Assembly (NCBI RefSeq): GCF_000568255.1
Contig: NZ_KK037166.1
Coordinates: 2,665,429-2,722,448, forward strand
Direction of reading: 5' to 3'
Length of the DNA stretch: 57,020 nucleotides
DNA from: Kutzneria sp. 744
GTDB lineage: Bacteria; Actinomycetota; Actinomycetes; Mycobacteriales; Pseudonocardiaceae
The translations under genes were made by a program, and so were the position numbers. The notes under the pieces are model-generated. The model had not been told where the DNA came from. It worked only from the letters and a program-made list of their open reading frames with translations, and did not search any database. Of the stretch, positions 1-57,020 are shown piece by piece; position 1 is the stretch's first letter; each line of letters starts with the position of its first letter.

Positions 1-1
1 G

Positions 2-646
2 GCTGGGCAGGAGCTGAGCCAAGCCAGGCTGTTCGACCCGGCCCGAGGCGTGCACCCCGATCTGCTCGACACCTTCCGTGCCTTGGCCAAACCTGCGGTC
101 GAGTTCTTCGCCTGGATCGGCGACCGGCAGCACCCGAAGCCCGTGTCGGCGCTGGCGACCGCGGCCGGCAACGAAGGCGTGCTCGCGGTCCTCAACGGCG
201 CCACTCTCGGGTTGCACCCAGTGCGCCCCGACGCGCTTGCGGACGCCCTCGTCGCGCAGCTGCCCCATGCCGCGGCCGGGCATGGGCAGTCGATCACCGT
301 GCCGGCCAGCGACATCGACGGCACCGGGCGTGCTGGCGGGGACGAGGAGTTCAGCGTCTTCGCCGGCCAGCAGCGCAATCCGGCCGTGCAGCAGTTGAAG
401 CGGTTGGTCGCGCAGCCCCGCGCGTGTGCTGCCCAGTTGTACGTCGCGGTCCGCGACGAGCTGGGCCGCCGGCGTCGGTGTCCGTTCCCGCTCAACGTGA
501 TCGACACCGACACCGGGCGCTGGTTCGTGCACCGCCAACACAACGCGGGCGGCCAGGTGTGGCTGACCGCAGCACCCGCCACATCGCAGACGGTGGCTTC
601 CAAGTTGTCTGAGATGTACCGCGTCTTGGCTAACGGCCGGCGGTGA
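2..646 (+). CDS. EspG-family ESX secretion chaperone, 5' partial
   Basis: The reading frame is open from base 2 and ends at TGA 644-646, so the true start lies upstream of the window. The visible 214 residues resemble the C-terminal part of actinobacterial EspG proteins: a predominantly beta/alpha protein with a late segment reading DTDTGRWF followed by a conserved-looking WLTAAPA stretch. EspG proteins are cytosolic chaperones that bind ESX (type VII) substrates. The next intact gene, beyond the insertion sequences, is an Rhs protein with an ESX-like N-terminus, which fits a chaperone/substrate neighbourhood. The assignment rests on family resemblance; the N-terminus is not visible. Confidence 0.7.
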   Translation, partial: AGQELSQARLFDPARGVHPDLLDTFRALAKPAVEFFAWIGDRQHPKPVSALATAAGNEGVLAVLNGATLGLHPVRPDALADALVAQLPHAAAGHGQSITVPASDIDGTGRAGGDEEFSVFAGQQRNPAVQQLKRLVAQPRACAAQLYVAVRDELGRRRRCPFPLNVIDTDTGRWFVHRQHNAGGQVWLTAAPATSQTVASKLSEMYRVLANGRR

Positions 647-717
647 CGATTGAGGTTCACCCCGGGTAGTGGACACCGAGTTAGCAGGACCAGCAGTCCT
701 GCTGGAAGGATGTCCTC

Positions 718-1041
718 ATGCCTCCTCGCAAGCGCCGGTCCTACACGGCCGAGTACAAGGTCGAGGCTGCCCACCGCGTGATCGATTCCGGCCGCACGAT
801 CAGCGAGGTCGCCCGCGAGCTGGGAATCGACGCGGGCATGCTCAGCGTCTGGGTCAAAGACGAACGACGCCGGATCACCGCCGCCGAGGCCACCGGGGAC
901 ATACCCCTGGAGGCGGCCGAGCGGGCCGAGCTGCAGCGCCTGCGCCGACACGTGTCCGAGCTGGAGAAGGACAACGCGTTCCTGTCAAAAGCCTCGGCGT
1001 ACTTTGCCGCGATGCAGAAGAACCAGCACGGTTCGCTCTGA
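718..1041 (+). CDS. IS3-family transposase OrfA
   Basis: This 107-aa protein has the N-terminal helix-turn-helix of IS3 OrfA (residues about 8-45, with ISEVARELGI then SVWVKDERRR) and a C-terminal leucine-zipper-like segment (AELQRLRRHVSELEKDNAFL). It binds the IS ends and regulates transposition. The stop overlaps the orfB ATG by one base (1041), and orfB lies in the -1 frame. A TCAAAAG stretch at 985-991 is a candidate slippage site for making an OrfAB fusion, as is usual in IS3 elements. OrfA itself looks intact. Confidence 0.9.
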   Translation: MPPRKRRSYTAEYKVEAAHRVIDSGRTISEVARELGIDAGMLSVWVKDERRRITAAEATGDIPLEAAERAELQRLRRHVSELEKDNAFLSKASAYFAAMQKNQHGSL

Positions 1042-1686
1042 TGGCCAAGTACGCCGGCCCCGACGACCTCGCTGAGACCGCCGGCTCCACCTCACCGAAG
1101 CGCATGCGGTTCTCGGTGCTGCGTATGGCACGGCTGCTGGGCGTGTCGACGTCGGGCTACTACGCGCACGCCAAACGTGTCGCGGCGACGGTGTTGCCGC
1201 CGCGACAGCAGCGCCGCGCGGACCTCGAGGTGAAGATCACCCAGGCGCACAAGGACTCGCACGGCACCTACGGGTCGCCGCGGATCACCGCCGAGCTCCG
1301 CGACCAGGGCGAGGTGGTCACGGCGAAGACCGTCGCCAAGATCATGGCCTCGATCGGGCTGGAGGGCATCAGCCCGCGCACGTTCAAGGTCAAGACGACG
1401 GTGGTCGATTCGACGGCGTCGTTCCCGCCCGATCTGGTCGAGCGAGGGTTCGACCAGGGGCGGGTGGACGCGGTGTGGTTCACCGATATCACGTATCTGA
1501 CCTGTGGCGAGGGCGAGATGTTCCTGTGCGCGATCCGGGACGGGCACTCTCGGAAAGTGTTGGGCCACAGCATCTCTGACCATATCGGCGCCGAGATGGT
1601 CACCGACGCGATCGACGCCGCGGTGGCCGCCCGCAGCGGCAGGTGCCATGGCACAGTTCTGCATTCCGACCGTGGCGGGGAGCTCA

Positions 1687-3126
1687 GACTCAACCGGTCG
1701 TCGCAACACCGGCTCATTGGGAGAGTAGCAGTTCGTTCAGCGCTTCGGCCGGTGTCTTCCAGCCCAGTGTCTTACGTGGACGGTTGTTGAGCACGGCGGC
1801 AACGGCATCGAGCTCGTCGCGACCCCAGCGGGCCAGGTCAGTGCCCTTCGGAAAATACTGTCGCAGCAAGCCATTCGTGTTCTCGTTGGTGCCCCGTTGC
1901 CACGGACTGTGCGGATCAGCGAAGAAGATCCGCAGGCCGGTGTCGATCGTCAACTGGGCATGCTGGGCCAATTCCTTGCCTCGGTCCCATGTCAGTGTCC
2001 GGCGCAGTTGCTCGGGCAGCGCTGTGATCGTTGCGGCGATCGCGTTCCGGACAGCTTCGGCGCCGCGGCCGGCCAACGCCGGGCCGTTGTGCGCTCGCGG
2101 ACCGTGGCCATACCCCTGCATACGAGGAAGATGTAGCAGCAGCGTAAACCTGGTGGTCCGCTCGACCAGAGTGCCGATCGCGGAGCTGTTCAAGCCGATG
2201 ATCAGATCTCCCTCCCAGTTCCCGGCAACCGTGCGGTCCTCCACCTCGACCGGCCTCTCGCTGATCATGAGATCGGTTGTCACGTGACCGCTTGCCCGTC
2301 GACGGGCACGGGAACGAGGAACGCGCAGTGCCCGGCCGGTGCGCAGACAGGCAACCAGCTCACGTTCGAGCGCGCCGCGGCCGGGAACGTAGAGCGCCCG
2401 GTAGACCGCCTCGTGCGAGATACGCATGGACTCGTCGTACGGGAAATCTTCCTTCAGCCGCTGGGAGATCTGCTCTGGGCTCCACGCGTTGACCCATCGC
2501 CGGTCCTGACGCCGTGGCTTGTTCCGCCCCTTCCAAGGCGCTGTCCCCGGCCCCACCACAGATGTCCCGTCCAGCCGGCGAACCTGGCCGCAGAGCCGCT
2601 CCTGCACGTACCCGCGCAACGGTTCATTGTCGGCTAGCTTCGAGGCTTTTGGCCGGCGAGCACGACGCTCGGCATGCCATTGCGCGGTCGAGGCCTTGTA
2701 GTCGAGGTTGTAGGTTCGGGTCGATGCGTTGCGCCGCAACTCGCGCGAGATCGTCGAAGCATCACGCCCGAGTTGTCGAGCAATCTCACGAACGCCAACG
2801 CCTTGCGCACGCAAGATCGCGATGTCCTCTCGTTCAGCGAAGGACAAGTACCGGCCCGACACCGTCGGAGGAAGAGCTGGATTCACGCCGCCAGCGGACG
2901 GAACCATCTGAACGCGACCGGTCCCGACACGCCGGCCTTCGTAGCCGCGTCCTCGGTCTTCTCGCCTCGCGCGATCGCAGCCCAAAACCTGACTCGATCC
3001 TCGCGCCATGCCACCGTTGGACGCCCAGGCGACGGCATCTGACCGCGGTACTCACGCGCCAGTTTCTGCTTCAATCCGGCCATCACAAACCCCTGACGTC
3101 GAGGTGTTGCGACGACCAGTTGAATC
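1687..3126 (-). mobile_element. IS30-family element inserted in the IS3 orfB
   Basis: The 1440-bp element is bounded by 24-bp inverted repeats at 1687-1710 and 3103-3126 that match at 22 of 24 positions (core GGTCGTCGCAACACC). It is flanked by CA on both sides (1685-1686 and 3127-3128), consistent with the 2-3 bp duplication of IS30 elements. Excising the element plus one CA restores the orfB reading frame exactly, which supports these ends. It carries one transposase gene on the minus strand, which appears frameshifted. Confidence 0.9.
1714..3086 (-). pseudogene. IS30-family transposase with N-terminal frameshift
   Basis: The main frame reads from about 2905 to 1714 and contains the IS30 features: an HTH (SFAEREDIAILRAQGVGVRE, then RDASTISRELRRN) and a DDE catalytic core (NWEGDLIIG, TWDRGKELA, NENTNGLLRQYFPKGTDL). 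The natural N-terminus lies in another frame, starting at ATG 3086 just inside the right inverted repeat (RVRFWAAIARGEKTEDAA ... AFRWFR) and stopping near 2883. The two frames meet around 2900, where FRWFR should continue into AGGVNP. A one-base indel, or less likely programmed frameshifting, explains this. The catalytic domain itself looks intact. Confidence 0.8.
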
Positions 3127-3527
3127 CACCGAGTTCACGGCGCATTTGACGGCGCAGGCGTGTTTCCGGCATGGGCTGCGTCGGTCGATGGGCGCGACCG
3201 GGATCTGCTGGGACAACAGCCCAGCGGAGTCGTTCTGGTCGACGTTCAAACACGAGCAATACTACCGGCACGTGTACGCCACTAAGGCGGAACTCGTTGC
3301 TGCGGTTGACAAGTGGGTTCGTTTCTACAACAGTGTGAGGCGACACTCCGCGATCGGGATGGTCAGTCCCGATGTCTACGAGCGGTCACTGCCAGCGGTT
3401 GCGTGAACTGTGTAAGCCCATGTCCACCGTTCGGGGTGAACCTCAGATGGTGACGAAGTCGGTTGGTGCATAGGGTGATTGCGCTTGCCGGGATGCCCCA
3501 AGGGATGAGCCGTCGAGAGAGGTCTTC

Positions 3528-6500
3528 GTGAGCAAGATCAACGTCCATCCTGATCACCTGCGGAGTTCGGGCGGCAAGCTCAGTGCCTTCGGGGGCAAGT
3601 TGGCCGAGGGCGGCCAAAAGCTGGAGTCGGCAGGCCAGAACTTGGTCTCCCACGCCAGCGGTGATCGGTCCGGGATCGGCGCCGTGGTGGCCAAGGCCAT
3701 GGGCAAAGGCATCCAGATCACCGGCAAAGTGTTCAGCGAGGGCGGCAGGGTCGTCGAAGGTGCCGGCAAGCGGCTACACACGACCGCGGGCCTGCACGAG
3801 GACGCCGACAACCACGCGGCAAGCCTGCTCAAGAAACACCACCCGGACCTCAAGGGTGACGTCGACCCGAAGGGCGGAGGCAGTCGCAGCGCCACCCGGG
3901 TGACCGCCGGTGGCAATGCCAAGCCATCGCGGGCGCGAAGGCTGCTCGGCGGCAATGCCCGCCGCTCCGCGGTGCCGAACGGCAAGAAGTGCACCGGCGG
4001 CGATCCCATCGACATGGCCACGGGTGACGTGCTGCTCACCCACATCGACGTCGAATTGCCTGGCATGCTGCCCTTGATCCTGGCCCGGACACATCTGTCG
4101 TCCTACCGTGCCGGCCACGGATTTGGCCCGAGCTGGGCGTCTACAGTGGACCAGCGGTTGGAAGTGGACGCCCAGGGCGTCGTGTTCGTGACCGACGACG
4201 GCATGCTGCTGTCCTATCCGACACCGTCGGTCGATGACGAGGCGGTGCTGCCGGAGGAAGGTCCACGCTGGCCTCTGCGTCGCACTGAGGCCGACTACAC
4301 GGTCCAGATCCCGGAAACCGGGCAGACTCTCCATTTCTCAGGCAATGACGTGCTTGTCCCGTTGACGGCGATCACCAACCGTGCGGCCGATCGGATCGAC
4401 ATCGACCACGGGCCCGACGGCACCCCAGTGGCGATCCGACATTCGGGCGGCTATCACGTTGTAGTCCGCACGAGCGGCGAGCTGATCACCGAGCTGGCAG
4501 TCCGCACCGATGACGGCGACGTCGTGGTGCGCCGGTTCGGCTACGACGACCAGCGCCGGCTCTGCGAGGTGTTCAACGCCGCCAACCAGCCCCTTCGGCT
4601 GGCCTATGACGCGGATGGGGGCCTCACCGAATGGATCGACCGCAACGGCATGTCCTACCGCTACGGCTACGACGCCGCGGGGCGCTGCGTGCGCGGCGCC
4701 GGCGACGGCGGCCACCTCGACTACACCTTCGACTACGACACCACCAACCTCGTCACCACCGCAACGAACTCGCTCGGACACGTCACGCGCTACCACCTCA
4801 ACGAGGCCCTCCAAGTCACTCGGATCGTCGACCCGGTCGGCGGCGAGATCGTCTCGGAGTTCGACCAGTACGACCGGGTGTCGTCCCGCACCGATCCGCT
4901 CGGACGCACCACCCGGTTCGAGCGTTCCGACGCCGGTGATCTGCTTCGAGTCACGCGCCCCGACGGCTCGCAAACCGTGGCCGAGCACAATGACCTCCGC
5001 CTGCCGGTGGCGCTGGTCGACCCGGACGGGGCGATCTCTCGCTGGGAGTACGACACCACGGGCACCGTCGTGGCGGAGACGGACCCGCTCGGCGCAACGA
5101 CCCGCTTCGGCTACGACGAGAGCCATCACCTCGCCTCCGTCACCGACGCGCTCGGCGCGGTGACCAGGGTCGTGTGCGATCGGGCCGGCCTGCCCGTCGC
5201 GATGTCGGATCCGTTGGGCGCGAACACAAGCTACGTCCGTGACGCGTTCGGGCGCATCACCGCCGTCACGGATCCCATCGGTGGCACGACGGAACTCGGG
5301 TGGACCACCGACGGCAAGTTGGCATGGCGGCGTGAACCCGACGGCGCCGTCCAGCGCTGGTTCTATGACGGCGAAGGTAACCAAGTCGAGCACGTCGACG
5401 CGCTCGGTCAGGTCAGCCGCACCGAGTACGGCGCGTTCGACCTGCCGGTCGCCCACGTCGACCGCAACGGCGACCGGACCGGGTTCTCCTACAACACCGA
5501 GCTCGGCCTCGTCGAGGTGACCAACCCAGCCGGCCTGGTATGGCGCTACGAATACGATCCGGCCGGCAACCTGATCGGCGAGGCCGACTTCAACGGCCGT
5601 ACCACGCGGTACGAGCGCGACCTCGCCGGCCAGATGGTCTCCCGCACTAACGGGGCCGGCCAGACGATCACGTTCACCCGGGACGTGTTGGGGCGCGTGG
5701 TCGAACGCCGCTCCGACGATGACGTGACCACGGTGGCCTACGACGCAGCCGACCGGATTGTTCGTGCCACCAACCGAGAGGCTGATGTGGTGTCCGCCTA
5801 CGACCCGCTCGGGCGGCTCGTCATCCAGACCACTGACGACCGGGCCGTGTCCAACGCCTACGACGCGGTCGGTCGCCGGGTCCGGCGGATCACGCCCAGT
5901 GGCGCGGAAACGTTGTGGCGCTACAACCTTGGCGGACAACTCATCAGTGTGGACACGGCGTCACACACCCTGGAGTTCACGTACGACCCGGCCGGACGAG
6001 AGATATCCCGACGCGTTGGCACCGTCATGCTCGCCCAGACCTGGGACGCCAACCACCGCCTGCGCACCCAGGCGCTGACCACACCTGGCCCGGCTGGCCA
6101 GCAGCAGCTGCTCCAGCGCCGCGCCTACACCTACCGCGCCGACGACACCGTCACCAACATCGTCGACCAACTCGCCGGTGTCCGGCATTTCGACCTCGAC
6201 CCGCTCGGCCGTATCACCCAGGTACAGGGCGCGAACCACCAGGAGAGCTACCGCTACGACGCCAGCGGCAACATCGACCAAATCAGCCGCCCAGATCCGA
6301 ATCCCGAGCTGGCAGAGGCACCTGGAACACGCCAGGTCGCCGGCACACTGCTGCGCACCGCCGGCAACGTCCGCTACGACTACGACGGCCAAGGCCGAGC
6401 GATCACCCGCCAGGTACGCACTCTGTCCGGCCAACTCCGCACCTGGCGCTACGTCTGGGATGGCGACGACCGCCTGACCTCGGTCACCACGCCAGACGGG

Positions 6501-7418
6501 GTCACCTGGCGCTACGGGTATGACGCCTACGGCCGCCGCGTCCACAAGCAGCGCCTGACCGCTGATGGCCGGATCGTCGAACGGACCGACTTCATCTGGG
6601 ACGGCTCGACACTGGCGGAACAGACACACTCCAGCGGGCACACCACGACTTGGACCTACCGACCCGACGGCGTCACCCCACTCACGCAAGCCGACCGCAC
6701 ACCGGCGCGAAACGCTCCCCAGGACTGGATCGACCAGCAGTTCTACGCGATCGTCACCGACCTCATCGGCACTCCCACTGAACTGGTCGACGACAGCGGC
6801 ACGCTGGTGTGGCGCCAGGACACCACGGTCTGGGGCACGGCACTGGCCCAGTTCGGTCGGGTCCAGTGCCCGCTCCGGTTCCCTGGCCAGTACCACGACA
6901 GCGAAACCGGCCACGACTACAACCTCAACCGCTATTACGACCCGGCCGTCGGCGCGTACCTGTCACCGGATCCGCTCGGGCTGGACGCCAGCCCCAACCC
7001 GCACGTCTACGTCCCGAACCCGGTCACCTGGTTCGACCCGCTCGGTCTCAAGTGCGAGCCCAAGCGGATCTACGACGACTCCTCCTACAAGAAGCACGGT
7101 CGGAGCGAGCGTCAGACCTCGCGCGGTGTGTCCAGCCGGGCCCCGGCAAACGGCCAGGCGGCGCTGGACCGGTCAATCGACCCGGACCCGGACAACCCCG
7201 CCGTGTTCCGCCGCTACGGCGTGGACCACGAGAACAACGAGATCGTCGTGCTCGACCGGCATCACTTCGAGACCGACAAGGACGGCAACATCACCAAGGA
7301 GTACTACCACGGGCATGTCCCCGATCCGGCGACGATCCCGTCCAAGATCATGACCATGCTCAAGCGGGGCGGCATGGTGGGCAAGAAGAACAACGTCCTG
7401 CCGCCGGCGAGCGACTGA
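3528..7418 (+). CDS. Rhs/YD-repeat polymorphic toxin with ESX-type N-terminus
   Basis: This 1296-aa protein starts at GTG 3528 behind a GAGAGAGG stretch. Residues about 1-115 are an alpha-helical WXG100-like region (paired helices with GKL/GQ turns), followed by a DUF6531-like entry segment (GGDPIDMATGDVLLTHIDVELP, about 158-178). YD repeats (GRxxxxxYDxxG) run from about 310 to 1100. The Rhs core signature YYDPAVGAYLSPDPLGLD lies near residue 1135 and ends at the WFDPLGLK hinge near 1175. The last ~115 residues are the variable toxin tip, with a GVDHENNEIVVLDRHHFE core and a YHGHVP motif; I do not assign it to a named nuclease family. The Rhs shell encapsulates the toxin, and the N-terminus suggests ESX export, in line with the nearby EspG-like gene. 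Confidence 0.88.
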   Translation: MSKINVHPDHLRSSGGKLSAFGGKLAEGGQKLESAGQNLVSHASGDRSGIGAVVAKAMGKGIQITGKVFSEGGRVVEGAGKRLHTTAGLHEDADNHAASLLKKHHPDLKGDVDPKGGGSRSATRVTAGGNAKPSRARRLLGGNARRSAVPNGKKCTGGDPIDMATGDVLLTHIDVELPGMLPLILARTHLSSYRAGHGFGPSWASTVDQRLEVDAQGVVFVTDDGMLLSYPTPSVDDEAVLPEEGPRWPLRRTEADYTVQIPETGQTLHFSGNDVLVPLTAITNRAADRIDIDHGPDGTPVAIRHSGGYHVVVRTSGELITELAVRTDDGDVVVRRFGYDDQRRLCEVFNAANQPLRLAYDADGGLTEWIDRNGMSYRYGYDAAGRCVRGAGDGGHLDYTFDYDTTNLVTTATNSLGHVTRYHLNEALQVTRIVDPVGGEIVSEFDQYDRVSSRTDPLGRTTRFERSDAGDLLRVTRPDGSQTVAEHNDLRLPVALVDPDGAISRWEYDTTGTVVAETDPLGATTRFGYDESHHLASVTDALGAVTRVVCDRAGLPVAMSDPLGANTSYVRDAFGRITAVTDPIGGTTELGWTTDGKLAWRREPDGAVQRWFYDGEGNQVEHVDALGQVSRTEYGAFDLPVAHVDRNGDRTGFSYNTELGLVEVTNPAGLVWRYEYDPAGNLIGEADFNGRTTRYERDLAGQMVSRTNGAGQTITFTRDVLGRVVERRSDDDVTTVAYDAADRIVRATNREADVVSAYDPLGRLVIQTTDDRAVSNAYDAVGRRVRRITPSGAETLWRYNLGGQLISVDTASHTLEFTYDPAGREISRRVGTVMLAQTWDANHRLRTQALTTPGPAGQQQLLQRRAYTYRADDTVTNIVDQLAGVRHFDLDPLGRITQVQGANHQESYRYDASGNIDQISRPDPNPELAEAPGTRQVAGTLLRTAGNVRYDYDGQGRAITRQVRTLSGQLRTWRYVWDGDDRLTSVTTPDGVTWRYGYDAYGRRVHKQRLTADGRIVERTDFIWDGSTLAEQTHSSGHTTTWTYRPDGVTPLTQADRTPARNAPQDWIDQQFYAIVTDLIGTPTELVDDSGTLVWRQDTTVWGTALAQFGRVQCPLRFPGQYHDSETGHDYNLNRYYDPAVGAYLSPDPLGLDASPNPHVYVPNPVTWFDPLGLKCEPKRIYDDSSYKKHGRSERQTSRGVSSRAPANGQAALDRSIDPDPDNPAVFRRYGVDHENNEIVVLDRHHFETDKDGNITKEYYHGHVPDPATIPSKIMTMLKRGGMVGKKNNVLPPASD

Positions 7419-7435
7419 GAAAGTAGACCGAGGCC

Positions 7436-7843
7436 ATGGACGAGATCAACTGGGAGACCGGCGAGGGCTTGCTGGCCGTCGACGATCCGATCGAGGTGGA
7501 CGACGCGTTCGCCCGCAACGAGAAGCACGTCGGCATCGCCGTCATCGGCCTCGCCCTGAACAACGAGGACCTCGACGCCGTCGCCCCGCGCGTGGTGCGC
7601 GCCATCGAATCCGACGACGTCGAAACCCGCCGGCTCGGCTTCACCGCCGCCGGGCACACCTCTCGGCTGTTCGGGATCCTCGATCCGCGCATCGAGCAGG
7701 CTCTTCACCAGCACCGCAGCGATGGCATCGCCGCTACCGCGCTTGATGACACCCTGCAGTACATCAGGTTCCGCCAGTTGCCGCAGTGGCTCAAAGTCGA
7801 GTCGGTCCGCCGGAAACTACGCTGGTGGATCTTGCGGCGCTGA
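7436..7843 (+). CDS. Probable immunity protein for the Rhs toxin tip
   Basis: The 135-aa acidic protein starts 18 bp after the Rhs stop, the classical position of the cognate immunity gene. The middle resembles a HEAT-like helical repeat (RVVRAIESDDVETRRLGFTAAGHTSRLFGILD), with paired helices in the order seen in several HEAT-like immunity proteins. There is no signal peptide or membrane segment, so it should act in the cytosol by binding the toxin tip. The function is inferred from position and fold type, not from a recognised family. Confidence 0.65.
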   Translation: MDEINWETGEGLLAVDDPIEVDDAFARNEKHVGIAVIGLALNNEDLDAVAPRVVRAIESDDVETRRLGFTAAGHTSRLFGILDPRIEQALHQHRSDGIAATALDDTLQYIRFRQLPQWLKVESVRRKLRWWILRR

Positions 7844-7850
7844 ACGCGGC

Positions 7851-8189
7851 GATAGCCTTGGTGCCGACGCCGCGACTGGGGCAGGCCGTTACGACAGGAG
7901 CGAGGCGAACGCGTCGAAGGATGCGAAGGGGCTGGTGCCGAAACCCGCGCCGCACCAGAACAATCCCAAGTGGATCGGCAACGACGCCACGGTCAATCCT
8001 CGCACGCTGGGCAAGAGCAAGAACTACACCCACCGGATGGAGTTCCATGTCGAGCCGGGCACGCGACACTGGTTGAAGCAGTACGAGGTGAAGCCCACCA
8101 ACGAGCCCGGTCGGCACGCTGTGCCCGCCGACAAGATCGACGAGTTCAACCGTCGGGTCAAGAAGTTTGTGATCAGGCGGATCCGATGA
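7851..8189 (+). pseudogene. Displaced orphan Rhs toxin tip
   Basis: The frame from 7851 reads DSLGADA, a decayed copy of the Rhs hinge DPLGLDA (compare 6969-6989), and continues into an unrelated tip of about 105 residues (KNYTHRMEFHVEPGTRHWL ... DKIDEFNRRVKKFVIRRIR). It lacks its own Rhs shell and a clear ribosome site; GTG 7935 behind AAGGGG is the best local start. This is the arrangement of orphan tip modules left downstream of rhs genes when a new tip displaces an old one. It may be recombined back into the core or may be silent. The tip's activity is unknown; it is basic and His/Arg rich. Confidence 0.6.
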
Positions 8190-8563
8190 CCGACGTCACC
8201 GCCCGCGACCGATTCCTGCAATCGCTGGTCCTCGCCCGCGGCGACGCCGACCAAGTGGGCACGCGCGACCGGGAGTTCGTGCGTGCTCTGCTGGACTTCG
8301 GCTCGGAAACCGACGGCAACACCGAGTGCGTCGAACGCGTCGGCCTGGCCGTGCTGCCGCAGCTGCACGGCAGTGGCCCAGCCGGTTTCGCATTGCGGCA
8401 CAGTCGAATCGCGGTGGCCGACGTGCTCAACGCGGCTGAAGGCGCTCCGGTGCCCGATCAAGTCACGGCCGAGTTCCCCGATGTCACGCAGGAGGACTGG
8501 GACGCCGTCCTGCAGCTGGCCACGTTGATCCTCGTCGCGTTCCAAGCACCGCCAAGCCCGTAG
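8186..8563 (+). CDS. Probable immunity protein for the orphan tip
   Basis: The 125-aa acidic protein starts at ATG 8186, overlapping the stop of the orphan tip by four bases (ATGA), so translation is likely coupled. It appears mostly helical with no membrane segment. The tip/immunity pairing is inferred from position and from the acidic character opposite a basic tip. Retaining the immunity gene would protect the cell from sisters that still deploy the old tip. I do not recognise its family. It ends 12 bp from the convergent stop of the next gene. Confidence 0.5.
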   Translation: MTDVTARDRFLQSLVLARGDADQVGTRDREFVRALLDFGSETDGNTECVERVGLAVLPQLHGSGPAGFALRHSRIAVADVLNAAEGAPVPDQVTAEFPDVTQEDWDAVLQLATLILVAFQAPPSP

Positions 8564-8575
8564 CCGACCGGAGTC

Positions 8576-9349
8576 TCACGCCGGCTCGCTCTCGCCACGT
8601 TCCACAGCGGAACGCAGATCATCAAGGTCGCTGGCCTGTTCGGGATGTCCGGTGCCGCGAAGGACGGCTGACAGCACCCGCAGCAGCTCTTTGGTCTGGT
8701 TGTGGGTCAGGGACCCGAAGGCCGCCTGGAGCGTCTTGGCGACCTGGACCCAAAGCGAGTCGGGATGCCACCGGGTCACCTCGTCGACGACCGCATCGGC
8801 CTGTTGCGCGCTGGGAAACACTCCCAGCCGTGTGTTGGTGTTGAGCATCAGGAACAGCCGTGCCGAGCCCGGGTTGTCGAAGCACTCCTCGCGTAGGAAA
8901 CGAAGGGTGGTGGCAGTCTGATGGCAGGCGAGTTCGTCCAGCTGTGCTTCGCGGCGGGCCCGTTGCAACTCATGTGCCGCACGGATGTCGTCTTCGTCTA
9001 CCGACAGCGCCACGGTAACCGAGCCCACCACGGCGTCGTCCATGGTGTGCGGCAGGTGCCGGGACAGTCGTTCGTTGACGCCGTGTTGCGCTGCGTGTCT
9101 GTGCAACACGTCCCATTCGCGAGTCGCCTCCCCCACCAGCGACCGTGTCCAGACCGCCGCCTGCGAGACCACCGGCGGCTCGCCGACAGGCCAATCATCG
9201 TTGCCTCCGCCGGCGCGGTGTTCGACCGCAGGATGGACGATGAGGTGAACGCGTGCGGTGAACGCGAGGTGCGTGTCCATGCTGTCGACGCGATCGGTCC
9301 AGTTGTATTCCAACGGAGATGGTTTCCTGCGTTGACGCAGCCACGTCAC
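8576..9349 (-). CDS. Conserved actinobacterial helical protein, third gene of an unknown operon
   Basis: The 257-aa protein starts at GTG 9349, overlapping the preceding stop by four bases. The N-terminal half is beta-rich (MDTHLAFTARVHLIVHP). A charged helix follows at about residues 130-165 (ARREAQLDELACHQTATTLRFLREE), then a conserved-looking ARLFLMLNTNTRLG and a helical end. The layout of a beta domain plus a long charged helix is reminiscent of SPFH/prohibitin-like proteins, but the similarity is weak and I do not claim it. An in-frame ATG 23 codons downstream is an alternative start. Function unknown; co-translation with the next two genes suggests one complex. Confidence 0.6.
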   Translation of the reverse strand: MTWLRQRRKPSPLEYNWTDRVDSMDTHLAFTARVHLIVHPAVEHRAGGGNDDWPVGEPPVVSQAAVWTRSLVGEATREWDVLHRHAAQHGVNERLSRHLPHTMDDAVVGSVTVALSVDEDDIRAAHELQRARREAQLDELACHQTATTLRFLREECFDNPGSARLFLMLNTNTRLGVFPSAQQADAVVDEVTRWHPDSLWVQVAKTLQAAFGSLTHNQTKELLRVLSAVLRGTGHPEQASDLDDLRSAVERGESEPA

Positions 9350-12105
9350 GAGCTGGCTCCATCGATAAGGAAGTTGTCGACGTTCTGGTGGATGTCAGTG
9401 TCCAGCGCGGCGGTCAGCTCCTGGTAGAGAGCCACGCGATCCGTGACACCGATGGACCAGATTCGGGTGATGCCGCGGACAACGTCGCGAATGGTGCGGA
9501 TCTGATCGGCGCTGCCGCGTACGGCCAGGCGTAGCACCTCGAGCACGACCTGACGCTGACTCGGGTCGGCCATCGCGGCCTCAAGCCAGACGGTCACCAG
9601 ATTTTCGCTCGTGTCGGGAGGCGCTGTGACCAAGTGGGCACGCCAGCATCGGGCGAGCACCGAACGGTCGGGCGTGTAGTCGCCGGTCTGCCGGAGCAGT
9701 GCCAACCCATGACTATGTGCGTTGTCGCGCGGCGCGTCCTTGGTCGCGGCGTCGCCCTCATAGGCAGGACGATCGGGGTGAGGCTGAGCGGTGTCGGTGA
9801 TCGTGGCGAGACGGGCGAAGGCGATGCTGCCGGAGGTGCGATGTTGAGCAGCGTCGCACCAGCTGGCGATCTCCTTGACGAGGGTGGTGCGAGCGGAGGA
9901 TTCCTGCCACAGCCGAGCGATGACTTGCTGCAGGACAGGCTGGAGTTTGTCGTCGTTGTGGCGGCCGGCGTGCTTGAGCCGGACCAATGCCTTGCTGGTG
10001 TAGCGGTCGGCGAAGGGACCTGCGCAGACCTGAAGGACGACGTGGGCATGTTCGGGTGATTTCGCCCAGTCCAGCAGGAGCTGGTGCACGTAGCGTTGGT
10101 GCACCGCGAGAGCGGCGACGTCGGGATCAGTCTCGGCCGGGTCCGCGTTGTCGGCGCACGCCACCGCCGACAGGACTGCGACCAATTCGTACCACAGGTA
10201 GCTGTACGGCTCGCGCCAGGCCGAAGCGAGTTTGGCGAGCGGCGCTTCTCGCTTGTGACGCGCGGCCCAGCCCAAGGCGAAGCGCGTGATCCGGCGTGCC
10301 GCCGCCCGCCGATGATCATCGCTCACGCCTTCCAGTGCATCGCTCGGACGGTAGCCGGGAGCCCTGGCCAACCAGTCCAAGAACTTGAGGCGTCCCAGAG
10401 GCCGGTCCACCCAGAAGTACTCCAGGATGGAGTCGGTCCAGCCGGGTCGAGTGAACCGGATGCGGTCGTCGGCGGTGAGTTCGCCGTTGATGGCGTCGAG
10501 CATCGCGATCACGCCCGGTGCGTCCTGCCCCTGGGCGCTTACCGCGCCGTTGCCGCCGAATTCTTTGTTGAGCTCGGTGGCGCCGTGGTAGACGTGCGTC
10601 ACGGGGAGTCCGGTCAACGCGGCTGCGGCAACCTGGAAGTCACGTTCGAAGGCGGTCCGGCCGGGGTGACGGTGCCAGTCCAGCAGTTGCCGACGCCACT
10701 GCCCGCGTGAGTCCACAACCATCGCGATCCTGCGTTCGAGCAACGTCTTGGCGTCCAACGCGGCGTCCGCGGGGCCGGCTGAGGTGTGGTCGGCGGGCAA
10801 CAGGTTCGCCGGCGTCTGCTCGGCGGCCAGGATGTTCTCGGCGAGTTCGAACACCTCGACGGTCCCGCTGTGCTCGACCATCGCCCTGATGCTGGGGTGC
10901 TCCAGCCAGCCCCTTACATCGATATCGGGCATTCGGCCCGTCAGCTGCGCGTGCGCCACCGCGGTTGGCCCCACTCCAGCGAGCAGTTCACGCGCGCTGG
11001 GCCAGCGGCCGGACGGGCCGCCACCGATACGGCGCCATTGGTCGGGCCTGGTCAGCACGATCAACCGGCCGTGGCGTGCGGCCAGCAACCGGTCCAGAGC
11101 GGGCAGGCAGAAACTGAAGTTCTCGTCGACGCGAAAACCCTCCTCGTCGGTGGGTATCTCCAGCAGCCATACCCGGCCCTGCTCGGTCGGTAGCCGGCTT
11201 TCCGGGAAGTGCGGCGACCCACCGAACATCAGCCGTGCGACGTCAAAACGCACCTCGCGTGGTTCACTCCCGCTGCCTTCGGGCGTCCCCGGCACTGACC
11301 GGTGCTGTCCGCCGGCGGACGGAACGAGTTGGTGCCGGAGCGCGGGGTCCGGAGGAGCTGTCGTTCCCTGCCACACCGGCTCGGCCGAGCCGTGGCCGGC
11401 GAGGTCGGGGTGGCTGGGAGACACACCGGGAAAGTCGTCGGTACGTGCGCCAGGAGGAAGGGGAGGGGGCGGTTGGTCGCGTGCGGCGGTCAGTCCGGCC
11501 AGGCGTGCGGCCAATGCCTCGGCGTGAGCGGTGCGGCCCGCGTTCTCCTCGATGTCGAGGACCAGGATTCTTGCCTCGTGGCGCACTATTTCCACCAGGC
11601 GATCAAAGCCATTCGGGCGGGCGTGGGTGTCCAACGCGCGGCGCAGATGAGCCTGACGCGTCAGCCGTTGCTCCAACGGCAGCAATCCGTACACCACCGT
11701 GCCGGCGACGGTGCCCCCGGTCATGGATTCAATTTCGATCGACGAACTCACTGACGGCATCCCGTTGGAACCTGGTGGGATGGCGCCTGACAACTCCACG
11801 CGTGCGGGTCGTGTGACGCTATCATCGTCGTCTTCACCAGGAAATGGCACCTGATCGAAGCGGCCTTCTTCGGCCACGCTGAGGTTTGTCGTATCGGGTG
11901 TCGAGGACTTGGTCGGCACCGACTCGAGACTGTGCGCCTGGTGAAGCTCAGTGGCAGCGTCGGCCGCGTCCCGGGCAGTTTCTGCTTGGCCCGCCTCAAC
12001 CCAGGTGCCATGGTCCATGGGAGGCTCGATTCCGGGTCCTTGGGCTGGATCTGCTTCGTCGCGGGCACCGCGTCGACCGAACCATGTGCCGCCGGTGGCG
12101 TTCAC
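9346..12105 (-). CDS. Large protein with degenerate P-loop NTPase core
   Basis: The 919-aa protein starts at ATG 12105, overlapping the upstream stop by four bases. The first ~130 residues are low-complexity and acidic. A short MTGGTVAGTVVYG segment near residue 130 resembles a motif common ahead of actinobacterial STAND-like ATPases. LVLDIEENAGRTAHAEAL near residue 175 sits where a Walker A loop would be but lacks GKT/S, and GRVWLLEIPTDEEG near 310 resembles a Walker B strand. The C-terminal ~350 residues are alpha-helical and repeat-like. The reading is a catalytically degenerate P-loop protein with a helical sensor tail. No family was recognised with confidence. Confidence 0.55.
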   Translation of the reverse strand: MNATGGTWFGRRGARDEADPAQGPGIEPPMDHGTWVEAGQAETARDAADAATELHQAHSLESVPTKSSTPDTTNLSVAEEGRFDQVPFPGEDDDDSVTRPARVELSGAIPPGSNGMPSVSSSIEIESMTGGTVAGTVVYGLLPLEQRLTRQAHLRRALDTHARPNGFDRLVEIVRHEARILVLDIEENAGRTAHAEALAARLAGLTAARDQPPPPLPPGARTDDFPGVSPSHPDLAGHGSAEPVWQGTTAPPDPALRHQLVPSAGGQHRSVPGTPEGSGSEPREVRFDVARLMFGGSPHFPESRLPTEQGRVWLLEIPTDEEGFRVDENFSFCLPALDRLLAARHGRLIVLTRPDQWRRIGGGPSGRWPSARELLAGVGPTAVAHAQLTGRMPDIDVRGWLEHPSIRAMVEHSGTVEVFELAENILAAEQTPANLLPADHTSAGPADAALDAKTLLERRIAMVVDSRGQWRRQLLDWHRHPGRTAFERDFQVAAAALTGLPVTHVYHGATELNKEFGGNGAVSAQGQDAPGVIAMLDAINGELTADDRIRFTRPGWTDSILEYFWVDRPLGRLKFLDWLARAPGYRPSDALEGVSDDHRRAAARRITRFALGWAARHKREAPLAKLASAWREPYSYLWYELVAVLSAVACADNADPAETDPDVAALAVHQRYVHQLLLDWAKSPEHAHVVLQVCAGPFADRYTSKALVRLKHAGRHNDDKLQPVLQQVIARLWQESSARTTLVKEIASWCDAAQHRTSGSIAFARLATITDTAQPHPDRPAYEGDAATKDAPRDNAHSHGLALLRQTGDYTPDRSVLARCWRAHLVTAPPDTSENLVTVWLEAAMADPSQRQVVLEVLRLAVRGSADQIRTIRDVVRGITRIWSIGVTDRVALYQELTAALDTDIHQNVDNFLIDGASS

Positions 12106-12656
12106 TGCACGCCGCCGGCACGGAACCCGGTGACCGAGCCGCCCTCGTGCACAGTGCCGATCCGCTGCTTGACGCTGGTAGTCGAGTCCAGCGGCACTGC
12201 TCCCAGATCGGCGCCCGTCATCACGCCGCGGACATGATCGGCGGCCTGGTCGACTTCGATCAGCGACTTCACCGCGGCACCCAGGTCTACCGGGACGCCC
12301 TCCAAGCGCTCCAGCGCTGCGTGCAGTCGCTGCACGGTGTCCAGCAACACCTTGTCGCCTGGCTCCAAGGCGAGGTTCTTGGCGCGGTAGACCTCCAGCA
12401 CCCCCATTGCGCCGATCACCTCCCTCTCGGCCGCGTCTTTGTCCACGGTTTCCACTCCCGCAGCCGGCTTGTGCGCTCCCTCGGGTGCTGCCAAGTCAGT
12501 CGCGGCTTCTGAGATCGAGTCGTTCGACGATCCCGTCTCAGCAGCGGTGCGGCGTTGTGCCCGACGGTCGAGAGCGGCGCTGGCCCGGTCGAACAGGAAC
12601 TTGACGGTGTATCCGAGGCCGGTGGCACCCAGCGCGGACAACGACAACGGATCCAT
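12102..12656 (-). CDS. Small helical protein heading the unknown three-gene operon
   Basis: The start is set at ATG 12656 (MDPLSLSALGATGLGYTVKF), preceded by GGGGAG ten bases upstream; a longer frame to 12800 lacks such a site. The 184-aa product has a hydrophobic N-terminal helix that could anchor it to the membrane, a charged linker and a helical middle (DKVLLDTVQRLHAALERL). It ends with IGTVHEGGSVTGFRAGGVQ. The GGSVTG end motif echoes GGTVAG in the next gene, hinting that both use the same beta-type interaction element. Function unknown. Confidence 0.6.
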   Translation of the reverse strand: MDPLSLSALGATGLGYTVKFLFDRASAALDRRAQRRTAAETGSSNDSISEAATDLAAPEGAHKPAAGVETVDKDAAEREVIGAMGVLEVYRAKNLALEPGDKVLLDTVQRLHAALERLEGVPVDLGAAVKSLIEVDQAADHVRGVMTGADLGAVPLDSTTSVKQRIGTVHEGGSVTGFRAGGVQ

Positions 12657-13180
12657 GAACCGATGACTCCCCAGTGGCGGTGGATCTTCCGACCTTGTTG
12701 CTGACGACGGACATCGGAGCACAATCGATCTGGGTGTCGGACGCTTTTCCTGCCTCGTCCACTCGATCGGCGCATGCCTGCACATGCGCCCTGCGGCCAT
12801 TTAGATCCTGTGCCTATCCCGCGACCGGCTCACATCGGAGCAGGTCAGATGGCCCGTCCGAGTCGTCTCCTCATTGCGCCAAGGACAGCCAGGGTGGCTA
12901 CTGTGTGTAGCGCTTATGGTGTTCCCACGTTGGATACCGCGCATCCGAGGGAATTGCTGTGCTGTGAAGCACATCCGAATTTCCGGGAGATCTGGTACTT
13001 TCTGGCGAATTTCACCTTTGGGCGGCGCTCTTAAGAGCGCCGAATCCCGGTGACAGTGCGCGATCGGCGCAGGACCGACCAGTGGGCCGTTACCCTCCCC
13101 GTGCGCCTGTCCCGCATCCCCGCGACGACCAAGTGGCTCATCGTGACGACTGAGCAGCAGCTGATCGAATCGACAAAGAC
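12657..13180. other. Intergenic region without a recognisable gene
   Basis: About 520 bp lie between the start of the minus-strand operon and the imuA remnant. No open frame here has coherent protein character or a good ribosome site. Around 12900-13000 the sequence is less GC-rich than its surroundings. The promoter of the operon starting at 12656 must lie here, but I cannot place it. Confidence 0.5.
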
Positions 13181-13764
13181 AGGCCAGCGGCCGGGTTGCC
13201 TCGTGGCAGCACCGTCGTCGCAGGCGGGTCCACCACGCTGCTCCTGATCTTGCTGGCCAAGGCTGCGGCGAAGGGCTCCTGGGCCGCAGTGGTCGGGCTG
13301 CCGAATCTCGGGCTGCTCGCGGCCAGCGAGGTCGGCGTGGCGCTGCATCGACTCGCCCTCGTCCCCGACCCCAGAGCCGAGCTGGCGACCGTCGCTGCTG
13401 CCCTGCTCGACGGCATCGACCTTGTCGTGGTCGCCGCCGACCGCCTCGTCCGCGATGGCGCTAGGGGACAGGCGATGGCTCGCGATTGACCGCGCGGGCA
13501 CGCAGCCGAGGCGCTGTCTTGATCCCCATTCGGCACCGGCGGCTGGTGGCCCGCGGCCGAGCTGAGGTGTCCGCGACCGATCACCACTGGACCGGGATCG
13601 GCGACGGCCACGGCTACCTAACCGGTCACACTGCGGTGGTAACAGTGCGTGGTCGCGGGTCGGCAGTCCGGCCCATTCAGGCCCGGCTGACTCTCCGGGC
13701 TGACGCTTCCGATCCTTCACCAGGCGAACGGCTACCAGCTACGCACGTGGCTCGTCTCGGATAG
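13181..13764 (+). pseudogene. imuA: imuA-like (ImuA') remnant, frameshifted
   Basis: The first frame (from about 13181 to 13489) reads LPRGSTVVAGGSTTLLLILL, then GSWAAVVGLPNLGLLAA and LALVPDPRAELATVAAALLDGIDLVVVAA. This is the RecA-like region of the actinobacterial ImuA protein that accompanies the ImuB/DnaE2 mutasome. The homologous continuation RLTARARSRGAVL lies in a different frame from about 13483 and runs to 13764. The N-terminal part is missing or unrecognisable and no imuB or dnaE2 follows, so this is a dead fragment. It may mark an old chromosomal junction of the island. Confidence 0.65.
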
Positions 13765-13926
13765 CGGAGCGGGATCGTCGCCTCGCCGGCGAGCCGGGTC
13801 GGCGCTCGCGGCCAGGCGATCCGCCTTGGTAGACAAACCGGCAACGGGTTCCGACGAACCGGCGTAGCATTTCTCTTTCGGTCTTGACCTGTCCTTGCCG
13901 GGTGCGATCCGGCCAAGTGAGGCATG

Positions 13927-14466
13927 TTAGCGCCGCAGATCCGTAGCTGTATTGGGAAGTCGGAGATGTCGGCCTTGACTGGCCATCTGCTGCATGAGGT
14001 CGAACCCATCATTTGCAGCGATGTAGCCGGTGATGACGGCCGTGCTGACCAGGTCGATCGTCTCGCGTGTGGTGATTCCTCGGAGGCGCGCGTAGCGCAG
14101 GGCCTCTCGGTCGTCGGAGATCCACCAGGAGCCGGCGAACTCGCTCCACTTGACGATCACGAAGCAGGTCTGGGCTTCGCCGAGGTGTGCCAACGGTTCG
14201 TCATCGGCGCCACCGAAGACGGCCCGGCGGATGGCGTTGATCTGCTGGATCTCGGATTCATCGTCGATCTCGATCGGCTCGCCGAGCCAATCGGCGGCTG
14301 TCAGTTGGCCTAGGTCCGGCAGGACACGCGCGGATCTGGTCGCCTCGTAAGCGACGGCTTCAGTCCACCGGCCACGTCCGTCGAGCACCGAGTTGAGCAA
14401 GTCGAGTCGGCTTACCGAGGCGAAGTTGCACAGGACCGTGTTGTCCGGGAACAGGAACTCGGTCAT
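13927..14466 (-). CDS. PIN-like ribonuclease domain protein (toxin candidate)
   Basis: The 179-aa protein has PIN-type acidic positions: D8 in FLFPDNTVLCNF, E97 in HLGEAQT and D118/D119 in WWISDDREALRYA. PIN domains are Mg-dependent RNases and often act as toxins. It starts at ATG 14466, overlapping the stop of the XRE-ImmA gene by four bases, so it is the second gene of a two-gene operon, as in toxin-antitoxin pairs. Soluble, with no signal peptide. It resembles PIN proteins that travel with ImmA-type regulators; activity is inferred from the acidic residues. Confidence 0.75.
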   Translation of the reverse strand: MTEFLFPDNTVLCNFASVSRLDLLNSVLDGRGRWTEAVAYEATRSARVLPDLGQLTAADWLGEPIEIDDESEIQQINAIRRAVFGGADDEPLAHLGEAQTCFVIVKWSEFAGSWWISDDREALRYARLRGITTRETIDLVSTAVITGYIAANDGFDLMQQMASQGRHLRLPNTATDLRR

Positions 14467-15566
14467 GGCGTATCGGGGGTTCCGAGTTCGGACTCAAGCG
14501 CCTGCCTGAGTTCGTCGACGTCGACTCCGAGTAGGTTTGCGTATGGGCGGAGGGTGGCGGCGCCTGCTTCGTACGCCGCGTAGGTATCCCGGACCAGAAT
14601 GCCAGGCGGGCGTGGTGTGCTGGCCTGAGTGACCCGTTGGGCGAACTCGTCGCCGCGGGCGGCCATGCTCGCCGCCCTGGCGGCGGTGATGGCTTTGTAA
14701 CGGTCGCAAGCGCCTGCGTCGATCAGTCGTAGGTGGAGCAGGCGGTAGGCGAGCGCAGACGGGGTCACCATCAGGTCGCACGCCAGCGTCGCGAACGCGT
14801 GTTCGGCCAGGCCGGTCGAGCCGACGGCGGCGCGGAGAAGGTCCTCGGGCATGAGAAACGCGGAGGCGAACGCGTTGGCGCGCATCTCACTGGGGTCTTT
14901 CGACTGGGCCTTGTCGTAGACGTCCCGGTCCAGGTGGATGTCCTGGTCGTCGCCAGCGAGCAGGTGACCGAGTTCGTGCGCGAGCGTGAAGCGCTGCCGG
15001 GCCGGCACGTGCGAGGTTGCCAGCACGATGAGCTTGACGTGCTCGGACGACGCCGCCAGGCCGTCGAATCCCATGCCAAGTTCGACAAGTGCTACGTCGA
15101 CGCCGAAGACCTCCTCGACCAGCGTCACCAGGTCGCCGGCGGCAATCGAGCGCCCGGTCTCGTTGACGCGTGTCAGAGCGCCACGGGCCAGCGACCGGCC
15201 CTGCTCGGCGTATCCGCCCTGGCCGAGGCCCTGGCTGCTCGTCTGCCACGGTTGCGGGTAGCCGAGGGCCGCCATGTCCGTGCGCAGCGTGCTGTACCGC
15301 TTCGCGGCGGTCAAGGCAATGCCCGCGTTGCCGCCAGTGGTTCGGGCGGCCAGGGCCAGCGGCGGTTCTTCGCCGGTGATCAGCCAGTCGACGGTCACCT
15401 TGCACAGGTCCGCGATCCGGGCGAGGTCGACGGAGGAGAAGCGGCGGGCGCCGCTGAGCGATTTGGACATCTTCGACTCGTCGAGGCCGACCTGCTGCCC
15501 GAACTCGCGGCGAGTCAGCCCGGACGCCTCGATCAGGCTCAACACACGCTCGGGAACACTGGACAC
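14463..15566 (-). CDS. XRE-family regulator fused to ImmA/IrrE metallopeptidase
   Basis: The 367-aa protein starts at GTG 15566. Residues 8-65 form an XRE helix-turn-helix (LTRREFGQQVGLDESKMSKSL). Residues 140-260 carry the zinc-peptidase motif HELGH (197-201) with a downstream acidic region. Such COG2856 proteins act as repressors or antitoxin-like partners whose peptidase relieves repression. It is co-translated with the PIN protein and divergent from drmD, with a perfect palindrome between the two starts. It may therefore autoregulate and also set expression of the DISARM operon; the second part is inference. Confidence 0.82.
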   Translation of the reverse strand: MSSVPERVLSLIEASGLTRREFGQQVGLDESKMSKSLSGARRFSSVDLARIADLCKVTVDWLITGEEPPLALAARTTGGNAGIALTAAKRYSTLRTDMAALGYPQPWQTSSQGLGQGGYAEQGRSLARGALTRVNETGRSIAAGDLVTLVEEVFGVDVALVELGMGFDGLAASSEHVKLIVLATSHVPARQRFTLAHELGHLLAGDDQDIHLDRDVYDKAQSKDPSEMRANAFASAFLMPEDLLRAAVGSTGLAEHAFATLACDLMVTPSALAYRLLHLRLIDAGACDRYKAITAARAASMAARGDEFAQRVTQASTPRPPGILVRDTYAAYEAGAATLRPYANLLGVDVDELRQALESELGTPDTP

Positions 15567-15579
15567 CCGGCAACACTAG

Positions 15580-15610
15580 CTCCCGACTTGCGAAAATCGC
15601 AAGTCGGGAG
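15580..15610. promoter_or_regulatory. Perfect 13-bp inverted repeat between XRE-ImmA and drmD
   Basis: The arms CTCCCGACTTGCG (15580-15592) and CGCAAGTCGGGAG (15598-15610) are perfect complements with an AAAAT spacer. The site lies 13 bp from the XRE-ImmA GTG and 15 bp from the drmD GTG. Each arm ends outward in GGGAG, so the palindrome overlaps the apparent ribosome sites of both divergent genes. The likely role is an operator for the dimeric XRE protein; a hairpin in either transcript masking the ribosome site is an alternative. Confidence 0.7.
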
Positions 15611-15625
15611 AAGGATGGCGCTTCG

Positions 15626-18600
15626 GTGGCCGACGAAGGGATGAACGTGACGATCACGGCGGAGCAGGGCAAGCCCACGGACGCCGCTGGGACGCCGCCG
15701 ATGCCGCGTGTCCCGGAGTCCGGCCAGGTGGTGAACGTCCGCGGATCGACCTGGGCGGTCGCGGCGGTGCAGCAGCAGGGCCTGCCGCGGAGCCCGGCCG
15801 ACGAGGGCGCCGCTGGTCTGACGCACGTGGTGAGTCTTCAATCGTTGGAGGAGGACCGGCTGGGCCAGGAACTCACGGTGGTGTGGGAGCTGGAGGTCGG
15901 CCACACTGTCGCGCCCGACCAGGGCCTTCCGGAGAAGATCGATCCGGCCGCGTTCGACGATCCCAACACGCTGGCCGCGTTTGTCGACGCCGTGCGCTGG
16001 GGCGCGGTGACCTCGGCCGATGCCAACTCCTACCAGGCACCGTTCCGCAGTGGCGCGAACGTGGAGGCGTATCAGCTCGAACCGCTGCGCCGAGCACTTC
16101 AGTCTTCGCGGACGAATCTGCTGCTCGCTGACGACGTCGGTCTTGGCAAGACCATCGAGGCCGGTCTGGTGATCCAGGAGCTGCTGCTGCGCCATCGTGC
16201 CCGGTCCGTGGTGATCGTCTGTCCGCCGAGCCTGGCGCTGAAGTGGCAGGACGAGATGCGGGAAAAGTTCGGTCTGGACTTCGTCATCGTCAACAGCGAC
16301 CTGTTGGCGCGGGCGCGACGTAGCCACGGTTTGGCCGCGAACCCGTTTCGGCTGTTCCCCAGGGTGATCGTCAGCATGTCGTGGCTGCCGACCCTGCGTG
16401 CGCAGCGGCTGTTGCGTGACGTATTCGCTGACGTCGCGGACACTGCCTCGGCCCGGCGGTTCGCCTTTGACGTTCTCGTGGTCGACGAGGCCCACCATGT
16501 CGCGCCGGCGAGCCCGACTACCGCGCCCGGCCGGCGTGGTTACGCCGTCGACAGCCAGCGTACGACGGCCACGAAGGCGCTGGCGGACAAGTGCGAGCAC
16601 CGGTTGTTCCTGAGCGCGACCCCGCACAACGGCTACTCGGAGTCGTTCACGGCGCTGTTGGAGATGATCGACGGACGGCGCTTCAGCCGGGGCGCGAATC
16701 TCGACGAGCGGGCGTTGCGGGAGGTCGCGGTCCGGCGGCTGAAGACCGAGCTGCCGGAGAAGGACTTCCGCAAGCGGGAGCTCAAGCCGATCGTGTTTAC
16801 GACCAGCGAGGATGAGCAGCGCCAGTTCGCTCTGCTAGACCGCATCCTCACCGACAGCGCACGCGCGAATGGCAAGGGGCGTTCCGGCGGCCTGGTAGCG
16901 ATGCTGCTGAAGAAGCGTTTCCTGTCCAGCCCCTGGTCGTTCGCCCGCACGCTGGAGCTATACGAGCAAGCCGCTAGCACCGGCCGTCAGCTCGAGCTCG
17001 ACGACGAGGAGCAGTACTACGCCGAGGTGCTAGGCAGCGGCCAGTCAGACGAGGAAGAAGGCGCCACCGAGCACCCCGAGTTCACCGCACTCCGACACAG
17101 CAAGGGCTCCGACCCTTTGGCGACGGCCACCGGACGCGAGATCGAATCGTTGATCGAGTGGGGCTCCCGCTACGAGCACCGGCCGGACTCACGACTGGAA
17201 GCGCTGATCAAGTTCCTGGACGCGACCTGCCGCCCTGATGGCCGGACGTGGATCAACGAGCGAGTGGTGGTGTTCACCGAGTACGCCGCCACATTGGAGT
17301 GGATCGTCGATGTCCTGACCCAGCGGGGTTACCGGGACGTGCTGGCCACCATCCAGGGCTCGACCCCGACCGAGGAGCGCGAGCTGATCCGGGCGCAGTT
17401 CACCGAGGACCCCGCCAAGCACCCGGTGCGGGTGCTGGTCGCGACCGACTCGGCCGGCGAGGGTATCGACCTGCAGGACCACTGCCACCGGCTGGTCAAC
17501 TTCGACATCCCGTTCAACCCGTCGCGGCTGGAGCAGCGGATCGGCCGGATCGACCGCTACGGCCAGCGGAGCATCCCGCAGATCTATCGGTTCGTGCCCG
17601 AGTCCGCCGACTCCCAGTACGCGCGCGACCTACGGTTCCTGGTGGAGCGGATCGCGGACAAGATCGGGACCGTCGCCGCGGACCTCGGCTCGGTCAACCA
17701 GGTGGTCGACTTCGAGATGCGCAACCACTTCGACCCGGCGACGGGAGGCCGCAAGGTCAAGCCCGCGGCGCCGGACGACGGCAACGCGGTCATCACCCGC
17801 GCGCTCGCCGGTGGTCTTGAACTCAACCGCCGGCTCACCGAGCTGTCCCGCACCTACGACGAGCACAAGGTGGAAATGCACCTGACCCCGGCGAACGCCC
17901 GCCGGGTCGTGGACACCGCGCTCGCGCTCACCGCCCAGCCCCCGCTGCTGGAGGACTTCTCCTTCGCCCAGGACACCGACGCGGCCGTGTTCGCCGTTCC
18001 AGGGCTGGGGTCGGCGTGGCAGCCCGCGCTGCGTGGTTTGGACACCCGGCTGGAGCCCGACACGCTGCGACCGATCACCTTCGACGACAAGGCCGCGCAG
18101 GGCCGGCACGACCTGGTGCACATCCACCTCGGCCACGCCCTCATGCAGCGCGCCACCCGCGTACTGCGCAGCGCCCTGTTCGGGATCGACTCCCCAGTCC
18201 ACCGGGTGACCGCCGTCGTGGCGGAGGGCCTTCCCGAGTCGTGCGTGGCGGCCGTGTCACGGCTGGTCCTGGTCGGCCGCGGCGGACTTCGCCTGCACGA
18301 GGAGGTCTTCCTCACCGGCATCCGAGTGCACGGCAACACCATGTCCGAGGCGAAGGTGGAAGAAGTGCTTGATGCGACCCTCGACGCGGAGAACCTGTCC
18401 CTCGCCGCGGAGGACGTGCGCACGTCACTCGCCAACCTGTGGAACGCCGAGGATTCGCGACTACGCAACCGTTTGCTAACTGCCATGGCCCGCAAGGCCG
18501 AGTCCCGCCAGACCCAGGTCACCGAAGCGCTCCAGAAGCGCCGGGACTCCGATATCGCGAGGGTGCGCGAGATTTTCGGCGCGTTCCGGATCAATCTGCG

Positions 18601-18853
18601 CGAGTCCCGCGATCGGCTGTCGGGGGAAATCCGTGCCGAAGAGGAGAAGCTGTTCACCGATGACCAGCAGGCACAGCGCCGTCGGGACCTACGGGCGATG
18701 GAGGACCGGCTGGTGAACCTGGACGACGAAGAACAGCGGGAGATCGCCACGATCGGCGAGCGCTACCGCGACATCCGGCCACACGTGTCAGCTGCGGCCG
18801 TCGTATTCGCGCTCACCCCCGCCGATGCCGAGACCGGGAAGGTGCGGGCATGA
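15626..18853 (+). CDS. drmD: DISARM class 1 SNF2-like helicase DrmD
   Basis: This 1075-aa SWI2/SNF2-type ATPase starts at GTG 15626 behind GGGAGAAGGA. Walker A is LLADDVGLGKTIEAG (about 163-177) and the DEAH box VVDEAHH is near 287. The C-terminal helicase lobe has ATDSAGEGIDLQ (about 607) and the arginine-finger motif QRIGRIDRYGQ (about 637). The tail is charged coiled coil (EEKLFTDDQQAQRRRDLRAM, about 1010). DrmD heads class 1 DISARM operons and is thought to help DrmA/DrmB handle incoming DNA. Its stop overlaps the drmMI ATG by four bases. Confidence 0.9.
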   Translation: MADEGMNVTITAEQGKPTDAAGTPPMPRVPESGQVVNVRGSTWAVAAVQQQGLPRSPADEGAAGLTHVVSLQSLEEDRLGQELTVVWELEVGHTVAPDQGLPEKIDPAAFDDPNTLAAFVDAVRWGAVTSADANSYQAPFRSGANVEAYQLEPLRRALQSSRTNLLLADDVGLGKTIEAGLVIQELLLRHRARSVVIVCPPSLALKWQDEMREKFGLDFVIVNSDLLARARRSHGLAANPFRLFPRVIVSMSWLPTLRAQRLLRDVFADVADTASARRFAFDVLVVDEAHHVAPASPTTAPGRRGYAVDSQRTTATKALADKCEHRLFLSATPHNGYSESFTALLEMIDGRRFSRGANLDERALREVAVRRLKTELPEKDFRKRELKPIVFTTSEDEQRQFALLDRILTDSARANGKGRSGGLVAMLLKKRFLSSPWSFARTLELYEQAASTGRQLELDDEEQYYAEVLGSGQSDEEEGATEHPEFTALRHSKGSDPLATATGREIESLIEWGSRYEHRPDSRLEALIKFLDATCRPDGRTWINERVVVFTEYAATLEWIVDVLTQRGYRDVLATIQGSTPTEERELIRAQFTEDPAKHPVRVLVATDSAGEGIDLQDHCHRLVNFDIPFNPSRLEQRIGRIDRYGQRSIPQIYRFVPESADSQYARDLRFLVERIADKIGTVAADLGSVNQVVDFEMRNHFDPATGGRKVKPAAPDDGNAVITRALAGGLELNRRLTELSRTYDEHKVEMHLTPANARRVVDTALALTAQPPLLEDFSFAQDTDAAVFAVPGLGSAWQPALRGLDTRLEPDTLRPITFDDKAAQGRHDLVHIHLGHALMQRATRVLRSALFGIDSPVHRVTAVVAEGLPESCVAAVSRLVLVGRGGLRLHEEVFLTGIRVHGNTMSEAKVEEVLDATLDAENLSLAAEDVRTSLANLWNAEDSRLRNRLLTAMARKAESRQTQVTEALQKRRDSDIARVREIFGAFRINLRESRDRLSGEIRAEEEKLFTDDQQAQRRRDLRAMEDRLVNLDDEEQREIATIGERYRDIRPHVSAAAVVFALTPADAETGKVRA

Positions 18854-21800
18854 ACCGTCGAGCCGCGCCCACCGGAGCCGACCTACACCGCCGATGGCTG
18901 GAACTCGTCGACACCGACGGCCCGTTCCTCGCCATACCCGCGCTCAGGCGGGTATGGCCGCAAGGCATACCGGTGCCGGCCAAGGACGCCATCACTGCAC
19001 TGAAAGACGCCAAGGTCGCGTTTGAGAAGGCATGGGAGAACTGGGACACACGACGGGACGACGCCGCCGCGCTCGAGTTCTACCGTCAGGAGCGGGATAC
19101 CTGGGCGGATGTCGTCCTGCGAGACATGCTCGGGTGGCGCGACTCCTACACCGCCGCCACCGTGGGTGACCAGGTGCGGTCTCCCGACCATGCCGTCACC
19201 GTGCGCGCGAGCGGCGCCCTCGTACACGATGACACGATCGGCGCGCTGATCCTCGTCATCGATCCGGTCGACTCCCTGCGCGATCCACTTGACGACGGGT
19301 GGGCGAACACCCCGATCGACCGGCTCGAAGAGTTGCTGCGCGCCAACGCGGTCCCAATCGGTCTCGTCACCGACGGCCGGTGGTGGGCGATCGTCAGCGC
19401 TCGCAAGGAAACCATGGTCGCGTCGGGTGTCGTGGACGCGCAGACGTGGATTGAGGAACCGCAAACCCGCGACGCCTTCATCGAGTTGCTCCAGCGCCGC
19501 CGGCTGCTCGGCGGCAAGCCCGAGGACCGGCTGACCGCGCTGTTCGGCGAGTCGGTTGCCGCCGCCGAGGAGATCACCGAGGCACTGGGCACGCAGGTCC
19601 GCCGCGCCGTCGAGCTGATGGTGCAGGCGCTGTCCGAAGCCGCGCTGGCCGCGGACGGCCTCGATCCCCTGCCCGCCAAGCGAGCGGACGTGTACGAGGC
19701 GGCCGTGACGGTGATGATGCGGGTGGTGTTCCTGCTCTTCGCCGAGGAACGCAACTTGCTGCCCCAAAGCAGCCTGTTCACCCTCGGCTATGGCATCAGC
19801 GAGGAGTTGAACGCGCTCGACGCCCGCGCCCGCGAAGAAGGCAGCGAAGCCCTCGACGCCACCCACCTAACCTGGCACCGCCTCCTCGCCACCTCACAGG
19901 CGCTGTACCGGGGAGCGTCCTTTGAAGACATTCGACTGCCGTCGTACGGTGGCTCGCTGTTCGACTCCGGCCGGTTTCCGTTCCTCGCCACGCGCGGTCC
20001 ACAAGGGACATTGGCCATCACGGTGTCAGACCGCGTGATGCTGGAGGTGCTGCGCGCCGTCCAGTTCGCCAAGCTCAAGGGGCAGCCCGCTCGGCGAATC
20101 TCCTTCCGGGACATCGATGTCGAGCAGATCGGCTACATCTACGAGGGCCTGCTCGGCTACTCGTGCGCCGAGGTCGACGAGGTGACCGTAGGTCTGATCG
20201 GCAAGGAAGGCGAGGAACCGGAGATCCCCCTCGCGGTGCTGGAGTCGCTCGCGACGACCAAGCGCGGTGACACCGCGCTGGCCGACGCGATCCTCGCGTG
20301 GGCTAAGGAGCACCAGCCCGCCGCTACCCCGCCCTCGAAGGCAGCGCTGGCCAAGGCCATCCGCGACAATAACAAGATCGAGGACGCCGAACGCGCTCTG
20401 CGCGCGGCGACCTCGGATGCCGAGCTGCGAGACAGGCTGCGGCCGTTCGTCGGGATCATCCGCCGCGACCTGCGCAACAAACCCTTAGTCGTAGTGCCCG
20501 GCGGTGTGCTGGTGGTCGAGACGCCATCACGAGCGACGGCGGGCGCTCACTACACGCCCCGATCGCTCGCCGAGGAGGTTGTGCTGCACGCACTGGAATC
20601 CCTCGCCTACGAACCCGGACCGCACCAACAGGTAGACGGTTGGGTGCTGAAGGAGTCGTGGCGGATTCTCGACCTCAAGGTCGCCGACATCGCCTGCGGC
20701 TCGGGTGCGTTCCTCGTCGCTGCTGCCCGTTACTTGGCTGAGCGATTGGTGGAGGCGTGGCAGCGTGAAGGCGCGGCCGTCGGTACACCGCACGAGCAGA
20801 TGACACACGCCATCCGAACCGTGGTGGCGACTTGCCTGTACGGGGCGGACATCAACGGCATGGCCGTCGAGATGTGCAAACTATCGCTCTGGCTAGTGTC
20901 GCTCGACCCGAAACTGCCGTTCTCTTTCGTGGACGACAAGATCCTGCACGGCAACTCCCTGCTCGGCCTCACCGACGTCCGGCAACTGAAGTATCAACAC
21001 ATCGATCCTGACCTCCCACGGCAGATGCCGTTCCAGCCCGACGTCGACAGCACGCTGCAGCGCGCGGTCACGTTGCGCAGGCAGCTCGCAACCGAGGTCA
21101 ATGACGCCGACCCGCAGCGCTCGGCGACCACCAAGCGCCGACAGTGGCGGGAGTACCGCGATCTCGTCGCGGAACTGACCGAAATCGGCGACGCGGTGAT
21201 CGCCACCGGACTTCGGCACGGCGGCAAGCCGGGCAAAAAGCTGAACTCCGCGTACACAGATCTCAGTTGGGCGCTGAACCTGGCGCACAACGCTTCCGAC
21301 CGCGCCATGCTCGACGGCATCCTCGACGCCGGACTCACCCCAAGCGTACGGACCGACTACCAACGCTGGAAACCGCTCCACTGGATTCTCATGGTGCCGG
21401 ACGTGATGGAACGTGGCGGCTTCGACGCTATCATCGGCAACCCGCCATTCCTGGGTGGACCGAAGGTTTCGTCAGCGATAGGACCCAATTTGCGTGAGTG
21501 GCTAGTCAATGTGCTGGCCAATGGCTTCAAAGGCAAGGCCGATCTCGTTGCCTACTTCTTCCTTCGTGCCAACTCTCTATTGTCCGGTCGTGGAAACCTT
21601 GGGCTCGTCGCAACGAACTCTATTGCCCAGGTTGACACCCGTGAAGTTGGTCTCGACCGGATGGTCGCGGACGGCTTCACCATCGTGCGATCGATTCAGA
21701 GCAGGCCCTGGCCTGCCGCTGGCGCCAACCTCGAATTTGCTGCGGTGTGGGGCAGTCGCAGTGCCATCCCACCTGAAGTGCCACGACTGGCGGACGATGT

Positions 21801-22833
21801 CAGAGTAGAGAGAATCTCCACTCTTTTGGAGCCCGCCGGGCGGGTAGAAGGCATGCCGATGCGACTGTTGGAGAACGCCGGCATTTCTTTCCAAGGGTGT
21901 ATAGCACTGGGTATGGGATTCGTACTGGAGCCTGACGAAGCTGCCGCATGGATTGAGGTCGATCCGAAAAACGCCGAGGTCCTTTTCCCCTACCTTAATG
22001 GCGAGGACCTGAACTCCCACCCCGATGCGTCGCCGTCCCGCTGGATCATCGACTTCAGGGGTCGTTCAGATCAGGAGGCACAGCGTTACCGGCTGCCATA
22101 CCGGCGACTGTATGAAACAGTCAGGAGTGAACGACTCAAGAAGCCGAAGGCCGTACGCGAGGCTCCTTGGTGGCTTCTCTGGCGACCTCGCGAAACACTG
22201 AGGAGAGCGATCGTCGAACTGAACGAGGTTCTTATAATCACGCGGCACAGTAAGACGGTCATGCCGCTGCGAATTTCTAAGGGGATGGTCCCAAGCGAAG
22301 CTACTGTCGTGTTCGCGACGGGCTCATTTGCGGATCAGGCGGTGTTGTCTTCGAGCCTGCATCAAATGTGGGCTATTAAGTACGGTTCAGGGATACGTGT
22401 TGACCCGCGTTACACGCCGTCCGGCGTGTTCGAGACCTTCCCTCGCCCCAAGTCGGCCGACCGACTGGTGGAGATCGGGCGAGTATTGGACAGTGAACGG
22501 CGCGAGATCATGTTGCGACGGGAATGGGGGGTGACCAAACTGTACAAGCTCGTCAACGACCAGGACACCGCTGACTCGGCAGATCCGGATGTGGCGCGGA
22601 TGCGGGAGATTCACGTCGCCCTCGACCGAGTCGCGATGGATGCCTACGGCTGGGGCGATGTGCCGCTGAATCACGGATTCCACGCGTACCGACAGATGAC
22701 TCGGTGGACGGTCAACCCGGAAGCGCGTGTCAAAATCCTGGACCTTCTGCTGGAGGAGAATCACCGCCGGGCCGCTGCTCAGGGTGAGGCGCCCCCACCA
22801 TCAGACGATGAGGATGAGGGGGATGACGAGTGA
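18850..22833 (+). CDS. drmMI: DISARM adenine-specific DNA methyltransferase DrmMI
   Basis: The 1327-aa protein has the N6-adenine methyltransferase motifs: YTPRSLAEEVV (about 567), SAM-binding motif I VADIACGSGAFLVAA (about 610) and catalytic motif IV IIGNPPF (about 861). The long N-terminus (1-500) resembles type IIG/PglX-like proteins, and the region after NPPF should hold target recognition. In DISARM this enzyme marks host DNA as self. From about 21480 to 22500 the sequence has visibly more A/T third positions than the flanks, suggesting an exchanged recognition domain. The acidic C-terminal tail ends in a GTGA overlap with drmA. Confidence 0.9.
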   Translation: MNRRAAPTGADLHRRWLELVDTDGPFLAIPALRRVWPQGIPVPAKDAITALKDAKVAFEKAWENWDTRRDDAAALEFYRQERDTWADVVLRDMLGWRDSYTAATVGDQVRSPDHAVTVRASGALVHDDTIGALILVIDPVDSLRDPLDDGWANTPIDRLEELLRANAVPIGLVTDGRWWAIVSARKETMVASGVVDAQTWIEEPQTRDAFIELLQRRRLLGGKPEDRLTALFGESVAAAEEITEALGTQVRRAVELMVQALSEAALAADGLDPLPAKRADVYEAAVTVMMRVVFLLFAEERNLLPQSSLFTLGYGISEELNALDARAREEGSEALDATHLTWHRLLATSQALYRGASFEDIRLPSYGGSLFDSGRFPFLATRGPQGTLAITVSDRVMLEVLRAVQFAKLKGQPARRISFRDIDVEQIGYIYEGLLGYSCAEVDEVTVGLIGKEGEEPEIPLAVLESLATTKRGDTALADAILAWAKEHQPAATPPSKAALAKAIRDNNKIEDAERALRAATSDAELRDRLRPFVGIIRRDLRNKPLVVVPGGVLVVETPSRATAGAHYTPRSLAEEVVLHALESLAYEPGPHQQVDGWVLKESWRILDLKVADIACGSGAFLVAAARYLAERLVEAWQREGAAVGTPHEQMTHAIRTVVATCLYGADINGMAVEMCKLSLWLVSLDPKLPFSFVDDKILHGNSLLGLTDVRQLKYQHIDPDLPRQMPFQPDVDSTLQRAVTLRRQLATEVNDADPQRSATTKRRQWREYRDLVAELTEIGDAVIATGLRHGGKPGKKLNSAYTDLSWALNLAHNASDRAMLDGILDAGLTPSVRTDYQRWKPLHWILMVPDVMERGGFDAIIGNPPFLGGPKVSSAIGPNLREWLVNVLANGFKGKADLVAYFFLRANSLLSGRGNLGLVATNSIAQVDTREVGLDRMVADGFTIVRSIQSRPWPAAGANLEFAAVWGSRSAIPPEVPRLADDVRVERISTLLEPAGRVEGMPMRLLENAGISFQGCIALGMGFVLEPDEAAAWIEVDPKNAEVLFPYLNGEDLNSHPDASPSRWIIDFRGRSDQEAQRYRLPYRRLYETVRSERLKKPKAVREAPWWLLWRPRETLRRAIVELNEVLIITRHSKTVMPLRISKGMVPSEATVVFATGSFADQAVLSSSLHQMWAIKYGSGIRVDPRYTPSGVFETFPRPKSADRLVEIGRVLDSERREIMLRREWGVTKLYKLVNDQDTADSADPDVARMREIHVALDRVAMDAYGWGDVPLNHGFHAYRQMTRWTVNPEARVKILDLLLEENHRRAAAQGEAPPPSDDEDEGDDE

Positions 22834-25800
22834 ACGCCCCGCAGGCCCCGGAGTACCGGTTGGAGCACGAGCCGGACGGGCGGTCGCTTACGGTACGGGA
22901 AAACCTGGTTGACATCCTGGAACGGGAGTTGCTCGGCCCGGCGAACGGCCCCGAAGAAGTGCTCGACGGTGTGCCGGATGTTGCCTACCTGGTGGGGCGG
23001 ATCGCGCCAGTGCGGTTGGCGTCCGGCCGGGAGGACCCGTCGGACGCCAACGAGGACGAGGCGGCTACCGACGTCGGTGACGCGACCGACGCTGATGGGA
23101 GCCGGGGAGTTCCGGTCACCGCCGTAGACGAGAGCGGTGCGGGGGCGGACGAGGACAGCGTCGAGGATCAGCCGCAACAGCGCGGTCTGATGATCCCAGC
23201 GTCGATGGGGTTGCGCTGCCAGATCCCCGACGACTTGGCCGAGTTCACCGTGACCGCTTCGTGGGGACAGTACGAGCCGACCAAAGAGAAGCGGGAGAAC
23301 AGCGAAAATACCGTTCGCCGGTACAAGCGCGCACCCATCGAGATCAAGAAGACGATCAGCGTCGCCAAGCTCGACCCCGCGCAGACGACGACGATCCACC
23401 TGCGGGACACCGTTGTGCTCAGGGTGGACCGCTACGACGACGTCGAGGGCGGGACGAAGCTGATCGAGGTGGCGCTGTGCAACGATCGAGTGGCACCGCG
23501 CAAGATTCCCGTCAACGCCTGGCTATATCAGACAAAACTGCTGGTCGAAGCGGATGGTCACGAGGTTTTCCTACCGGTTACCGACAGGCTGACCGATACT
23601 CGCCAGGAGCGGGACGACGAGCTGCGGCGCCTAAGGCTCCAGTACCGTGATCGGCTGGAGTTCGCCATCGGGCGCACCTGTTCGGTCGACTGGAACGCGT
23701 CCGGCGAGATCCGGCGTGCCAGTGCCGTGTGGACGACGTGGTTGCCAACGGTGCAGACCCCGCAGACCACGGCCGAGGAGATCGGGGCGGCGCTGCTGGA
23801 TATGCGGACACTGCAAGCCGCCAGCCGCGAGGAGCTGCGGACTGGGCTGGAGCCCATCGTCGCCGGATACCGCACCTGGCTCGACAAGCAGCTCACCACG
23901 GCCGAGGCGCTGCCTGAGCATCTGCGTGAGGACGGCGTCGAACTGGTGCGAGAAGCGCAGCAGGTGCAACGACAGCTCGCGGATGGCCTTGACCACCTGC
24001 TCGCTGACGACGAGGCGCTACGGTGCTTCCGGTTCATGAACCGGGTGATGGCCGACCAGCGCATCCAAACGCAAGTGGCACAGCGCCGGGCAGGCAATCC
24101 CGGCGAGAGCATCGACCACGCGCGGGCGGCGATCCTCACGCAGGGGCCGAAAGCGCACTCGTGGCGCACGTTCCAGTTGGCGTTCGTACTCATGCAGCTG
24201 CCGATGCTGACCGACCCGGCGGCACAGCGGCGCTCCAGCAATGACCCGAAGGCCCAACTGCTGTTCTTCCCCACCGGTGGCGGCAAGACCGAGGCGTACC
24301 TCGGGCTAGCCGCGTACACGTTCGCCATCCGGCGGCGCCAGGGCATCGTGTCCACACCGGACGGTCCGCTGGACGGCAATTCCGGGATCGCGGTGCTGAT
24401 GCGGTACACACTGCGACTACTCACCGCCCAGCAGTTCCAACGCGCCACCTCCCTCGTGTGCGCCGCGGAGTTGGCCCGGCTTGACGACGTGGCCACATGG
24501 GGGGCCGAGCCGTTCCGGATCGGGCTGTGGGTCGGAACGGACGTGAGCCCGAAGCGGTTCGACGAAGCTGAACAACAGCTGACGCGGGCGAACAACGCCG
24601 GCGGCAACTACCGGCTGACCGTGTTGCAGATCCAGCGGTGCCCCTGGTGTGGCACCCGGATCGGGCCAGGCGACGTCAAGGCCAGGCCGGAGACCCGTCG
24701 CGTGCACGTGTACTGCGGGGACGACCTGGCCGAGTGCCCATTCGCCGAGGGCGGCGTGTCGGCCGAGGGGCTGCCGGTGCTGACGGTGGACGAGGAGATC
24801 TACCGGCTCGTGCCCGCGTTCCTTATCGCGACGGTCGACAAGTTCGCCCGGCTGGCGCGCGAGGGCGAGGCGGCATCCCTGTTCGGGTATGTGTCGCGGA
24901 AGTGCGAGCGACACGGGTTCGTTCACCCTGACTACAAGCACTGCGACATCAAGGACGGCAACAAACACCCGGCCAAGGACGGCCTGCCCGCAGCCGCGGT
25001 GCGTCCCGCTTCCCGGCTGCGCCCGCCGGACTTGGTCATCCAGGATGAGTTGCACCTGATCACCGGTGCGCTCGGGACCACAGTCGGGCTGTTCGAGGTC
25101 GCCATCGACGTGATGAGCACGTGGCGAACCGCTGACAATCGTACGGTGCGGCCATTGCTGGTCGCGTCCACAGCGACGGCACGCAACGCCGCCGACCAGG
25201 TCAAAGCGTTGTACGGGCGGGATATCACGATCTTTCCACCGCAGGTGCTGGACGCTGGCAACACGTTCTTCTCCAAGGAAGAACCGATCTCGGACAAGTT
25301 CCCCGGACGGCGTTACGTCGGCCTGTCGACCACGGGCGTCCGCCTGACCACCGCCGAGATCCGGGTAGCCGAGGTGCTGATGGCAGCGGGCCAACTGCTG
25401 CTCGACCGGTCCGGCGAGGCGGCCGATCCGTACCTGTCGCTGGTGGCATACTTCAGCGCCACCCGCGAGTTGGCGGGCATGGCGCGGTACATGGGCGACG
25501 ACATCCAGACCGCGCTCGCCAAACGCCGCCCGTGGTCGCTGCTGCCCAGCCGGACCGGCACCGACTTCGGTTCGCTTCACGTCGCCGAACTCACCTCGCG
25601 GGTAGCCAGCGCCGATATCACCGCGACGCTGGACCAGATGGCCGTGACCTTCGAGCCCAGGTTCGACTCCACGGCCGGCAAGCGCGAACTGCGGGCATCG
25701 CGCGAGGCGAAGAAGCCGGTGCCCACGCGCGAGGTCGCTCCGTTCGATGCGGTGCTGGCCACGTCGATGCTCCAGGTAGGTGTGGACGTCACCCGGCTCG

Positions 25801-26510
25801 GGTTGATGCTCGTGGTCGGCCAGCCGAAGAACACCGCCGAGTACATCCAGGCGTCCTCGCGCGTCGGTCGGGACGCAGCACGGCCGGGCCTGGTGGTGTC
25901 GCTGGGAAACTGGGCACGACCGCGCGATCTGGCGCATTTCGAGCAGTTCCGGCACTACCACGAGACGTTCTACGCCCAGGTCGAGGCGTTGTCGGTCACG
26001 CCGTTCTCGGCGACCTCGCTCGACCGTGGCCTGGACGGCGTACTGGTCAGCGCGACACGGGTCCTGCAAGCGGCGGAGACACAAGGACTCTCCCCGGAGC
26101 ACAACGCGGGCGGCATCGACAGTCGGCGCGACTTCGTCGTCGACCTCATCGACGCACTGGTCAGCCGGGTGCTGAGCGCGTCGAACGAGGACGCCGCCCG
26201 CCGGGCGCAGGACCAACTGATGAACCGCCTCGACCACTGGGAGAAGCGCCGCAAGTACTTGGCCGACCACCGAAAGTCGCTGGTCTACGAGAAAGTCACC
26301 GACGACACACGACACGACGCGCTGATGATGAGCGCGGAGAACGCCAAGTCCCGTGCGGACTCGCGGGACGCGCCGCCGTTCGTCGTGGCCAACTCGATGC
26401 GAGAGGTGCAGCCGGAGATCAACCTGCTCGTGAGCCCCATCAAGGAGAACCTCGTCTACATCGCGCCGCCCGGAGCACCCCGATGGGAACCACCTCAGGA
26501 GAACCCGTGA
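22830..26510 (+). CDS. drmA: DISARM helicase-domain protein DrmA
   Basis: The 1226-aa protein starts at GTG 22830. Walker A is LLFFPTGGGKTEAYLGLAA (about 480), the Walker B/DEAH-like box is VIQDELHLITG (about 736), and helicase motif VI is ASSRVGRDAARPG (about 1009). Residues about 605-690 contain cysteine pairs (CPWCGTRIG, then YCGDDLAECPF) that suggest a zinc-binding insert. The N-terminal 300 residues are DISARM-specific and begin with a strongly acidic stretch. DrmA forms the DNA-loading complex with DrmB. The gene overlaps drmB by four bases (GTGA). Confidence 0.92.
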   Translation: MNAPQAPEYRLEHEPDGRSLTVRENLVDILERELLGPANGPEEVLDGVPDVAYLVGRIAPVRLASGREDPSDANEDEAATDVGDATDADGSRGVPVTAVDESGAGADEDSVEDQPQQRGLMIPASMGLRCQIPDDLAEFTVTASWGQYEPTKEKRENSENTVRRYKRAPIEIKKTISVAKLDPAQTTTIHLRDTVVLRVDRYDDVEGGTKLIEVALCNDRVAPRKIPVNAWLYQTKLLVEADGHEVFLPVTDRLTDTRQERDDELRRLRLQYRDRLEFAIGRTCSVDWNASGEIRRASAVWTTWLPTVQTPQTTAEEIGAALLDMRTLQAASREELRTGLEPIVAGYRTWLDKQLTTAEALPEHLREDGVELVREAQQVQRQLADGLDHLLADDEALRCFRFMNRVMADQRIQTQVAQRRAGNPGESIDHARAAILTQGPKAHSWRTFQLAFVLMQLPMLTDPAAQRRSSNDPKAQLLFFPTGGGKTEAYLGLAAYTFAIRRRQGIVSTPDGPLDGNSGIAVLMRYTLRLLTAQQFQRATSLVCAAELARLDDVATWGAEPFRIGLWVGTDVSPKRFDEAEQQLTRANNAGGNYRLTVLQIQRCPWCGTRIGPGDVKARPETRRVHVYCGDDLAECPFAEGGVSAEGLPVLTVDEEIYRLVPAFLIATVDKFARLAREGEAASLFGYVSRKCERHGFVHPDYKHCDIKDGNKHPAKDGLPAAAVRPASRLRPPDLVIQDELHLITGALGTTVGLFEVAIDVMSTWRTADNRTVRPLLVASTATARNAADQVKALYGRDITIFPPQVLDAGNTFFSKEEPISDKFPGRRYVGLSTTGVRLTTAEIRVAEVLMAAGQLLLDRSGEAADPYLSLVAYFSATRELAGMARYMGDDIQTALAKRRPWSLLPSRTGTDFGSLHVAELTSRVASADITATLDQMAVTFEPRFDSTAGKRELRASREAKKPVPTREVAPFDAVLATSMLQVGVDVTRLGLMLVVGQPKNTAEYIQASSRVGRDAARPGLVVSLGNWARPRDLAHFEQFRHYHETFYAQVEALSVTPFSATSLDRGLDGVLVSATRVLQAAETQGLSPEHNAGGIDSRRDFVVDLIDALVSRVLSASNEDAARRAQDQLMNRLDHWEKRRKYLADHRKSLVYEKVTDDTRHDALMMSAENAKSRADSRDAPPFVVANSMREVQPEINLLVSPIKENLVYIAPPGAPRWEPPQENP

Positions 26511-28531
26511 CCGTCGATACCCGGTTCGTCTATGACGCCGCGACCGCCGTCGACCCGCTGGGCGACGCGGAGCGCGAGGCCGAGAAGGCGACCAAGCACA
26601 ACCGCGCGAAGGTCGGCTCGGGTCGCCCGTCGTCGCTGCTCTACACGTACGGACCTGGCTCGATCATGGACCTGCCGCAGTTCACGATCATGTCAACTGG
26701 CCTGGACGACTGGGATCGAATCTGGCGGCGCCGCGACGGCATCCCGCAGATCCGCGCTCCCCGGTTGCGCGAAGTCGTGGGCAAGCTGCTCCGGTCCCGC
26801 GACGTGCAGTTGCGCCCGCACCCGTGGCAGCCGAAGAAGATCAGCCTGTCCACCGAGGGCAACGACCTCGGCGTGCCCGCACGAGTGTTCCCGCAATGGC
26901 TGCGCTGCACCGGATGCGACATGCTGGGCACGGTTTCGCAGTTGGCGTACACCAACACCCACCCGTTCCGCGCCGACCTGGCCTGCTTCGAACACGCCAA
27001 GTGCACCGGCAGGTCGGGCAACCGGACCCGTAAACCGGCCCGGCGCACAGCAGTGCCCGCCCGGTACCTACTGGCCTGTGTGGACGGGCACCTCGACGAG
27101 TTCCCATACGACGAATGGGTACACCACTGGAACCGTTGCCCCCAGGCGGAGTTCCCGGCATTGAAAATGGTTGACCGCACCGCGGGCAAGGGCGCATCGG
27201 CCGTGATCGGGTGCGAGTCATGCGGCGCACGGCGAGGGATGAACGAGGCTCAGGGTGAGGCTGGCAAGAGCAAGCTTCCACGCTGCCGTGGCCGCCATCC
27301 CCACCTCGACGCCTTCGAGCCGCAGGGGTGCCGCAACGAAGCGCGGCTCATCCTCGTCGGCGCGTCGAATCTCTGGTTCCCGGCGACGCAGTCGATCATC
27401 GTGATGCCCGAGTCGTCGCAGGAAGAGGCCGGCGACCTCGCCGCGCGCATCCGCGTGGCATTGGGCGAGAAGCTCGCCAAGTACGCCGACGACCTGGACA
27501 CCCTGCGGGACGTGCTCGACGGCAAAGTGGACGTCTCCGAACTCTCGGACGACAAACTTGCCCAGGCCGTCGCGACGGCTCTCCTGCCGCCGGAGTCGGC
27601 CGAGGAACTGGACGCCTGGGCCAAGCAGTGGGATCCGGTGGACCTGCTCGTCCCGGAATGGCAGTACCTGCTCAAGGATCCGCTCGGGCTCCGGCACGAG
27701 GACGAGGTAAGCGGGCTTACGCTGTCCCGGCGGGATCGTGGTCCCGAGCTGCGACCGGAGATCACCAGGGTGCTGGCCGTCGAACGGCTGCGCAAGGTCA
27801 ACGCGCTCGTCGGCTTCACCCGCATTGACGACATGGACCGGGTCGGTGACCTACCCCAACGCCTGGCCCCGCTGACCAGAACGCCGTACCCGGCGTGGAC
27901 GGTGGCAACGGAAGATCGCGGCGAGGGCATCTACCTCCAGCTCGACGAGGCAGCCGTGGCGGCGTGGGAAACGCGGATCGAAACGACGGACATCTGGACT
28001 GCCCAGCGAGACGCGCATCGGCGCAACTTCTACCGTCGCTTCTCCGAGACCGCGCAGGATGTCGACCCCGACACCCGGCTCAGGCCGCCGCGCTACTGGC
28101 TCATCCATACCTTCGCGCACGTACTGATCCGGGAATTGGCCATGACGTGCGGCTACTCCGCCGCCAGTCTGAGCGAACGGCTGTACGCCTGGCCCGAGTC
28201 CGGAGGCCGCGAAGCGGCTGCCGGACTGCTCATCTGCACGACCGCATCCGATAGCGACGGCACCCTCGGCGGGCTGGTGCAGCTCAGTGAACCCGACCGG
28301 CTCGAACGTGTTGTGTCCGGCGCGCTGTACCGGGCCACCCGGTGCTCCTCGGACCCGATCTGTGCGATGCGCACCCCGCAGGACCCTGAGGACTTTCTGC
28401 ACGGCGCCGCCTGCCACTGCTGTGTCATGGCGTCGGAGACCTCTTGTGAGAGGGCCAACCGGTTCCTCGACCGGCGCTTCCTCGTCGACCTCCCTGGGAG
28501 TGGTGTTGGGTTCTTCGGACGCGCCGATTGA
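26507..28531 (+). CDS. drmB: DISARM DUF1998 protein DrmB
   Basis: The start is GTG 26507 (VTVDTRFVYDAAT), overlapping the drmA stop, giving 674 aa; a longer open frame upstream merely shadows drmA. RPSSLLYTYGPGSIMDLP near residue 35 is typical of DrmB N-termini. Cysteine pairs at about 133-136 (LRCTGCD) and later (GCESCGARRG) suggest zinc binding. The C-terminal DUF1998 region holds a His/Cys-rich end (HGAACHCCVMASETSCERAN, about 630-650). DrmB partners DrmA and is autoinhibited until DNA is loaded in the studied system. The 3' end overlaps drmC. Confidence 0.92.
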   Translation: MTVDTRFVYDAATAVDPLGDAEREAEKATKHNRAKVGSGRPSSLLYTYGPGSIMDLPQFTIMSTGLDDWDRIWRRRDGIPQIRAPRLREVVGKLLRSRDVQLRPHPWQPKKISLSTEGNDLGVPARVFPQWLRCTGCDMLGTVSQLAYTNTHPFRADLACFEHAKCTGRSGNRTRKPARRTAVPARYLLACVDGHLDEFPYDEWVHHWNRCPQAEFPALKMVDRTAGKGASAVIGCESCGARRGMNEAQGEAGKSKLPRCRGRHPHLDAFEPQGCRNEARLILVGASNLWFPATQSIIVMPESSQEEAGDLAARIRVALGEKLAKYADDLDTLRDVLDGKVDVSELSDDKLAQAVATALLPPESAEELDAWAKQWDPVDLLVPEWQYLLKDPLGLRHEDEVSGLTLSRRDRGPELRPEITRVLAVERLRKVNALVGFTRIDDMDRVGDLPQRLAPLTRTPYPAWTVATEDRGEGIYLQLDEAAVAAWETRIETTDIWTAQRDAHRRNFYRRFSETAQDVDPDTRLRPPRYWLIHTFAHVLIRELAMTCGYSAASLSERLYAWPESGGREAAAGLLICTTASDSDGTLGGLVQLSEPDRLERVVSGALYRATRCSSDPICAMRTPQDPEDFLHGAACHCCVMASETSCERANRFLDRRFLVDLPGSGVGFFGRAD

Positions 28532-29261
28532 CCCCGCGGCGGCATGGGAACTGGGCCAGCGACTCACCGGGACCGAGGCGGGGTTGCTCGCGGACCGGCT
28601 CGCCGACGGCGACACCCTCACCAGCGCGCTGAAGGCTGTCGCCCCAGGGAACCGCGCGACGGTCCGGACGCTGCTGGCCGCCGGGTCGTCCCCGGCATCC
28701 CGCATCGCCGTCCTGCGAGCCATCGAAGGCGCACGGTCCGCCCCGACCTCGGCGACGCCCCTGTGGACGATGCCGGGACACCTCGCGCGCAGCGGGCCCC
28801 TCACCGCCTCCGTGCCGCACCTTGTCGACAGCGCGCGGCAGTCCATCACCTGCTCCACCTTCAACTTCCAGCGCTCCTCGGGACTGTGGCAAGCCTTGCG
28901 GCAGGCCGCCGCGCGGCCGGAGCTGGCCGTGCGGGTGTACCTCGACGCTGCAGCGGCGGGGCGGGGCGCGCCGACCGCATCCGAGGTCGCCGCGCACCTG
29001 AGGCCCGCCGTCGTTCTACGCACGAAGATCTTCGACGGCGCGGGCGTGCGCAACCACGCGAAGTTCCTCGCGATCGACCACCGATTCCTGCTGGTGACCA
29101 GCGCGAACTACTCGTGGAGCGCGGAGCACGGCAACGTCGAGTTCGGCGTGCTCGTCGACGACCGGAACCTCACCGAGGCCGTAGAGCACGAACTGCGGGA
29201 CGCTGAGCCCATGCTCTACGAGCGGGTTCCGCCTATCTTGACGAGGCCGACCGGCGCCTGA
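28500..29261 (+). CDS. drmC: DISARM phospholipase-D-family protein DrmC
   Basis: The start lies in a GTG-GTG-TTG cluster at 28500-28508 behind CTGGGAG; I use 28500, but TTG 28506 has better spacing. The ~253-aa product carries one PLD/HKD motif (NHAKFLAIDHRFLLVTSANYS, about 184-204) and a downstream EFGVLVDD. PLD nucleases usually dimerise to form the active site. DrmC is the accessory nuclease of DISARM. It overlaps drmB by about 32 bp and ends 53 bp from the convergent DUF6527 gene, with no obvious terminator hairpin between. Confidence 0.88.
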   Translation: MVLGSSDAPIDPAAAWELGQRLTGTEAGLLADRLADGDTLTSALKAVAPGNRATVRTLLAAGSSPASRIAVLRAIEGARSAPTSATPLWTMPGHLARSGPLTASVPHLVDSARQSITCSTFNFQRSSGLWQALRQAAARPELAVRVYLDAAAAGRGAPTASEVAAHLRPAVVLRTKIFDGAGVRNHAKFLAIDHRFLLVTSANYSWSAEHGNVEFGVLVDDRNLTEAVEHELRDAEPMLYERVPPILTRPTGA

Positions 29262-29314
29262 GTATGCTCGCCCGACCGTTGGACGAAATTGACGCAAATG
29301 CACCGTGCTGCTGG

Positions 29315-29752
29315 CTAACGTCGGAGCAGTTTCCGGAGCCAGGCAAGGGGGCTGCGCCCATCAGCGTCGATGGTTTCAGCGGTTTCTGGTTCATGCGCGG
29401 CGGCCTTGCGCCCTGCGAAGTACTGTTGTCGATCCCAGTCGTCACGTGTTCGGCCAGCCGCGATTCGCTTGTCGGTCCATGTGCCCGACCATTGGACCTG
29501 GTTCGACGTGACCCAGTAGTGCGAGCGACAATGGAACCCCCAGTTGCCGATTGAAGGGGTCAGCGACACGGTCTCACCGTCGTAGAACAGTTGCCAGTCG
29601 GCCGGGCTGATCGGCGTGACTACCTTGTTACCGCACCCGCAGGCGCACCGGTGCACGGCGGTGCGGTAGGTGATCGAGACGTAGAGCACCGCTTCGGCGA
29701 GCTCGCCGGGGATGTACTCCACGAACTCGTGGGTGATCGAGGTGTGCCTCAT
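29315..29752 (-). CDS. DUF6527-type zinc-binding protein of the ubiquitin-like cassette
   Basis: The 145-aa protein carries paired metal ligands: CACGCG near residue 37-42 and FHCRSH near 73-78, separated by the signature SPADWQLFYDGETVSLTPSIGN. This pattern fits a small treble-clef-like zinc domain. It starts at ATG 29752, overlapping the ThiF stop by four bases, so it is the third gene of the Ubl-E1 operon. In comparable cassettes this family sits beside ThiF and multiubiquitin genes; an E3-like or ligase-accessory role is my inference. Soluble; the C-terminus is basic. Confidence 0.7.
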   Translation of the reverse strand: MRHTSITHEFVEYIPGELAEAVLYVSITYRTAVHRCACGCGNKVVTPISPADWQLFYDGETVSLTPSIGNWGFHCRSHYWVTSNQVQWSGTWTDKRIAAGRTRDDWDRQQYFAGRKAAAHEPETAETIDADGRSPLAWLRKLLRR

Positions 29753-30933
29753 GGTGTTTGGTCGTCATTCAGCAATTGGTTGCCGCCGATGGTGTAGGTC
29801 GTGAACATCTCGTGCTCCTGGTCGAGATAGAAGCCATACAGCTTCTTCCACTTGATCACAGCCAGGACCGCGTTGAGCATGTTCAGATCAGCGGTCTGGA
29901 TGTTGCGGTCGTACTCGTCGTCTTCCTCGTCGCCGAACGGTATCCGCTGGTGGTCCCACACATGGGTGCGGTGCTCGGGTGTGCTCGCAGTGACCCGCAG
30001 AATGCCCCCGAGTGACTCGCCGACCCGGTAGACGCCCATGCCCGCGTCGATGAACGGGATCCCGAACTCCTCCAACTTCGTCACGATGAACTTCTTGGCA
30101 GGACCGGAGTCCATGGCCAAGAAGACGAAGGTCATCGCTCGCAGCTCGTCGATATTCGACTCGTCGACATGGACCGGGTGCGGAACGATGCCCCGTCGCA
30201 TGACCTCGTACATTCGCCGGTAGTACTCCACCTTGGTCGGAACGGCGTCGAGTTCCTGGACCGAGGCCGCGCCCGGTGCCCGGAACGCGTTGTGTGCGTA
30301 CAGGATGTCGCGGTCGTAGACGTGGATCTCGCCGATCGGCGTCTTGACGATCAAGTCCAGGATGAACGAGCCCGTTCCGCCAAGGCCGACAAGGGCGACC
30401 TTGGGTAGGGCCAGCTTGTCGGTGATCGAGCTGATCCTGGCGCGGCTGGATGCCGAGTCCAGGTAGCGGAACACCGAGTCCTGCTCGGCTACCTTCACGA
30501 CGGGGAAGGTCCGAGCTGTCGCTGCGGGATCGATGACCTGCGCCGGCCCGGACAGCATGTTCACGTAGGACGTGATCTTGGCGTGGTAGTCGGCGTAGTA
30601 GCCCACAGGCGGCTTGCTCGAGAACGTGCAGTCCGCGACAAGACCCTCGGCGACTTGGATCGCGCCGGTGCTATTGATGATCTTCGTCAGCGGGGAGCCG
30701 TGCTGGTCGCACGGAATCCCCCCGGCGAACGAGACAACATGATCACTCGGTCTGATCGTGCTCGAGCCGCTCGTGGAGAGCTCGGAGATGATCACGCCGT
30801 ATGCGACCTCCCGTGTGGACGTCACGTACGGCACATGCTTGACCAGCAGATAGTTCGACCGGATTTCGAGGTCGAAACCCTCGTCGCGCAGCCGTGCAAG
30901 ATCCGAACTATGACTTACCAGTGGGTGTGACAT
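29749..30933 (-). CDS. ThiF/E1-like adenylyltransferase with N-terminal accessory domain
   Basis: I place the start at ATG 30933 (MSHPLVSHSS), giving 394 aa and a 26-bp overlap with the Ubl gene; a start at 30972 would overlap more. Residues 1-170 form a separate domain (DUF6791-like in my reading) with FAGGIPCDQHGSPL around C75. Residues 178-390 are a ThiF Rossmann domain: ATP-binding GLGGTG (183-188) and VYDRDILYAHNAFRAPGA (about 205-222), where E1 enzymes have their D, N and R contacts. Only two cysteines exist (C75, C102), neither in the usual E1 position. So it may only adenylate, or pass the Ubl to C75. Confidence 0.8.
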   Translation of the reverse strand: MSHPLVSHSSDLARLRDEGFDLEIRSNYLLVKHVPYVTSTREVAYGVIISELSTSGSSTIRPSDHVVSFAGGIPCDQHGSPLTKIINSTGAIQVAEGLVADCTFSSKPPVGYYADYHAKITSYVNMLSGPAQVIDPAATARTFPVVKVAEQDSVFRYLDSASSRARISSITDKLALPKVALVGLGGTGSFILDLIVKTPIGEIHVYDRDILYAHNAFRAPGAASVQELDAVPTKVEYYRRMYEVMRRGIVPHPVHVDESNIDELRAMTFVFLAMDSGPAKKFIVTKLEEFGIPFIDAGMGVYRVGESLGGILRVTASTPEHRTHVWDHQRIPFGDEEDDEYDRNIQTADLNMLNAVLAVIKWKKLYGFYLDQEHEMFTTYTIGGNQLLNDDQTP

Positions 30934-31189
30934 CGAAGATCGTTCCCTGCTTCTTGACTTCAACGACGCCACCCTCGACCAGGATGCCCTCGTGCTTCGG
31001 ACCCTTCGCCTTGCGGTACGTCACCGTGAACGTGCTGTCCGGGGACGGCCACACCGGGAAGGCGATGGCGACCACCTCGGTCCACGACACCTCCTCGTGC
31101 GGGACCACGGCCAACTCGCCGTTGACGACGATGGCGAACCCCGTCTTGTCCGCGGTGTCCTCGACCTCAACGTGCGCAGCTTCGTTCAT
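30908..31189 (-). CDS. Single-domain ubiquitin-like protein (multiubiquitin family)
   Basis: The start is ATG 31189 directly behind a strong AAGGAGG site; a longer frame to 31300 is not needed. The 93-aa product is a beta-grasp-like protein: FAIVVNGELAVVPHE, then STFTVTYRKAKG, then KHEGILVEGGVVEVKKQGTIFDVTPTGKS. The ending matches the multiubiquitin family, whose repeats end in a similar TxKS, but only one repeat is present. It ends in GKS rather than GG, so conjugation would need trimming or an unusual terminus. As first gene of the operon it is the presumed substrate of the adjacent E1. Confidence 0.72.
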   Translation of the reverse strand: MNEAAHVEVEDTADKTGFAIVVNGELAVVPHEEVSWTEVVAIAFPVWPSPDSTFTVTYRKAKGPKHEGILVEGGVVEVKKQGTIFDVTPTGKS

Positions 31190-31318
31190 CTCGACCTCCT
31201 TCGCGGCCGGCGGCCACGTCGTGTTCGCTTGCCCGCGTGTTCGCGAACATGCGTACAGAGTAGCACCGTGGCGTGGGGTGGGTCTTCGACACGCCGGCAT
31301 GTACGCTCGTAAGCGGAC
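31190..31318. promoter_or_regulatory. Divergent promoter region with TGTTCGCGAACA palindrome
   Basis: The 129-bp gap separates the Ubl operon from the XRE/ImmA pair. It holds a perfect 12-bp palindrome TGTTCGCGAACA (31238-31249), a preceding half-site GTGTTCGC (31221-31228), and a CATGT...ACATG pair near 31299-31320 close to the XRE start. These are plausible operators for the XRE protein encoded next door. Assignment is by position and symmetry only. Confidence 0.5.
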
Positions 31319-31699
31319 ATGTCGAACACACCCTCACGCCCAACACTCGGCCAGCGCATACGGGACGCCCGTGTGGCTGCCGGGCTGTCCCTGCGCGAGC
31401 TAGCGCGCCGCATCGAGCGTGCGCCGTCGTACCTGAACGACATTGAGCACGACCGACGCGTCCCGTCCGAAGCCGTCGTGATGCAGCTCGCCTCCGCGCT
31501 CGACCTCGATGCTGATCTCCTGCTCGCCGCGGCCGGTCGGGTCGGCGAAGGGGCGGAGCGCTACATGCAGTCAAATCCCACGGCCGGCGTGCTGTTCCGC
31601 CGAGTCTCCGACGCCGGCCTTGGCGAGCGGGACTTGAAGCACCTGCTCGAGCAAGCCGAGAAGATCATCAACAAGCGAGACCAGGGCACAGGCGAGTAA
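31319..31699 (+). CDS. XRE-family transcriptional regulator
   Basis: This 126-aa protein has a clear HTH at residues 10-65 (RIRDARVAAGLSLRELARRI, then APSYLNDIEHDRRVPSEA) and a short helical C-terminus that may dimerise. It starts at ATG 31319 and precedes the ImmA gene by 4 bp. XRE/ImmA pairs control mobile and defence loci: the XRE protein represses and the peptidase cleaves or inactivates it. Divergence from the Ubl-E1 operon suggests control of that operon. Confidence 0.88.
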   Translation: MSNTPSRPTLGQRIRDARVAAGLSLRELARRIERAPSYLNDIEHDRRVPSEAVVMQLASALDLDADLLLAAAGRVGEGAERYMQSNPTAGVLFRRVSDAGLGERDLKHLLEQAEKIINKRDQGTGE

Positions 31700-31703
31700 C
31701 GAC

Positions 31704-32444
31704 ATGCAGTGGTACCAGGGACCTGAGGGCGATCAACGAATCTGGTACGAACCGGACGAGATTGAGCGTATCGCAGAGGATGAACTCCGTCGCGCCAGTC
31801 TTATGCCGTCGCTCAGCGAACCGGTGACGGACCTCGAGCGTTTCATTGAGAGTCACCTCCACGCCGAACTCGATCAGTATGCCGAATTGCCTGATGACGT
31901 TCTGGGGCTCACGCAGTTTCAAGCTGGTCGACGGCCAGTGGTCTCCATAAACAGTAAACTGACCGAGTCGGCCGAAGCGGACACTGCGAACCCTGGCGCC
32001 GTCGGTCGTTGGCGCGCCACCATGGCTCACGAAGCGTCGCACATTCTGCTGCATCGGTATCTATTCGATCCCGAGATGGCTCAACTTGTCGGTGCCCAGG
32101 TTGGTTCCAACGCACCCGGCGAGCGCGCAGGATTGATGCGCTGCCTATATCGCGATGTCGTGCCGGTGAGCACGCAGGACGCCAGTCAGACCCGACGGCG
32201 ACGAGACTGGCGTGAGATTCAGGCCAATCGTGGCATGGCAGCGCTTCTTATGCCAGACCGCCCATTCAAACGTCTCGCGTTTCAACAGATGGCCAACGTC
32301 GGCTTGGTCACCGTCTCCACCGGCACTGCCGCTGCGGATACACTCATGGCCGAAATGGCCGAAATATTCAATGTCTCAAAGCAAGCAGCCATGATTCGGC
32401 TTGAAACCTTGCAAATCTGCACACCCGGTAGCGGCGAGAAATAG
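31704..32444 (+). CDS. ImmA/IrrE-type metallopeptidase
   Basis: The 246-aa protein carries the zinc motif HEASH (109-113) in ATMAHEASHILLHRYLFD, a typical ImmA variant with small residues in the middle. The N-terminus (IWYEPDEIERIAEDELRR) and the C-terminal WREIQANRGMAALLMP segment match family features. It is the likely protease partner of the upstream XRE protein, responding to an unknown signal. The base composition is lower in GC than the DISARM genes, hinting at separate acquisition. Confidence 0.85.
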   Translation: MQWYQGPEGDQRIWYEPDEIERIAEDELRRASLMPSLSEPVTDLERFIESHLHAELDQYAELPDDVLGLTQFQAGRRPVVSINSKLTESAEADTANPGAVGRWRATMAHEASHILLHRYLFDPEMAQLVGAQVGSNAPGERAGLMRCLYRDVVPVSTQDASQTRRRRDWREIQANRGMAALLMPDRPFKRLAFQQMANVGLVTVSTGTAAADTLMAEMAEIFNVSKQAAMIRLETLQICTPGSGEK

Positions 32445-32548
32445 CGGCTGCCATCCACGGCGCCACCGGTACCGAGTGTGACAGTTCGCCTGACTCGTAG
32501 TGCTTCAAAATAGCTTCACCGACTGTGGCCTGCCGGTTCGTCGTGTGG

Positions 32549-33087
32549 TCAGCTTGCTCGGTGGTACTCGTTGATGAGGCCGGCGACGGCTCTGCGCGTG
32601 CCGAAAACCCCGTCCACGCAGATCAAGTCACCTGTCGGTACTCACGGGTGACTCAGCCGAGTCAAGTCCGGGTGGTGTGTGTACGCACCGCCGCGCAGAT
32701 CGACGGCCCCTTACGAGCAGCTTGCAACGGACGTCTCCCCAGTGTCCGTGATCAGTCAATGCCACGATCGAGTGATCCACCGGCGGTGAACCCGTCCACC
32801 ACTTGATCGGTCCCCCTGCCGCGTAACATCGTGCTTGGCGCGACGATCCGACACATCAGCACGTGTCTAGGCAGCAGCCTAGCCAGCGTTGCCCGATCCG
32901 ACTACGTCAGCCGAGACCGACCAACCTGCCGCCGCAGCGTCGCCACCCGGTGTCGCAACGCCAGTAGTTCAGCGGCCACGGCCGCATCGCGACGCGTCAG
33001 CAGCCAGATACACAAATCGAAGACACAGCAGAGGATCATGCCCAACCTCGACAAGACGACCAGCCGCAGGTCAGCACGTCCAGCCAA
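32549..33087 (-). pseudogene. Decayed integrase-core transposase remnant
   Basis: The 5' end of the relic (33087 to about 32902) reads LLTRRDAAVAAELLALRHRV then ATLRRQVGRSRLT. This matches the N-terminus of integrase-core transposases such as the intact one at 38708-39793 (RRDLSKDAELLVLRHENAVL). The far end (about 32610-32549) reads VFGTRRAVAGLINEYHRAS and a stop, the usual end of this family. The DDE core between is unrecognisable. The rest of the 32445-33215 gap shows no gene. Confidence 0.6.
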
Positions 33088-33215
33088 GTTCTGACGCTGT
33101 ACAGGGTTCGCGGAATGGGTCCCGCCAGGTGGGCAGTCACGGACCGGTCACGCCACCGCGCGGTCTATCGTGAGTGTGACCTTGGCTGCACGTCAACAGG
33201 GAGCGTAGCGACGCG

Positions 33216-35036
33216 GTGGATGCGAACACCTATTCGTTGAAGCAAATCCTCACACAGGACCGCCGTTATGTAGTGCCGACCTTCCAGCGAGACTATGAGT
33301 GGACTCGCGACGGACAATGGGAACTGTTGTTCACCGACCTTGAAGACACATCCGACCGGTTGCACCAAGCGCGGTGCCATGCCGAGTCGCTCGGTGAACC
33401 GCTAGCAAAAGCAGACAAGAAGGTGCAACCACACTTCCTGGGCGCAATCGTCTGCGACCAACTGTCTGCTCCGGCCGGTGGTCTTGACTTGCGGGCGGTC
33501 ATTGACGGACAGCAGCGCCTGACCACCATTCAACTGGTACTGCGAGGCGTACTCGACGTCCTTATCGAACGCGGATCAGCACGCGTCAAGCAGGTCCGCC
33601 GATTGCTGGAAAACCACCCCGACGTGGTCGAACTCCCCGAAGAGCGCTACAAGCTGTGGCCGCGCCGCCGGGATCGTGATGTGTGGCCGCACGCGATGGA
33701 CGATGCACCCCCGCCACCCTCCGTGCATCACGGCTATCTCAAGGCCCGCGAGTACTTTGCCGAGCGTGCGCGTGCCGCCACCGTCGGCGTCGATGGGTCT
33801 GATCGCACGGACGTCCTCGTTGATGCGCTGCTCGACTTGTTCAAGCTGGTTGTCATCGACCTTGAGGACAACGACGACGCCCAAGTCATCTTCGAAGTGC
33901 TTAACGGTCGCCAGACGCCACTGTCCGCTGCCGATCTGGTAAAGAATTTATTGTTTCTCCGGGGCGAACTGTCCGACGAGAAGGAACTTGAGCTTGTCTA
34001 CGACACTTACTGGGCGCCGTTCGACGACACGTGGTGGAAGGTAGCGGTCGGTCGTGGCCACGCCCAGCGGGGGCGCCGTGATGTGCTGTTGTCGAGTTGG
34101 CTGACCGCGGTGTCGACCACGGAGACCAATGTAGGGCATCTCTACAGCGAGGTGCGCCATTATCTGGATGACGCCCAACGCAAGACGGTGGACGTGCTCG
34201 CTGAGCTCAGGGACTTCGGCAAGGCATATCGAGTGGTCGTTGGTGCCGAGAATGCTGAAACGGCGCAGCTTCGGCGATCGTACCGGCGAATCGACTCGTT
34301 GGGATTTACCACCGCGCTTCCATTGTTGCTGTGGCTGCGCACGCGGCCCGCTCAACTGGTGCCTGTGTCAGATCAAGAACGAGCTGTTCGTGCAATCGAG
34401 TCATGGCTGATCCGCAGGTTCTTGCTGGGCGCGAACACTCGCGGCTACGGCAAAGTCTTCGTCGACATACTCAAATCGGCCGCCGAGCGGACGACGATCC
34501 CCGGCGTATCGGTAGCGGATGCCGTGATCGGCGCACTGCGAGGCAATCCGGACCAACTGTCATGGCCGACGGATCAGGAGTTGGTCACCGCGTTCACCAC
34601 ACGCAAGGCCTACGGCGGTATGACGCAAGAGCGCATCCGGCTCGTTCTGAGTGCGATTGACGAGCACCTGCAGAACGCCAATCTAAAAACCGAACCCGCG
34701 ACCTTCGACTACGACAAACTGCAGATTGAGCACGTCATGCCACAGGCATGGCGGGATCACTGGCCGCTTGAATCGACTGATGCCGCAGACCGCCAACTCG
34801 AAGCCCAGCAACGTGATCAGGCCGTGCACCGATTCGGCAACCTGACGCTGGTCACATCGACCTTCAATCAGTCTGTCTCCAACTTGGCCTGGTCGGTGAA
34901 AAAGCCCGAATTCGCTGAGCAGTCCAGCCTCCAGCTCAACCGATCGATAGGGATGTGTCCGATGTGGAGCGTCGAAGACATCCAGGCTCGCGCAGTGGTC
35001 CTGGCGGAACTAGCCGCGCAGGTATGGCCCGACTGA
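33216..35036 (+). CDS. DUF262/DUF1524 GmrSD-like restriction protein
   Basis: The 606-aa single-chain protein starts at GTG 33216. The N-terminal DUF262 has the ParB/Srx-like motifs VPTFQRDYEW (20-29) and VIDGQQRLTTIQL (about 94-106), which bind and hydrolyse nucleotide. The C-terminal DUF1524 HNH-type region has QIEHVMPQAW (about 503) and HRFGNLTLVTSTFN (about 533). GmrSD-type enzymes are type IV restriction systems cleaving modified phage DNA. The following gene is a methyltransferase-like protein 245 bp away, so the two may work together. Full length, with no frameshift. Confidence 0.88.
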   Translation: MDANTYSLKQILTQDRRYVVPTFQRDYEWTRDGQWELLFTDLEDTSDRLHQARCHAESLGEPLAKADKKVQPHFLGAIVCDQLSAPAGGLDLRAVIDGQQRLTTIQLVLRGVLDVLIERGSARVKQVRRLLENHPDVVELPEERYKLWPRRRDRDVWPHAMDDAPPPPSVHHGYLKAREYFAERARAATVGVDGSDRTDVLVDALLDLFKLVVIDLEDNDDAQVIFEVLNGRQTPLSAADLVKNLLFLRGELSDEKELELVYDTYWAPFDDTWWKVAVGRGHAQRGRRDVLLSSWLTAVSTTETNVGHLYSEVRHYLDDAQRKTVDVLAELRDFGKAYRVVVGAENAETAQLRRSYRRIDSLGFTTALPLLLWLRTRPAQLVPVSDQERAVRAIESWLIRRFLLGANTRGYGKVFVDILKSAAERTTIPGVSVADAVIGALRGNPDQLSWPTDQELVTAFTTRKAYGGMTQERIRLVLSAIDEHLQNANLKTEPATFDYDKLQIEHVMPQAWRDHWPLESTDAADRQLEAQQRDQAVHRFGNLTLVTSTFNQSVSNLAWSVKKPEFAEQSSLQLNRSIGMCPMWSVEDIQARAVVLAELAAQVWPD

Positions 35037-35281
35037 TCATTCGTGCTGGTGCGCGGGCGACCGCACTTCGCCCCGACCCGACCGGAACTAGATGATCGCC
35101 CAGGGGGCCGGTGTCACGGCTGCCGCGCGGTCGAGGTCGGTCAGCCGTGGGTCCAGGCGGGGTCGGGGGAGCAAGCTTTGGATCGCTGGCTTCTGGCGGC
35201 AACAGACCCCCGGAGGGTGGTGACCGACCGCACCGCGTCGATGGTCTGCTGCCCTCGATCGTCGTGCATCATGGCTGCGAT

Positions 35282-38200
35282 ATGACTGCCAACCGACCTG
35301 AGGAAGACGTGAGCAACCTGCGACACTTGACCAACCTGGTGTGGTCGATCGCCGATCTTCTGCGCGGTGAGGTTAAGACCTCGGAATATGCATCGGTGCT
35401 CATCCCCTTCACGGCGCTACGCCGGTTGGAGTCCGTTCGCGGCGATGAGGGCGCGACGCTCGCCGAGTTGACGACCAGGCCACCCGTTACCGTCCAGGCG
35501 TTATCCGAATATCTCGATACCTTCCCCTCGGACGTCCGCGTGACGCTGGAGCGGTATGGCTTCTTCGAATACGTCCAACGGCTCGACAGCGCCGCTGTCT
35601 TGCACCAGGTTGTGGCCCGGTTCGCGGACCTTGACCTGCGGCGCGAGACCGTATCCGGTGCTGAGGTGGGGCACGTCTTTGAGGACCTGCTTCGGCGTTT
35701 CGTGGAGCAAGACGCCGAGGCCGTGGGTGAGCACGCCACGCCGCCGGATGTGCGGAGGCTGGCAGTCCAACTGCTGCTGGCACCCGACGTCCCCCACCTG
35801 GCGACCATGGGAGTGTCCCGAACGGCGATCGACCCCGCCTGCGGTATAGGCGGTTTACTGGACGAACTGGACGAGCAGGTCGCGGCAATCAACCCGGCCT
35901 TGGAGCTGCGGCTGTCCGGCCAGGAGGTCAACTACCAATCCTGGGCGATCTGCCGCCTGCGGATGATGGTGGAAGGCCGCGATCCGAGCGGCATCGAACT
36001 CGGGGACACTCTCTCCGATGACCGGCACACCGGTCAGGAGTTCGACTACCTCATCGCCTCTCCACCGTTCGGTATGGAGTGGAAGAGGTCGGCAGACCTG
36101 GTGCGTCAGGAGCATGAGGAACTCGGCATGGCTGGCCGCTTCGGTGCGGGCCTGCCCAGGATCACTGACGCGTCGCTGCTCTTCCTCCAGCACATGCTGT
36201 CGAAGATGAAGCCGACGGGAAGTCGGATCGTGGTGCTGTTCAGCGACTCCGCGATGTCGTCGGGCGAAGCAGGCTCCGGCGAATCGGCAATCCGACGGTG
36301 GGTGATCGAAAACGACTGGCTGGAATCCGTCGTGGCACTCCCGGACGGGCTGTTGCACAACACGGCGGTGTCCACCTACCTCTGGACGCTGAGCAACCGC
36401 AAGCCCGTTGAGCGGGGGGGCAGGGTGGTACTGGTCGATGCGCGAGACCAGGCGGAGCAGATGCGCAAGCCGCTGGGCTCGAAGCGCCGGTACCTCACCA
36501 ACGAGCAGGTCAATGTGATCGTCAAGGCGTGCGTGGACACCGCACACGCCCAGTGGAACACCGACCACCCAATGCACGACAGGGTGCGGATCGTCAACAA
36601 CACGGAGCTCGGCCACCAGCGGATCACGGTCGAGTACCCGTTGCTGCTGCGCTTCGAACTGACGAACGCCGCGCTCGACGCGTTAGCGAAGTCCCGGCCC
36701 GCCCGCGACGTCGACAACCTCAACGATATCCTCGCGCCGCTCCGCAGCCTGATCGGCTCGACCTGGCCCGACGAGCAGACCGCGCTCGCCGACATTGAGC
36801 GCGCGGTGCGCAGCGACGGTCGTTCATGGCCGACCGGCCCGGCCTTCCGACAAGCCGTCGTCCGCGCCATCGGCGTACGCCATCCAGAAGGAGCGGTCCA
36901 ATACCGCCAGGGCGTCGCGCTTCCCGATCCCACCCAGCGCCGCTCCGTGCGCGTTCCGCTCGACGCCGACCTCGACGAGTACCTACGCCGCGAAATCCTG
37001 CCGCATACCCCTGACGCCTGGATCGACCGAGACAGCACAAAGATCGGCTACGCCATCTCACCCATGCTGTTCTTCCGGTCGACGTTGGACACCCGTTTCG
37101 TGCCCCTTCACGAAGTGGTGGAGGAGCCGCAGGTGGCCCGAGCGGAGTTGATCAGCGGCGAGAACGCGCTACGTCACCTACGCAAACAGGACCTGCACTC
37201 GGCGGATTCCGCCGGCGAACTGCCGGAAGTCCCGGAGAACAGCCGGAATATGACGCTCTGCACGGGAGGCGACGTGGTGGGGCATGCCAGCAACTGGCGG
37301 GTGCTGCCAGTTGGGTTTGGCGACGCGGCGACTGCGCTGACAGTGCTCCGCCCCCGCAGCCGCTACGGCCGGGCATTGTGCGAGTGGCTCAACTCCCGCA
37401 ACGACCACACAGCATTCTCGTCCGCTCAGCGGTACCCGCCGGCCGACTTGCCCGTGCCGATCGACCTGTTCAGCGACAACCTCCTCGACGGGCTGCTGGA
37501 GGACATACAGAAGAGCCGCACGACGGTGCGCGACGCCGTGTCGAACTTGCTGCCCAACGTGTTCTCCGAGACGAAGCGGGACGTACGGTACTTTCGGGAG
37601 GACGCTCGGTCGATCGTCGTGCAAGCTGCCCTGGTCGGCGACGTCGTAGGCTCGGTCGTCGATCCCGTGTGGCAGGCCGAGTGGACGTACCCGTTCCACG
37701 TGGCGGCATTGGCACGCCGCTACCGGCTCAGCAGTCAACCGGCTGAACGCAAGGACGCTCTGCTCAAGCTGGGCGAGGGGGTGGCGCGAACCGTCGGAAT
37801 CCTTGCCCTGACCGAGTTCCTGGACCACGGTCACCTGCGCGATGAGGTGGGTAAGTCGTTCAAAAGTGGGGCGACGTTCGGCACGTGGCTCAACCTAGTT
37901 GACAGGTTCAGACAGGGAGCCACACCGTCGAGGATGCGGGAACTGGGTGAGCTGAGGGACAACGCCCGGCTGGTTGGGTTGCTGCGGGCGATCAAAGTCG
38001 TCAGGAACACCTCGTCACATGCGTACGGGGTACGCGCGCCGTATCAGCTGGAAAAAGAGGTCGAGGCGTTGGAGCCGTTGGTGGTGTCGGCCCTGACCGC
38101 GGCCAACTGGCTGTCGACGGTCCAATGGGACTGGGTCCAGCGCTGCGAATACTTGGACGAGTCGTCCTACCTGCTGATCGGGCTGCGGCTCCGTGGCAGC

Positions 38201-38485
38201 CATCCCGATTGGGAGCCGTTCGAGCGGTCCAGCACTTATCCGTTGCGGCCCGGCCGGATCTACACCGGAACCGACACCGCCGCCGAGGCGGGGCAGCCCG
38301 TTGACCTGTCACCGCTGGCCGCGGTACGGATCTGCTCCGACTGCCGTGCACGCGAACTATTCCTGATCAACAAAGTCAGAGGCGACGACATCACACTACG
38401 CAGTCTGGAAGAACACTCCGCCGACATCCCGCAGTCACCCGCACCTGCGGAAAGCGGTGGAACGGCGGAGTCGGCGCCCGGTTGA
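35282..38485 (+). CDS. HsdM-like protein with SPPF motif and HEPN-like C-terminus
   Basis: I start at ATG 35282 (MTANRPEEDVSNLRHLTNLVW); GTG 35309, behind GAGGAAG, is an alternative. The product is 1067 aa. Residues 10-480 follow type I HsdM: motif I DPACGIGGLL (about 184) and motif IV ASPPFGMEW (259-267), where the usual catalytic N is S260. The middle has the HsdM tail (LRREILPHTPDAWIDRDSTK). Residues about 680-760 may be a specificity-like segment. The C-terminal ~300 residues are helical with RNTSSH (about 908-913), the RNxxxH signature of HEPN ribonucleases. No separate HsdR or HsdS follows. Confidence 0.75.
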   Translation: MTANRPEEDVSNLRHLTNLVWSIADLLRGEVKTSEYASVLIPFTALRRLESVRGDEGATLAELTTRPPVTVQALSEYLDTFPSDVRVTLERYGFFEYVQRLDSAAVLHQVVARFADLDLRRETVSGAEVGHVFEDLLRRFVEQDAEAVGEHATPPDVRRLAVQLLLAPDVPHLATMGVSRTAIDPACGIGGLLDELDEQVAAINPALELRLSGQEVNYQSWAICRLRMMVEGRDPSGIELGDTLSDDRHTGQEFDYLIASPPFGMEWKRSADLVRQEHEELGMAGRFGAGLPRITDASLLFLQHMLSKMKPTGSRIVVLFSDSAMSSGEAGSGESAIRRWVIENDWLESVVALPDGLLHNTAVSTYLWTLSNRKPVERGGRVVLVDARDQAEQMRKPLGSKRRYLTNEQVNVIVKACVDTAHAQWNTDHPMHDRVRIVNNTELGHQRITVEYPLLLRFELTNAALDALAKSRPARDVDNLNDILAPLRSLIGSTWPDEQTALADIERAVRSDGRSWPTGPAFRQAVVRAIGVRHPEGAVQYRQGVALPDPTQRRSVRVPLDADLDEYLRREILPHTPDAWIDRDSTKIGYAISPMLFFRSTLDTRFVPLHEVVEEPQVARAELISGENALRHLRKQDLHSADSAGELPEVPENSRNMTLCTGGDVVGHASNWRVLPVGFGDAATALTVLRPRSRYGRALCEWLNSRNDHTAFSSAQRYPPADLPVPIDLFSDNLLDGLLEDIQKSRTTVRDAVSNLLPNVFSETKRDVRYFREDARSIVVQAALVGDVVGSVVDPVWQAEWTYPFHVAALARRYRLSSQPAERKDALLKLGEGVARTVGILALTEFLDHGHLRDEVGKSFKSGATFGTWLNLVDRFRQGATPSRMRELGELRDNARLVGLLRAIKVVRNTSSHAYGVRAPYQLEKEVEALEPLVVSALTAANWLSTVQWDWVQRCEYLDESSYLLIGLRLRGSHPDWEPFERSSTYPLRPGRIYTGTDTAAEAGQPVDLSPLAAVRICSDCRARELFLINKVRGDDITLRSLEEHSADIPQSPAPAESGGTAESAPG

Positions 38486-38589
38486 GCCGACAGCAGCAGT
38501 ACAGCACCTCCGGGATCGACCAGAAGTTGGCGGGGCTGCGCGTACCGAAAGCCACATCCGTGAACGTCATCCATGTCCCATGCTCATGT

Positions 38590-38648
38590 CGGGGAGCAGC
38601 GTGGGGAGCAAATGGGGAGCAGACAGGCGCGCCGAACGGTCCTGAACT
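38590..38648. repeat. Direct repeat copy 1 (59 bp), truncated by an IS
   Basis: These 59 bp match 40695-40753 at 53 positions (common block GGGGAGCAAATGGGGAGCAG). The element with ends at 38649 and 39867 begins immediately after the last matching base, so it interrupted whatever followed. Both copies lie outside genes. It could be an attachment-site duplication or a dispersed non-coding repeat. Confidence 0.65.
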
Positions 38649-39867
38649 TGTGGGGCTCGGATACTCGATCCTGGCCTCGACCTGCTGGTCCGCGGCGGCC
38701 GGGTCGATCACGCGACGATCTTGTACTCGCTTGTCAACCCGTCAAGGATGAGTCGCCGCCGGACGCGGTGGTCGGCGAGATCGATCGGTGTCGGAGGTCG
38801 GGTCTCGGCCTGGGCTGGTGCGAGCTGCTGGAGGCTCCGGTGCGGCCGTGCGGTGTTGAAGTGCCGCAAGTACGCGGTGAGGACGCGGCGCAGATGCTGC
38901 TCGTTGACGATCAGCAGCCGATCGAGCAGCTCGCGACGGAGACTTCCGATCATTCGCTCACAAATCGCGTTCGCACGAGGCGCTTGAGGAGGGCTGGCGA
39001 GAATCCCGATGCCCTCGGCGGCGAACACCGCGTCGAACGCGCGAGTGAACCGAGAGTCCCGGTCCCGCAGCACGAACGTCAGCGTGTCGACACGCTCACC
39101 GAATTCCATCAGCACGTTGCGAGCGGCTTGCACGGTCCAGGCGCCGGTCGGGTTGGCGGTGATCCCGGCCAGATGCGCCCGGCGAGTACCGTGCTCGACG
39201 ACGATCAACGCATAGATCCGTTTCAGGAACACCGTGTCGACATGCACGAAGTCCACCGCCACAATGCCCTTGGCCTGCGCGGAAAGGAACTGCTTCCAGG
39301 TCGGCCCCGACCGGCGACGTGCCGGGTCGATGCCCGCCGCGTTGAGGATCTCCCACACGGTCGATGCGCCGATCCGATGTCCAAGCCGGACCAGCTCGCC
39401 TTGGATACGCCGGTGCCCCCACTGGGGATTGTCGGTCGCCATGCGGAGCACGAGGTTCTTGATCGCTGCCGTGGTTGGTGGGCGTCCTGGGCGGCGCCGA
39501 CTGCTGTAGTCCCGCTTCCTGGCGACCAACCGACGATGCCAGGCCAGCAGGGTTGCTGGCGTGACGGAGAAGATCTCCTTCCAGCGGCGGCGGGGCAGCA
39601 GTCGGGACAACGCTGCCAGCCATAGCCGGTCAGCTGGGGTGTAACGAGCCCAGGCGATGTGACGGTGCAACACCGCGTTCTCGTGGCGCAGGACCAACAG
39701 CTCCGCGTCCTTGGACAGATCACGGCGCAACAGCACGGCCGGGACGTCCAGCAGGCACCGCACGATCTGGTAGAGCAGCGACAACAGCACCACGTGATCG
39801 TTGCAGGTGGCCGCCTGACATCCGGAACGCCCAGGTCGACGGCGGAATCGCGTTTTCGAGCCCCACA
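38649..39867 (-). mobile_element. Integrase-core insertion sequence
   Basis: The 1219-bp element is bounded by imperfect inverted repeats of about 25 bp: left TGTGGGGCTCGGATACTCG from 38649, and right with reverse complement TGTGGGGCTCGAAAACGCG ending at 39867. One intact transposase gene lies between on the minus strand. I found no clear target duplication. The family is IS481/IS3-like by its single DDE integrase core; the exact group is not assigned. Confidence 0.75.
38708..39793 (-). CDS. Integrase-core (DDE) transposase
   Basis: The start is GTG 39793 (VVLLSLLYQIVRCLL), giving 361 aa; the open frame continues upstream into non-coding IS sequence. Features are an HTH region (KRDYSSRRRPGRPP, then WGHRRIQGELVRLGH) and a DDE core: D in VAVDFVHVDT, D in LRDRDSRF and E in NAICERMIGSL. 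The C-terminus HFNTARPHRSLQQL ... LDGLTSEYKIVA is typical. It appears intact, so the element may be active. Confidence 0.88.
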   Translation of the reverse strand: MVLLSLLYQIVRCLLDVPAVLLRRDLSKDAELLVLRHENAVLHRHIAWARYTPADRLWLAALSRLLPRRRWKEIFSVTPATLLAWHRRLVARKRDYSSRRRPGRPPTTAAIKNLVLRMATDNPQWGHRRIQGELVRLGHRIGASTVWEILNAAGIDPARRRSGPTWKQFLSAQAKGIVAVDFVHVDTVFLKRIYALIVVEHGTRRAHLAGITANPTGAWTVQAARNVLMEFGERVDTLTFVLRDRDSRFTRAFDAVFAAEGIGILASPPQAPRANAICERMIGSLRRELLDRLLIVNEQHLRRVLTAYLRHFNTARPHRSLQQLAPAQAETRPPTPIDLADHRVRRRLILDGLTSEYKIVA

Positions 39868-39979
39868 GCCGAACCCACGCCCTTGGGCGTCGCGGGTGAC
39901 TCACGGTTCCCGAGTCCGTACATCGCTTGGGTACTGGCGGGACGTGCAACAGTCACTAGATCGATCGTGCGTTGCACCG

Positions 39980-40534
39980 ATGGGTTCTGATGCGACCTAC
40001 ATCTGGATCGCCCATACGGGAGGAGAAGGACCCTTGAAGGCGGAGCGTATCACCGATCTCGATCAGTGGCTGGCCACATCGAGGCACGATGGCCAAGCAC
40101 TCCCACAGTCGGTGCTTACCAGGTGGCGGTGGCACCAGGAAGGGGTCATACGGAACAGGATGCGGTATGCGATCACTGAAGTCACCGCGATCGGGGGGGC
40201 GGCCGCGGTCCCAGTCGCCGCCGCCGCGAACCTGGCTCCGGTGATCACGGCTGCTCTTGGGGCCGTCGTGCTGATAGCGACCGCCGTCCGCACAACCTTT
40301 CAAACGCACGAGAATTGGGTTGAGCACAGCATGGTGTGGTACGACATCGAGCGGGAGGTCGCGCTGTTCATGGCAGAAGCTCCGCCATACGAAGGCTCAC
40401 GAGCATCACAGCATTTGATCACACGTGTAGAGGCTCTCGCGTACGAGAGCGCTCAGCGATGGGCCCGGCGCCGCTACGCTGACCAGGTACGCGTGCAAGA
40501 GAATCTGTCTTCAACGGACCAGGCTGAAACCTGA
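39980..40534 (+). CDS. SLATT/DUF4231-like two-helix membrane protein
   Basis: I start at ATG 39980 (MGSDATYIWIAHTGG), giving 184 aa; upstream frame is IS sequence. After a cytosolic N-terminus with a WHQEGVIRNRMRYAI segment there are two closely spaced membrane helices (about 85-100 and 103-118; VPVAAAANLAPVITAALGAV and VLIATAVRTT), then a helical HENWVEHSMVWYDIEREVALF. This is the layout of SLATT/DUF4231 proteins, pore-like effectors often paired with nucleotide-sensing enzymes. No such partner is adjacent, so it stands as an orphan, perhaps separated by the neighbouring IS. Confidence 0.65.
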   Translation: MGSDATYIWIAHTGGEGPLKAERITDLDQWLATSRHDGQALPQSVLTRWRWHQEGVIRNRMRYAITEVTAIGGAAAVPVAAAANLAPVITAALGAVVLIATAVRTTFQTHENWVEHSMVWYDIEREVALFMAEAPPYEGSRASQHLITRVEALAYESAQRWARRRYADQVRVQENLSSTDQAET

Positions 40535-40694
40535 GGTGGCAGCGACGGTGCGTGCCGGCAACTTGTCCACAGAGGCCAAACGCGGCATGTCACCACGCAT
40601 AGAAGGCTTCCCTGAGGCCGGTCGGTGTACTGTGCGTCGGCACGCTCGTGTGTGCAGATTACTGTAGCGCCGACCGGAAGCGGCATTTCCTCAG

Positions 40695-40753
40695 CGGGGA
40701 GCAGCGCGGGGAGCAAATGGGGAGCAGGCAGGCGCGCTCAACGGCCCGGAACT
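40695..40753. repeat. Direct repeat copy 2 (59 bp)
   Basis: It matches 38590-38648 at 53 of 59 positions in the same orientation. The two copies bracket the integrase-core IS and the SLATT-like gene. Its last bases form the first of four iterons that continue to the right, so the 38590 copy may be the truncated remainder of a longer iteron array. Confidence 0.65.
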
Positions 40754-40910
40754 GCGTTCAACGACTCTGAACGGAACCGCGCCGACCTGCGGAAGTTACA
40801 TTTCCGCAGGTCAGCGCATTATGGCGTCCTTGGTTCACACCTATGGGCTCTTCCAACTGAGCTCAACGGACCTCAACTGCACCAAACCGCAGGTCAACGG
40901 CCCTGAACGG
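40738..40910. repeat. Four degenerate 17-bp iterons around a hairpin
   Basis: The copies start at 40738, 40758, 40863 and 40894 with consensus TCAACGGNCCTGAACKG; the first two are 20 bp apart. Between the pairs lies a hairpin with perfect 11-bp arms GACCTGCGGAA (40784-40794) and TTCCGCAGGTC (40802-40812) and a 7-nt loop. Iterons plus an inverted repeat outside genes suggest a protein-binding region such as integrase arm sites or a replication/partition site; no integrase or Rep gene is nearby. Confidence 0.55.
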
Positions 40911-41219
40911 ACGTGCGTGGCGACTGCGGCTCAGGTGAGCACTTAGGACTCCGGCGCAGCCGAGACTGACCTGGATCTGGAAACTCCTTGAACGCCCTCA
41001 TCCGCCGATGACCAGAGTCGACCCTCCGACCGCACCGCCACCCTGTAGGAACCGTTGGGGAACACGCCAACGACGACTTCTTCACCACAGCCACCCAAAC
41101 GGTGGACATCCGATGCGTCACAAGGCCGCAGACGTGCATAGTCAGTGCTCAGCGATCAGTCGCATCCTGCCGACGCTTCGTCGTCCCGGGCGATTCCGCT
41201 GTCGCCTGCCGCGCTCAAT

Positions 41220-42992
41220 GGCTCTGGGCCAAGTTGTGTGATCAACTAGACTCGATCCGACAGGTCCGTGCTAGGTCGCGTGCAGGATTCTCTTCCTCAG
41301 CAAGGGAAATCCTGCTCGGCCGAATGCCATCCTCTTGAGGAGCTTGATCTTGTTAACTGTGCCTTCGGTGGGACCGTTGCTCCACGGCAGCGTAAGTCCG
41401 GCAGTCACCGCGGCCAAGTCTTGGCGCAGGCCGTTGACGAATGAGTGCAGCGCGGGAAGGTTGTCCTCGCGGACGCAGTCCATCCAGTCGGGCAGGTGGT
41501 CGCCGCTGAGGTTGCGAATCATGCACGCGAACGAGCCGACGTGCCGACGGGTGGCCTCCAGTTCGGGGCATCGGGCGAGGATCTCCTTGAGCCGCAAGCA
41601 GTCCTTGTCGGGCAGGTTGTCGGGGTCACGCATGATCCACCCGGTGACGTGGCGGATTTTCGGCGGAGCGGAGGCTGTGGGGGCGGCGGCCACCACGGCT
41701 CTGGGTGTGCGGCCGGCGCGAAAGGGGCGCAGGTAGCGGTAGACAGTCTGGGCACTGCCTCGGTAGCCCTGCTCGCGGATTTCGGTGATCAGCCGGGTGA
41801 TGTTGGTGTGGCCGCCGATCCAGCGCTGGTTGAGGTAGGGCTTGAAGTTGTCCAGCCGTGAGTGCCGGGAGGTGGTCTTGGCGATGAGGTCCTCGACGTC
41901 GCCGGCTTGGACGATCCGGCGGACCGTCTTCCGGTCCAGCCGCAGCTCGCGAGTGATCGCCCGAATCCCCATGCCTTCGGCGTGCAAGGCCCGCACAGCG
42001 TCGTACCGCTCGCGGATCCTCGCCACGAACGACGACTCTGCCAGCCCGCCAGGGTCGGCCGGCTCAAGGTCGGGAGCCGGCGGCGGGTCCGTCTCGACCG
42101 TCTCGGTAGGGTCGTCAACGGCACCTTCAGCGTGATGGTCGGGCGTGATGGGCTCGGACAGGCATTTGCGGTGGGCGATGACGGTCTTCTCGACGGCCTC
42201 GCCCAGGTTCTTCCAGACATGCCACCGGTCCGCGCACTGCGTTGCCTGCGGCGCGCCTCGCGTGCTGGCTTCGGCGTAAGCGCTGGCTCGGTCCCGAGCG
42301 ATGATCTGGATCTCGGGGTGGGCCTTCAACCACTCCGCGAGCGTGTCGGCCTCCCGGTCTGGGAGCACGTCGATGGGTTGGTGTGTCCCGAGATCGATGA
42401 TGATTGTGGCGTAGGTTTGTCCTTTCCGGATTGCGAAATCGTCGATGCCCACGGCCGTGACCTCGCCGACCGGCTTCTCCGGCAGGGCCCGCAGCAGCCG
42501 TAACAGCGTGTTCCGACTCGCCGGCAATCCCAGCACCGTGGCCAACCGCGCGCCTGCGCGGCCGGCCAGAGCCACACTGATCGAGGTCAGCATCGTGCGC
42601 GACAACGGGGTTCTGCGCGCGTGCCGAGTGGCCACGCCGGCGGGCTGCTCAGTGAAGGTGCGCACGACGCACTCGGTGTTGCCACAGAAGAAACGTCGTA
42701 CCCGCAGGCGCAGCGCCACGGCCTGGCCGGCGATCGCCGCGTCAGCCAGCCTGCGGTCGTAGCGGCTGTGCACCCGGCTCGCGGGGTGACCGCACGCGTG
42801 GCAGGCCGCCTGCGGCGCCGTCGAGTTCACCCACATCAGCACGCCAGCGGCCGTCTGCTCGACCCGCTCGATCACCACACCACTCAGGTGTGGAAGCAAC
42901 ACGTCAAGAGCATGATCATCACACTCCGAAGATGATCACCCTACGGCCGTTCGATCTCCGTGAAACTTGATCACGCAATCTGTCCCAGAGCC
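41220..42992 (-). mobile_element. ISL3-family insertion sequence
   Basis: The 1773-bp element has imperfect terminal inverted repeats: left GGCTCTGGGCCAAGTTGTGT from 41220 and right whose reverse complement reads GGCTCTGGGACAGATTGCGT ending at 42992; both continue into GATCAA. It encodes one intact ISL3 transposase. I do not see the expected 8-bp target duplication, so the flanks may have rearranged. The 217 bp between its right end and the NACHT gene stop show no supported gene. Confidence 0.8.
41271..42902 (-). CDS. ISL3-family transposase
   Basis: The 543-aa protein starts at ATG 42902. The N-terminal zinc finger reads CHACGHPASRVHSRYDRRL with a second pair in RFFCGNTECVVRTF. The DDE core begins at AVGIDDFAIRKGQTYAT (first D) and continues through ARDRASAYAEA and CADRWHVWKNL, with the final acidic part near LPWSNGPTEGTVNKIKLLKR. 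Length and order match complete ISL3 transposases. An HTH segment (GIRAITRELRLDRKTVRRIV) lies in the middle insertion, as in actinobacterial members. Confidence 0.93.
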   Translation of the reverse strand: MLLPHLSGVVIERVEQTAAGVLMWVNSTAPQAACHACGHPASRVHSRYDRRLADAAIAGQAVALRLRVRRFFCGNTECVVRTFTEQPAGVATRHARRTPLSRTMLTSISVALAGRAGARLATVLGLPASRNTLLRLLRALPEKPVGEVTAVGIDDFAIRKGQTYATIIIDLGTHQPIDVLPDREADTLAEWLKAHPEIQIIARDRASAYAEASTRGAPQATQCADRWHVWKNLGEAVEKTVIAHRKCLSEPITPDHHAEGAVDDPTETVETDPPPAPDLEPADPGGLAESSFVARIRERYDAVRALHAEGMGIRAITRELRLDRKTVRRIVQAGDVEDLIAKTTSRHSRLDNFKPYLNQRWIGGHTNITRLITEIREQGYRGSAQTVYRYLRPFRAGRTPRAVVAAAPTASAPPKIRHVTGWIMRDPDNLPDKDCLRLKEILARCPELEATRRHVGSFACMIRNLSGDHLPDWMDCVREDNLPALHSFVNGLRQDLAAVTAGLTLPWSNGPTEGTVNKIKLLKRMAFGRAGFPLLRKRILHAT

Positions 42993-43209
42993 CATCCTCG
43001 TGGCAGAAACGGGACTCAACTGGTCCCATGAACGCGGCAGACGACAATTCCGCACCGGAAGTCCTCGGCAGCGTCAACGAGTGGCATGTCATTCCCACAA
43101 GTGAGGAGTTGTCGTGTCGCCGCGTGGCGCCGCGATCCAGGCGTGTATTCTGTTGGCCACATAGGCGTCGAGCTCAGCGCCAGTCGGATGTCCTGTCAGC
43201 ATCCCGAGA

Positions 43210-45474
43210 TCAAGACGACACCGCAACGCTGGACAGATGCCGCTGCAGGTCAACGTGACGGAACTGATAGACAGCACCAACCTTTCTCATAACACCAAGC
43301 GTGCACGCATCGTCGAGGAAGGCAAGGAGACGAATCGGCACATGGCCGCCGGCCGCCAACCACCATTTTGCCGTCAGGTACCTAACCCAGATGGTTGACG
43401 GAAACAACGCAGGTATCCCGCCGGAGACCGCCGCCGTCACAACAAGAACCAGCCCGGAACCAACGCCCAAACCCAACCCAAATATCAATGAATTAGCCGG
43501 TTCCACGGGCCGGACGAACTGAACAAACAGGCCAACAACCACTCCACTCGACACGATCTGCAGAGCCGTCGCCCATCGGTCGGACGCGATCACGGAAGCC
43601 GCGCTCTCCGCCCGGCGCTCATCAACCCTCTCGTCTAGAAGATTGATGATCACGCCAACCACGACCGCCGGCACCGCAACGAGCGCACTCGCCGCGAAAC
43701 CGATGAGGGTGGCAGATCCCAACGCGGTCACCAAACCGCCTCCAAGTCCGTACACAACCGCGTTGGGAATGTTCTTCATACGCATTTGGATACGCCGCGG
43801 AGTTCTACCGAATCGCCACTCCCGACTCCAGTCCGTGAGCGCCCAGGTGACCGAGCCCATGACGAGACCTCCTCCGAAGGCAACCAGCGCCACCGACAGG
43901 GGACCGCCGTGCAGCCGAAGAAGGACGACCATGCCGGTGCCGCCCGTCACTCCAACGAGAAACCGAACGGCGCTGCCAAGAACGTAGTGCGCACCGCGCC
44001 ACTTCTCGGAAAGAATCCCAGCCTGCAATGCCCACCCTCGGGCGAAGTGCAGAGTCAGCAGCATTGCGACGGCCCCACCCCCCAGCGCGAACACGACAGG
44101 AATCGACATCAACGGAACCGCGTCGACAGAGATTCCAAGCCAGTCGGCAACCAGTCCGATAGAAATCTCGGCAACCACCCCAATGCTTCCGATTATTCCA
44201 CCAAGCATGCACCAGGACAGCGCTCCGCCGAAGATAATGCCAAGAACACCAAGATTCGTCAGCGTCTCATACAAACGCCATGGGACCAGATCGCGCTCTC
44301 CGTGAACCACGAGGTTATTCGCCAAATATGAGAGCCACCGCTCGGCCCGTCGGGCATCCCAGTCACGCACCGGCTTCGGCCCACGCGCGTCGCCGCCGAA
44401 CAGTGCGGGCACGAACCTTCGGAGCAGGTGCTCCTCCAATTTCACCGGCGAACCTTCGGCCAAAGTCCTCAACTCCGCGATGGAGTCGGGTGAATCGCCA
44501 TAGCCCACCTTCGTCAGAAAACACATCAACGGTGTGGACAGCACCTTGGCGAGGACCCCACGGGGATCCTGGAGAAGTTTCTCCAGGGTGCCCGCGCTGG
44601 AGGTCGGCTGGCCAGCCGACATGTACGCCGAGATGTCGGCAACCTCCAGCGGTTCGATTTCCACGGCGACGACGTCGCGTAACACCGGGACGAACGCGGC
44701 CCCGGTCGCGCCGGTCAGCGTGGCGAACTCCTTGGTCTGACAGGTCAAGACGAAGGGGAACGGAGCGGACCGCCCGATCGCCGCCAGGGCGACCGACCGC
44801 CTCGACGGGCCCAGTTCGTCCAGCCCGTCAAGGACGGGAAGCACTCTGTGCTCGTCCACGAGGACGTCGGCGATCCGGCGCCCCGTGGCGTCGACCGCCG
44901 ACAGCGAGGGATGGCTGATCACCAATCGCTGCTTGAGCCAGTCCGACAGCCGGACCTCGGCCGGGTTCCAGGAGGACATTGAGACGAAGAACGGAGTCCT
45001 CGCGCTCTCGTCCCACGATTCGATCAGTTGCCGAACCAACTGGATCGCGAGCACGGTCTTCCCGGCGCCTGGCGCCCCCAGGATGACGAGCCGCCTGCTC
45101 TCGAGCCCCGTGAAGAACGCCCCTATGCCGCTGCCCGGATGCGCGGGCCCCGTGGCATCCAACTGCTCGTCGAGCCGTCGCCACCGCAGCGACATGGTGT
45201 GCCACTCGAACACGCCGCGGTCCTCTAGATGCGCCGTCGACTCGGCTTCCGCGGCCGCCAGTACGCCGCGGATGATCTGCGTGGAGGACGCGGTGGGAAC
45301 CGACACCGGCCGAGCTCGTTCCAGGTAGGCCAGCGCCGCGCCCACACCGAGCACGCAGAACCCGAGAATCCAGGCGCCGACCTGGAACAGGGCCCCGGAC
45401 ACGCCGCCAGTCACCACGACGCCGAGGGTGATAGCGGCGGGCGACAGCGTCCGCGGACGTTGAATCGATCTCAC
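43210..45474 (-). CDS. Membrane-bound NACHT-type STAND ATPase
   Basis: The 754-aa protein starts at ATG 45474, overlapping the upstream methyltransferase stop by four bases. Two N-terminal membrane helices (about 12-52) precede a NACHT domain: Walker A GAPGAGKT (133-140) and Walker B LPVLDGLDELG (about 212-222). From about 405 to 700 there are roughly eight to ten hydrophobic helices. The end is soluble (TLGVMRKVGAVYQFRHVDLQ). NACHT proteins are switch ATPases used in regulation or cell-suicide immunity. It is the last gene of the isoprenoid operon, an unusual place; a sensor or self-protection role is possible but inferred. Confidence 0.82.
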   Translation of the reverse strand: MRSIQRPRTLSPAAITLGVVVTGGVSGALFQVGAWILGFCVLGVGAALAYLERARPVSVPTASSTQIIRGVLAAAEAESTAHLEDRGVFEWHTMSLRWRRLDEQLDATGPAHPGSGIGAFFTGLESRRLVILGAPGAGKTVLAIQLVRQLIESWDESARTPFFVSMSSWNPAEVRLSDWLKQRLVISHPSLSAVDATGRRIADVLVDEHRVLPVLDGLDELGPSRRSVALAAIGRSAPFPFVLTCQTKEFATLTGATGAAFVPVLRDVVAVEIEPLEVADISAYMSAGQPTSSAGTLEKLLQDPRGVLAKVLSTPLMCFLTKVGYGDSPDSIAELRTLAEGSPVKLEEHLLRRFVPALFGGDARGPKPVRDWDARRAERWLSYLANNLVVHGERDLVPWRLYETLTNLGVLGIIFGGALSWCMLGGIIGSIGVVAEISIGLVADWLGISVDAVPLMSIPVVFALGGGAVAMLLTLHFARGWALQAGILSEKWRGAHYVLGSAVRFLVGVTGGTGMVVLLRLHGGPLSVALVAFGGGLVMGSVTWALTDWSREWRFGRTPRRIQMRMKNIPNAVVYGLGGGLVTALGSATLIGFAASALVAVPAVVVGVIINLLDERVDERRAESAASVIASDRWATALQIVSSGVVVGLFVQFVRPVEPANSLIFGLGLGVGSGLVLVVTAAVSGGIPALFPSTIWVRYLTAKWWLAAGGHVPIRLLAFLDDACTLGVMRKVGAVYQFRHVDLQRHLSSVAVSS

Positions 45475-46229
45475 AACGTGGTTCTCCCGTGCCTGAGTTC
45501 GACGATGTTTCCGTGCATCAGCAAGTGCTTCCGCTTGAACACGGACAGGTGGAGATCAGCGGCCCAGCGCCTGATCTCGCGGGCGGAGTGGAAGGTGGCC
45601 CGCGGCGTGAAGATCTGGTCGGCGACGAGGCCCTTGAGCTGGTTGTCGGCCAGGCGCTGTCCCACCTGGACCGCGACCGCGGCCCGGACCACGTGCCAGC
45701 ACCACCGGGGGACGCGGTCGAGCACAGCGACCGGGAAACGGCGCCGCAGCCCCGCCGTCAGCAGATACAGCGCATGATATGGCGTCCACCTCGCGTAGAG
45801 CATCACCACGATCGATCCAGCGGGTTTGGTCACCCTGGCCATCTCGCGCAGGCCGGCGAAGCAGTCGGGGGTGTGGTGCAGCACCCCGATGGACACGGAA
45901 TGGTCCACGGAGTGCGAAGCCAACGGCAACCGCAACGCGTCGGCCTGGCAGACCAGGCCCGCCTGGAGGGCCGCCCTCGTCCGTTTGACAGCCGTGCTCG
46001 TGAGGTCGACGGCGACGATGCGGGCGCCTCGATCCGCCAGCCCACGGGCGACCTCTCCGGAGCCACAGCCCACATCCAGGACGACCGCGTCACGAACGAC
46101 CTCGTCGGAGAGGAACGGCCGCAGGCGGCTGGTCCAGTGTCGGACACGCCGTTGGCCGCCCTGCACGAACGGAAAGCGCTCGTAGTGGGCCCTTGTGAGG
46201 GACCTGGCCGGGGATTCGGAGTCCTTCAT
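45471..46229 (-). CDS. Class I SAM-dependent methyltransferase
   Basis: The start is ATG 46229 (MKDSESPARSLTRAHYERFPF), overlapping the previous stop by four bases; the longer upstream frame shadows the membrane gene. In 252 aa it has SAM motif I VVLDVGCGSGEVARGLA (49-65), acidic post-motif VAVDLTS and VSIGVLHHTPD (motif IV region). The family includes UbiE-like and natural-product methyltransferases. In this operon it probably methylates a prenylated or terpenoid intermediate. The late region WHVVRAAVAVQVGQRLADNQ may be a substrate lid. Soluble. Confidence 0.85.
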   Translation of the reverse strand: MKDSESPARSLTRAHYERFPFVQGGQRRVRHWTSRLRPFLSDEVVRDAVVLDVGCGSGEVARGLADRGARIVAVDLTSTAVKRTRAALQAGLVCQADALRLPLASHSVDHSVSIGVLHHTPDCFAGLREMARVTKPAGSIVVMLYARWTPYHALYLLTAGLRRRFPVAVLDRVPRWCWHVVRAAVAVQVGQRLADNQLKGLVADQIFTPRATFHSAREIRRWAADLHLSVFKRKHLLMHGNIVELRHGRTTL

Positions 46230-46870
46230 ACGTCCTCGCCTTCCGGCTGACCACCTGGGGTCTGGCGCGCGTCCTCGCGCACGGCTCTGGCCGCTCGCAG
46301 CACCTGCCGGGCGGACAGCATCAGGGCGGTCGCCGCGAGCACGCCCACGAGGACCAGCGTGGCCAGCGGATGATCGCCGATCACGGCCAGCACCGCGGCG
46401 GAGTACGGGGTCAGGTGGGTTCCTAACCAAACCAGCAGGATCGAGGAGATCGTGACACCGGCCAGCAAGGCGATCACGACGGGCCGCCGGCGCGTCCCCC
46501 TCGCGCCGAGAGCCATGTCGACGGGAGTGCTCTGGTGCACAAGGCAACTGATCACCAGCACCATCCCCAACCACCGACGGGACAACGCATTGAGGGCCCA
46601 CGCTCCCGCGCGCGTGCGGGCCACCAACATCTCTCCTCCCCATCGGCCCAGCTCGAAGTACGAGATGTGGATCAGCAGCCTCAGCGGCACGGCGACCAGG
46701 ACGATGTCGACGGGGGACAGCTTTCCGGCCAGCAGCAGCATCATTTCCGGCTGCGGCCGCAGCGCGAGCAGGGCCAGCGGCGCGCGCAAGGCCAGCACCG
46801 GCAGGAGCGCCAGACCGGTCTGGCCGGCCGCCAGTATCACCAGGACAGCGAGCACACTCCAGGCGCCCAC
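46226..46870 (-). CDS. Small polytopic membrane protein, possibly DedA/VTT-like
   Basis: I start at GTG 46870 (VGAWSVLAVLVILAAGQTGL), two bases past the UbiA stop; a longer frame to 46963 shadows ubiA. The 214-aa protein has about five hydrophobic segments. PLALLALRPQPEMMLLLAGK and the charged loop FELGRWGGEML are reminiscent of DedA/VTT proteins, but the match is weak. It may transport or flip the product, or organise the membrane-bound steps beside UbiA. Overlaps the next methyltransferase by four bases. Confidence 0.6.
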   Translation of the reverse strand: MGAWSVLAVLVILAAGQTGLALLPVLALRAPLALLALRPQPEMMLLLAGKLSPVDIVLVAVPLRLLIHISYFELGRWGGEMLVARTRAGAWALNALSRRWLGMVLVISCLVHQSTPVDMALGARGTRRRPVVIALLAGVTISSILLVWLGTHLTPYSAAVLAVIGDHPLATLVLVGVLAATALMLSARQVLRAARAVREDARQTPGGQPEGEDV

Positions 46871-46871
46871 C

Positions 46872-47909
46872 TCACACCTCCGCTTCGCGCGCGACGGTGG
46901 TCCGACTCGTCGTTCGCCAGTACCAGGTCCAGTACAGCGTGAACGCGGCCTCCCACAGCCCAAGGGCGGCGGCAGCGGGCACGATGGTCGACCACGGCGC
47001 CCGGGCGAAGACGGCGGTGAGCAGCACGAGGAATCCGGTGGCGAAGTACAGTTCGCGGCCGCGTGATGACGGAGGGCGCTTGCCGCTGAGAAGCCGATTC
47101 ATGCTTGCCGCACCGACCGCAGCAGTCAGCAGGACGATCGCGATCGAGACGACCACCACGATGACCGGCAACCCTGCAGTCGCGGCCCACACGGTGCCAA
47201 CGCCGACGACATCGACGCATCCGAGCAGCATCCAGCAGTATCGTCGGTACGCCGCGGTCGCGACCAGGGCGCGGTTCGGCGCGATGTCCGCTCCCATCAT
47301 GATCGCCACGGTCCGGAACCCAGTGCGGCGATCAGACGCCAAGTCCTTGAGGTTGCCGGCAATGCTGTTGAGCTGAAGGGAGAGCAGGAACAGCAGGGCG
47401 GTCACCCACCAGACGACGGTGTCGACCGCTCCCGACACCGCGAACGCGGTGATGGCCGGCGGCGCCGCCATGGCGACCGCGAACAGCACGTCCATCAGCA
47501 GCGGCATCGTGGTCGCCTTCTGGTAGACGTTGACGACGGCGCCGAGAATCAGCAGCAGCGCCATGGCGACCTGCGCGCCGGCCGGCCAGTGGTCGAGCGC
47601 CGTCACGGCCACAGCGGCGAGCGGCAGGCAGATCGACCACAACAGGGCCTCCCGTTCCGACAACGCGCCGGTCACGAGCGGGCTTCGGGCCTTGGCCGGG
47701 TTGAGCCGGTCGCGCGGCAGGTCGACGAGGTCGTTGAGAGCGAAGATGTATCCGTTGATCAGGACACCGACCAGCCACAGCGCCACAATGCTCGCGGCGT
47801 GGGCCGACACGCCCGCCAGCATCGGCCCGGTCACACACACGAAACCCTCGAAGCCGGCGGTGTGCAAGCGGAGAAGGTTGGCCGTCGCGGCGACTCTGTC
47901 ACGAATCAC
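46872..47909 (-). CDS. UbiA-family prenyltransferase (or UbiA-type cyclase)
   Basis: The 345-aa integral membrane protein has eight to nine helices and both aspartate motifs: NDLVDLPRD with N59, D60, D63 and D67 in the first loop, and KDLASDRRTG in the second. These bind Mg-diphosphate of a prenyl donor. Family members prenylate aromatic acceptors, and some actinobacterial members cyclise terpenes. The start at 47909 overlaps the upstream methyltransferase by 11 bp. With a class I isoprenoid enzyme two genes upstream, a short terpenoid or meroterpenoid pathway is likely. Confidence 0.88.
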   Translation of the reverse strand: MIRDRVAATANLLRLHTAGFEGFVCVTGPMLAGVSAHAASIVALWLVGVLINGYIFALNDLVDLPRDRLNPAKARSPLVTGALSEREALLWSICLPLAAVAVTALDHWPAGAQVAMALLLILGAVVNVYQKATTMPLLMDVLFAVAMAAPPAITAFAVSGAVDTVVWWVTALLFLLSLQLNSIAGNLKDLASDRRTGFRTVAIMMGADIAPNRALVATAAYRRYCWMLLGCVDVVGVGTVWAATAGLPVIVVVVSIAIVLLTAAVGAASMNRLLSGKRPPSSRGRELYFATGFLVLLTAVFARAPWSTIVPAAAALGLWEAAFTLYWTWYWRTTSRTTVAREAEV

Positions 47910-49032
47910 GCCGGCCGCCCCTTCCCGTGGTGAGCACGACCTTCATCGCCAGCCGTCCCAACCACGCGATCACCGGATGCGGACGGAGGGCGTCCACGAC
48001 TTCGGCGCCGTCCCGCAGCACGTCGAACTCGCCCGCATCGACCAGCATGCTTGGCCGCTGGCGGTTCGGCGGCGACACCTTGCCAGGCATGATGCGGACG
48101 CCCGGGATTCGGTCCAGCCGCGCCCGGCCGGCGCCGGCTGCCCAGACCGGATGCAACACGATTCGGCCGCCGGCGCTGCTGACACGCAGGAACTCGCCGA
48201 GCACCCGCCGTGGGCGCGACGCGTGCTGGAGCACGAAATTCGCGTTCACGGTGGCGAAGGCGCCGTCCCGGAACGGGAGATGCTCGGCCGTCGCCGCGAC
48301 CGTGGCGCCACCGGCATCGCATGCGCGCCGGGCGTACTGAGGATCGACCGAGAGCGCCAGCACACCGGCGGACGCCAGTTCGGCGCCGAGGGGCGAGTCA
48401 CCCGCACCGACGTCCAGGAACGGCCCTCTGGCCGGCCCGAACCGAGCCTCCCACGCCTTCAGTGTGAGTCGACCCGTGCGTAGGACCGAACGCCAGCCGC
48501 CGTCGACATGGACGCCACGAGCCGTTCGGTAGAGCAGGTGCACCTCGTTGTCCGATCGGACGACTCGAAACCCCCGACGCAGGTACGCGGTCAGCAGGCG
48601 CCGCTCAGTGACGTCGATCCGAGCCACCACGTCCATGCCCGCACGGTCGGCCAACGAGAACACGTGGCCGGACAGAGCGATCGTCGCCGTGGCGCCGGAC
48701 CGCCGCCGCGGATCCTTGGCGAGGTTGACCAAGCGCCATCCTGCGACGTAGGACGGCAGCAGAACCCACGGCAGGGCGTCAGAACGCTCCCTCGCGCCGG
48801 AGAGCGCCCAGGCGACGTGGATCAGCGAGTCCAGCACCCTCCGTCCGAACCCGTACCGCCCGTGATCGGTGCCGACGCCGAGCACCGCCGCGTGGTCGCC
48901 GGCGCTGAGGTGCGGCGTCACCACCACCTTGACAAGATGGCGGAGATACCGACCGCCGTATGCGACGTGCAGCACCCGGGCGGCTCTGGGCGCCTCTCGC
49001 AACGCGAGCCAGCACGGCGCCGGCGCAGTCAC
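47899..49032 (-). CDS. Two-part protein: N-terminal unknown domain and C-terminal methyltransferase
   Basis: The start is GTG 49032, overlapping the preceding stop (GTGA), giving 377 aa. Residues 1-175 form a separate domain ending LLTAYLRRGFRVVRSDNEVHLLYRT; the end resembles a GNAT acyltransferase fold but the acetyl-CoA loop is not obvious. Residues 195-377 are a class I methyltransferase: motif I PFLDVGAGDSPLGAELA (about 204-220), then LSVDPQ and NANFVLQHASRP. The fusion suggests two consecutive modifications of one substrate. It lies between the isoprenoid synthase and UbiA. Confidence 0.7.
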   Translation of the reverse strand: MTAPAPCWLALREAPRAARVLHVAYGGRYLRHLVKVVVTPHLSAGDHAAVLGVGTDHGRYGFGRRVLDSLIHVAWALSGARERSDALPWVLLPSYVAGWRLVNLAKDPRRRSGATATIALSGHVFSLADRAGMDVVARIDVTERRLLTAYLRRGFRVVRSDNEVHLLYRTARGVHVDGGWRSVLRTGRLTLKAWEARFGPARGPFLDVGAGDSPLGAELASAGVLALSVDPQYARRACDAGGATVAATAEHLPFRDGAFATVNANFVLQHASRPRRVLGEFLRVSSAGGRIVLHPVWAAGAGRARLDRIPGVRIMPGKVSPPNRQRPSMLVDAGEFDVLRDGAEVVDALRPHPVIAWLGRLAMKVVLTTGRGGRRDS

Positions 49033-49940
49033 CGAAGGTCCACCGGCAGGAGCAGATCGGACTGCTGTTCTGCGGCACGCGAGCTCCATGTCCTGGCCAG
49101 ATCAGCGACCACCGTCGCATCCGTCGCGTCGGCCAGTCTCGCAGCGTCGACGAACGCCGCGCCCGCGACGTTCAGGCAGGCGGACGCGGCGCCGCTGCCC
49201 ACCAACGCGGCCCTCAGGTCGCGTTCGTCGGTCAGATCCACGTCCGGATAGGCCAGCAGCGCACAGGTCAACGGCCAGCTCATCACGCCATTGGTGGCAT
49301 CCTCGGCCGCGTCCTTGAGGTCGTCCAGCAGCTGTAGACCCGTGCACAACCGCAGCAGGGCCTGGGCTGCCGGCTCTCCCCGCGCCGGCATGCCGGCGAG
49401 ATCCGCCACCACGTGCAGAGCAGTCATTCCCGGTGCCGCCTTGTCACCTAAGCCGCTGATCTCGTCCGTGGTGTACGGCCGTGCTTCGCCACGATGTCCC
49501 AAATCGCGGGCCATCGCGGCCGCATACGCCCGGTAGTAGCGATCGTGCAGGGCGCGGTACCGGTCAGCCGAGCCCGGTGCCAACTCGGCGAGACCGTCCA
49601 GATAGCGAAGCAGGCTCACGTCGGCGAGCACACACATGGCCGCGGGCGCGCGGCCTTCGTCGATCACCAGGTCGTGGAACGCGAAATGGAAATGCCCGAT
49701 CGCGAGCAGGACTCGGAGCCGGTCGATCTGTTCCTCAGGCACGCCCCAGGCTCTGGCCTGTGCGCCCGGCAGGTGGAAAAAGCCGCTGTCCAGACCGAAA
49801 ACGGCCGCCGGGAAGTCATTGACGGCCGTGGCCATGGCCGGCAGCTCCCGCGCGAGGACCGCGCGGGAGCCGCGGCAGACCTCGCGCCACGGAGAGCGCT
49901 CCGCTTCGACAGTCAGCGCCGGTGGGAGAGGTGTGCGCAT
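49029..49940 (-). CDS. Class I isoprenoid synthase-like enzyme
   Basis: The 303-aa all-helical protein starts at ATG 49940 behind CAGGA. The first acidic motif is HDLVIDE (D90, D94, E95) and the second LLDDLKDAAED (D206, D207, D210, E213, D214), the DDxxD-like pair that binds Mg-diphosphate in class I terpene or polyprenyl synthases. The first motif is unorthodox (DxxxDE), so it is not a standard FPP/GGPP synthase. Possible jobs are prenyl chain formation, head-to-head coupling or cyclisation. It is the second gene of the operon, 18 bp after the 49-aa peptide gene. Confidence 0.72.
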   Translation of the reverse strand: MRTPLPPALTVEAERSPWREVCRGSRAVLARELPAMATAVNDFPAAVFGLDSGFFHLPGAQARAWGVPEEQIDRLRVLLAIGHFHFAFHDLVIDEGRAPAAMCVLADVSLLRYLDGLAELAPGSADRYRALHDRYYRAYAAAMARDLGHRGEARPYTTDEISGLGDKAAPGMTALHVVADLAGMPARGEPAAQALLRLCTGLQLLDDLKDAAEDATNGVMSWPLTCALLAYPDVDLTDERDLRAALVGSGAASACLNVAGAAFVDAARLADATDATVVADLARTWSSRAAEQQSDLLLPVDLR

Positions 49941-49958
49941 CGATGGCGTCCTGTCACG

Positions 49959-50108
49959 TCACCAGGTGTCCTGGTCTCCGTTCGCCTGTGGCAGCCGGTC
50001 GGCGATGCCCGCGCGGGCCGGCGCGTTCTCCCGCACCGACGCGAGGTGTCGCAGTTCGTCACCCACGATGTCCTCCATCGTGGCCGAATTCTCCAAAGTG
50101 GTCGTCAT
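49959..50108 (-). CDS. 49-aa small protein heading the isoprenoid operon
   Basis: The frame runs from ATG 50108 to TGA 49959-49961 and is preceded by AGGAG eight bases upstream, a strong site. The product starts MTTTLENSATMEDIVGDELR and ends ANGDQDTW; it is hydrophilic with an acidic N-terminal helix and no cysteine or membrane segment. Position, ribosome site and the 18-bp spacing to the synthase argue for a real gene. It could be a small regulatory subunit or a peptide substrate; there is no homology by which to decide. Confidence 0.6.
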   Translation of the reverse strand: MTTTLENSATMEDIVGDELRHLASVRENAPARAGIADRLPQANGDQDTW

Positions 50109-50425
50109 CGAGATCGCTCCTGTCGGGCTGGGGATGTGGTAGCCGTCAGTTCGGCTGGCGGGATCCTGGTGTTACGGACACGAAACTCCCGCATATCCGG
50201 GAGTCCAGTCCTGTGCCCACTTCCGGTGTGTCCGAGCGGGACCGAATACGCGCCTCACGTGCCGGCGAAGCGGACGCCGTCCCCGATCGTCGCAACGTGC
50301 ACCTCCTACAGGTCCGGCGGAATTTCCACCGAATGGACGAGCAACCGCGCCACTGGGGCGAAGCACCGCTCGTTCGGCCCGATCGCGGCGAGCACAACGG
50401 CACCACGCGGCGGAAGATTGCGGTC
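50109..50425. promoter_or_regulatory. Divergent promoter region with an inverted repeat
   Basis: The 317-bp region separates the isoprenoid operon from the XRE-NB-ARC regulator. It contains arms ACTCCCG (50185-50191) and CGGGAGT (50198-50204) around CATATC, a candidate operator about 77 bp upstream of the small-peptide start. The regulator's longer alternative start (ATG 50333) would take up part of the region. Confidence 0.45.
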
Positions 50426-52720
50426 GTGAGGCTGGAAAACGCTGGAGAAGACCGGAGCGAACCCCGGCAACGGGTGGCAGCCGCACTGGTCCAGGTGGTC
50501 CTCCAGGCGGAACGACGTCTTGGGCACGGCATCGATCGCGCCCAGCTGGCCAAGCGGGTCAACGTCGCGCCCGCCAGCCTGTACGCGTACCTCAACGGCA
50601 CCACCCTGCCGCGCGGGCCCGTGTTCGAGCGTCTGCTCGACGAACTCCGTGTAACCGGCGCGGAGCGTGGATGGCTGACCACGTTGCGGGACAAGGCCGA
50701 GGTCGCCGGTCGAGTCAGATCGGCCGCCCAGAAGCCGCGTGGCAAACTGCCGGTGGCGCGACAGCTGCCCATCGACGGTGCGCGCTTCATCGGCCGTTCG
50801 GACGAACTCGTGCGCATGATGGCGATGGCCTCCGGCGAGGGCACCGACGCGGCTCGGGTGTGCGTCATCGAGGGGCCGGCCGGCGTAGGCAAGACCATGC
50901 TGGCAACCCGGGTGGGACACCTGGTCAAGGACCTGTTCCCGGACGGCCAACTCCACGCGGACCTGCACGGATTCGACCGGCAGCCGCCGACCGACCCGGC
51001 CGAGGTCCTGCTCGGCTTCCTTTTCGCGCTGGGAACGCCGGCTGACGCCGCCCCGCCCACGCTCGCCGGCCGGGCGGCGTTGTTTCGGAGTCTGCTGGCC
51101 GGCCAGCGGATGCTGGTCGTGCTAGACAACGCAGGCTCGTCCGAGCAGGTTCGGCAGCTGATTCCGTCCGAGCCGCGCTGCCTGATGGTGATCACTAGCC
51201 GCAACCGCATGGACAGCCTCGTCGCTCGGGAAGGGGCAGCGCGGATCTCGTTGGCCGTTCTGGCGCCGCCGGCCGCTGCGGACATGCTCGCCGCCACGAT
51301 CGGCACCGCAAGGGTCGCCGCCGAGCCCGAAGCAGTGCGCGACCTGATCGACCTGTGCTCCGGCCTGCCACTCGCGCTGAGCGTGGTCGCGTCGCACGCG
51401 GCGGATCGCCCGACCGAACCGCTGGCGGCGCTCGTCGAGGAGCTGCACGACGAGGGCGACCGGCTCGACTCCCTGTCCTGGCCTGATGACGACCTCGACC
51501 TGCGTACGATCTTCCAATGGTCCTATGACGGGTTGACCCCGGCGGCGGCGTGGCTGTTCCAGATGCTGGGTCTGCACCCGACGCCGGAGATCGGGCAGGC
51601 CGCATGCACCGCGCTGGGTGCACCGGACGAGCCGCTGCGGCCCGCGCTTCGCGAACTGCTGTCGGCGAACCTGCTCACCGAACACAGCCGCGGCCGGTTC
51701 CGCATGCACGACCTGCTGCACGCCTATGCCCGCGAGCTCTTCCTCCGGCGTGTGCCCTCCCCACAGCAGAAGGGCATGCGGCGAAGGATGCTCGACTACT
51801 ATCTGGCCGCCGCGGCCGCGGCGAACACCAGTATCCAGCCGTGCGACGCCGAGCACCGCGAGCACGCAGGTCCCGCTCCTGGCGACTACGCCGCCTCGAT
51901 GGCCTGGTTCACCGCCGAATGCGAGGTGCTACTGGCCATGGTCGACCACGCGGCGGAGCACGGCTTCGAATCGCACGCGTGGCGATTGGCCTGGGCGTGC
52001 ATGGTCTACCTGCGTCGATCCGTTCGATCAGCGTCACGGATCGCCGTACAGCGGGTCGCGGTCGCGGCGGCGGACCGTGCGGGCGATCGGGCCGCCCGGG
52101 CGACGTCCAGCCGGATGCTGGCCGACGCGCTGGGCCGGTCGCGGCTGGGTGCGGAGACACTCACGCTGCTGGCGCAGGCGCTGGCCGAGTTCGAGGAGCT
52201 CGGCGATGAAAGCGGAGCCCTGCGGGCGCATCTCTCGTTCGCACGCGCCCTTGACGCGGACCAGAAACATGCGCGGGCGTACGAGCACGCGGAAGCAGCG
52301 CTTAGCCTGGCCACGGCCATCGGCGAGAACATGGCTGTCGCCGACGCCTATGCCTCGAGCGCGCGCCAGTTGGTGAACCTGGGCCGGCACGAAGCCGCGC
52401 TGCGGCGGTGTGAACGGGCTATCACGTTGTACGCTGCCGCCGGCCACGCCGAAGGCGAGGCTTCCGTCCTCAAGATCGTCGGCGACGCCGAACTCCGTCA
52501 CGGCGACCCGATGGCCGCGATCGCCGCGTACGAACGCTCCCTGGCGCTCGATCGCACGCTCGGCGATCGTTACTGGGCGGCCCACGCGTTGCATCGACTC
52601 GGCGTTGCCCACCGTCGGCTAGGTTGTGCTGAGACCGCCGACCGATTGAACGCCGAGGCCATAGCCGAGCTGGAGTCGCTGCATCACCCCGATGCCGAAG
52701 CGTTACGCCACACCAGGTGA
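50426..52720 (+). CDS. XRE-NB-ARC-TPR STAND transcriptional regulator
   Basis: I use GTG 50426 (VRLENAGEDRSEPRQ) with GGAAG nine bases upstream; ATG 50333 is an alternative. The 764-aa product has an HTH at about 20-85 (IDRAQLAKRVNVAPASLYAYL). The NB-ARC ATPase has Walker A EGPAGVGKT (about 149-157), Walker B MLVVLDNAGSSEQ (about 230) and GLPLALSVVASHA (about 310). The MHD-like MHDLLHAYARELF near 428 follows, then TPR-like helices from about 550 (AYEHAEAALSLATAIGENMA). It resembles AfsR-class pathway regulators without the SARP domain. Divergent from the isoprenoid operon, it probably activates it. The 3' end overlaps the convergent CATRA gene by 18 bp. Confidence 0.85.
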   Translation: MRLENAGEDRSEPRQRVAAALVQVVLQAERRLGHGIDRAQLAKRVNVAPASLYAYLNGTTLPRGPVFERLLDELRVTGAERGWLTTLRDKAEVAGRVRSAAQKPRGKLPVARQLPIDGARFIGRSDELVRMMAMASGEGTDAARVCVIEGPAGVGKTMLATRVGHLVKDLFPDGQLHADLHGFDRQPPTDPAEVLLGFLFALGTPADAAPPTLAGRAALFRSLLAGQRMLVVLDNAGSSEQVRQLIPSEPRCLMVITSRNRMDSLVAREGAARISLAVLAPPAAADMLAATIGTARVAAEPEAVRDLIDLCSGLPLALSVVASHAADRPTEPLAALVEELHDEGDRLDSLSWPDDDLDLRTIFQWSYDGLTPAAAWLFQMLGLHPTPEIGQAACTALGAPDEPLRPALRELLSANLLTEHSRGRFRMHDLLHAYARELFLRRVPSPQQKGMRRRMLDYYLAAAAAANTSIQPCDAEHREHAGPAPGDYAASMAWFTAECEVLLAMVDHAAEHGFESHAWRLAWACMVYLRRSVRSASRIAVQRVAVAAADRAGDRAARATSSRMLADALGRSRLGAETLTLLAQALAEFEELGDESGALRAHLSFARALDADQKHARAYEHAEAALSLATAIGENMAVADAYASSARQLVNLGRHEAALRRCERAITLYAAAGHAEGEASVLKIVGDAELRHGDPMAAIAAYERSLALDRTLGDRYWAAHALHRLGVAHRRLGCAETADRLNAEAIAELESLHHPDAEALRHTR

Positions 52721-54994
52721 TCCGCCGTCGATCTCGATCAGGGACCGGGCCGCCATCGCCCAGGTGTGGCGCGCGGCCAACACCGTGCGCAGGTCATCGG
52801 CGGTGCCGAGCGCGGCACCGACGTTCCCCATGACCGCCGCGATCCGGCTCCCCCACGTCTCGATGTCGGTGGCCAGCGTCCGAGTGACCGGCACGACCGT
52901 CTGGCGGACCTGCCCGCCGGGCAGGTCCGCCAGCAGCATGCCCAACCCGCTTCGGCCGCTGACCAGGCAGGGCGCGCCGGCGCGAATCGCCTCGTGCCCG
53001 ACCAGACCGAACCCCTCCACGCGAGACGGCATCAGAACCAGCGATGCCCGCCGCAGGTCTCGGTCGATCTCCGCGCGGTCCGGCGTGTAGTTCCGCACCG
53101 TGACGTCGACCGCGGGATGGTTGATCCAGGCCAGCAACCTGGATCGCAGTTGCGCGGCCTGTCCTTTCGGTGCGCCGCGAATCAGCAGTTCCCACCGGCT
53201 GCCGCCTGGGCTCACCCGCATCGCATGCCCGATCGCCCCGGCGGCGATGTCGATCCCCTTGATCTCCGCGTCCTCGGCCCTCCCGAGGAGGAGGATCTGC
53301 GGCACTCCGGGCGCGGCCCCCCTCGGCCTCGGGTCCGCGACATCGAAGCCCGGCACGAAGCGAACCGGCGTGGGCGCGCCCTCGACGTGCATCTCGCGCC
53401 GCATCCACTCCTCGAGTCTCGGCCCGACCGGCACCGCGCGGGTGGCGGCGGCCAGGGCGATCTCGACCTTCGACCGTTCCTCGGCCCGCTCCCCCATGTC
53501 GTTCTTCCGGTCGAGCTTGTGCCACTCGACCTGGTCCGGCTCGACATGCACCAGATGGAGGCGGACCGCAGTCGGATAGTGGTCCTGCGCCAGCGCCCGC
53601 GCCACCTGCCCGGTCACCCGACCGTGGCCGATGATCGTGTCGATGGCGGCGTCCGCCGGCAGCGGAGGCCGGCGCATCAGCGACTCGCGTTCCGAAATGC
53701 CCGGCACCGACAAGGCGTCCACGAGCTGAACTCCGACCGCGTCGGCGTCCGCGCGCTCCTCGGCCGACGACTTCGGGACCAGGCAGTAGACCTGCGCGCC
53801 GACGCCGACCAGCGCGGCGCACAGCGACCGGTTGAGCGTGCTGATCCCGCCGAGTCGGGCGAACCACTCGTCGGCAACCACGAGCACGGTGCGCACCGCG
53901 TCCCGGTCTGCCCGTCGCGCCGTGACGGCCCGCGAGCCGGCCTCGCCCCGCGCCGACGGCAAGGCACTCACCATCAGCACCCCCCGGTCGTAGTGGTGGA
54001 GGTATTCCGCGTCGTCCCTGAGTTGTTGATCGAACCATGTCGCCAGCAGTCGGTCACGGCTGACGGGGTCGCCACCCGCCGCCGGTATCGCCACCTCCGC
54101 CGCCGCAACCGCGTTCTCCCAGCTGACTCGCACCGTCTTGGCCATCACCTCCAAGGACGTGATCGTTCTGGCCAACGCGATGTGCACCGCCGGCGGCACT
54201 GGTTGCGAGCCGCACCGGGCAAGCACATCCTCGATCCGACGGCAGAGCTCGGCGGTGTCGGGCGCGTGTCGGCGGACCCGCAGCTGATCACGGATCTTGG
54301 CGACATGCATCAGGTAGCGCGCGAACGGCGGAAGGTGGGTCGCGCCACCGTCCGACCACGTCCAGGCGCTCAGCGTTGCCCCGTGGCCGGGTGCGGCCAG
54401 CACCATCAACCGCCGCTGCACCCGATCATCTTCGGTTTCTCCGGTCTCCCAGAGCAGCAGATCATTGTCGAGCCGTAGGCCTTCGTGCCACCACCCCGCG
54501 GTGCCTGCCGCTGCCGGCAGCAGCTCGGCGACGGCGCGTCCAGTCGCCGCCAACTCGCCGGGCCCTCCGTCGGCCAGTAGGCCGACATACAACCGCGCGC
54601 TGCCGAGAAGAGGTCCGGCCGGAGTCCCGGTAAGTGCGTCGAGCACGTGGTCGAAGTCCCGCCAGGTGTGTTCGATCCGGTACCGGAAAAGCAGGGATAC
54701 GTTGACGACCTCGTGCTCCATCCGCATGATCGCCTGTAGCCGGGTCCCCGGGTCCCAACGCGCCGCGACCAGCGCCGACGTGTTCGGCAGAGTGTCGGGC
54801 AACGCCACGGGAAGGCCGGTCGACGTGATCGGCTCGACAGCGCCGAGCACCTCACCGCAGCGCGACCACAGCGTCCGGATCTCGGCGTCCTCGCCGTCAT
54901 GGAAGGCGTAGAAGTGGGCGATCAGCTCCTGTTCCACCACCGACTCGCCAGACACTCGCGGTTCCACCTCCGGATCCGGGCCTGCGGCTAGCAT
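52703..54994 (-). CDS. CATRA-type N-terminal domain fused to a GT4 glycosyltransferase
   Basis: I start at ATG 54994 (MLAAGPDPEVEPRVSG), giving 763 aa; a longer frame to 55063 would overlap the divergent gene. Residues about 15-340 resemble CATRA proteins (AHFYAFHDGEDAEIRTLWSR, CGEVLGAVEPITSTGLPVAL). From about 370 a GT4 fold begins (VLVVADEWFARLGGISTLNR) with the UDP-sugar site SRVEGFGLVGHEAI (EX7E, about 662-672) and TIIGHGRVTG. CATRA systems pair with CHAT/caspase-TPR proteins in proposed conflict or cell-suicide modules. The fused transferase may modify a target when triggered. The neighbours at 55001 and 55348 complete the set. Confidence 0.75.
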   Translation of the reverse strand: MLAAGPDPEVEPRVSGESVVEQELIAHFYAFHDGEDAEIRTLWSRCGEVLGAVEPITSTGLPVALPDTLPNTSALVAARWDPGTRLQAIMRMEHEVVNVSLLFRYRIEHTWRDFDHVLDALTGTPAGPLLGSARLYVGLLADGGPGELAATGRAVAELLPAAAGTAGWWHEGLRLDNDLLLWETGETEDDRVQRRLMVLAAPGHGATLSAWTWSDGGATHLPPFARYLMHVAKIRDQLRVRRHAPDTAELCRRIEDVLARCGSQPVPPAVHIALARTITSLEVMAKTVRVSWENAVAAAEVAIPAAGGDPVSRDRLLATWFDQQLRDDAEYLHHYDRGVLMVSALPSARGEAGSRAVTARRADRDAVRTVLVVADEWFARLGGISTLNRSLCAALVGVGAQVYCLVPKSSAEERADADAVGVQLVDALSVPGISERESLMRRPPLPADAAIDTIIGHGRVTGQVARALAQDHYPTAVRLHLVHVEPDQVEWHKLDRKNDMGERAEERSKVEIALAAATRAVPVGPRLEEWMRREMHVEGAPTPVRFVPGFDVADPRPRGAAPGVPQILLLGRAEDAEIKGIDIAAGAIGHAMRVSPGGSRWELLIRGAPKGQAAQLRSRLLAWINHPAVDVTVRNYTPDRAEIDRDLRRASLVLMPSRVEGFGLVGHEAIRAGAPCLVSGRSGLGMLLADLPGGQVRQTVVPVTRTLATDIETWGSRIAAVMGNVGAALGTADDLRTVLAARHTWAMAARSLIEIDGGSPGVA

Positions 54995-55016
54995 CGCTAT
55001 GTGCGGTCCGATTATG
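54986..55016. promoter_or_regulatory. Overlapping divergent, probably leaderless, promoters
   Basis: The two CATRA genes start only 7 bp apart (54994 minus, 55001 plus) and neither has a ribosome site. TAGCAT (54989-54994) lies 6 bp upstream of the plus GTG, and CATAAT on the minus strand (near 55011-55016) lies about 16 bp upstream of the minus ATG; both resemble actinobacterial -10 boxes. This suggests leaderless or very short leaders with promoters lying inside each other. No experimental start sites are known here. Confidence 0.45.
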
Positions 55017-55351
55017 AGCCGGTGTCCATGTGGCTGGACGATGTCTTCAGGCAAGATGCGCATCAGGTGCTGGCTGCATTGCTGGGCGCCAGACGGTCAG
55101 CCGTCGAGTGGTCCACGGTCGCGGACGCGGTCGGCGACCTCGAATCGGCGTTGCGGGCGGGTGACGCCGCCCGATTCGACTCGATGGTGGCCCGGCTCGA
55201 ACGGATGACCGAGCCCCGGGTCGACGACATCGACCCGAAGGAGGACGCGCCACCGCCACCGCCGCTGCGTGACCGCATGGTCCATCTGCAGCGCCAGATG
55301 GATGTCGACAATCTCGACGACCGGAAAGACCTTCAGGGCAAGGAGAAGTGA
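55001..55351 (+). CDS. CATRA system-associated small protein
   Basis: The 116-aa protein starts at GTG 55001; ATG 55028 is an alternative. Its layout matches the CATRA-associated family: a helical DAHQVLAALLGARRSAVEWS, an acidic linker and the proline-rich DAPPPPPLRDRMVHL near residues 82-96. Its stop overlaps the next gene's GTG (GTGA), so it is translated with the TPR/CHAT protein. It probably bridges the CATRA/GT protein and the effector. Soluble. Confidence 0.7.
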   Translation: MRSDYEPVSMWLDDVFRQDAHQVLAALLGARRSAVEWSTVADAVGDLESALRAGDAARFDSMVARLERMTEPRVDDIDPKEDAPPPPPLRDRMVHLQRQMDVDNLDDRKDLQGKEK

Positions 55352-57020
55352 ACCGCCTCCGGCGCTGGGCGTTAGCCCGTCTGGGGGTGTGGTGGGCTCG
55401 GAGGGCCGAATCGGGCACACCGCCCGGGCCGATGGCCGCCCGAATCATCCTGCGCGCCGTGAACACGGAACCGACGGCTGAGGACCGCATCACGCTTCTG
55501 CGCGCACTGGCCATGGCCGACAGCCGCACCGAGGACAATGCGGTGATCCTCTACTCGTTGTCCTTGGCTCAGTGGGAGCGGTTTTCGGAAACGGAAGACA
55601 AGAGCTTCGCCGCCGACTCCATCCACACTGCACGTCTGGCCTTCGCCGCTGCACGAGCCGACAGCGCACGGAACATCGAACTGCTCGAGACTCTCGCGGT
55701 GTGGCTGGTCGAGCTGGCCAACGCCGCCGCCGACAGTGACCTGTTCGACGCTGCGGTCGAGGCGGCCAGGTCGGCGCTCGCCGCCGGTGGCGCCGACCTC
55801 CATGTTCTTGGCACGGTGCTCCGGTTGCGCTTCGATCACGGCGGCCAGGTCGCAGATATCGAAGAGGCGGACCAGGTGCTCACGGACGCCGTCCAGCTCG
55901 GTGACCATCACGGCGGCGCGACCTCGGCGACGCTCGCCGAGTTGGCGCATGTGCTGGATTTGCGTCACGAGGTGACCGGTGACGCCGACTACGCCCTCCG
56001 TTCGGTGGAGTACTGGCGTCGCGCGGTGGGCCTGACCGAGCCAGGTGACGAATGGGAGCAACCCAGACGCGCCCGGTTGGCCCAGGCGCTGCTCGAGAGT
56101 TTCCGACTCGACGGACCAGGCACGCCGGGGGAAGCCCTGACCCAGGTTCGGTTGGCGCTGTGGCCGACGCCGACCGGGCCAGACTACGAGACCTGCCACA
56201 CCGCCGCCCTGACGCTGCTCGCCTGTGCCCAACTGCTGGAGCACACCACTTCCGGGGACCTCTTGGCGCAAGCCGAAGCCGCGGCACGCTCGGCGGTCGA
56301 CGCGGCGGAGGCTGATGACGACGAACACCAGGTCCTCCAGGGTAAGGACCTACTCGCCACAGTGCTGCACGCGCGGTTCGAGCGCACCCGCGAGCGCGCT
56401 CAGCTGGACGCGGCGATAGCGCTGAGTACCGAGGTGGCCGAGCACGCCGGGATCGACCATGACGATCGAGCAGGCCGGCTCACCAACCTCGGCACGGCGC
56501 TGCTGGAACGATTCATGGCTTTCAGTGATGTGGCTGATCTCGACGCCGCGGTCGACGCCCATCGTCTCGCTCTCACCGAGATTGCGGATGACCACCACGA
56601 CCGAGCGCGCTACCTGAACAACCTGAGCGTGGCGCTGTGCCGGCGGCACATCGTCCGGGGCAGGGACGCGGACCTGGCGCAGGCCATTCGGCTCGGCGAG
56701 CAGGCCGCGTCAGCGCCACAGGGCGGCGTCGAGCGCGCGCTGCGCATGAGCACCCTGGGGGACGCACTGTTCCATCGGTTCGCGCGATTCGGCGATGTCG
56801 CCGATCTCGATCGCGACATCGACCTGCTCCGGGCGGCGATCGGCCTCATGCCCGCCCGGGACTCGGATCTGGTGGGGCTCATGTCGAACCTGGGAAGCGC
56901 GCTGCACTTCCGGCATTCGTGGCTGGGCGGTCTGGACGATCTTCGCGAGGCACTGGGCATCCTCGACGACGCTGTGACCATCAGCGTACCGCCGGCCGTG
57001 CGCTCGACCGTCGTGGACGC
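55348..57020 (+). CDS. TPR-repeat protein, probable CHAT/caspase effector, 3' partial
   Basis: The frame opens at GTG 55348 (VNRLRRWALARLGVWWARRA) and has no stop through 57020, giving 557 visible codons. It consists of TPR-like helical pairs, with repeated units such as AGRLTNLGTALLERFMAFSD and LDRDIDLLRAAIGLMPARDS, the pattern that precedes a CHAT (caspase-like) protease domain in actinobacteria. The protease domain would lie beyond the window, so its catalytic residues cannot be checked. With the CATRA and CATRA-associated genes it forms a recognisable conflict module. Confidence 0.75.
   Translation, partial: MNRLRRWALARLGVWWARRAESGTPPGPMAARIILRAVNTEPTAEDRITLLRALAMADSRTEDNAVILYSLSLAQWERFSETEDKSFAADSIHTARLAFAAARADSARNIELLETLAVWLVELANAAADSDLFDAAVEAARSALAAGGADLHVLGTVLRLRFDHGGQVADIEEADQVLTDAVQLGDHHGGATSATLAELAHVLDLRHEVTGDADYALRSVEYWRRAVGLTEPGDEWEQPRRARLAQALLESFRLDGPGTPGEALTQVRLALWPTPTGPDYETCHTAALTLLACAQLLEHTTSGDLLAQAEAAARSAVDAAEADDDEHQVLQGKDLLATVLHARFERTRERAQLDAAIALSTEVAEHAGIDHDDRAGRLTNLGTALLERFMAFSDVADLDAAVDAHRLALTEIADDHHDRARYLNNLSVALCRRHIVRGRDADLAQAIRLGEQAASAPQGGVERALRMSTLGDALFHRFARFGDVADLDRDIDLLRAAIGLMPARDSDLVGLMSNLGSALHFRHSWLGGLDDLREALGILDDAVTISVPPAVRSTVVD

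Follow-up and report, generated by a model that had tools for sequence, protein, structure and literature searches.

An actinobacterial Ubl, E1 and DUF6527 cassette, probably a Bub-kind conjugation system with DUF6791 in the place of JAB

The window, a stretch of 57,020 nucleotides from Kutzneria sp. 744, carries on its minus strand an actinobacterial three-gene cassette for a ubiquitin-like protein (Ubl), an E1-like protein and a DUF6527 protein, located beside DISARM genes. It probably encodes a Ubl conjugation system of the broad Bub kind (operon type 6e), from a branch in which DUF6791 is found instead of JAB, and it would operate under a CapH/CapP-like switch. The cassette is a further member of this known but under-studied kind, which is spread over many bacteria. 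The features are as follows.

15626..29261, plus strand: DISARM genes drmD, drmMI, drmA, drmB and drmC, a convergent neighbour outside the cassette (PADLOC, NCBIfam)
29315..29752, minus strand: DUF6527 protein, 145 aa, with C36-x-C38-G-C40 ... C75-x2-H78 (Pfam PF20137, E 4.1e-25)
29749..30933, minus strand: E1-like protein, DUF6791 plus ThiF, 394 aa (Pfam; NCBIfam NF004805; kept 26-nt overlap)
30037..30420, minus strand: ThiF adenylation domain, residues 172-299 (Pfam)
30454..30906, minus strand: DUF6791 domain, residues 10-160 (Pfam limits; alignment of 39 E1s; AlphaFold pLDDT 84)
30709..30711, minus strand: codon of C75, TGC on that strand (sequence)
30908..30933, minus strand: 26-nt overlap of the Ubl and E1 genes, in which the Ubl tail codons contain the E1 start (comparison of loci)
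30908..31189, minus strand: Ubl, a single Multi_ubiq beta-grasp domain, 93 aa, tail ...DVTPTGKS (Pfam PF14452, E 1e-9)
31238..31249, no strand: 12-bp perfect palindrome TGTTCGCGAACA, a candidate operator between the Ubl and capH-like genes (sequence)
31319..31699, plus strand: capH-like HTH regulator, divergent from the cassette (PADLOC capH, E 2.8e-11, best of 14 rows)
31704..32444, plus strand: capP-like ImmA/IrrE peptidase (PADLOC capP, E 1.5e-8, sole row; Peptidase_M78, E 1.6e-8)

The gene content read by the initial annotation was borne out by Pfam. The putative beta-grasp protein ending in TPTGKS matched Multi_ubiq above the family cut-off and over one stretch only, the ThiF protein with an extra N-terminal domain consists of DUF6791 (E 1.3e-55) and ThiF (E 1.4e-9), and the Cys/His-rich third protein is DUF6527. 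The genes are also coupled as proposed, with overlaps of 26 nt between Ubl and E1 and of 4 nt between E1 and DUF6527. The E1 reading frame (29749-30972, minus strand) opens at 30972, and the start common to its homologues is the ATG at 30933. Because this start matches the 26-nt Ubl-E1 overlap of the homologues, it is the probable start of the window E1, which would give 394 aa and make the earlier numbering of C75 correct. A start codon giving exactly this overlap is available in 35 of 38 loci, which are related and therefore do not represent 35 independent events; other in-frame starts are also present in several loci, and the overlap is 41 nt in L028, L029 and L046. The two frames are interlocked in the window through an Asp/Asn-Val pair of the Ubl tail, whose codons carry the E1 start, and this pair occurs in most of the 38 loci.

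No E2 or JAB was matched by Pfam in the three cassette proteins at E values up to 1, in agreement with the initial reading of a cassette without either as a separate protein. Prok-E2_E is absent both as a fused and as a separate domain: the Ubl is one domain of 93 aa and the E1 N-terminus matches DUF6791 only. A lone Prok-JAB gene stands 1.5 Mb from the cassette. The best NCBIfam model for the E1, NF004805 (529.8 bits versus a cut-off of 352), is titled 'hypothetical protein'; in PADLOC, the Ubl and DUF6527 proteins had no match at all, and the E1-E2 models matched the window E1 over essentially the ThiF part only.

A survey of the three-gene set found the trio in identical order in all 38 loci with enough sequence, that is, not cut at a contig end, and in several phyla. 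The full set of 41 loci, which includes the window and contains close relatives, comprises Actinomycetota, Cyanobacteriota, Alpha-, Beta- and Gammaproteobacteria, Bacteroidota and Bacillota; DUF6527 is present in 41/41 and the Ubl in 38/41, the three others (L031, L034 and L035) being cut by the contig end. Since the loci were found by E1 similarity, these counts describe the DUF6791-type E1 branch only. They leave out L005 (a near copy of L004), L006 (the window's own locus), L009 (the same as L004), L037-L041 (repeats) and the later matches L049-L065 (repeats, fragments or distant), and the E1 alignment has 39 rows after exclusion of the incomplete sequences of L034 and L035. Of 396 genomes sampled from the phylum, three contain PF20590 (own genome included), and a set of 291 genomes from the order to which a Nostoc belongs gave two (centre genome included). 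PF14452 was detected in 11 out of 296 genomes from the phylum. The E1 was matched by 116 of 72,556 plasmid records, 27 of which, picked for spread, supplied the plasmid loci of the DUF6791 type; 25 of them are annotated (all except L044 and L048). No relative of the E1 was found in 50,697 phage records or in a single-sequence scan of IMG/VR, and five alignment scans of IMG/VR recovered an identical set of 4 contigs on which the E1 is complete or almost so, along with fragments and distant ThiF matches. DUF6527 extends beyond the DUF6791 branch, as the control genome of Caulobacter vibrioides has DUF6527 without DUF6791; no mention of DUF6527 was found in the literature searched by name.

The initial annotation considered the cassette a candidate for an incompletely described system, yet it is not new as a system, because operon type 6e (polyUbl), predicted in 2006, already combines a Ubl, an E1 with a substitute N-terminal domain and a metal-binding protein (Iyer, Burroughs and Aravind 2006, PMC1779556). 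According to the operon descriptions of that paper, type 6e has 1-3 Ubl repeats and a metal-binding third protein with the printed signature C-x3-C-x(35-38)-H-x2-C, and some of its E1s, with Frankia among those marked, carry an unnamed N-terminal domain instead of JAB, which the authors speculated to work analogously to JAB. The window cassette resembles that description in its single Ubl stretch (PF14452), within the range of 1-3 repeats, in its E1 with a non-JAB N-terminal domain and in its putative metal-binding third protein opening with C-x3-C; we infer that the substitute domain, X, of type 6e is DUF6791. In contrast, the inactive E2/RWD domain listed for type 6e is missing from the window cassette, and the last two ligands are reversed relative to the printed signature: DUF6527 of the window reads C36-x3-C40-x34-C75-x2-H78, with a spacer one residue short, and these Cys/His residues, with C-x2-H at the end, are kept in 41/41 loci. 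The cyanobacterial JAB-type relative L092 likewise reads C-x2-H in its DUF6527.

In a sequence search of the PDB, the best match to the E1 profile was Citrobacter BubCD (E 9e-11), over the ThiF part only, with a tRNA threonylcarbamoyladenosine dehydratase close behind (E 5.5e-10), so the preference for BubCD is slight. The JAB-E1 Bub operons, including that of Citrobacter BubCD (PDB 9ea4/9ea5), are reportedly treated by Ye et al. 2026 and Gong et al. 2025. The cassette shares with them the ThiF domain, the Multi_ubiq Ubl and the CapH+CapP or WYL regulators, and DUF6527 is also present in two examined JAB-type relatives; unlike them, it has DUF6791 in place of JAB and is missing Prok-E2_E. The DUF6791 type may already have been treated in the Bub literature. 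The sister operons of Synechocystis sp. B12 (L092) and Robbsia (L094) are ordered as a Ubl-Prok-E2_E fusion, JAB-ThiF and DUF6527, and the third of the sister loci examined, L093, encodes a ThiF protein of 313 aa that has no JAB, and no Ubl is annotated there. The Ubl end is thus buried in the fusion in L092 and L094, whereas it is free in the DUF6791-type cassette, and synthesis of the Ubl with its final end could be what allows the DUF6791 branch to dispense with E2 and JAB. Another Ubl operon, with a Ubl ending in DDDNS, lies at 6.33 Mb in the genome of the window (L082, G000:C1:6327000-6338500). The E1 of this operon, of 538 aa, aligns with BubCD over both halves (PDB 9ea4, E 4e-25); Pfam detected no JAB in this E1 and no E2 in a separate 126-aa protein of the operon, whose relative in L086 has a Prok-E2_E match that falls short of the cut-off (E 2.6e-4).

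Similar cassettes of other kinds were also compared. In the account of PMC4963859, the multiubiquitin cassette of Synechocystis pSYSX consists of Ubl, E1, E2 and a metal-binding protein with an adjoining XRE/DUF955 pair, and HTH and DUF955 neighbours occur at 70% of PF14452 genes. The window cassette is like it in the Ubl, the E1, the metal-binding protein and the adjacent HTH and DUF955 (ImmA/IrrE) pair, and unlike it in lacking an E2; the regulator pair is presented in that account as a toxin-antitoxin pair, whereas it is read here as capH/capP-like. On the one hand, Cap2 of CBASS is similar in joining an E1 to an N-terminal domain, but the window E1 has no recognisable E2. On the other hand, Bil systems are similar in Ubl conjugation, but the window cassette has no JAB or recognisable E2; BilABCD, as described in PMC11354881, has a separate E2, a separate JAB and a two-domain Ubl, in contrast to the one-domain Ubl here.

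The Ubl of the window matched the multi-ubiquitin protein of PDB 9cd2 by sequence (E 4e-5, aligned to both ends), and the solved protein ends in VTQTDKS. All 38 E1-adjacent Ubls have a terminal Ser and, at -4, either Thr or Ser, fitting [TS]-x-[KQRE]-S, and 10 of the 38 have Gly at -3 as in the window; an Ala end was seen in only 1 of 39 Ubl matches, the second match in L033 (tail NVDLTNNA). The terminal Ser is not unique to the DUF6791 branch: of eight further Multi_ubiq loci outside this type, L082 and L086 have DDNS ends, the remainder having a Gly end (L085, L087 and L088), an Arg end (L084) or a reading frame that continues past the Ubl (L083 and L089). A ThiS/MoaD-like carrier system instead of protein conjugation is highly improbable: ThiF domains serve sulfur carriers too, but neither a Pfam rhodanese match in the cassette nor a Gly-Gly end was found, and the tandem arrangement of three Ubls seen in L010 and L011 and the CapH/CapP-like regulator context also argue against it.

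The predicted adenylation residues G183, G185, G188, D207, D209, R218, K234 and D275 are kept in 39/39 E1s. The initial annotation had further proposed C75, in the extra domain, as the transfer cysteine of an E1-E2-like fusion, and this stood in part only. The window E1 has two cysteines, C75 and C102, which are found in 30 and 5 of the 39 E1s, respectively; position 75 is otherwise occupied by H (5), Y (2), F (1) or R (1), that is, the cysteine is replaced in 9/39 E1s of otherwise intact cassettes. A quick tree built without column 75 requires at least three state changes at this position, and the C75-less rows appear as a six-row clade plus L026, with L021 and L003 singly; because L003 comes from a metagenome-assembled genome, an error at its position 75 is possible. 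C75 is therefore possible as a transfer cysteine but not general, and the cysteine hypothesis survives for the clade of the window only. Cys-free transfer, in which S105 (or no enzyme nucleophile) would carry the Ubl as an ester and C75 would be accessory, is possible but doubtful. It is consistent with the conservation of H65, S105 and Y123 (each 39/39) and of K107 and K119 (each 38/39) in DUF6791, compared with 30 for C75, with the observation that the nine C75-less E1s have no other cysteine common to them all, L027 having a single Cys at 273 in the ThiF core, and with the oxyester chemistry of Bub, whereas the conserved Ser may be structural.

A C75-thioester E1-E2 fusion, with DUF6791 as a true E2-like domain and C75 as the catalytic cysteine, is likewise possible but doubtful. 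The excess of C75 over C102 agrees with it, as does the invariant H65, located 10 residues before C75; the gap from the HPN histidine to the cysteine of eukaryotic E2s is also 10 residues. AlphaFold predicted DUF6791 alone confidently from ten sequences (pLDDT 84), in the order helix, four strands, hairpin and helix, which speaks for such a fusion, while the full-length E1 modelled from six sequences reached pLDDT 40.7 and was discarded. Foldseek searches with the domain model gave 24 E2s, by title or chain length, among the best 50 of 549 matches (E <= 10), 15 of which were redundant UFC1 entries. However, none of the matches in the PDB or BFVD reached E <= 0.001, TM was <= 0.38 among the same best 50 of 549, and the model places H65 ahead of strand 66-70, whereas HPN comes after the fourth strand in E2s. 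The residues at 75 in the nine C75-less E1s and the changes on the tree also weigh against the fusion. Profile comparison by hhalign, with ThiF versus BubCD-like E1s as a positive control (99%), gave nothing for DUF6791 when it was compared with four E2-like proteins from JAB-type operons or with alignments of BubCD-like E1, DUF6527, Ubl and ThiF, and Pfam found no E2 in a set of 20 E1s with E values of up to 10 allowed. An E2-like fold of DUF6791 is thus only weakly suggested by the model, and the fusion is unproven. DUF6791 might instead be a stand-in for JAB, serving as a deconjugating or Ubl-binding domain with transfer proceeding without E2, which is unlikely. It does occupy the JAB position of the sister E1s L092 and L094 and has conserved polar residues, but its profile matched none of seven BubCD-like, JAB-type or other ThiF proteins, and the HxH...D motif of the JAB site is not conserved, because H65 is the only near-invariant His.

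The cassette is bordered by regulators of a type common to Bub operons, 219 of 544 of which adjoin CapW or CapH+CapP according to the text of PMC13373217, where phage protection by Bub operons is stated not to have been demonstrated so far. The cassette has ImmA/IrrE genes nearby in eight of the 25 annotated plasmid loci (L017, L024, L026, L027, L029, L042, L046 and L047) and WYL genes nearby in two (L018 and L019). The palindrome TGTTCGCGAACA is a candidate CapH operator; its conservation is weak evidence, because L001, in which it is identical, is very closely related to the window. All five genes are present in the neighbouring DISARM set, and a dedicated DISARM role of the cassette was rejected, as L001 has the cassette with capH/capP and no match to drmA, drmB or drmC in 12.7 kb. 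Divergent from drmD, the gene at 14463-15566 (minus strand) has capP as its best PADLOC row (E 3.1e-20), and its protein is perhaps a second CapP-like switch, at DISARM. After capP, the region 33216-38485 carries a gene for GmrSD type IV restriction and another resembling a type I methyltransferase, as part of a wider defence island. UvrD-helicase genes were noted in 10 of the 25 annotated plasmid loci (L010, L011, L012, L013, L014, L016, L020, L028, L043 and L045), and in L011, L014, L016 and L045 the cassette is also followed immediately downstream by a PD-(D/E)XK nuclease gene; the helicase/nuclease may be a partner or target of the cassette. PfkB kinase and 7-cyano-7-deazaguanine synthase genes adjoin a DUF6791-type cassette in L015 (genes at 654-2425) as well as a JAB-type cassette in L092 (genes at 6416-8237).

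For the reading preferred here, a Bub-kind conjugation cassette under a CapH/CapP-like switch, the following course could be envisaged. CapP acts on CapH by cleavage, and the regulator family suggests that DNA damage or infection would lead CapP to inactivate the CapH repressor, allowing the operon to be expressed. The Ubl would be produced with its final tail, so that no peptidase would be needed, and its C-terminal Ser carboxylate is predicted to be adenylated by the ThiF domain. The acyl group might then pass to the DUF6791 domain, standing in for a separate E2, with C75 as the acceptor in most members, or S105 or direct passage to the target in all; DUF6527 could be a zinc-binding recruiter of the target or of the E1. 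The more specific proposal, that Ubl is ligated without E2, JAB or an obligatory Cys, through a ready Ser tail and with DUF6791 as a hitherto unrecognised transfer domain acting via H65/S105/K107, C75 being gained or lost by clade, is rather speculative and seems somewhat unlikely as a whole.

The cassette would offer a small model for Ubl conjugation without the eukaryotic E1-E2-E3 relay. C75, S105, H65 and the terminal Ser are the residues by which thioester, ester and direct transfer could be told apart, and the C75-less members may serve as natural mutants for testing the transfer chemistry.
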